The translations under genes and the position numbers were made by a program. From the IMG/VR virus record IMGVR_UViG_3300025652_000539, positions 1-24,193 of that record: a DNA stretch of 24,193 nt; one strand, given 5' to 3'. The first letter of the stretch is position 1, and every line of letters begins with the position of its first letter. Source of the DNA: a virus. Shown piece by piece: positions 1 through 24,193 of the stretch. The notes below the pieces were generated by a model. It saw only the letters and a list, made by a program, of their open reading frames with translations. It did no database searches and was not told the origin of the DNA.

Positions 1-344
1 AAGATATAACCCATGAATCCACCAATAACGGCTATACCGATAATTCTAGCTGTCCAATCTTTAGAGAACATAGATCTGGCACTTTGTATGTCTGCTGTCT
101 CTAGTGCAAACAGATCTACATCAAGTTCTTTCATCTTAATGTCAAAATCATTATCTAATTTCTTAAGTTCTACAAGTTGCTCAGGCGTGGCTTTCTGCAC
201 AGCTTTTTCTACATCTTTAGGAGTGTTCTTGCATCCCAACGCCTGAGAAACCATATTCATTGCCATGCCGCCCATTGGGCCACCTAAGGCAGTTCCGATT
301 GTAGGTGCTACTGCACCTAATACACCTTTTAATAGTTCTTTCAT
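1..344 (-). CDS. Holin-like small membrane protein (partial, runs off the left edge)
   Basis: The reading frame opens at ATG 342-344 and stays open to base 1, giving 114 codons with no stop, so the C-terminus is missing. The start MKELLKGVLGAVAPTIGTAL is followed by a Gly/Ala-rich hydrophobic stretch (about residues 8-37), a charged helical middle (PEQLVELKKLDNDF...MKELDVDLFAL), then KDWTARIIGIAVIGGFMG, where a second membrane segment begins. This layout matches my memory of the phage/gene-transfer-agent holins of the 3-TM family, in which a DWTxR motif precedes the membrane segments. The likely role is inner-membrane permeabilisation at lysis. It follows the cyclase gene after a 31-base gap and has its own upstream copy of the TTGACR-N9-TGCAACTTAC element. 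AAAGG lies only one base before the ATG, closer than usual. The family call is by resemblance and is moderate. Confidence 0.6.
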   Translation of the reverse strand, partial: MKELLKGVLGAVAPTIGTALGGPMGGMAMNMVSQALGCKNTPKDVEKAVQKATPEQLVELKKLDNDFDIKMKELDVDLFALETADIQSARSMFSKDWTARIIGIAVIGGFMGYI

Positions 345-348
345 CCTT

Positions 349-379
349 TAATTTGTAAGTTGCAAATCGTAAACGTCAA
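349..379 (-). promoter_or_regulatory. Bipartite promoter-like element, copy 3
   Basis: On the minus strand this reads TTGACG, nine bases, then TGCAACTTAC. Copies 1 (22024-22054) and 2 (8141-8171) have the same two blocks at the same spacing. The TTGAC block overlaps the TGA stop of the cyclase gene (376-378). TTGACG resembles a sigma-70 -35 box. The region 16-17 bases downstream, TACAAAT, is only a poor -10. It differs from the other copies by lacking GGTCTT after TTAC. The holin-like start codon is only 5 bases downstream of the element. If this is a sigma-70-type promoter, the mRNA would be nearly leaderless. Confidence 0.5.
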
Positions 380-2151
380 CTTGTGTAGGTATAAATTTTT
401 ATTTTTTCTTCTTTCCCTTTAACCTGTATTTCATCTACATAGTCAAAGATCATATCGTCTACACCTTTAATTGTTTCTAAAGGAAATAGGGTGTTGGCTT
501 CGTAGTTCCTAGTTTGTCCTTCTAACCTGGCACCTAGATTAACGGCATCGCCTATAACTGATAGATCCATTCTCAATTCTGAACCCATGCCACCTACTAT
601 GGCATTACCTGTAGAAATGCCAGTACCTACAGCTATTAATGGCAAACCTTTAGCCTGATACTCTTCTGCAATTATCTTTGCTTCTGCTTCTATGGCTCTA
701 CCTGCCAACAATGCCTTTGTTCTGTGGTCTTCACATGGAATGGGATAGTTCCACCAGGCCATGATGCAATCACCCATGTATTTATCTATGGTGGCACCGT
801 TAGCCAATAGTATGTTTGTCATTCTGTCTAAAAAATTATTAATTAGATCTACAAGATCTTCTGGGTTATCTTTGTGTGCTTCTGATATAGGGGTAAACCC
901 AACAATGTCCATGAAAAGGAACGACATTTCTTTACGCTCTCCGCCTAGTTTCATTAGTCCAGGATCTTTGATAATCATATCTACATACTCAGGCGATAAG
1001 TAAGTTTTAAACTGGTCGCGAATCTGCTGTCTTAACTTGTACTGTTCTCTAAATCGTAAGTAATAAGAAACACTGCCTGCAATAAAAGATCCTATCAATG
1101 TCCAGGTAACATCTAATAATATGCCTGCCTGGATTAACCAATGCCCACACCAGGCAAGCGCAAAAAGGCTTGATATGGTTAATACTAGGCCAAGGCTCAT
1201 GCTTAGTTTCTTCGTTAGAAGCCAAATACAGAGGACGAAAATTAGAAAAATAGCAATTTCTGCGCCTAAATGCCATTCTGGGATCCTGGGAGAGTTAGGC
1301 AGTAATATTGATTCAGCCAGGGCGGCTTGTAAGAAATGACTGTTGATTAATCCAACTGGTGTTGAGATCTGCCCAAGTCCACCTGCGCTAGATCCTATGA
1401 TTACGTATTTATCCTGGGCGGCTTCTAAGTTGTCTAGGCTAATCACTTCTGTATCTACGTAGCTTACCCACTTACGCATTAGCGGATCTACTGATATAGA
1501 TGGTAGTGATGGTATACGTATCTCACCATCAGTCATATTTATAATGTAAGTGTCCTGGCCTGTAAGTTGTTTAAGGATCTCTAGTGCCATACTTGGTGCA
1601 AAGCCGTCTGGTGTTCTTAGTAACAAAGGGATCTGTCTTACTAAACCATCTACATCTGTAGGTGCGGATGCTACGCCTTGGGCGGCACTTTGTTTTAATA
1701 GATCTATGTTTTCTATAACGCCTCTAGCCTGGTATCCATTTCCTAGATCTTCACCAAGTACAACTGTGCCAACCGTAGGTGGGAAGGTGTCACTGCTTGC
1801 GCTTTCAAATACTGACAAGACAGAAGGGCCGTAACTTAACGCCTCTGCAAATGCTACATCACCACCCAATCTATCTGGTTGCGGAAATGCAAACGCCCAG
1901 GCTTGTCCATAACTGCCAGCTTCTAATAATTTAATTTGTAGATCTGCTAGATCTTTTCTAGGTAAAGGCCAACCACCAAGATCTTCAAGATCCTTTTCTG
2001 TTATGTCCAAAACAACAAAGTTACCTGTAGGATCTTGTTTGGGTATAAACGCATCAAAGGTTTTAAGTTTTAAGATCTCTAGCGGTGTTACCTGAAACAA
2101 TAAAGGTAATATTAGGCATGTTAGTAGGGTAGGGAATATTAGTCTCTTCAT
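376..2151 (-). CDS. CHASE2-domain class III adenylate cyclase, membrane-bound
   Basis: This 591-residue protein has an N-terminal membrane anchor (about 5-21), an extracytoplasmic CHASE2 sensor domain (about 25-290), three further membrane helices (about 296-313, 318-335, 343-362), then a cytoplasmic class III cyclase domain (about 400-585). The catalytic set looks complete: metal-binding Asp415 (FLFMDIVGF) and Asp461 (DKYMGDCIMAWW), purine-reading Lys457 and Asp529, and transition-state Asn538 and Arg542 (VIGDAVNLGARLE). The Lys/Asp pair predicts ATP rather than GTP as substrate, so the product should be cAMP. The start overlaps the FecR gene stop as TAATG, implying coupled translation. Bacterial genomes often pair FecR-domain proteins with CHASE2 cyclases, so the two probably act together, with the FecR protein or its ligand outside and cAMP inside. 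It is unusual in a phage and shows no sign of decay. Confidence 0.88.
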   Translation of the reverse strand: MKRLIFPTLLTCLILPLLFQVTPLEILKLKTFDAFIPKQDPTGNFVVLDITEKDLEDLGGWPLPRKDLADLQIKLLEAGSYGQAWAFAFPQPDRLGGDVAFAEALSYGPSVLSVFESASSDTFPPTVGTVVLGEDLGNGYQARGVIENIDLLKQSAAQGVASAPTDVDGLVRQIPLLLRTPDGFAPSMALEILKQLTGQDTYIINMTDGEIRIPSLPSISVDPLMRKWVSYVDTEVISLDNLEAAQDKYVIIGSSAGGLGQISTPVGLINSHFLQAALAESILLPNSPRIPEWHLGAEIAIFLIFVLCIWLLTKKLSMSLGLVLTISSLFALAWCGHWLIQAGILLDVTWTLIGSFIAGSVSYYLRFREQYKLRQQIRDQFKTYLSPEYVDMIIKDPGLMKLGGERKEMSFLFMDIVGFTPISEAHKDNPEDLVDLINNFLDRMTNILLANGATIDKYMGDCIMAWWNYPIPCEDHRTKALLAGRAIEAEAKIIAEEYQAKGLPLIAVGTGISTGNAIVGGMGSELRMDLSVIGDAVNLGARLEGQTRNYEANTLFPLETIKGVDDMIFDYVDEIQVKGKEEKIKIYTYTS

Positions 2152-3266
2152 TAATTTCCTTGCCTTATTTTGATTGCATTTGATGATCCACCGTTGATTT
2201 TTACGACATTCTCTACGCCATCTTGTATAAGAATTAACGTATAAGCACCAGAACCGTCAACATCTAACCTAAAACTGTTACCTACAGATCTAAATAAGCT
2301 AATTTGTTGTCCTGTTATGATCGTTGTAATTTGTGTATCTTTATCTTGTCCAATATTAGTACCACTTATTTTGATGCCTGTAGCCACTTGATCTAGTGTG
2401 TCTTCTTCATCAGCTATAGCCAAAGCATCAATAATGTTTAATAGATCTTCTAAAAAATTTACGTCTAGGTAATTTATATCCAGTTCTGTAAATTCTAAAG
2501 TTTCAGTATTATCTAAAAAGTCTTCTGCTAAGAAATCTACATCTAAGCCGTCAAAGTCTAAATAGTCTGCTGTGTTTTGTTGTTGATCTTCCTCTATATA
2601 ATCTTTATTTCTACTAGGTGGGGTAATAATCATCATGTTATCTATCATGTCTAAAGTGAGATCTAAAATGACAGGTGGTGAAGGTTTTTGATAATAAGTA
2701 ATGGCAGTTGTAGCCTGGAAGGGTTGATTTAAAACAACCTGTCCTATAGCCGTCTCTACCACTATTTCACCACTACTATTACCAAACTCATCAGGCAATA
2801 GAACAAAAAGTGAAGAACCCTCTTCGCGTGTAGTCACAGAAAAGTTTGTACCTCGCACATAAACATCTGCACTAGGTGTTTTTATACGTATAGCTTTCTT
2901 GTTATTAAATTTACCTGTTAAAAACCTTGCACTACCAGAAGCAAAACGTAAGGCCATTTCTGATTTGTTAGGATCTGGATCATAAATATACTTAGTAATT
3001 TTTAAACGGCTATGATCCATGACACGCACTTGCGTTTCATCTTCAAAAGTAATTTGTACTCTACCGCGTTGCGTTTTTACATCGTCAAGCTGTTGTATAG
3101 CAAAATCTATTTCTGCGCCATACGGTTTATCTCTTACTACTTGAGCATTGCCGTTAAGTTCGCTTATGTTCCCAATACTAGCAAGAGGTACTGGTACCGC
3201 CGTCACTCTGAACGACACAGATGCTAGAAGTACCAGTGCCGCTAGATATAATTTTAAGCCAATCAT
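2151..3266 (-). CDS. Secreted FecR-domain protein with acidic Leu-Asp repeats and curlin-like C-terminus
   Basis: This 371-residue protein starts with a Sec signal peptide (residues 1-23, likely cut after VTA). A FecR domain follows (about 30-190), recognisable by its opening pattern, the DETQVRVMDHSRLKI strand and the late PSADVYVRGTNFSV signature. Residues 234-277 hold two acidic imperfect repeats built on Leu-Asp (DYLDFDGLDVDFLAEDFLDN and the ELDINYLDVNFLEDLL region). Residues 319-371 look like curlin repeats: GNSF, IQDGVEN and IRQGN at regular spacing. This suggests that the tail can co-assemble with, or bind, the curlin-like product of the preceding gene. It has no anti-sigma-type cytoplasmic domain, so it is not a classical iron regulator. 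The first 89 bases overlap the end of the curlin gene in another frame, and the end overlaps the cyclase start. FecR call strong; curlin-tail call moderate. Confidence 0.78.
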   Translation of the reverse strand: MIGLKLYLAALVLLASVSFRVTAVPVPLASIGNISELNGNAQVVRDKPYGAEIDFAIQQLDDVKTQRGRVQITFEDETQVRVMDHSRLKITKYIYDPDPNKSEMALRFASGSARFLTGKFNNKKAIRIKTPSADVYVRGTNFSVTTREEGSSLFVLLPDEFGNSSGEIVVETAIGQVVLNQPFQATTAITYYQKPSPPVILDLTLDMIDNMMIITPPSRNKDYIEEDQQQNTADYLDFDGLDVDFLAEDFLDNTETLEFTELDINYLDVNFLEDLLNIIDALAIADEEDTLDQVATGIKISGTNIGQDKDTQITTIITGQQISLFRSVGNSFRLDVDGSGAYTLILIQDGVENVVKINGGSSNAIKIRQGN

Positions 3267-3891
3267 TATTTAAAGTAGATTGTTGTTCTATAGAAAATGT
3301 ACGGTCTGAACCATCATGTTCTAAATGAAAGAAGCCATTAGATGCACCATCACCGTCATAAGTTAATGTGTTATCAGATCCATCAAAATCAACATAATTT
3401 GTAGCTAGATCTATATCTATAGCGGCTGTAATTGAGTTACTAGATCCATTTATTATCCAATCTAAATCTAAATTACTAGCCTGCGCCGCGTTAGCCTGGT
3501 TAAGCGTAAATTGATTACTATTACCTGTAACATCTACATTTATATTTGATGAATCTGCATTGTAAGTATTTGTAGGATCTACACTTGTATTAAACGTATT
3601 TGAATCGCCGTCAAATTCATAAAATCCCACAAAAGAGTCACCAATTATCTTTCCTAACCATTTATTAGAATCACCAATCTGGTTTATATCTAATGTAGCT
3701 ATATTTGATGTAAATTGAAACGCTGTAAGATCTCCTGCTGTACTACCCGCGCCACCAATAATGTTTCCTGTTCCTAATTGTTCCAGGTCTATACTTGCGG
3801 CTCCTGTTGATCCAACCTGGTTGATCCAAATTTCGTTATCATTTGCTAGCAAGGGTGTAGATAATATTAATAATATAATTAGTTTTTTCAT
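3178..3891 (-). CDS. Secreted curlin-repeat (amyloid-like) protein
   Basis: A 237-residue protein with a clear signal peptide (MKKLIILLILSTPLLA, cut before NDNE). The mature part is rich in Asn, Gly, Ser, Asp and Thr and holds degenerate curlin repeats of the S/I-x5-Q-x-G-x-x-N type: IWINQVGSTGAASIDLEQLG, IATLDINQIGDSN, VDVTGNSNQFTLNQ, WIINGSSNSITAAI, VDFDGSDNTLTYDGDGASN. It ends with Cys225 and Cys237, which could form a disulfide. It is more acidic and less regular than E. coli CsgA/CsgB, so it may be a fibre subunit, a nucleator or a CsgG cargo of another kind. It starts by an ATGA overlap with csgG, with GAGG eight bases upstream, which fits export through that pore. Its last 28 codons overlap the signal-peptide region of the FecR gene. 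Confidence 0.7.
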   Translation of the reverse strand: MKKLIILLILSTPLLANDNEIWINQVGSTGAASIDLEQLGTGNIIGGAGSTAGDLTAFQFTSNIATLDINQIGDSNKWLGKIIGDSFVGFYEFDGDSNTFNTSVDPTNTYNADSSNINVDVTGNSNQFTLNQANAAQASNLDLDWIINGSSNSITAAIDIDLATNYVDFDGSDNTLTYDGDGASNGFFHLEHDGSDRTFSIEQQSTLNNDWLKIISSGTGTSSICVVQSDGGTSTSC

Positions 3892-4709
3892 TCTTTATAC
3901 CTCCATAAATTAAGTGTTACACCCTCGTTTATAGTTGCCAGTACAGCACTCTCTATTGCTATTTGTAGTGCCACTGACATTGGTTCATTTGCTACAGAGC
4001 CACCTTCCATTTCTATCAATTCGGTGCCTTCGCTAATAAACCTAAATACATCGTTATCTAAAGATGCTGAAAACAACGTCTTAGTAACTAAAACTTCTGT
4101 TATAACTTTGCCTGTACTTACTGAAACTGTGCGTAAGCTTAATGTTATTTGATCTCTTCTTATTTGACGATTTGCGCCCACTGATAGCCACCTAATCCCC
4201 AGACCTGACGATTCAATATTTGCTTCATAAGATAGGACGGATCCAACCATGATGAGATCTGCGAAAACGAGCGGCATAAGCTGTGTATCTTCGTTAAATG
4301 TATCTCTGGTAGATCTAATTAACTGCCTTTCTTTAGTTACTGCATCTAAGGACACTCTTTCTACTACATCAAAGAAGTTAGAATGTTTTAGTGCGCGTAT
4401 TAGATAGGCGTGTGGTGCCTGGGTTAGTGCTGTACTAAATGTAGCGTATTTAGAATTAGATCTTCTTTGTCCTGTTTGATCTGTAAAATCATAAACGGCA
4501 ATAACAGGTTTTCTAACTGGCTCTTGTACATTTGCCAACTCTGTATGCAATGTCTGTAACTGTGCATCTTCTATGTACTCTATGGGTGGAAGATTATTTT
4601 CTAGGGGATCAATCATTAGACTGCAACTAGAAACCAAAACCGCCAATAGGCACAACCACAGTAGTTTCAGTGCCATCCTCTGAAATGATTGTAACTCTAA
4701 CTTCATCAT
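3888..4709 (-). CDS. csgG: CsgG-like outer-membrane curli secretion pore lipoprotein
   Basis: A 273-codon frame whose likely true start is Met12 (base 4676), which gives a lipoprotein signal MALKLLWLCLLAVLVSSC with acylated Cys29. From about residue 67 the protein matches CsgG in order: VIAVYDFTDQTGQRRSNSKY, FSTALTQAPHAYLIRALKHS, FDVVERVSLDAVTKERQLIR, ADLIMVGSVLSYEANIESSG, LRTVSVSTGKVITEV, then FRFISEG and NEPMSVALQIAIESAVLATI. CsgG forms a nonameric outer-membrane pore that exports curlin from the periplasm. The full-length match suggests a working pore. The gene overlaps csgF upstream and joins the curlin-like gene by ATGA, as expected for a pore, accessory and cargo operon. No CsgE or CsgD is visible. 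Family call strong; start codon uncertain, since no well-spaced ribosome site favours either Met. Confidence 0.9.
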   Translation of the reverse strand: MMKLELQSFQRMALKLLWLCLLAVLVSSCSLMIDPLENNLPPIEYIEDAQLQTLHTELANVQEPVRKPVIAVYDFTDQTGQRRSNSKYATFSTALTQAPHAYLIRALKHSNFFDVVERVSLDAVTKERQLIRSTRDTFNEDTQLMPLVFADLIMVGSVLSYEANIESSGLGIRWLSVGANRQIRRDQITLSLRTVSVSTGKVITEVLVTKTLFSASLDNDVFRFISEGTELIEMEGGSVANEPMSVALQIAIESAVLATINEGVTLNLWRYKE

Positions 4710-5091
4710 CTGTTATCTCGTATTCAATTAAATTGCCGTCTAATTCCATAGATCCGCTAGTGCGTGGATCTTCACCAAACAAGGCATCTTCTATTCTTTT
4801 TGAAATGTTGGCATAGATACGACTGGTGAGATTCCGCATAAACCTTGCTTCTACAGTGTTATTTTGTTCGCGCTCTATTTCGTCTTGTAATGCCTGGATC
4901 TCCTCACGTAAGGCTTTTTTTCTATTTGCTTCAGTTTGTTCTATAAAAAAGTAATGATTAGACGTACCCACACCGCTAAAAGAAGGTGATTTAAACTCAT
5001 GCACCATTTCATCAGCCTGTACTATCTGAAACACCAGGACAAAAAAGATAATGTTTACAAGCAATAATTTAACTTCTGTATTGCCCATCAA
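4627..5091 (-). CDS. csgF: CsgF-like curli assembly factor
   Basis: A 154-residue secreted protein with a signal peptide ending IVQA before DEMVHEF. The mature N-terminus, MVHEFKSPSFSGVGTSNHYF, matches the conserved CsgF start (F-x-NP-x-FGG pattern) that plugs into the CsgG channel. A central charged helix follows (about residues 52-77), then a helix ARFMRNLTSRIYANISKRI, and a C-terminal strand region (MELDGNLIEYEITDDEVRVT...TETTVVVPIGGF) like the CsgF tail. In E. coli, CsgF sits at the outer mouth of CsgG and holds the nucleator at the surface. It overlaps the 116-residue membrane gene by ATGA and csgG by 83 bases (50 if csgG starts at Met12). It is longer than E. coli CsgF mainly because of the charged helix. 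Confidence 0.82.
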   Translation of the reverse strand: MMGNTEVKLLLVNIIFFVLVFQIVQADEMVHEFKSPSFSGVGTSNHYFFIEQTEANRKKALREEIQALQDEIEREQNNTVEARFMRNLTSRIYANISKRIEDALFGEDPRTSGSMELDGNLIEYEITDDEVRVTIISEDGTETTVVVPIGGFGF

Positions 5092-5438
5092 TCCCTTCTT
5101 TGATCTTCTTTTTGTGCCTTAGTTATTTCGTTGGTGTCTATCAACTCTGGCATCTTTACTAAGGTCTTTAGTAACACATCATTTCTTATAAGTGATTGGT
5201 CTATCATTCTTACCCTATCAATCAAGCTGACTATAATCCCATATTGTGAATCTAGTTTTGTTGTTAGCCTTTCTTCCATCGTATCAAGGCTTGCTTGCAC
5301 CTTATCATCTAGGACATCTACCTTCTCAGTCATGCCGTCAATGATCTTAAATATAAGTTTATAAAGAAAGAACCCTACAGCTACAAGTGCCGCAGTAGGA
5401 ACCCCCAATTCTGAGATAATAAGAACCGCATCATCCAT
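5088..5438 (-). CDS. Membrane-anchored coiled-coil protein, possible lysis accessory
   Basis: I do not recognise a named family. The 116 residues begin with one hydrophobic segment (about 12-33, GVPTAALVAVGFFLYKLIF). A long amphipathic helix follows, likely a coiled coil (about 35-95, KVDVLDDKVQASLDTMEERL and SLIDRVRMIDQSLIRNDVL). The tail is charged and ends QRRD. This layout, one N-terminal anchor plus a rod, is seen in phage holin-associated proteins and i-spanins, but it gives no proof. It lies between the XhlA-like gene and csgF and shares an ATGA overlap with csgF, so it is translated with both groups. It might belong to the curli cassette rather than to lysis. Confidence 0.6.
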   Translation of the reverse strand: MDDAVLIISELGVPTAALVAVGFFLYKLIFKIIDGMTEKVDVLDDKVQASLDTMEERLTTKLDSQYGIIVSLIDRVRMIDQSLIRNDVLLKTLVKMPELIDTNEITKAQKEDQRRD

Positions 5439-5439
5439 T

Positions 5440-5622
5440 TTAAATATACCTAGAGGCGAGCAGGGTAGTGATGATAAGTGGGTAAATACCCCACATAATA
5501 GTTTCTAGTCTTTTAAATTTTGCAGATCCTTCGTCTAATCTGTCTTCTATGTACTTAAAGCGTATAGCATTTTCACGCTGATACGCTTCTAGTGTTGTAA
5601 TTGTTTCAGTTTGGCTTTCCAT
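5440..5622 (-). CDS. XhlA-like tail-anchored membrane protein (lysis accessory)
   Basis: A 60-residue protein. Residues 5-40 form a charged, probably coiled-coil helix (YQRENAIRFKYIEDRLDEGS), and residues 43-57 form a C-terminal hydrophobic anchor (MWGIYPLIITTLLAS). The size, order and E-x-R-L-x-x-LE-x-x-MW-G-I pattern resemble the XhlA/hemolysin family of small phage membrane proteins that act with holins. The start overlaps the end of the upstream 96-residue gene by 17 bases, and the next gene starts one base after its stop. Family call by resemblance. Confidence 0.6.
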   Translation of the reverse strand: MESQTETITTLEAYQRENAIRFKYIEDRLDEGSAKFKRLETIMWGIYPLIITTLLASRYI

Positions 5623-5896
5623 TAGATCCTAATAGATCCTGTAGTTCTTTTTGTTTAAGGCTGAAATGATCTCTTTTAAGTTCAAATTCTTGTACTTGTG
5701 GTGCTAACTGCTCTATCTGGTTTTGTAGATGTTGCATGGTTGCGGCCACTTTGTATTGATGTTCGTCTAGTGAATCACTACTAACAACATTGCCATCAGG
5801 CATATTTATGTCGAAGGTTTGCTTTTGAATAGTGCCTTGAGTTTGCTCCAGGCTTTCTTTATCTTCTCTTTTATTTTCTTCATTTTTGTTTTCCAT
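5606..5896 (-). CDS. Conserved-looking hydrophilic coiled-coil protein, unknown function
   Basis: I do not recognise this 96-residue protein. It has no signal peptide or membrane segment. The first 25 residues are highly charged (Glu, Lys, Asn), the middle (about 28-45) has FDINMPDGNVVSSDSLDEHQ, and the second half is a helical, Gln/Leu-rich stretch likely to be a coiled coil (YKVAATMQHLQNQIEQLAPQ and onwards). AGGAG stands about nine bases before the ATG, a good ribosome site, so it is probably a real gene. It lies in a run of short genes after the tail fibre and overlaps the XhlA-like gene, so a structural or lysis accessory role is possible. Confidence 0.6.
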   Translation of the reverse strand: MENKNEENKREDKESLEQTQGTIQKQTFDINMPDGNVVSSDSLDEHQYKVAATMQHLQNQIEQLAPQVQEFELKRDHFSLKQKELQDLLGSNGKPN

Positions 5897-5927
5897 TGGT
5901 TTTGCACTCCTATTTAATGGTTTTGGT

Positions 5928-6272
5928 TTAAGAAATTGTTTTTTGTACGCTTGTGGGTGTTATCTTTTCTGCTATCTGTGCATCTAAACTTGCTTTCATG
6001 GCTGTAACAGTATCAGCAGTCAAAGCCGCTTCTACCCAACCTTGTACTTTTGCGGCATCAAGACTTCCAAAGGCTGTAAAGCTAGAGATACTATCTGTGT
6101 CTAAACTTTGGCTTCCGTAACTTGTAGCTATCCAGTTGTTACCATCTGAATCTTTGTTAGTGCCATCTGTTGCGGTAAGTCTCCAATGTACGTTATAAAC
6201 TACATCACTATTGCTGTCTTTTGTTGGGTAAGTGTCAACTGTACTTACATCCCATGCATATGAAATTGCCAT
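5928..6272 (-). CDS. Small fibre-associated protein of unknown function
   Basis: A 114-residue soluble protein. The opening AISYAWDVSTVDTYPTKDSN, followed by VVYNVHWRLTATDGTN and a Trp-Ile-Ala-Thr-Ser stretch, looks like a beta-rich fold. The second half is helical (SLDAAKVQGWVEAALTADTV, MKASLDAQIAEKI). Small proteins starting with this YAWxVxxxxT...VVxxVxWR pattern are, from memory, common beside tail-fibre genes in marine myo- and siphophages, but I know of no proven function. The ribosome site AAGGAT lies inside the end of the fibre gene four bases away, so the pair is probably co-translated. It may decorate or help assemble the fibre. Confidence 0.65.
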   Translation of the reverse strand: MAISYAWDVSTVDTYPTKDSNSDVVYNVHWRLTATDGTNKDSDGNNWIATSYGSQSLDTDSISSFTAFGSLDAAKVQGWVEAALTADTVTAMKASLDAQIAEKITPTSVQKTIS

Positions 6273-6276
6273 AATT

Positions 6277-8103
6277 TTATCCTTCTAAGGTTTCTATTCT
6301 AGTTTTTAAGTCTTCTATAATTGTTTGTTGTTCTTGTATTGCTTTTGTTAAAACTGCTGTAAGTTTTTGATAACTGATTGAGTACAAATCTTTATCTGTA
6401 TCTACAGGTACACTTACTACTTCAGGTATCAAAGGTAAAACTTCTTGTGCTATAAAACCTATATCGTTTGTACCTTCGTCTTGTTTTACAAACTGTCCGT
6501 CTTGTTTTATTGAATTATGATGTTTATATTGTGATGGCTTTAATTGTTTAACGATATCTAGTCCATAAGAAAGAGTTTGTATGTTTGATTTTATTCTACT
6601 GTCTGAATAAGTAACCCAAGCATTTGCCCTACCTTGACCTGCTGCACTTCCAGTATTTGGAAGCTCTAAACGGTAAGCAGGTGAATCGTCTCCAACACCT
6701 AAATTGCCTCCAGTAAAATAAGAACCACCGTTACCAGTAAAGAAAACCTTAGCATTTTGACCGCCATCATACATAGTGTAAGTTGCGGCATCTGCGCCAC
6801 CACCTACAGTAAAATAATGCCTTGCCTCTTCTCCATCATTCGGTGTTGTGTTGAATCTTACAGAACCGCAAACAGATAATTTATCACCTGGATTTGTAGT
6901 GTTTATGCCCACGTTTCCATTTGCAAGAATACGCATCCTTTCTGAAGAGTTATATATATCCTTAAAGAGTAAATTTCCATTAGCACCTTCTGAATTTATA
7001 CTAAAAGCATCTGCTGTACCTTCAGTTAGATAAAAACCACCTACTCCACTCAAGCATTGTGCTTTTACTCTTCCAGATGAATCAATACGCATAGCTTCTG
7101 CGGTATTCGTAGTAAATGACATATAATTAGAGGAATGGTCATAGAAAATACTGCCAACATCAGCATCATCATTATCCCCAAAGCATAAGACTGAATCTCC
7201 AACTGAATGCCCCAATAAAAATAACTTGGCATTACCAGTTGAAACGGTTGTCTCTATTTTCTGTGATATATGTGCGCTAGTAGATTTAAGGTGTAATAGA
7301 ACATCAGGACTCGTAGTTCCTATGCCTACTTTACCATCTGTTTCTATACTGAACTTTTCAGCAGAAGAATCACTAATCTTTAATCTTCCATCTGAATCAT
7401 CCCTATCAAACTTCCAATAACTAGAGGTACTATTAGAAATAGCAAACGTACCCGTAACATCAAGGGTTGTTTGTGGGTTCGGAGTTGCTATGCCTACGTT
7501 TCCACTTTTATTTACTGATACTTTAGGTTCATCTACATTAGCAAGACCAATAACAAAATTATCTGTACCATCATCATGCCCTATTGTGTATTGTGCAGAG
7601 CCATCATTAAAAAACTTAATTTCTGTGTCAGAACCACTAACTGCTTCTAGTCTTAACCTTGTATCTCCTGAAGATGCTTTTATATCTAAAATTTCACCTG
7701 GGGCTCTTCCTATTCCAACTTGTTCAGAACTATTAATAGTTATAGCAGTTGCATTTGCGTTATCGTCTATACCTGCGGATGTAAATGTAGTTGCCGTTAA
7801 TGTTGTAAAAGCACCTGTTCCTGCTGAACTGGCACCTATGTTAGTGCCATCAATAGTACCGCCGTTTATATCTACCGTGTTATTAGCAGTAACAGAGAAG
7901 GGCATAGTAATCCAGGCGTTATTCGCACTGTTTCTTAATTTTAATACATTAGCAGAAGTGTCTAACCACCAAAGATAAGCGTAGGTGGTGCCAGGTGCGG
8001 AAGATCCGCTATTGTTTGAAGATATGGCCAATGCCATATTGTTAATATCTGCCCTAACTGTTGCACCAGAGGCATTAGCTATAACGTAATCATGTTGTGC
8101 CAT
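6277..8103 (-). CDS. Tail fibre/spike with VGIGT repeats and self-cleaving S74 chaperone domain
   Basis: A 608-residue tail fibre. The N-terminal part (about 1-90) includes LWWLDTSANVLKLRNSANNA, typical of the fibre attachment segment. The middle carries at least five copies of a strand-turn motif: VGIGRAPGEILDIKA, VGIATPNPQTTLDVTG, VGIGTTSPDVLLHL, VGINTTNPGDKLSVCG, LGVGDDSPAYRLEL. These fit a trimeric beta-helical shaft. The C-terminus (about 495-608) is an intramolecular chaperone of the peptidase S74 family: YSDSRIKSNI (Ser/Lys dyad Ser502 and Lys505), IGFIAQEVLPLIPEVV, then a terminal coiled coil. The chaperone drives trimerisation and then cuts itself off just before the dyad. AAAGGTGG lies about nine bases before the ATG, and promoter-like element copy 2 lies 38 bases upstream. 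It is likely the receptor-binding fibre. Confidence 0.88.
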   Translation of the reverse strand: MAQHDYVIANASGATVRADINNMALAISSNNSGSSAPGTTYAYLWWLDTSANVLKLRNSANNAWITMPFSVTANNTVDINGGTIDGTNIGASSAGTGAFTTLTATTFTSAGIDDNANATAITINSSEQVGIGRAPGEILDIKASSGDTRLRLEAVSGSDTEIKFFNDGSAQYTIGHDDGTDNFVIGLANVDEPKVSVNKSGNVGIATPNPQTTLDVTGTFAISNSTSSYWKFDRDDSDGRLKISDSSAEKFSIETDGKVGIGTTSPDVLLHLKSTSAHISQKIETTVSTGNAKLFLLGHSVGDSVLCFGDNDDADVGSIFYDHSSNYMSFTTNTAEAMRIDSSGRVKAQCLSGVGGFYLTEGTADAFSINSEGANGNLLFKDIYNSSERMRILANGNVGINTTNPGDKLSVCGSVRFNTTPNDGEEARHYFTVGGGADAATYTMYDGGQNAKVFFTGNGGSYFTGGNLGVGDDSPAYRLELPNTGSAAGQGRANAWVTYSDSRIKSNIQTLSYGLDIVKQLKPSQYKHHNSIKQDGQFVKQDEGTNDIGFIAQEVLPLIPEVVSVPVDTDKDLYSISYQKLTAVLTKAIQEQQTIIEDLKTRIETLEG

Positions 8104-8140
8104 CTAAAACCCACCTTTACATGTTATAAATTTTGTATAA

Positions 8141-8171
8141 AAGACCGTAAGTTGCATATTCATATTGTCAA
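8141..8171 (-). promoter_or_regulatory. Bipartite promoter-like element, copy 2
   Basis: On the minus strand this reads TTGACA, nine bases, then TGCAACTTACGGTCTT. The sequence and spacing are identical to copy 1 at 22024-22054, apart from the nine-base spacer. TTGACA overlaps the TGA stop of the J gene (8168-8170). A perfect sigma-70 -35 box with no good -10 at 16-18 bases suggests either an activator-dependent promoter or a box for a phage regulator. The downstream AT-rich gap (8104-8140) contains TATACA. The fibre start is 38 bases further on, room for a short leader. Confidence 0.58.
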
Positions 8172-11100
8172 TATCCTCTTGCTAAGTAGTAAGCAGTTCT
8201 GGCTATGCCTGCACCGCTTGCGTTATAAAACCTAAGTGTAAATCCTGTAGCAGAACTGCTAGTTATCGCATAGTAATCACCAGTAGCCATATCGTTAGCA
8301 GTGATGGCTATTTGTGGCACAGCTAAGAATGGTGTGTCATAGGTAAATGCTGTACCGCCTGTAGCTGTAGTGCCTGTTTCTGATTCAAATCTAAAGTAAA
8401 CCTCTGCTTTTGCTAATAACTGCGATACGTTAATTTGGTGTGTTGTATCGCCTGTTGTACATTCCAATTTGAATTTATGAGCTCTGCCGTAATAGTTACC
8501 AATCGTAAATTCTTGGTACGCTGAATAAGTTGCAGATCCACTTGCAGGATCATCATTGGTAGTAGCAATAAATAAAGTAGCGTTTACATCATCAAATGTA
8601 TTGGCATCTATAGCTTCCCAAGTATCAATATTACCTGCTCTGTTATCCCATATATCTGTTGTAGCAACCGTAGTAAAAGTTATATTGCCTGTTAATGTGG
8701 CTGACATTACACGCGTTAGATCTATGTAACTAGCAAACTCGTAAGATCCAGAAGTGTCAACACCACCAATGGCATCAAATAAGCCCCAAGTGTCTATATT
8801 TTCTGTTTTGCTGTCTATAAGCGTATCAGCTTCGAACTTAAGTACACCGCTTTCAGCATCAACTACCATATTTGTTTTTGTGCCTGTAAAGGTAGTATCT
8901 GTAATAGTTTGTTGTGTTCTTTTTTCTTGTATTGACGGCGTAACAGTATTGACAATACTTGTAGCACTTACTGATTTATTTCCTGTTGAATCTACAGCTT
9001 TAATTAAATACGTACCTACTAACAAAGGCATTGAAGCAGAGTTAGAAGATCCTGGTACATCTGATCCTATTTTTATAGACGTACCCCAAGTAGCACCGCT
9101 AGTAGCCACGCTGTGTCTTATTTCAAATGTACCACCAACTTTAACATCTAGATCTGTAGTAGGTGTCCAAGACAAGTTAGCTTGTGTGCTTTCTGCTCTT
9201 AAATAAAAGTTTGTTACATTAGCAGGTGCGGCACTAAGTCCTGTTATTTCTGCTGTAACGGTTCCGTAAGGTGATTTGATACCTGCATCGTTTACAGCCC
9301 TTACTCTAAAGTCATAATTGCCTGGTGCAATGTCAAAAAACTCAAAGAAAGTACCAGTAGAAGATCCTAAGCGTTCAAAATTATTAGATACGCTAGAAAG
9401 TTTATATTCAACTTCATAACTTTCTATGTATACACCTAATGCTTCCCAATCTGTGTTGCTTTGTGCCACCCAAGATAACACCGCTTTAGCTTTTACACCT
9501 GAACCTGCTGTAGTTGATATAAGTGATTCAACTACGCCTGTTATACCAGGAGCATTAACGGCAGGCAGTACAGTCGTGCTTTTTACGTTTATAAGTTTTG
9601 TAACATAATTAGATTTAAAACCTGCTGTATTTACTGCTCTTATAGCAAATTGATACACACGAGGATCTAAATTATCTATTGTAAATTGTGTGCCAGTAAC
9701 CGTTCCTACTTGTGTATAGGAAGTTTGTCCTGCGGCGCGGCCTATGATTGCTACTTCGTAATGTTTTATGTAAGGCGAAGTAGGTGCCGCCCAAGTTAAA
9801 GTAACTCTGTTTGTAATTTTAGGATCATTAAAAAATAGTGCTTCTGTTGCAACTGGATTGATTGGTTTAGATACAGTGCTTAGATCTGGTAGATTTGTAT
9901 TAGGAGCGGTATCAAAAGTATTTGCGGTGCCTACTGTGTAAACATCTGCATCGTATTCCCTAGCTATTATAGAAATTTCATCGTTAGCCTCTATGCCTAT
10001 TTGTATAACTCTAAATAATTTACCTGCACCACTATTTAAACTAGACCAACCAGGCGCATCTAATTTTATGTATATGACATCGCCTACTTCTGCCAACAAA
10101 CCTTCTTGTAGTGTCCTAAAATCAATAATGATGCCCTGTCTACTTTGTTTTAAAACCTGTTCTGCAATCATTTGTGCCTGGTAATAATTAGCAGTAAAGG
10201 GCAGTTCTATTTTGCGCTCTAATAATAAATTATTATCTTGTGTCTTGTAGGTGCTACTCTCTGAATATACAAAATCTGCTTGCCACTCATTCTCTGGATT
10301 AAAGAAGTTTGCTTGTACTCTGTTAGCTAAACTTTGTTTACCAGGTAACGTAATATTAAAATTAGGCATGATGGTTGATTCGTCAAACGTCAATGAAGCT
10401 GTTTCTGCCTTATCTATAATTAGTTTGTAAAAACCACCACTAAACACAAGCATACCCCTACAGGACGTAAGTAATTTATTAAGTATGTTCATGCTTGATT
10501 CACCAACAGAAACAACGCCATTCATCGTAAATCGTTTCTGTGTGACGGTTGTACCATCGTCTTTTGTAATAGTAATTAGTTCATCACAATAATTTGCCGC
10601 CGCTTCAAATGATGATGTGCTTATTTGTGTTCCTGATATGCCCTTACCGTAGATAGAATTAGTCAAATAGTCTTTGATACAAAGAGCAGGATTATTACTG
10701 TATCTATCAATAGAAAATGCAGTTCCAGAATAAGTGGCTCTTGTGTCTTCAACAACCTTACCTAATATATCTGCATTAATAGTAGGCACACCAGATCCCC
10801 AAACATCCGAATCAGCTTCTAGCCTAAGATAAAGATAAGCAACACCGCTTAATTTATATGTAGAATCCCATACAAATGGCTTACCGTCTGAGTTAGCTGT
10901 ACCAACTAACTCTGCATCTGCCGCTTGAGTGGCTTCACCTCTATGCACACTTACATAGGCCTTACCTTCAAATCTTGCGTCCATCTGTGGCCAGATCTCT
11001 ACGTTATTAGCATAAACTTTTTTTACAGCACCTATTGGCCCTTCACAGAGTGCAATAACCATATTTAGGTATTCATTAGGCATCTGCCCATTTGGGTAAT

Positions 11101-11413
11101 CATCGCTTACATCAACATAACCAGGAGAAGCCGACACAAACACTTGCACACCACCTACACGCCTCGCGCCATAGATGACAGGCAAGGGGGCAGAACTGGA
11201 TCTGCTGTTGCTTAGAACTGTTGCGCCTTGTTGTGCTAGTCCTATTCTGGGTATCTCATATAAGCCCTGTATGGCACCGCCAACAGCGTTAAAAAAAGCA
11301 CCTGCCGCTACATAGCCTAATACCTGTCCTGCAATGTAATTACCTGTTGCATAAGAAAATAATAAAGTAAAAAACTCAATCGTTCCTTTTACAAAAGCTA
11401 CTGCCTGCCCCAT
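8168..11413 (-). CDS. Lambda J-like tail tip attachment/host specificity protein
   Basis: A 1081-residue protein at the distal end of the tail module, where lambda J sits. A hydrophobic N-terminus (about 1-50) precedes the J signature region: PLPVIYGARRVGGVQVFVSA, then MVIALCEGPIGAVKKVYANN. A tail-hub region runs to about 500 (FNITLPGKQSLANRVQANFF; GLLAEVGDVIYIKLDAPGW). After it come about three fibronectin type III domains (about 505-820), marked by VTLTWAAPTSPYIKHYEVAI, YQFAIRAVNTAGFKSNY, YDFRVRAVNDAGIKSPYG and ANLSWTPTTDLDVKVGGTF. The C-terminal 250 residues are beta-rich and end TAYYLARGY, probably the part that touches the receptor or host sugar. It starts by a TAATG overlap with the NlpC/P60-like gene. 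Confidence 0.9.
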   Translation of the reverse strand: MGQAVAFVKGTIEFFTLLFSYATGNYIAGQVLGYVAAGAFFNAVGGAIQGLYEIPRIGLAQQGATVLSNSRSSSAPLPVIYGARRVGGVQVFVSASPGYVDVSDDYPNGQMPNEYLNMVIALCEGPIGAVKKVYANNVEIWPQMDARFEGKAYVSVHRGEATQAADAELVGTANSDGKPFVWDSTYKLSGVAYLYLRLEADSDVWGSGVPTINADILGKVVEDTRATYSGTAFSIDRYSNNPALCIKDYLTNSIYGKGISGTQISTSSFEAAANYCDELITITKDDGTTVTQKRFTMNGVVSVGESSMNILNKLLTSCRGMLVFSGGFYKLIIDKAETASLTFDESTIMPNFNITLPGKQSLANRVQANFFNPENEWQADFVYSESSTYKTQDNNLLLERKIELPFTANYYQAQMIAEQVLKQSRQGIIIDFRTLQEGLLAEVGDVIYIKLDAPGWSSLNSGAGKLFRVIQIGIEANDEISIIAREYDADVYTVGTANTFDTAPNTNLPDLSTVSKPINPVATEALFFNDPKITNRVTLTWAAPTSPYIKHYEVAIIGRAAGQTSYTQVGTVTGTQFTIDNLDPRVYQFAIRAVNTAGFKSNYVTKLINVKSTTVLPAVNAPGITGVVESLISTTAGSGVKAKAVLSWVAQSNTDWEALGVYIESYEVEYKLSSVSNNFERLGSSTGTFFEFFDIAPGNYDFRVRAVNDAGIKSPYGTVTAEITGLSAAPANVTNFYLRAESTQANLSWTPTTDLDVKVGGTFEIRHSVATSGATWGTSIKIGSDVPGSSNSASMPLLVGTYLIKAVDSTGNKSVSATSIVNTVTPSIQEKRTQQTITDTTFTGTKTNMVVDAESGVLKFEADTLIDSKTENIDTWGLFDAIGGVDTSGSYEFASYIDLTRVMSATLTGNITFTTVATTDIWDNRAGNIDTWEAIDANTFDDVNATLFIATTNDDPASGSATYSAYQEFTIGNYYGRAHKFKLECTTGDTTHQINVSQLLAKAEVYFRFESETGTTATGGTAFTYDTPFLAVPQIAITANDMATGDYYAITSSSATGFTLRFYNASGAGIARTAYYLARGY

Positions 11414-11820
11414 TAATTAATCCTCAATGCCCAATTAAAATAATCAAAACCATCAATTCTTGTTATAGATGTTTTACTGTCTTCTATTACAGATAATATT
11501 TTAGATCCCAAACAAATATGCCCCATTTCAAAGCCTTTAGTATGCACAATTAATATATCGCCAGTTCTGGCTAGTTTAGGTGGTAATTTTGTAGCCCCTA
11601 ATTCTTCTATAATTCCATCTGTAAAAGTGTATTTTTGTTTTTTATTAAATTTGACAGCACCTATCTTAGTTTTGTATTTGCTATAGATCATACTTTGTAC
11701 ATCATTGCCCCATACTTCGTCTAAGTATTTAAGCACTAAGGTATTACAATCATTAGTACCCCAGGCGAATGGGGTATTTAGTTCTTTTTGTGCAAACGCT
11801 ATAGTTTCTATGTCCTTCAT
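11413..11820 (-). CDS. NlpC/P60-like tail peptidase (lambda K-like)
   Basis: A 135-residue protein with the cysteine-peptidase signature FAWGTNDCNTLVL, giving Cys25 as nucleophile, and GFEMGHICLG, giving His101 as partner. Between them is the RTGDILIVH strand. Such proteins cut peptidoglycan cross-links and sit at the tail tip to help DNA entry. The position between the gpL-like hub and J is the same as lambda K, but the protein lacks lambda K's extra JAB-like N-terminal domain and is short. ATGA overlap upstream and TAATG overlap downstream imply coupled translation. The Asp before the Cys and the GH motif favour an active enzyme. Confidence 0.78.
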   Translation of the reverse strand: MKDIETIAFAQKELNTPFAWGTNDCNTLVLKYLDEVWGNDVQSMIYSKYKTKIGAVKFNKKQKYTFTDGIIEELGATKLPPKLARTGDILIVHTKGFEMGHICLGSKILSVIEDSKTSITRIDGFDYFNWALRIN

Positions 11821-13601
11821 TGTGGTATTGCGTATTTAATGTTTTCTTGTGGTCTTGCAATTCGTAGATCTAAAGTAGTAGTTTTTTTACCACCCCTAGC
11901 CACACTGCTTGCTTTTACAGGTAGCTTTACATAAGTATAAGCACCGCCGCCTTGTGCTGTTGATGTAGCGGTAGTAGCTACCGTAACAGTAAAACTATTT
12001 GCATTTGGAACGCTTGCTACTATGTGCGATTTATTAAGATCAGATGCAGGAACGCCACCAACGCTAGTGCATCCTATTATTGAAACTGTGTCTCCTACGG
12101 CTAAACCATGTGCTGTGTGATGAAAGGTGACGGTTGTACTTCCTGAAGTTGTTGCTACAAATGGGCTATTGGGTGACAAACCATCTATAGTAACGCCGTC
12201 ACCTCCACCGTTGTTCACGGTACTGGTTACAGAATCTGTTACTGTTACGTTTACTGCATTGTTACTTTTTATTGATGCTACTGTTTTTGTACCGTTAATA
12301 CTTGCGGCGGCTACACCACCTACATCGGCTGAACCTGCAATAACTAAAGTATCACCTATGTTTAATTCATGATCTGCTATATTTATTGTTACTGTATTAG
12401 CTACTGTCGTATCTGTTGATATTGGCGGTGCTGTTGTTTTTTCTTCTTTTACTACAGCTACTTTTGCTGTTCTTACACCGTTGCTTGCAACTTCTTTAAC
12501 TTCGTAGGCTCTATTGGTTAGATCTATTTCTGTGATACCGCCTATGTCACCTGTGTTTTCAAACTTTATAAAATCACCAACTTTAGACGTTTCTGTCGGA
12601 TCTAAAACTTCAACGTAATTTTCTTTGTTGGTTGTTGTTTCTGTTTTTAATCCTGTAGTTATTGGCGGTTCGCTATATATAGTTAAGTTTTTGCCACCTG
12701 TAAAATTTTCTACTACGGTTACTGTTTCTTCTATATCAAAATAAAAAGTGTTTAGATCTGCAACAGTGACCGTTTTTTCTCCATTTATAGATGTTGCGGG
12801 TACTTCTGTTGTGTCTTCTGCACCATCTATTTCAACAGTATCACCAGTGCTAAGATCATGCTCTGCAACATTTACATAAACTCTATCACCAAGATCTACA
12901 CTTATTGTTATAGGATTGCCCCAAGGGTTAGTAACCAATACAGATTCAGTGCCTATATCACCTGTGTTTGTGTAAGAAGCACCAGTTATTTCACCAGTTA
13001 AAGATCCTGCACCTTCTACTCTGTTACCGCCGTTAAATTCTTGCCCCCACACTATGTCTTTTATAATTTGTGAAGCGTAAATAAAACCGTTATCACCTGG
13101 ATAGTGTAGCTGTTGATTTTCGTGGTTAGTGTATCGTCCTGGTGTCTTCTCAAAATCTACAAATTGGTTAGAAGCAACAACAGCTATTGTGGCTAAACCA
13201 GTGTCGGCATCTTCTGTAATAACAGGTGAGTCTAATCTTCCATCAAATATAGTGACTGGATTTGCTATAAGTGCATTTGACGTGTCAATAAATGCTTTTC
13301 TAATAACGACACGTCTATCTACATAGTTCTCAGTCAAAAACAGATTAGTGTATTGCTGATCAACACCAGACAAGCTAAGTGTAATTCTAGATGCTGTAAC
13401 CTCTGTGCTTTCTTCTATGTTTGCAAAGTTTAAAAAGAAACCAAGAGCATCATAGGTATTACTGTCGTAAACAACATCCCTGTAATTGTCTGTGACGTAG
13501 TAAGTGGCACTGTCTAAATACACCTCTATTAAATGCAGAGGGTGAGACTGATCTTTTTTGATCTCAGTTTGGAAAGCAGTTGTACTTCCTCTGTTTGCCA
13601 T
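11817..13601 (-). CDS. Tail hub/minor tail protein (gpL/DUF2163-like) with a large repeat insertion
   Basis: A 594-residue protein. Residues 1-195 match the hub family of lambda L / GTA gp13: LHLIEVYLDSATYYVTD, FDGRLDSPVITEDADTG, then FEKTPGRYTNHENQQLHYPGD and FIYASQI. The hub normally ends soon after this, but here about 350 extra residues follow. They contain at least three tandem beta-repeats (about 240-303, 402-467, 489-553) sharing a plan: H-x-L-x-x-GD-T-V-x-I-x-G, V-G-G-V-x-A, INGTKTV, then FTVTV and a Gly-rich end. The repeats resemble the FCCH-like modules found in phage virion proteins. A more divergent unit may lie at 340-385. The C-terminus (LPVKASSVARGGKKTTTLDL) is basic. The insertion probably projects from the baseplate and may bind host surfaces. 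Confidence 0.75.
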   Translation of the reverse strand: MANRGSTTAFQTEIKKDQSHPLHLIEVYLDSATYYVTDNYRDVVYDSNTYDALGFFLNFANIEESTEVTASRITLSLSGVDQQYTNLFLTENYVDRRVVIRKAFIDTSNALIANPVTIFDGRLDSPVITEDADTGLATIAVVASNQFVDFEKTPGRYTNHENQQLHYPGDNGFIYASQIIKDIVWGQEFNGGNRVEGAGSLTGEITGASYTNTGDIGTESVLVTNPWGNPITISVDLGDRVYVNVAEHDLSTGDTVEIDGAEDTTEVPATSINGEKTVTVADLNTFYFDIEETVTVVENFTGGKNLTIYSEPPITTGLKTETTTNKENYVEVLDPTETSKVGDFIKFENTGDIGGITEIDLTNRAYEVKEVASNGVRTAKVAVVKEEKTTAPPISTDTTVANTVTINIADHELNIGDTLVIAGSADVGGVAAASINGTKTVASIKSNNAVNVTVTDSVTSTVNNGGGDGVTIDGLSPNSPFVATTSGSTTVTFHHTAHGLAVGDTVSIIGCTSVGGVPASDLNKSHIVASVPNANSFTVTVATTATSTAQGGGAYTYVKLPVKASSVARGGKKTTTLDLRIARPQENIKYAIPQ

Positions 13602-14204
13602 CTATGTAACCTCTATAAGATCTATTTCATATTGATAGTAGGCTGTAGGATCTGTTGTATAACCTCTAACGTCACTGGCGAAAGCCACCTGAAAAGGCAC
13701 AGAAGCAATGGTAAGAGTCTCATTATCCGCAACTGCGCTTTCTAATCTAGGAGAAAAATTAAGGGTAGCAACGCCAGATCCGTTACTGCTCATATCAGAA
13801 GTAACCATATAAACTTTTGTGTGACCTGAGAATTTAAAGAAATCACCAGATCTTAGGATGTTAGATGTACTGGCGGTTAAGCCATCTACTGTGCCTGTAG
13901 AAACTCCTGCCGCTAATGCCGCATTTACTACAGGTGTCTCACTAGATGCACCTCTTGTTGTGCCTATTGTGTTAGGTACCCAGGTAAAGGTTTCAAACTG
14001 TCCGCGTTGTGCAACACTAAAGGCAAATATAGGATCAAAGTCTGCTCTGGCTAATGGAGGGAATGTGCATTTAAATAACCATCTTTGCCCACCTCTGGAT
14101 CTAGCTTGTCTTCGTAAGTTATTGGCAACACTAAGTAATGTAGGTTCAAAACTCTGTACTTCTATAGTAAGTGGGGCAGGGGTGGTAGGGAATGTTCCGC
14201 TCAT
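13602..14204 (-). CDS. Distal tail/minor tail protein (lambda M-position)
   Basis: A 200-residue soluble protein directly after the tape measure and before the hub, where lambda M and other distal tail proteins lie. The N-terminus TTPAPLTIEVQSFEPTLLSV is followed by RRQARSRGGQRWLFKCTFPP, a pattern I know from phage minor tail proteins whose first domain packs on the tube end. The middle (about 80-140) is a small beta insert with FFKFSGHTKVYMVTSDMSS, and the end YYQYEIDLIEVT completes the barrel. Coupled to the tape measure by ATGA. The role is inferred from position and fold pattern, so the exact family is less certain. Confidence 0.6.
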   Translation of the reverse strand: MSGTFPTTPAPLTIEVQSFEPTLLSVANNLRRQARSRGGQRWLFKCTFPPLARADFDPIFAFSVAQRGQFETFTWVPNTIGTTRGASSETPVVNAALAAGVSTGTVDGLTASTSNILRSGDFFKFSGHTKVYMVTSDMSSNGSGVATLNFSPRLESAVADNETLTIASVPFQVAFASDVRGYTTDPTAYYQYEIDLIEVT

Positions 14205-15712
14205 ACTCCTAATGGCCCTCTTCTGCCACGTTTGTTAAATGATTGTTCTACTATTCCAACGATTGTTGGTGCTTGTTCTGCAATAGCGGCTGTAGCATCT
14301 TTTGAGTCAAATGCTTTTATGTCGTAAGTAATGTTTACATTTGTTGTGCCGCCACCTGCCATGCCCATTTTGTTATTTGGTACTATGTTGCCGTTACCTG
14401 GTGCAGTAAATAATTCTGGGCCTCTTTCTCCAACCATATAAGTTCTACCACCAGTAACAGGGCCGCCAGATGCTTTACCAAATATACTTGATATAGTTTT
14501 TACAGGCCCACCCATTATGTAATCAACAATAGGCTTAATAACTGCAAGTCTTAAAACTTCTTGAATTATTGAATCAATCACAGTTTTAAATAATGTACGC
14601 ATGTTCATAAAGCCTTCACTAGTTCTGTCAAAGAAATCTGTAAATGCGCCTTCTAAAGATCCTTCTATCGTGTCTTCAAACTGTTTTACAACAGTCATTG
14701 TGTCTTCTACGCCTTTAGTAACTGATTCACTAAATACGGCTACTGCCGCATCTATTTTAGACTTGTCAAATATGCCTTCAGATACAGCTAATTCTAATTC
14801 TTCTCTAAAATCTGCTATTTTTTCTGTAGGTGTTTTTAAGCTTTCTTTAATTCTTTCCGCAAAGGCTTGTAATCTTTTATCAACCGTTTTTGTAGTGCCT
14901 ACAACATCCCTTTCAAATTTTTTCTTAGGTTTATTGTTGTTAGGATCGCCGTAAAATATTTGTTGAAAATTATCTGGATTATCATCCATTAATTTTTCAA
15001 AAAAATTAAACATTTTTCTACCGCCATCTACTATGCTAATGATTCCAGATTGCACAGGCCCCCTAAGTGTACGTGATAAAACATTCATAGCATCGTTAAA
15101 TTCTTCTGCTCGTTTTGTGTCTTCGTCTGTTAAAACACCTGGTGCAACTGCGGCTAAATCTAACATGGCATCTGTTCCATCACGTATCATGTTGACCATT
15201 GGTATACCTGCTCTACCAAATAGTTTTGTTGCTAATCCTGCTTTTTCTGTCGCGTTTTCTACACCACTTAAAGCGTGCATAAACTCTATAAACAAATCAT
15301 CTATAGATTTTGTTTCCCCTTGTGCATCTTTTAATGAAACGCCTAACTGATCTACTGCATCTAAACCTAGACCAAGCCCCATTGTTGCTTCACCCATAGT
15401 TTTAGAGAAGAAACGTAAACTCTTATCAAAACCTTCTGCGGAAACACCAGATTGTTCAGCCGCAAATTGAAATCTTTGTAAAAACTCTGCGCCTACACCT
15501 ATAGATGATGAAACTTTGGCTAAATCGTCTGCTGTTTGTAATGTCTGTCTACTAAAATTAGCTATAGCCGCAGTTCCTAATAAACCAACAAAAGACTTTT
15601 TCATAAAAGCCATACTTTTTTGTGTTTTATCTAAACTGCGATTGACTTGACTAAACGCCTGCTGAGTCTTGTTCTGCGCGGTTATATTAAATCTATAATC
15701 TTTATTAGCCAT
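14201..15712 (-). CDS. Tape measure protein (lambda H-like, short)
   Basis: A 503-residue, helix-rich protein right after the G/GT chaperone gene. The start NITAQNKTQQAFSQVNRSLD and the following FMKKSFVGLLGTAAIANFSR are standard for tape measures. A hydrophobic segment (about 380-405, VIDSIIQEVLRLAVIKPIVD) precedes the C-terminal signature ASGGPVTGGRTYMVGERGPE. Tape measure length sets tail length: at the usual 0.15 nm per residue, 503 residues imply a tail of about 75 nm, half that of lambda. GT ends inside its first codons (TAA at 15705-15707, ATG at 15710-15712), so translation is coupled. Confidence 0.88.
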   Translation of the reverse strand: MANKDYRFNITAQNKTQQAFSQVNRSLDKTQKSMAFMKKSFVGLLGTAAIANFSRQTLQTADDLAKVSSSIGVGAEFLQRFQFAAEQSGVSAEGFDKSLRFFSKTMGEATMGLGLGLDAVDQLGVSLKDAQGETKSIDDLFIEFMHALSGVENATEKAGLATKLFGRAGIPMVNMIRDGTDAMLDLAAVAPGVLTDEDTKRAEEFNDAMNVLSRTLRGPVQSGIISIVDGGRKMFNFFEKLMDDNPDNFQQIFYGDPNNNKPKKKFERDVVGTTKTVDKRLQAFAERIKESLKTPTEKIADFREELELAVSEGIFDKSKIDAAVAVFSESVTKGVEDTMTVVKQFEDTIEGSLEGAFTDFFDRTSEGFMNMRTLFKTVIDSIIQEVLRLAVIKPIVDYIMGGPVKTISSIFGKASGGPVTGGRTYMVGERGPELFTAPGNGNIVPNNKMGMAGGGTTNVNITYDIKAFDSKDATAAIAEQAPTIVGIVEQSFNKRGRRGPLGV

Positions 15713-15866
15713 TTCTTTTTTCTAGTTCGCTCTTATACTCCAAATAAGCAATCCAACCGTTAAACTCGGACAATGACATTTTTTCTTGTAGATCTGATAC
15801 CGTCAGACCTAGTTTTTCTGCTAAAGCGTACTGAGCAAAAAAATCATTGTCCTCTCTTACTTTCCC
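15705..15866 (-). CDS. T part of the GT tail assembly chaperone, read by -1 frameshift from G
   Basis: No start codon opens this frame usefully. From GTA 15858-15860 it reads 51 residues, V-R-E-D-N-D-F-F-A-Q-Y then ALAEKLGLTVSDLQEKMS, SEFNGWIAYLEYKS and ELEKRNG, and stops at 15705-15707. The L-G-M/L-T-V-x-x-L-x-x-x-M-S-x-x-E-F-x-x-W-x-A-Y pattern is the tail-chaperone T domain (DUF4035-like) that contacts the tail tube protein. Joined to all 111 residues of G by a -1 slip at 15860-15866, it gives a GT protein of 162 residues. GT binds the tape measure through G and recruits tube subunits through T. It fills what would otherwise be a 144-base non-coding gap before the tape measure gene. Confidence 0.85.
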   Translation of the reverse strand, partial: GKVREDNDFFAQYALAEKLGLTVSDLQEKMSLSEFNGWIAYLEYKSELEKRNG

Positions 15867-16192
15867 TTTTGTTCATCAATAGATGCACCAGACATGATCT
15901 TAGCGGCTAGTTCTGCCGCAACGTCAGCATCAACCTCATGCATTAATGCTCGTTTATCACCTAGATCAAATATCTTATTACCGTCTGAATCTAATGCTTT
16001 ATAGATCAACGTATAAGCCATAATCTCTAGATCATCATTCTGCGCTAACTTATAAAGTTTATTCTTTTCAGCCAACGTCATTGGCTTGTAATAAACACTT
16101 AAAGGTACGCCATCAGTTCCCCATTCTGGAACTTCCACCATTTCTATTGCTAATCCACTGAAATGAACTTTTGCACTCTCAATTGCTTTCAT
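15857..16192 (-). CDS. Tail assembly chaperone G
   Basis: A 111-residue protein between the tail tube and tape measure genes, the invariant site of tail assembly chaperones. MVEVPEWGTDGVPLSVYYKP is the family opening, followed by a helical domain (LAEKNKLYKLAQNDDLEIMA, DKRALMHEVDADVAAELAAK). It is not in the virion; it coats the tape measure during tail assembly. The last codons AAG GGA AAG TAA contain the slip heptamer, so most ribosomes stop here and a minority continue into T. The start lies three bases after the tail tube stop, with GAAATG overlap-like spacing. Confidence 0.85.
   Translation of the reverse strand: MKAIESAKVHFSGLAIEMVEVPEWGTDGVPLSVYYKPMTLAEKNKLYKLAQNDDLEIMAYTLIYKALDSDGNKIFDLGDKRALMHEVDADVAAELAAKIMSGASIDEQKGK
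15860..15866 (-). promoter_or_regulatory. Programmed -1 ribosomal frameshift site GGGAAAG
   Basis: The minus strand reads G GGA AAG in the G frame directly before its TAA stop. Slipping back one base places the tRNAs on GGG AAA, and translation continues GTA AGA GAG into the T frame. This is the same heptamer in the same phase as in lambda G/T. The T frame encodes a recognisable T domain, which strongly supports use of the site. The stop codon comes immediately after the slip, unlike lambda where it is further on. Confidence 0.85.
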
Positions 16193-16195
16193 TTC

Positions 16196-16585
16196 TTACA
16201 CCGTTGCCGTTGTTACTGCGCCTGTGTAGGTAGCACCTATACTAGCTTCAACCATTCCATCAAAAGATCCTGTTATGGATTTTGAAGTTACGATTGCTGT
16301 ACCAGTGTAGTACGTATCTGACGAACTTGCGCCTTCAGGGTATAAAACTAAAGTTACAGATGATCCAGGTGCTAATGCAACCTGACCATTTGTATCTGTT
16401 TCATCCCAAAAAACATCAATTGATGCATCAGCAGAAGTTAAACCAGGAAGGTACGTTCTAGCCGCATCTCCCATAGCTGTATCTTCTATAACATCTGCAT
16501 TTGTATTGATAGTCCATGTGCGTACTTCCGCTACTGTGTTAGAGCCTACTTTAACTAGGCCTTCTTTGCCTGCGTGTGTTGCCAT
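16196..16585 (-). CDS. Major tail tube protein (gpV-like)
   Basis: A 129-residue beta-rich protein just before the G/GT chaperone, the standard place for the tail tube subunit. It opens AGKEGLVKVGSNTVAEVRTW, then TINTNADVIEDTAMGDAART, with a mid section DASIDVFWDETDTNGQ and an end GSFDGMVEASIGATYTGAVT. These features fit the short tube proteins of marine siphophages, where G-x-V-K-x-G...V-x-S-W-x...D...T is conserved. It polymerises around the tape measure as hexamer rings. It is shorter than lambda V and has no C-terminal Ig domain. It ends with TAA three bases before G. Confidence 0.8.
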   Translation of the reverse strand: MATHAGKEGLVKVGSNTVAEVRTWTINTNADVIEDTAMGDAARTYLPGLTSADASIDVFWDETDTNGQVALAPGSSVTLVLYPEGASSSDTYYTGTAIVTSKSITGSFDGMVEASIGATYTGAVTTATV

Positions 16586-16587
16586 TT

Positions 16588-16725
16588 CTATTCCTCGCTA
16601 TTTTTATTTTTTTTACTTACAGACTTAGATTTCTCTTCAGTCCAACCTTTGCTCTTTAAATACTCCACCTGGTCTATATGTGCATCAATGCTATCTTTAC
16701 CATCTGGAGAATATAAAACTGCCAT
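16588..16725 (-). CDS. Small hypothetical protein, 45 residues
   Basis: The start codon is ATG 16723-16725, with AAGGAG six bases upstream, a strong ribosome site. It reads MAVLYSPDGKDSIDAHIDQ, then VEYLKSKGWTEEKSKSV and a basic tail ending NSEE. The acidic first half and Lys-rich tail resemble the small head-to-tail filler peptides found next to gpU and tail tube genes, with a short segment LKSKGWT-like common in phage 'gene after terminator' products. It fills the 149 bases between the tail terminator and the tube gene. Function unknown. Confidence 0.65.
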   Translation of the reverse strand: MAVLYSPDGKDSIDAHIDQVEYLKSKGWTEEKSKSVSKKNKNSEE

Positions 16726-16734
16726 ATCTACTCC

Positions 16735-17178
16735 TTACACCGCCGTTTGTGGTGCATTCTCTTTAGTCATATATTCAACTCTGTACGTTAGTGATATCAC
16801 AGCTAGTGGTTTTTCACCTTCGCCGTCATATTCAATTTCAGTAGATTCTAGATAAGAGTTTTTAGCCAAGCTGTTAAGCGTGACATCATTACCCATAGCC
16901 GTTTCCACTTCTTTTGCTATCGTGTCCACAGTATCGTCATAATTACTGACTGCTTTTACATAGCCTTCAATAACTAAAGATAAGTTTCTTAAAAGTGTTC
17001 TTGCCCCTGACATAGTTACCGCTTCGCTATCCTCAGATTTGGTATAGATCAACAAACCAGGCAAGTTAGCCGCTCCAAGAGGGTAAACTCTTGATTGGTA
17101 AACTCTAGATGCAGTAGTGGTCAACCCTGTTAGGGTTGTAGCCGCTCTTTCTCTTAATTGTTGCCTGACGTGTGACAC
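16735..17178 (-). CDS. Tail terminator/minor tail protein (gpU-like)
   Basis: A 147-residue protein with the pattern of tail-completion proteins: an N-terminal helix (VRQQLRERAATTLTGL), SRVYPLGAANLPGLLIYTKS, then RNLSLVIEGYVKA, a helix with DDTVDTIAKEVETAMGND, and a C-terminal strand pair (SLTYRVEYMT). The terminator ring caps the tail tube and docks it to the head. The start is GTG (17176-17178), not ATG: the stop TAG of the previous gene shares its G, and GAGG lies inside the previous gene's end. Position after the FII-like gene fits lambda U. Confidence 0.75.
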   Translation of the reverse strand: MSHVRQQLRERAATTLTGLTTTASRVYQSRVYPLGAANLPGLLIYTKSEDSEAVTMSGARTLLRNLSLVIEGYVKAVSNYDDTVDTIAKEVETAMGNDVTLNSLAKNSYLESTEIEYDGEGEKPLAVISLTYRVEYMTKENAPQTAV

Positions 17179-17486
17179 TATTGCTCCTCTAAGACTAACG
17201 CAGTAACACCTACGCCATCTGGCTGAACATTAATAATATTATAAGTAACAGAACTGATTAGAATCGTGTCACCAATCTCTACATTAGTCATGTCTGCGGA
17301 TCTTCCTGTGCATACAGGTTGTGTTCCTTCTACTTCCATGCCCAATCCAGGATCTATAGCAAAGTATTCTTTGTTTAAAATAACATTAATACTAGAACCG
17401 CTACCATTTATAGTGATAGTAGCCGCAGTACCATGTGCATCTGTATCAAAGTAACCTGCTAAATCCGCTGACGATTCAAGTACCAT
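17178..17486 (-). CDS. Head-tail joining protein (gpFII-like)
   Basis: A 102-residue beta-rich protein. FAIDPGLGMEVEGTQPVCTG and ISSVTYNIINVQPDGVGVTA are typical of head-tail joining proteins of the lambda FII type, where a mobile loop followed by a compact barrel attaches the tail to the head connector. It lies between the 63-residue FI-position gene and the gpU-like gene, in the same order as lambda. It begins with a TAATG overlap and ends with the TAGTG overlap noted for the next gene, so all three are coupled. Confidence 0.68.
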   Translation of the reverse strand: MVLESSADLAGYFDTDAHGTAATITINGSGSSINVILNKEYFAIDPGLGMEVEGTQPVCTGRSADMTNVEIGDTILISSVTYNIINVQPDGVGVTALVLEEQ

Positions 17487-17677
17487 TACTTAGCCTTTTT
17501 ACTAGGTGCCTTTTTGACTGCTTTAGTAGCTGTCTTTTTTGGTTTATCAGAAACATCGCTTGCTGTGCCGTTGCTTACGTATTGTCTTGCTTCCGCAATA
17601 GATACTTCTACAACGTCATTTTTCTTGCGCATGATTCCTCTAATGTAGGCATCCTGTTCCATTTTTATTTGTGCCAT
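17486..17677 (-). CDS. Small head-completion protein with basic tail (FI position)
   Basis: A 63-residue protein right after the capsid gene. Residues 1-45 (MAQIKMEQDAYIRGIMRKKN, then VEVSIAEARQYVSNG) look like a short beta-plus-helix fold common in small phage proteins at this place. The last 18 residues are almost all Lys, Ala and Pro (KKTATKAVKKAPSKKAK), histone-like, and could touch DNA or the acidic N-terminus of the capsid-protease fusion. AAAGGAG lies seven bases before the ATG, next to the hairpin at 17694-17713. The role is assigned from position only. Confidence 0.6.
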   Translation of the reverse strand: MAQIKMEQDAYIRGIMRKKNDVVEVSIAEARQYVSNGTASDVSDKPKKTATKAVKKAPSKKAK

Positions 17678-17693
17678 TGTTACTCCTTTGAGA

Positions 17694-17713
17694 GAGGGGA
17701 GCGAACTCCCCTC
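17694..17713 (-). other. UUCG-tetraloop hairpin after the capsid gene
   Basis: On the minus strand GAGGGGAG-TTCG-CTCCCCTC gives an 8-base perfect GC-rich stem closed by a UUCG tetraloop, the most stable kind. A two-base bulge could add three more A-U pairs (17687-17689 with 17714-17716). It sits 13 bases after the capsid stop and overlaps the approach to the next ribosome site. There is no U-run after it on this strand. I therefore read it as an mRNA 3'-stabiliser or partial attenuator that sets capsid mRNA apart from the downstream genes. Confidence 0.6.
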
Positions 17714-17725
17714 AAATCAAAATAA

Positions 17726-19807
17726 TTAAACAGTAATATCCTTAATCGCCGCGAAAGCGTTAGGTATTCTTACTGCAACATCAACATCTTGGAAAAACGC
17801 AATTCTAGTTCCACCAGAAGTGCTTAATGTTGAACTATCAACAACTACATCAACACCTGACCAGAATCCCATCATTACTTGGCTAAAGTCACCTAAGATA
17901 AGTGCATGGCAAGTACCTGAAGTAGATCCTTTAGTTAAGTTACTAGGTACGTTAGTTGAAACAGTTACGTTGTGTCCTAAGATAGAGTTGCTATCGTTTA
18001 GGATAAAGTTACCTTCAACACCTGAACCCTGTCTAGGTATTTGTCTCATTGCACCTTGTACTCCAGGAGTCGTTGCAAAGTTTAAAGTACCAGTTAAAGC
18101 ATTATCAGCCGCTATAGCCGCTTCCATGTCTACAACTTTGGCATAAGTGATTGCACCACCATTAGTGTTAATAGCAACTACATTAGTGTCAGACTCTTGC
18201 AAAATGCCTGAAGGTTCATTTGAAGCCCCACCATTTAGAGCAACTTGGTCTATCTTAGAAGCCATAGTTTGAACTATGTCATTTCTAAGTATTTGCTCAA
18301 CAGATGGATCCGATTGCAATGCTAGTTTTCTTGTGTAGTCAACGTATGTAGCTAAAGTCTTAGGTGCCATTGTGACTTGCGCGAAAGTCGCCGCGCCTTC
18401 AGTTGGGCTTCCACCTTCACTGACGAAGGCTGTGTTAGTTACAGATGCAGATAGCTTTGGAATCGCTATATCACCTTGTAAACCAGTCATAACTCTGCCG
18501 CCTAATTGTGCAACTACTGAGTTAGCATAAACTTCACCAATGAACTCATTAGCCAGGTGTTCTGTTCCTTTCAAGAAACCACCTTGTGAGTTAGTGCCAA
18601 CAGTTTGATCCCTTTGCCCCCAACCTATGTCCATAGGTAGGTAGAAACCTCTAGCTTCTTTACCAGTTCTAGAAGCGATTTCATTTGAAATCTCTCTTTC
18701 TAGTCCTGCTTTTGACCAGTCACCGCTTGATGCCGCTCTAATCGCATTTAAAAAAGAATAACTGCCTCTTTCTCTGTCGTTTAGTCCAACTTCTGCTACT
18801 GGTGTTTCTAGTGGCTTATCGTCTGCTATTTGATTAAGAAGGATCCCTCTAAATTGCTCTAGAGAATGTCCTTCCGCTATTGATACATCAGCTAAATCAC
18901 GTTTGTGGTGTTTAGTAGCTAATGCAAGTATTTCCTTTGCTTCTTTAGCAACTTCAGATCTAACGCTTACTGCGGTTTCAGATCTAACAGCTTCTAAATC
19001 AACTTCTGGAGTTTTATTTTCTTCCATTTTCTTTTCCTTTATAGAATTGTTTATTAAAACAGGGGCTTCCACCTCTGCACTATCTTTTGACCTGGCAACA
19101 CCCACCATAGGGTTTGTATCAGCAGGCAATGAAACTAAGCTTGCTTCCATAGGAGTCCAGTTGGCCCTATAGGTTGTATCTTCCGCAGATTCGTCTCTTA
19201 CCATAGAGTTGATTCTGTAGCCGACACTAACTGAACGCTTAATACCGTCCAAAACATCGTTCCACGTTTCTTGTGCTAGTTCACTTCTTCCGAAGCGCAC
19301 CGTTGCTAATGTCCTATTAGTAGCACCGTCTAAATTAAAATCCTCAACAATACCTACTTGCCTAGTCGTATCATGGTCTAGCAAAACAGGCATATTGCCG
19401 CTTCTTGCCCAACTCATATCAACTGAGCCAGGGGAATGGTCAAGCACCTCCATTCCAAAACTACGTTCCACAGGTTCTTCAGAAGAAAGAGCAATGCGGA
19501 CGGTTCTTTTATCCTCATTTATCATTTCTGCCCTAGATAGATCTATAGAACGATAGTTTGTTTCGTCTTTGTCAAAACGCTTTTCCTCGTCTTCATCCTC
19601 GCCGTATGCGTTTTCTTCTATTTCTTCAACTTGTTCTGCTTTCGCAAATTTAACATTGATAGAATTAGCATCTTCTTCTACAGCTAGTATGTGACGTTCT
19701 TCGGTTCTTTCGTCCATATCTGTTTCCTCGGATTTAAGTTCTAAATTTAAGCCGTTAGGCTCCCTATTTGCAGATGGATCAACATCTGTAAATTCTTTTT
19801 TATTCAT
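17726..19807 (-). CDS. Fused prohead protease, scaffold and HK97-fold major capsid protein
   Basis: I choose ATG 19805-19807 as the start because AAGGGG stands at proper distance; an in-frame ATG at 19829-19831 would add eight residues. Numbered from that upstream Met, residues 30-95 are very acidic. Residues about 105-240 are an HK97-type (S78) prohead protease: RSFGMEVLDHSPGSVDMS, catalytic His153 in PVLLDHD, Ser200/Ser202 in GIKRSVSVGY, Glu229 in TPMEASLVSLPA. Residues 269-355 form a helical scaffold-like delta domain. Residues 355-701 are the capsid protein (YSFLNAIRAASSGDWSKAGL; SVEQILRNDIVQTMASKIDQ; HALILGDFSQVMMGFWSGVD; VAVRIPNAFAAIKDI). Protease, scaffold and coat are usually separate genes. 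Here the fusion must be cut, or the coat made from the internal start at 19027. Confidence 0.88.
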   Translation of the reverse strand: MNKKEFTDVDPSANREPNGLNLELKSEETDMDERTEERHILAVEEDANSINVKFAKAEQVEEIEENAYGEDEDEEKRFDKDETNYRSIDLSRAEMINEDKRTVRIALSSEEPVERSFGMEVLDHSPGSVDMSWARSGNMPVLLDHDTTRQVGIVEDFNLDGATNRTLATVRFGRSELAQETWNDVLDGIKRSVSVGYRINSMVRDESAEDTTYRANWTPMEASLVSLPADTNPMVGVARSKDSAEVEAPVLINNSIKEKKMEENKTPEVDLEAVRSETAVSVRSEVAKEAKEILALATKHHKRDLADVSIAEGHSLEQFRGILLNQIADDKPLETPVAEVGLNDRERGSYSFLNAIRAASSGDWSKAGLEREISNEIASRTGKEARGFYLPMDIGWGQRDQTVGTNSQGGFLKGTEHLANEFIGEVYANSVVAQLGGRVMTGLQGDIAIPKLSASVTNTAFVSEGGSPTEGAATFAQVTMAPKTLATYVDYTRKLALQSDPSVEQILRNDIVQTMASKIDQVALNGGASNEPSGILQESDTNVVAINTNGGAITYAKVVDMEAAIAADNALTGTLNFATTPGVQGAMRQIPRQGSGVEGNFILNDSNSILGHNVTVSTNVPSNLTKGSTSGTCHALILGDFSQVMMGFWSGVDVVVDSSTLSTSGGTRIAFFQDVDVAVRIPNAFAAIKDITV
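19025..19040 (-). promoter_or_regulatory. Internal ribosome site and ATG for a separate capsid protein
   Basis: Within the fusion gene the minus strand reads AAAGGA, seven bases, then ATG at 19025-19027, codon 269. A product starting here would be 433 residues: scaffold delta domain plus HK97 coat, the usual size of an HK97-type capsid precursor. The junction lies between the protease end and the helical domain. The arrangement recalls lambda C/Nu3, where an internal in-frame start makes the scaffold alone. It would supply many capsid chains per protease. Confidence 0.6.
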
Positions 19808-19898
19808 ATCTCGCCCCTTGCAGAACAGCAAAATCCCTTAGTCCTAAAGAAAACAAGACGGTAGAGAGTGCGCCCATCGTCTGTATTTTGCTCAACAT
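19800..19898 (-). CDS. Possible 32-residue overlapping ORF before the capsid fusion
   Basis: The 116 bases between portal and the capsid fusion start hold a reading frame from ATG 19896-19898 to TAA 19800-19802: MLSKIQTMGALSTVLFSLGL then RDFAVLQGARYE. It has a hydrophobic middle and overlaps the first codons of the capsid fusion. AGGTGG lies about 14 bases upstream, rather far for a ribosome site. It could be a leader peptide that couples portal and capsid translation, a tiny membrane protein, or chance. Confidence 0.25.
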   Translation of the reverse strand: MLSKIQTMGALSTVLFSLGLRDFAVLQGARYE

Positions 19899-19923
19899 TG
19901 TTAAATGTTCCCACCTCAACTGC

Positions 19924-21408
19924 TTATTCATCATCTGCACCTTGTAACTCTGGCTCAACTGCGCTTGTTTGCGCTCCAAACGGTTGAAATGCGGTAGTTA
20001 CACCGTATTGCTCTGCTAATTTTGTTTCTCTGTCATGCTGTTCAAATAATTCTTCTACGTCTCTGCCATATGCCGCTTGTATATCGCTCATTGTTACTTG
20101 TCCTGACTTAAGACCTAAAATGTTGGCTTGTATTTCTTTTTGTGGATCTACATAACTCCAGGATCTTGGTATAAACGTAGTTGAGTCTGCAAACTTATCA
20201 AAACGCGTGATAGGCATAGGAATTTGATTAGTTGTCATAGCCATTTCTAGCCATTCTCTAAATATAGGCTCTATAAAGTGTGCAATTACAAATTCTTGTA
20301 TAACACCAAACTGTGCGCGGTCTTCTAAAGATCCTGCGCGGATAGAACTGTAGTTTACTGAACTTAAATCGTTAGCTAATGAGTGATAACTTATGTTTAA
20401 ACCACTTGCTATACCTCTTAAGATGGCTGTTTCAAATGCTTCAAATGCAGAAGTAGGGTGGTTAGGCTCAAAACTTTTAAAGTCCATGCCACTAGGTAGC
20501 TGTTCAAATGTGCCTGGTTCAGCTTCCATAATAGGCGAATAAGTATCTTCATAGTCTTCACCTAAGTAACCATCTCCGCCTGGCGATACATAGAACCCCA
20601 TTTTGCAGGCCGCCAACCTTGATGCTGTCAACTCTGCTTGTCTGTAACCGTTTAAAGTATGGATCTTGTCCATAGCAGTAGAAGTCCAAGGTACACCGCG
20701 TGTCATTTCTGGTCTTTCTTGTATGTAAGCGTGTATTAATTCATCAGCAGGAATTCTTGTGTACTTTTGTGATTGCACTGTGCTGTATTGACTAGAATCA
20801 TAAGGATGTTGCTTAAACAAATGGTAAGCCAATGGCTTACCAACACCATTTACTTCAACACCCATGCGAATAGTCGCATTGTCTTTTAATTTATAATCGT
20901 ATTCTTCGTCTAGGTGATCTGCTTCAATAAATTGGATAGAATAGTTATAAGGATTGTCTTTAGTCCTTACGTGTTTTACTAAACACTCTCCATCCCTTGC
21001 TAATGTCTCAACAAATAGCTTTTGTGCATCTATAAAACTTAATTTGCCAGTTACAGTACAACTTTCTTTCTTGCACCACTTAGCAAATTCACGTTCTATG
21101 ATTTGATTGCCTACTATATCTAGCTGACCGTTATCATCCCTTGCCTTGCATGACAGTCTTATGCCTTTTGTGCCTATAACATTAGCGGAAAGTAAGGCTA
21201 AATAGCGTTTAACATAACTATCATTTCTAGCTAATTCTCTAGATCTATCGCGTAATGTGCGTAGGGCAGGGGCTAGTTCTGCATCGGCAGACTTTGAATT
21301 GCTAAAAAAATCCGCAAATAAACGTCCTTTATTGGCACCTGCGTAAGTACGCAAGTTAAGAGGTCTGTTCTTTTTACGGCTACCAAATAATCTTTTGTAC
21401 CAGGGCAT
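19924..21408 (-). CDS. Portal protein (lambda B-type)
   Basis: A 494-residue portal of the lambda family. It opens MPWYKRLFGSRKKNRPLNLR and continues RTLRDRSRELARNDSYVKRY, LLSANVIGTKGIRLSCKARD, and FVETLARDGECLVKHVR. Further marks are IQFIEADHLDE, AYIQERPEMTRGVPWTSTAM, SGLNISYHSLANDLSSVNYS, SSIRAGSLEDR and the late REWLEMAMTTNQIPMP. Twelve copies form the DNA gate at one vertex, bound by the terminase during packaging and by connector proteins afterwards. The acidic C-terminus ends GADDE. Lambda B has a cleaved N-terminus, but nothing here shows that. It begins one base after the gpW-like stop with no gap. Confidence 0.92.
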   Translation of the reverse strand: MPWYKRLFGSRKKNRPLNLRTYAGANKGRLFADFFSNSKSADAELAPALRTLRDRSRELARNDSYVKRYLALLSANVIGTKGIRLSCKARDDNGQLDIVGNQIIEREFAKWCKKESCTVTGKLSFIDAQKLFVETLARDGECLVKHVRTKDNPYNYSIQFIEADHLDEEYDYKLKDNATIRMGVEVNGVGKPLAYHLFKQHPYDSSQYSTVQSQKYTRIPADELIHAYIQERPEMTRGVPWTSTAMDKIHTLNGYRQAELTASRLAACKMGFYVSPGGDGYLGEDYEDTYSPIMEAEPGTFEQLPSGMDFKSFEPNHPTSAFEAFETAILRGIASGLNISYHSLANDLSSVNYSSIRAGSLEDRAQFGVIQEFVIAHFIEPIFREWLEMAMTTNQIPMPITRFDKFADSTTFIPRSWSYVDPQKEIQANILGLKSGQVTMSDIQAAYGRDVEELFEQHDRETKLAEQYGVTTAFQPFGAQTSAVEPELQGADDE

Positions 21409-21999
21409 TTAAAATCTCGCTTTTATTAAGGATCCTGTAGATAAACCTTTGCTTATCCTGTCCTTTTTAACTTCTAAATTAACTTTGTGTCTGTAATATT
21501 CGTACCAATCTCTAATTTCTTGTGGAGTCATACGGCTTAAAGATCTACCTGCTACACTCATACTTGATTGGTCTATTGATGCTCTGTTTTCTAACATGGC
21601 TTGTAACGCATCCATTACTATTCTTGCGTGTGATCTTGGATCTGCACCATCAGCATCAAGATTAGGTGTGATAGATAAATAACCAGAACTAACAACAACT
21701 CTTTGGGAAGATCCGTTAGTTATATATTCTTGATAACTGTAATCACCTTTGGTGTAACCTGCCGTAGTTGAACTAGGTACCTCTATGACGTAGGCAGTTG
21801 ATGTTTCTGATATGACACTGCTTGCTAATGCTATCTCTGTGGCAGTAGAACTTAATAATCTAAAGCTATAAGTTAGTGTGTAATCAGCAGGCGCGTAATC
21901 TGTTGCTATATCTTCACGTTTCCATGCCCAACGGTCACCTACCGTTAAAGTCTCTGGCACATTAGAAGGGTAATTTTCTGAGTCAAATAAATTAGCCAA
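21409..21999 (-). CDS. gpW-like head-tail connector with an added N-terminal beta domain
   Basis: A 196-residue protein between terminase and portal, the position of lambda W (68 residues). Residues 1-115 are beta-rich (TLTVGDRWAWKREDI, YTLTYSFRLLSSTATEIALA, YSYQEYITNGSSQRVVVSSG). Residues 120-196 form a helical hairpin pattern like gpW: ARIVMDALQAMLENRASIDQ, SVAGRSLSRMTPQEIRDWYE, then a basic end. The start is TTG (21997-21999), with AGGG about eight bases upstream. The promoter-like element copy 1 is 25 bases upstream, so this gene would open the head operon. A long form like this is probably a fusion of a virion beta-sandwich and gpW. Confidence 0.68.
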   Translation of the reverse strand: MANLFDSENYPSNVPETLTVGDRWAWKREDIATDYAPADYTLTYSFRLLSSTATEIALASSVISETSTAYVIEVPSSTTAGYTKGDYSYQEYITNGSSQRVVVSSGYLSITPNLDADGADPRSHARIVMDALQAMLENRASIDQSSMSVAGRSLSRMTPQEIRDWYEYYRHKVNLEVKKDRISKGLSTGSLIKARF

Positions 22000-22023
22000 T
22001 TTCTGCCCTCATACAGTTTTTTT

Positions 22024-22054
22024 AAGACCGTAAGTTGCATTTTTAGCTTGTCAA
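22024..22054 (-). promoter_or_regulatory. Bipartite promoter-like element, copy 1
   Basis: On the minus strand TTGACA, nine bases (AGCTAAAAA), then TGCAACTTACGGTCTT. It lies in the only gap between the large terminase and the gpW-like gene, with the TTG start 25 bases beyond. TTGACA is a perfect -35 match; TACGGT at 16 bases is a weak -10. It shares 16 bases after the spacer with copy 2 and 10 with copy 3. Three matches in gaps at module boundaries on the coding strand make chance unlikely. Confidence 0.6.
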
Positions 22055-22058
22055 CACT

Positions 22059-23930
22059 CTACCAATCCTTAACAAATGATTTTTTTCTATTAGGTCTACG
22101 TCTTTCTTTGGCTAGATCTCTGGCTTGTGGTTCTTTAGTAGGTTGTTCTTCTTGTTGTTCTTCTGTGGTTGATGTCTTATTTGCAATCTTTTCTAAGTCT
22201 GGATTAAGTATGTGAAAGGCTACTAATGAATAAACGTATGTATCTAATGCTTCATTTCTTTCGCGTGTCGGTACCCATACAATAGTTTTACGTCCTTTTA
22301 CGTATTTAACTTGTCTTTTCTCAGATGTAAGCTGTTTAAAGTATTCATCATCAACAGTAGAAGGGAAATGGATATAGCCTGGGCCTGGTTCTTCGATCTG
22401 TAACCAACTGAACACAGTTTCTTTTGCAGTATCTACACCAGATGGAAAGAGTTGCACTCTTTGTCTACCTGATTGTGTTGGTCTACCTGCTATTGGCTTG
22501 CCAGGTTGGGATTGTCCTTTAATGGCGAATATTCTTCTTCCTTGTCTAACTTTTACAAAGTTATAAACAGACTGTGTTTGATAACCTGAGTCTATAGCGA
22601 TGCACGCTATAGGTAGATCTGCTTTAGTTTCTCTTTGATACCTTCTCTGCACGTAATCATCCAGTTCATGCCATACGGCATACTGTGATGTTTCGCCCCA
22701 AAACACTTGATTATCTATGACGTAAGAATGACTTTCTTTGCCCCATCCTACTACTTGTAATTCTAATCTATCATCTTGCACGTCAACGCCTGCGGTAATT
22801 ACTAACACATCATCTGGTATGCACTCTGCATCCCAATTCTCTCTGCGTTTTAGTAAGCCTTCCGATTCTATTTCTGTTCCAGAGTCGCGCCACACTTCGC
22901 CAAGTGAAGTATTAACCCAAGTCTTTAACAACTCTGGGTGCTTTTTAGCTTGTGCAAATCCAACAGCCATTGATGCCCACGTAGACCAGGGCGAATACAG
23001 TTCTGATATATGAAATCCTGCAATTGTAGTTGTTTCGTTTTCTGCTCTCCATTCTCCATCACGTAACATCTGCACTTTATGTTTTTCTTCCATAATAGAT
23101 CCACATTCTTGGCACACGTAATGTGCAGTTTCAGGATCACTTTCTTCCCAATGAACATTGGCCCATTCTAGTGTTATGTATTGATTACAATGTACGCATG
23201 GCACCCAGAACTTGCGTTTATCGCTAGTCTCAAACGCTGTCTGTATGCGTGACAATCCATCTATTGTGGGTGTCGATGCCATAATAATTTTGCGGTTCCA
23301 AAATGTAGTAGTACGTTTAGTAGCTAATGATATTGGATCTCCTTCACTGCCTGCGGATGCAGGATAACGATCACACTCATCTACTAACAATATTCTTATT
23401 GGCCTACTTGCCAAACCACTTGCAGAGTTAGCACCAGTAATAGTCATGTGACCACCAGGAAACTTTTTGTGCAAAACTGTGTTTTCACTATCTCTAGATC
23501 TAGGTTCTTTAACTTTGTCTTCTAAGGCAGGTGATGAAGCAAGCATAGGTGCTAGTCTATCTTTAGAAAAAGATCTGCCCATTTCTATAGTGGGTTGTAA
23601 GCACATGATAGGGCAGGGATCCTGACTAATGTAGTAACCCAACACGTTAAGTAAGAGTTCAGTGGCGCCAATCTGCGCACTTTTCATCACCACTACTGTT
23701 TCTATATTGCGATCTATAATGCAATCCATTATTTCTTTTTGGTAAGCCGCGCGTGATGTTCTCCACTTGCCTGGTTCTGCGCTAGACTCAGAAGTTAAGA
23801 AACGATAGTTATCAGCCCATTCGCTAACCAGTAGCTTCTTGGGTGGTTGGAACGTCTTTGCCGTTTCCGTCCATACCCATTTCATTGGATTCTGTGTATT
23901 CAGATTTGGAGAGTTCGTTAAGTGCTTCAT
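22059..23930 (-). CDS. terL: Terminase large subunit (GpA family)
   Basis: A 623-residue packaging motor of the lambda A type. The N-terminal ATPase shows VVVMKSAQIGATELLLNVLG, whose loop MKSAQIGATE (82-91) acts as Walker A, and Walker B RILLVDECDRYP with Asp184/Glu185. A zinc-ribbon-like pair of CxxC motifs follows (Cys245/248 and Cys273/276). The C-terminal nuclease has acidic residues in GVDVQDDRLELQVVGWG (Asp383), IAIDSGYQTQSVY (Asp447) and EALDTYVYSLVA (Asp563). It cuts concatemeric DNA and pumps it through the portal. The basic C-terminus (KERRRPNRKKSFVKDW) probably docks to the portal. The start overlaps the small subunit by 107 bases; Met17 (23880-23882) is an alternative that shortens the overlap to 59. 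Neither has a clear ribosome site. Confidence 0.93.
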   Translation of the reverse strand: MKHLTNSPNLNTQNPMKWVWTETAKTFQPPKKLLVSEWADNYRFLTSESSAEPGKWRTSRAAYQKEIMDCIIDRNIETVVVMKSAQIGATELLLNVLGYYISQDPCPIMCLQPTIEMGRSFSKDRLAPMLASSPALEDKVKEPRSRDSENTVLHKKFPGGHMTITGANSASGLASRPIRILLVDECDRYPASAGSEGDPISLATKRTTTFWNRKIIMASTPTIDGLSRIQTAFETSDKRKFWVPCVHCNQYITLEWANVHWEESDPETAHYVCQECGSIMEEKHKVQMLRDGEWRAENETTTIAGFHISELYSPWSTWASMAVGFAQAKKHPELLKTWVNTSLGEVWRDSGTEIESEGLLKRRENWDAECIPDDVLVITAGVDVQDDRLELQVVGWGKESHSYVIDNQVFWGETSQYAVWHELDDYVQRRYQRETKADLPIACIAIDSGYQTQSVYNFVKVRQGRRIFAIKGQSQPGKPIAGRPTQSGRQRVQLFPSGVDTAKETVFSWLQIEEPGPGYIHFPSTVDDEYFKQLTSEKRQVKYVKGRKTIVWVPTRERNEALDTYVYSLVAFHILNPDLEKIANKTSTTEEQQEEQPTKEPQARDLAKERRRPNRKKSFVKDW

Positions 23931-24186
23931 ATATTTCGTTAGTTAATAATTCTTCTGCTTCTGCGTAGTGATCTAAGCCTATAACTTGGTGTGCCATTTT
24001 TGCAGGTAGGTTTAATAGTTTTGCTCGCACGTTAGATACAAATTCTGTCCAACTAGATCTAACATCATCAGCTTTTATAAGGCTACTGCTTAACACTTGT
24101 ACTTCCATTTCTGCTTTGTCAGCTTGTGCAGAAGTAAGACGAGTCTTATGTTCTGTAATAGTTCCATCGTCTGTGTTAGATGTCAT
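23824..24186 (-). CDS. Probable terminase small subunit (Nu1 position)
   Basis: A 120-residue protein directly before the large terminase, where the DNA-recognition subunit belongs. Its middle has TRLTSAQADKAEMEVQVLSS, then WTEFVSNVRAKLLNLPAKMA and HQVIGLDHYAEAEELLTNEI, a helical pattern common to Nu1-type small terminases, which also carry the R-x-K-L-L-x-L-P motif. A DNA-binding N-terminal domain of usual length would lie before residue 20, and only seven bases remain before the window edge, so the gene may start further upstream. The acidic C-terminus overlaps the large subunit and probably contacts it. Confidence 0.7.
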   Translation of the reverse strand: MTSNTDDGTITEHKTRLTSAQADKAEMEVQVLSSSLIKADDVRSSWTEFVSNVRAKLLNLPAKMAHQVIGLDHYAEAEELLTNEIYEALNELSKSEYTESNEMGMDGNGKDVPTTQEATG

Positions 24187-24193
24187 TCTGGCT

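Follow-up and report, generated by a model that had tools for sequence, protein, structure and literature searches.

A curli-type export module known from pelagiphages is carried here by a third phage lineage, and comparison of its sequences argues for a matched pair among its products, made up of the secreted protein with the FecR domain and the CHASE2 adenylate cyclase. In a best-match sample of viral loci, the type of the FecR domain follows the presence of the cyclase throughout. We consider it probable that the module exports a fibre to the cell surface late in infection (type VIII, curli-type secretion), with a FecR-CHASE2-cyclase sensing arm attached to it.

Results

Gene layout of the cassette

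The DNA analysed, referred to as the window, is a virus record of IMG/VR (24,193 bases; an incomplete genome). Five cassette genes, all complete, overlapping and on the minus strand, occupy positions 376-5091 as the initial annotation had placed them; the signal peptides, the CsgG lipobox (LVSSC) and the ATGA and TAATG couplings that it listed are all readable in the sequence. One start is revised: CsgF more likely begins at ATG 5088, in a TGATG overlap, than at the TTG at 5091 proposed earlier, and the other gene coordinates hold. For CsgG, a start at Met12 (position 4676) is a possible alternative. The genes of the cassette and its immediate neighbours are as follows.

3..344, minus strand: u01, small membrane protein truncated by the contig end (phrog_1544, E=8e-19)
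376..2151, minus strand: CYC, CHASE2-TM-class III adenylate cyclase, 591 aa (Pfam CHASE2 and Guanylate_cyc)
2151..3266, minus strand: FecR-domain protein, 371 aa (PF04773; phrog_37870 over the full length)
3178..3891, minus strand: CURL, secreted curlin-like protein, 237 aa (alignment, AlphaFold2 model, hhalign)
3888..4709, minus strand: CsgG, outer-membrane lipoprotein pore, 273 aa (PF03783; E. coli CsgG structures)
4627..5088, minus strand: CsgF, pore partner (PF10614; alignment)
5088..5438, minus strand: TMcc, membrane coiled-coil protein, 116 aa (phrog_18771)
5440..5622, minus strand: XHL, coiled coil with a C-terminal TM, 60 aa (also in cassette-free relatives)

These genes are not scattered among relatives. 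The order TMcc-CsgF-CsgG-CURL-FecR recurs in about 140 other loci, on sipho-, podo- and myovirus-type backbones; this is the recurrence in other phages that the initial annotation proposed to look for. None of the refuting conditions set there came true, CURL being matched to curlins by profile though not directly by Pfam. The cassette is real, intact and conserved. Scans for promoters and terminators gave fewer sites than chance.

The cyclase and the FecR-domain protein

CYC matches CHASE2 (E=5e-29) and Guanylate_cyc (E=5e-12) in Pfam. Its residues D415, K457, D461, D529, N538 and R542 align with those of P. aeruginosa CyaB (3r5g), so that all the catalytic residues claimed at the outset are present, and 13 of 14 viral homologues share the six. 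They comprise what class III enzymes require: two metal-binding Asp, the Lys/Asp pair of adenine selection and the Asn/Arg transition-state pair. By sequence, CYC is a class III adenylate cyclase with a CHASE2 domain, and production of cAMP is predicted.

The FecR protein (PF04773, E=3e-14) is built of a signal peptide, the FecR domain (61-155) and a conserved C-terminal tail (about 285-371). Its AlphaFold2 model had a pLDDT of 39, too low for use. Curlin repeats apparent by eye in the tail gave no PF07012 match; hhalign of the tail against curlin was weak, at 3-6% compared with 0.1-0.6% for controls, which is a suggestion that the tail is curlin-like. No partner ECF sigma factor was found among the cassette genes and the tested neighbours in this incomplete genome, and no TonB-type receptor was seen beside FecR. 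More than 580 related FecR places occur in one collection. A search of 84,980 prokaryote genomes returned this FecR subfamily on three contigs only, which are binned into MAGs of Pelagibacter and Maricaulis; a phage lysozyme is present on two and a phage tail-fibre match on one. With these three contigs as its only matches, this FecR search found no bacterial ancestor operon. In the SAR11 family, members of which are hosts of some cassette carriers, proteins that bind cNMP were found in only 4 of the 79 genomes.

FecR-domain type and cyclase are inherited together

Two scans, from each of which only the best 80 matches were taken, gave about 150 viral loci; after removal of duplicates, 140 loci and the window (141 in all) were scored. 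The cyclase is absent from 26 of these 141 best-match loci. All 26 have a FecR domain of type II, recognised by the motif ETAxGRMGITF, which was first noticed in the same data, and all 115 cyclase-bearing loci of the sample have type I. Gain or loss of the cyclase requires a single change on the tree of the FecR domain, 6 on that of the FecR tail and 17 on each of the CsgG and CURL trees. Independent pairs give the same picture: FecR type tracks the cyclase in 11 of 11 supported pairs taken from the CsgG tree (p=0.001), and in 7 of 7 taken from the CURL tree (p=0.016); the tail tree, at 5 of 5 (p=0.06), falls short of significance alone. Where the CsgG proteins of two loci share 93% identity or more, their FecR domains have an identity of 0.91 or higher if the loci match in cyclase status (158 pairs), and of 0.68 or lower if they do not (38 pairs).

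The exchange is seen best in two close relatives, L036 and L049. Their CsgG proteins are 98% and their CURL proteins 97% identical, and at the DNA level identity stays at 97-100% from CsgG across CURL to the end of the FecR signal peptide. Identity then falls to 48-76% over FecR 31-240, recovers to 96-98% in the tail (271-360), and the cyclase is gained or lost. In this pair and in L042/L049 the tail stays 92-98% identical while domain and cyclase alike have been swapped; in L024/L021 the tail changed as well (74-88%). These alignments indicate that the FecR domain and its tail exchange separately, and that the domain is matched with the cyclase. The switch amounts to a natural experiment that names one testable pair of proteins and indicates, for each half of the FecR protein, the machinery that it accompanies.

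The strongest competing account is that the association is mere linkage of neighbours, the cyclase being independent of the secretion system. The FecR and cyclase genes overlap by one base and the FecR-domain tree has its single cyclase change, both as linkage would have it; since the two genes are adjacent, part of the association is linkage. The tail, however, sits between the domain and the cyclase, and it changes partner more often than the domain does (6 changes against 1). A simple linkage therefore fails for L036/L049 and L042/L049, where the intervening tail is retained. We judge linkage alone to be unlikely, and the case for cooperation between the FecR protein and the cyclase is strengthened by these comparisons.

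The CsgG/CsgF pore and its putative cargo

CsgG is recognised by Pfam (PF03783, E=8e-46) and by the E. coli CsgG structures 3x2r, 4q79 and 6l7a (E=1.4e-40), with a match that spans the pore region. CsgF matches PF10614 (E=2.5e-17), and its mature N-terminus, DEMVHEFKSPSFSG...H, is the best conserved part of the protein in the alignment; in E. coli the N-terminal residues of CsgF line the CsgG lumen (PMC7304575). A profile search of the PDB with CsgF returned chance matches only.

The profile check proposed in the initial annotation held for CsgG, CsgF, FecR, CHASE2 and Guanylate_cyc; CURL itself has no direct PF07012 match in Pfam. Four of 28 CURL orthologues reach PF07012, weakly. The curlins of the phages HTVC008M and Melnitz pass the cut-off of that family, and the CURL profile aligns with the second curlin of both (hhalign 96.8%). 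CURL is conserved, with a mean column identity of 75% and an invariant C-terminal Cys pair (225 and 237). AlphaFold2 predicts an all-beta solenoid for it (pLDDT 81). Foldseek with this model gave no match below E=0.3, and the VIA-align matches were generic beta-solenoids (SufB/SufD at Z 17, lyases, tailspikes); the model is therefore taken to show the class of fold and nothing finer. Antibody matches from a PDB profile search with CURL were judged to be chance.

Phage backbone and insertion site

On the minus strand of the window run terminase, a lambda-type portal, an HK97-type capsid, tail tube, tape measure, tip protein J and an S74 fibre, and then the cassette. This structural half is collinear with that of roseophage CRP-821 (TerL 50%, portal 47% and MCP 38% identical), itself one of the CRP-822-type phages (PMC12629253), and TerS, TerL, portal, MCP and tail genes are shared in the CRP-822-type order. 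By these sequence comparisons the window belongs to a CRP-822-type tailed marine phage. CRP-821 lacks the cassette, and the main text of the CRP-822-type paper (PMC12629253) does not mention curli, Csg, FecR or cyclase. The G+C content of the window (38.7%) is above but near that published for subgroup V (35.4 +/- 2.25%), and low-G+C members of the family are predicted to infect SAR86 (PMC12629253). As these are the members nearest in G+C, SAR86 is a lead on the host of the window phage and not a host assignment.

The gene next to the cassette, u01, is complete in two other contigs: in L004 the cassette is followed by u01 (157 aa) and then lysozyme, and in L010 by u01 and then a PF00959 lysozyme. 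The cassette-free relative L181 has the same upstream gene and then, directly, PF11351 GTA_holin_3TM and lysozyme. The protein u01 itself has no direct Pfam holin match; in all probability it supplies the lysis unit with its 3-TM holin. Three further relatives (L173, L195 and L185) have another secreted-protein module at the cassette site, with a nuclease in L173 and L195 but not in L185. Absence of the cassette from L181 and its replacement in these three mark the site between fibre and lysis genes as an insertion hot spot. Of 94 informative loci, drawn from several phage types, 75 have a lysozyme gene no more than 3.5 kb downstream of the cassette and 12 have one no more than 4.5 kb upstream of it, which agrees with the original placing of the cassette on the lysis side of the late genes.

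This neighbourhood is the main argument for a second alternative, in which CsgG and CsgF serve lysis, either as an outer-membrane channel that works with holin and endolysin or as a lysis timer, a role that Buchholz et al. 2022 (PMC9004378) put forward for Melnitz. Lysozyme is near in 87 of the 94 loci, holin-like genes flank the cassette, and the idea is already in print. Yet these phages retain a holin and an endolysin of their own, and in the close relative L181 the lysis genes are present although the cassette is missing. In HTVC008M the cassette is away from the annotated lysis genes, beside the tape-measure gene. A lysis device, moreover, would need neither a strongly conserved cargo nor FecR and cyclase. 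We regard this role as improbable, though it is a better candidate than the two that follow.

An ungated pore through which nutrients or iron chelates enter the infected cell, FecR serving to sense iron, has been suggested as well (Zaragoza-Solas 2020; Wittmers 2022, PMC9599517). It draws on the FecR-domain homology and on the lack, by Pfam, of a gene for the CsgE gate in the cassette. CsgE is also missing from the published viral modules (PMC9599517), and E. coli CsgE is reported to be non-essential for the curli phenotype. A nutrient pore leaves the conserved curlin cargo and CsgF unexplained, neither a sigma factor nor a TonB-type receptor was seen beside FecR, and the FecR domain here pairs with a cyclase instead of a sigma factor; we hold it to be very improbable. 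Finally, fusion of host DNA to the phage by misassembly, raised in the initial annotation and by the position of the cassette at a contig edge, is refuted, with hardly any chance left to it, by the independent contig L004, which matches the window without a difference for 5,891 bp and continues past the cassette into the endolysin, and by the recurrence of the same phage-cassette junction in the same-backbone relatives L010, L172, L174, L175 and L188.

Discussion

Relation to known systems

The initial annotation held that a pore together with cargo, FecR and cyclase was undescribed as one phage system. This is wrong, since the cultured phages HTVC008M and Melnitz carry the module and the study of Wittmers et al. 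2022 (PMC9599517) already reports it. Wittmers et al. describe CsgF, CsgG, CsgA/B, FecR and adenylate cyclase as one module in podo- and myo-pelagiphages, carried by HTVC023P-type podophages and pelagimyophages, with transfer between families and metatranscriptomic expression. Viral curli modules are, by published accounts, widespread in the ocean, and a partial cassette was reported earlier (Zaragoza-Solas 2020). Functional ideas such as an amyloid coat, exclusion of rivals or use in lysis are likewise in the literature. TEM and cytometry of Melnitz-infected cells showed no clumping (PMC9004378).

What the window adds is the carrier. In the survey of contigs of at least 10 kb by Wittmers et al. 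(PMC9599517), modules are shown for Podoviridae and Myoviridae only, whereas the window has the CRP-822-type backbone with lambda-like structural genes; it is a new, third carrier lineage of the published module, which was unreported for CRP-822-type phages. The common order CsgF-CsgG-curlin-FecR-cyclase, the tight packing, the small gene before csgF and the lack of csgC, csgD and csgE are shared with the pelagiphage type VIII module. In HTVC008M and Melnitz the order is small gene-csgF-csgG-curlin-FecR-second curlin-cyclase, so that these phages have two curlin genes and the window one. The window cassette also abuts holin and endolysin, unlike the pelagiphage module, and its CsgG and cyclase are 45% and 39% identical to those of HTVC008M.

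With E. coli curli (csgBAC, csgDEFG) the cassette shares the CsgG pore and lipobox, the CsgF N-terminus and a beta-solenoid cargo. It differs in lacking CsgC, CsgD and CsgE, in adding FecR and cyclase, and in a cargo with degenerate curlin repeats and a C-terminal Cys pair. A bacterial biofilm operon, 'BiofilmReg', which occurs in Burkholderiales and in P. aeruginosa (PMC5192318), likewise encodes a secreted FecR-domain protein beside a CHASE2 sensor; there the output is a histidine kinase, the FecR protein has a LysM, curli genes are absent and the setting is bacterial.

A model for export and sensing

In the mechanism that we favour, the cassette would be expressed with the late genes and CsgG, from what is known of its family, would form a nonameric outer-membrane pore. 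CsgF would plug and gate the outer neck of CsgG, its N-terminal residues lining the lumen, and CURL would be passed out through the pore to assemble as a coat on the infected cell. The FecR protein would act as a two-ended periplasmic adaptor. Its domain, matched to the cyclase, probably binds the CHASE2 domain, which is expected to face the periplasm; its C-terminal tail may stay with the core of pore and curlin, being read by the export machinery or attached to it. A change in export or in the state of the envelope would release inhibition by CHASE2 and raise cAMP. S. meliloti CyaD1 makes cAMP constitutively when its CHASE2 is deleted (PMC5498481). The cyclase arm is optional, as the 26 loci without it show. 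The benefit to the phage would most likely lie in an altered surface of the infected cell, through aggregation or exclusion of other phages. Against the mechanism count the missing direct Pfam match of CURL, the lack of a CsgE gene in the cassette, the absence of clumping in Melnitz-infected cells and the scarcity of cNMP-binding proteins in the SAR11 family.

A more specific version, which we put forward tentatively and at somewhat less than even chances, has FecR as a transenvelope adaptor whose tail reads the state of curlin or pore in the periplasm or outer membrane and whose domain sets the cyclase, making up a removable cAMP reporter. The module would then move among unrelated marine phages, with its signalling half exchanged separately from its export half.

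The small proteins upstream

TMcc has one N-terminal TM followed by a coiled coil. It was found in 72 of the first 83 loci, HTVC008M and Melnitz included, ranges from 92 to 126 aa, and, wherever a locus extends far enough to include the flank, almost always precedes csgF directly. Wittmers et al. 2022 (PMC9599517) place a 'histidine kinase' before the module. From its position TMcc is most likely that gene; in Pfam neither TMcc of the window nor its equivalents in HTVC008M and Melnitz match HisKA or HATPase, which calls the 'histidine kinase' annotation of viral modules into question. XHL, a possible lysis accessory, is present also in the cassette-free relatives L173 and L195 and is part of the phage backbone, not of the cassette.

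Variants of the cyclase and gene overlap in the curli cassette

The adenylate cyclases of the curli cassettes share similar CHASE2 domains, behind which stand catalytic domains of two kinds, LFMDIVGFT...MGDCIMAWW versus LFTDVRGFT...IGDAMMAIFNAP; the loci compared were the window (376-2151), L059 and the cultured phage HTVC008M (L002) versus L034, L023 and others. In L010, a relative with the backbone of the window phage, the cyclase is 97% identical to that of the window, yet CsgG is only 76% identical. The cyclase of the cultured phage Melnitz (L003:8826-10877) presents a serine in place of the transition-state asparagine and lacks the adenine-selecting aspartate, and because of these two changes the enzyme may be inactive or altered. 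No match to a cyclic-nucleotide-binding domain was found in 75 of the 79 genomes sampled from the SAR11 family, which includes hosts of some cassette carriers.

The end of the curlin-like gene, encoding an invariant cysteine pair, and the signal peptide of the FecR-domain protein share 89 bases in different frames (window 3178-3266), an overlap that is retained in most relatives. HTVC008M possesses a second curlin, gp018 (L002:7639-8964), in which a PA14 domain is fused with curlin repeats (PF07691, E=2.7e-6; PF07012, E=5e-8). Its deposited label is "hypothetical protein".

Substitute module at the cassette site

In three relatives, a different module occupies the site of the curli cassette within the same phage backbone:

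L173:16083-20713, substitute module
L195:3866-8470, substitute module
L185:15568-18721, substitute module

All three encode an Asn-rich secreted protein of 339-373 amino acids and a second large secreted protein of 719-770 amino acids, neither with an above-threshold match to any Pfam family. An SNase nuclease precedes both in L173 and L195.

Other observations

The major capsid protein (window 17726-19831) comprises 701 amino acids, with the capsid domain confined to 424-697; the long stretch N-terminal to that domain may represent a protease or scaffold fused to the capsid protein. A CsgG match was also noted in the phage record OR851715.1 ("Salmonella phage", 1,499 bases, no annotation), which is probably host csgG DNA.

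Follow-up and report, generated by a model that had tools for sequence, protein, structure and literature searches.

Promoters recognized by sigma70 (RpoD) carry TTGACA, a spacer of 16-17 nt, a TAnnnT hexamer and a purine at the start. The box analyzed here shares these features, but it has an invariant 7-bp element in its spacer, and positions 3-5 of its -10 are far from consensus. The late activators RinA, Ltr and ArpU of Gram-positive phages are phage-encoded near the terminase genes. The candidate regulator of the box, an HTH protein, resembles them in having its gene near the terminase. Lambda-type Q has an element in the late-promoter spacer and a gene near the late block, as found here; it differs in that here there are three promoters, no leader terminator was seen and the protein is much smaller. 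GcrA of Caulobacter reads promoter DNA with a small N-terminal DNA-binding domain (residues 1-45), contacts sigma2 and stimulates open complex formation (PMC7403470). Its likeness to the HTH protein is one of working mode only: GcrA has 173 aa, is host-encoded and reads methylated DNA, whereas the HTH protein has 52-65 aa and is phage-encoded. The GcrA family is absent among the 25 families listed of the 37 Pfam families that matched the HTH set (E<=0.1), and a separate sigma2-interacting domain as in GcrA was not found in the HTH protein, which has no room for one beside its single three-helix HTH.

The nearest isolates by the terminase large subunit (TerL) are the CRP-822-type roseophages (up to 53%), whose late gene order is similar. 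SAR86 hosts are predicted for one of their subgroups, and in the paper that describes them the word 'promoter' occurs 0 times (PMC12629253). Unlike the phages studied here, the three CRP-822-type genomes that we checked have neither the box nor the HTH protein. A literature search, with most subscription journals outside its scope, returned no paper describing the box or the HTH regulator.

We call the whole stretch of DNA analyzed, 24,193 nt of an IMG/VR record from an uncultured marine virus of bacteria, the window. Three copies of the box stand in it among the following features, with the parts of each box in brackets.

3..344, minus strand: phrog_1544 protein, first gene past box 3, cut by the window end
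352..379, minus strand: box 3 (variant), CHASE2-cyclase / holin-like gap, TTGACG-N9-TGCAACT-TACAAA (TTGACG 379-374, TGCAACT 364-358, TACAAA 357-352; ATG at 344 begins 7 nt further)
376-2151, minus strand: CHASE2-cyclase, in the curli-related cassette (376..5091)
2151-3266, minus strand: FecR, curli-related cassette
3178-3891, minus strand: unknown gene, curli-related cassette
3888-4709, minus strand: CsgG, curli-related cassette
4627-5091, minus strand: CsgF, curli-related cassette
6277..8103, minus strand: tail fibre with Peptidase_S74 domain, first gene past box 1
8141..8171, minus strand: box 1, J / tail fibre gap, overlapping the J stop, TTGACA-N9-TGCAACT-TACGGT-CTT (TTGACA 8171-8166, N9 8165-8157, TGCAACT 8156-8150, TACGGT 8149-8144; predicted start A 8136)
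8168..11413, minus strand: tail tip J, its stop codon overlapping box 1
21409..21999, minus strand: head-tail joining protein with a TTG start, first gene past box 2
22024..22054, minus strand: box 2, TerL / head-tail joining gap, TTGACA-N9-TGCAACT-TACGGT-CTT (TTGACA 22054-22049, TGCAACT 22039-22033, TACGGT 22032-22027; predicted start A 22019)
22059..23930, minus strand: TerL

The phrog_1544 protein has unknown function in its PHROGs entry and we take it to be holin-like; in a related genome (G001) an endolysin-family gene comes next after its homologue.

All three boxes lie on the late-gene (minus) strand at identical spacing. An earlier note on this DNA had described two copies at identical spacing in gaps 14 kb apart plus a third variant, together far beyond chance, and an overlap of the element with the J stop codon, and both points hold: J spans 8168-11413, and boxes 1 and 2 are identical at 27 of 31 positions, while the best 31-mer pair in 100 dinucleotide shuffles reached 25 (2/100 shuffles). 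Site pairs that combine TTGAC with an identical 10-mer at offset 15 numbered three; 300 shuffles averaged 0.0. In 5/100 shuffles an exact repeat of at least 17 turned up, so a 16- or 17-mer repeat is unremarkable by itself and the weight rests on the fixed spacing and on the relatives.

A motif search of 2.9 million viral contigs gave 52 stretches, of which 38 lie at the three sites and 14 were dropped as unrelated by flank (13 unclassified and L027). Two relatives, G001 (35,244 bp, 14-bp repeat) and G002 (33,360 bp, 99-bp repeat), are terminally redundant and thus probably complete. In both, perfect copies number exactly three; they occupy the late strand and the same gaps: past TerL, past J and ahead of the holin-like gene. 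A search of isolate phages with the gap DNA directly gave no match.

We also gathered TerL, J and holin-gene loci by protein search rather than by the box. GCAACTTA is present in 16 of 35 TerL gaps, namely wherever TerL identity is at least 77% (16 loci); the other 19 do not have it, and four of these have TGCACCATAGTGT instead. For the 31 of 41 J loci with the 3' end in view, the gap contains TGCAACTTA in 19, TGG[AC]ACTTA in 9, TGCTACATA in one and nothing alike in two. TTGAC is kept in 29 of these 31 gaps, which were found without a TTGA[CT] pattern. The first four bases of the box partly overlap the J stop, and that part is therefore under coding constraint. Among the 69 holin-gene gaps (69 of 80 loci listed), 20 have the box: the 19 closest by protein and one of the more remote ones (L178). 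Box 3 persists although the gene before it can be the cyclase, FecR or something unrelated. Together with the position of the boxes at module borders, this might suggest a recombination linker or module-boundary sequence with no role in transcription. We hold that to be highly improbable, given the fixed spacing around a variable N9, the kept -10 positions and start-site A, and the single orientation.

Genomes of another group, type D, mostly have one box, after TerL. Several type D contigs (L247, L260, L266, L302 and others) show a 12-bp perfect palindrome, TAGAT[AT][AT]ATCTA, right past the predicted start, which is operator-like. Genome G032 has a third box variant (L228, contig position 20184) past its lysis genes, where these meet convergent genes; GGGGCAACT...AGTTGCCCC follows within tens of bases downstream, and only a short RNA would result.

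The case for reading the box as a promoter is strong. Most likely it is a host sigma70-type promoter: its -35 is consensus, its -10 is weak, and the A at the predicted start is conserved. The earlier note had found no good -10. A -10-like TACGGT does sit inside the box, 16 nt past TTGACA, but it is indeed weak (TAnnnT, with 3/6 matches to TATAAT), and a sigma70 promoter scan of 1-12000 did not list boxes 1 and 3. The spacer is 16 nt, sometimes 17, and its N9 varies in sequence while its length holds. In the distant J gaps the hexamer is TAAGGT, TATCGT, TATTAT, TATGGT or TATTGT: T1, A2 and T6 are kept and positions 3-5 are free. The spacing and these three bases recur at sites 1 and 2 and in the distant J gaps; site 3 mostly has TACAAA or TATAAA, with A at position 6. 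TTGAC occurs in 35 of 36 distinct boxes, a set picked by the pattern TTGA[CT], and this choice accounts for part of the invariance of GCAACTTA. The A eight bases past the hexamer, which lies outside the search pattern, is kept in 32 of the 36.

At site 3 this conserved A doubles as the first base of the ATG start codon, which puts TTGAC at -35. Of 16 distinct sequences, 15 have the ATG 7 nt past the hexamer; in L115 the distance is 6 nt. The simplest reading is that the holin-like transcript is leaderless. By eye, no Shine-Dalgarno sequence is evident at the box-bearing holin genes, and the boxless ones often have GGAGG. Readings as sigma54, ECF or RpoH promoters were dropped on spacing. A search for Sigma70_r2 found no phage sigma factor in G001 or G002 (0/2; controls positive in 10/14); one for the single-subunit phage RNA polymerase (PF00940) also gave 0/2 in these genomes, but 0 control genomes matched.

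To our knowledge, TGCAACT, the 7 bp in the spacer, is no part of sigma70 recognition. It is nevertheless the best-kept part of the box within a genome. Across phage lineages the element reads TGCAACT, TGGAACT, TGGCACT, TGCACCT or CGCTACA, and the sites within one genome agree. For instance, G036 has TGGCACT at both of its sites, eight genomes have TGCAACT at the TerL and J gaps alike, and G032 has TGGAAC at two sites and TGAAAC at the third. TTGACA, the spacer and TAnnnT would suffice for a sigma70-type call, and an ordinary host promoter served by no phage factor, its likeness within a genome coming from promoter copying between sites, would explain that much. However, within one genome N9 changes from site to site although the elements on either side of it agree, so simple copying fails to explain the matching spacer elements. 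In addition, the 7-mer is no sigma70 element, and in a 1.3-Mb SAR86 assembly the full box occurs once, in phage sequence beside the terminase. We therefore give this explanation little credence.

Co-occurrence and pairing in the compared sequences give good support to a phage-encoded HTH partner of the box. In the complete relatives, the early/replication region closes with the gene of this 52-65-aa protein. The gene immediately precedes a minor tail gene, cos and TerS, beside the late genes and outside the divergent control region. Many contigs (e.g., L055, L056 and L058-L060) begin ~475 bp before TerL, where the window also ends (24193), which suggests cos ends just ahead of TerS. The window ends at TerS and does not contain the HTH gene, whose presence in the window's phage is presumed from the relatives.

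A profile scan found 138 relatives of the HTH protein, of which 80 were kept. Where a locus has both the HTH gene and the TerL 3' end (39 loci on 31 contigs), a box follows downstream in 38 of 39 loci and on 30 of 31 contigs, and the contig of the single boxless locus ends 13 nt past TerL. The pattern TTGAC-N10-TGCACC-N-TAGTGT, with at most three mismatches, matched 24 of 28 records; in the four others the HTH gene is ~640 nt from the contig end, so the TerL gap is probably absent there. Conversely, five boxless genomes (G012, G013, CRP-821, CRP-811 and CRP-406) had no HTH match at E<1e-3, and the isolate phage collection held no convincing relative (best E 0.2). The protein has a single three-helix HTH (predicted model of modest confidence, pLDDT 76), and the member shown falls below the Pfam cut-offs. 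Foldseek returned nothing for the model at E<=0.001, its matches being generic HTH domains at E>=0.5, and a profile search of the PDB gave RacA alone (E 4e-4 over 23 residues).

The recognition helix of the HTH protein changes with the spacer element. TGCAACT is paired with DVDKATVSRW, TGGAAC with GTSKTTVWRW, TGGCACT with GVTKSTIRRW or DKSKSTVRRW, TGCAC[CAT] with DVHPST[VI]RRK, AGAACCT with GCHPSTVRRK and CGCTACA with DVDPSTIRRW. The sharpest case is L241: its TerL is 95% identical to that of G032, yet its box has TGGCACT as in G036 (81%). In the recognition helix it likewise sides with G036, showing Arg at the place where G032 has Trp. In a partial Mantel test on 26 rows, HTH protein and box remained correlated given TerL (r=0.55, 1/5000 permutations), but the N9 control was also significant (0.44, 0/5000), so this test cannot separate co-evolution from shared descent.

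We propose, with a probability of roughly 60%, that the three boxes are late promoters of host sigma70, activated by the 52-65-residue phage HTH protein at the spacer element. The boxes, their positions, their near-invariant spacing, the co-variation between sites and with the HTH protein, and the co-occurrence are observed; the use of sigma70, the start sites, binding by the HTH protein and activation over repression are all parts that we infer. Host sigma70 RNA polymerase would use the boxes through a TTGAC[AGT] -35, a spacer of 16 nt (sometimes 17) and a weak, mostly TAnnnT -10, and transcription would start ~8 nt past the -10, at the conserved A. The HTH protein would bind the 7 bp that adjoin the -10 on its upstream side, which in this phage read TGCAACT. 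Once bound, it would help the polymerase open the promoter, offsetting the weak -10. Encoded at the end of the early region, it would turn on the packaging/head/tail, the fibre-plus-cassette and the lysis blocks together. The earlier note had suggested a dedicated activator or an altered polymerase. The co-varying spacer element and the co-occurring HTH protein favor a dedicated phage regulator, and an altered polymerase is unneeded.

The activating role is suggested by the weak -10 and by the position of the gene. Operators commonly lie inside the core promoter, as the spacer element does, and the HTH protein could instead repress the late promoters by blocking polymerase, for example in lysogeny or early infection. 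A -35 near consensus and the apparent prophage state of one related phage would suit such a repressor. We regard it as unlikely, since the weak -10 at sites 1 and 2 suggests a need for help and the HTH gene lies by the late genes, away from the divergent control region.

Alternatively, the factor might bind the promoter spacer, load onto polymerase and read through terminators, as lambda Q does. The spacer site and the gene just before the late block resemble Q and its element, and the single box past TerL in most type D genomes would fit. Against this, at each of the three sites in the window genes begin 0-45 nt past the predicted start with no obvious leader terminator, and a scan of 1-12000 found nothing terminator-like on the minus strand near box 1 or box 3. 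Moreover, the window clade has three promoters per genome, and the HTH protein is far smaller than known Q proteins. Antitermination thus seems quite improbable.

Activation by the HTH protein may also define a new activator family, in which a lone HTH of 52-65 residues reads the 7 bp immediately upstream of the -10, pairs with host sigma70 and retunes all late promoters of a genome together through an evolving code (Trp to Arg in the helix with A to C at -17). We advance this tentatively, at somewhat less than even odds. The natural series of protein-DNA pairs could make the recognition code readable, and, if the regulator is a lone HTH acting from the spacer, it would be strikingly small for a phage activator and would offer a compact promoter-switch tool.

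Under this proposal, uncultured marine phages, among them one in a SAR86 genome, would have a concrete circuit for late-gene control. The window TerL had no relative among 84,980 species genomes. The HTH profile matched one of the species genomes, that of an uncultured SAR86 cell, where contig CACEDS010000004.1 (L308, L310-L313) joins ~48 kb of bacterial genes to phage genes, the gene kinds being judged by ORF starts. The phage part has the HTH protein, TerS, TerL and the one box of this assembly. The related phage is an apparent prophage; a chimaeric assembly is possible.

The boxes say nothing about the nature of the curli-related cassette. The earlier note had argued that shared control with the tail fibre makes the cassette a regular late function rather than a moron, a tempting inference that the relatives correct: box and cassette each occur without the other. 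G002 has all three boxes without csgG, csgF, fecR or the cyclase, and L138, L142, L148, L160 and L132 have cassette genes with no box ahead of the next gene. In the window, box 3 stands after the cassette, separate from box 1. Fibre and cassette point the same way, the cassette coming second, so transcription from box 1 could plausibly continue into it. In this lineage the two are probably transcribed together, which by itself would not decide between a moron and a regular late function.

What lies between fibre and lysis genes varies: on the G002 contig (L092, 26048-29471), the cassette's place is taken by a 373-aa protein rich in Asn and Thr and another of 770 aa. G003 and G016 have kept FecR and are missing the cyclase. 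In the window (376-3266), CHASE2-nucleotide cyclase and FecR adjoin the phage-borne CsgG and CsgF. Elsewhere, in L091 (3950-4100) and L089 (1870-2030), AACGCATAAA motifs are repeated beside the primase-polymerase gene and are possibly origin iterons.
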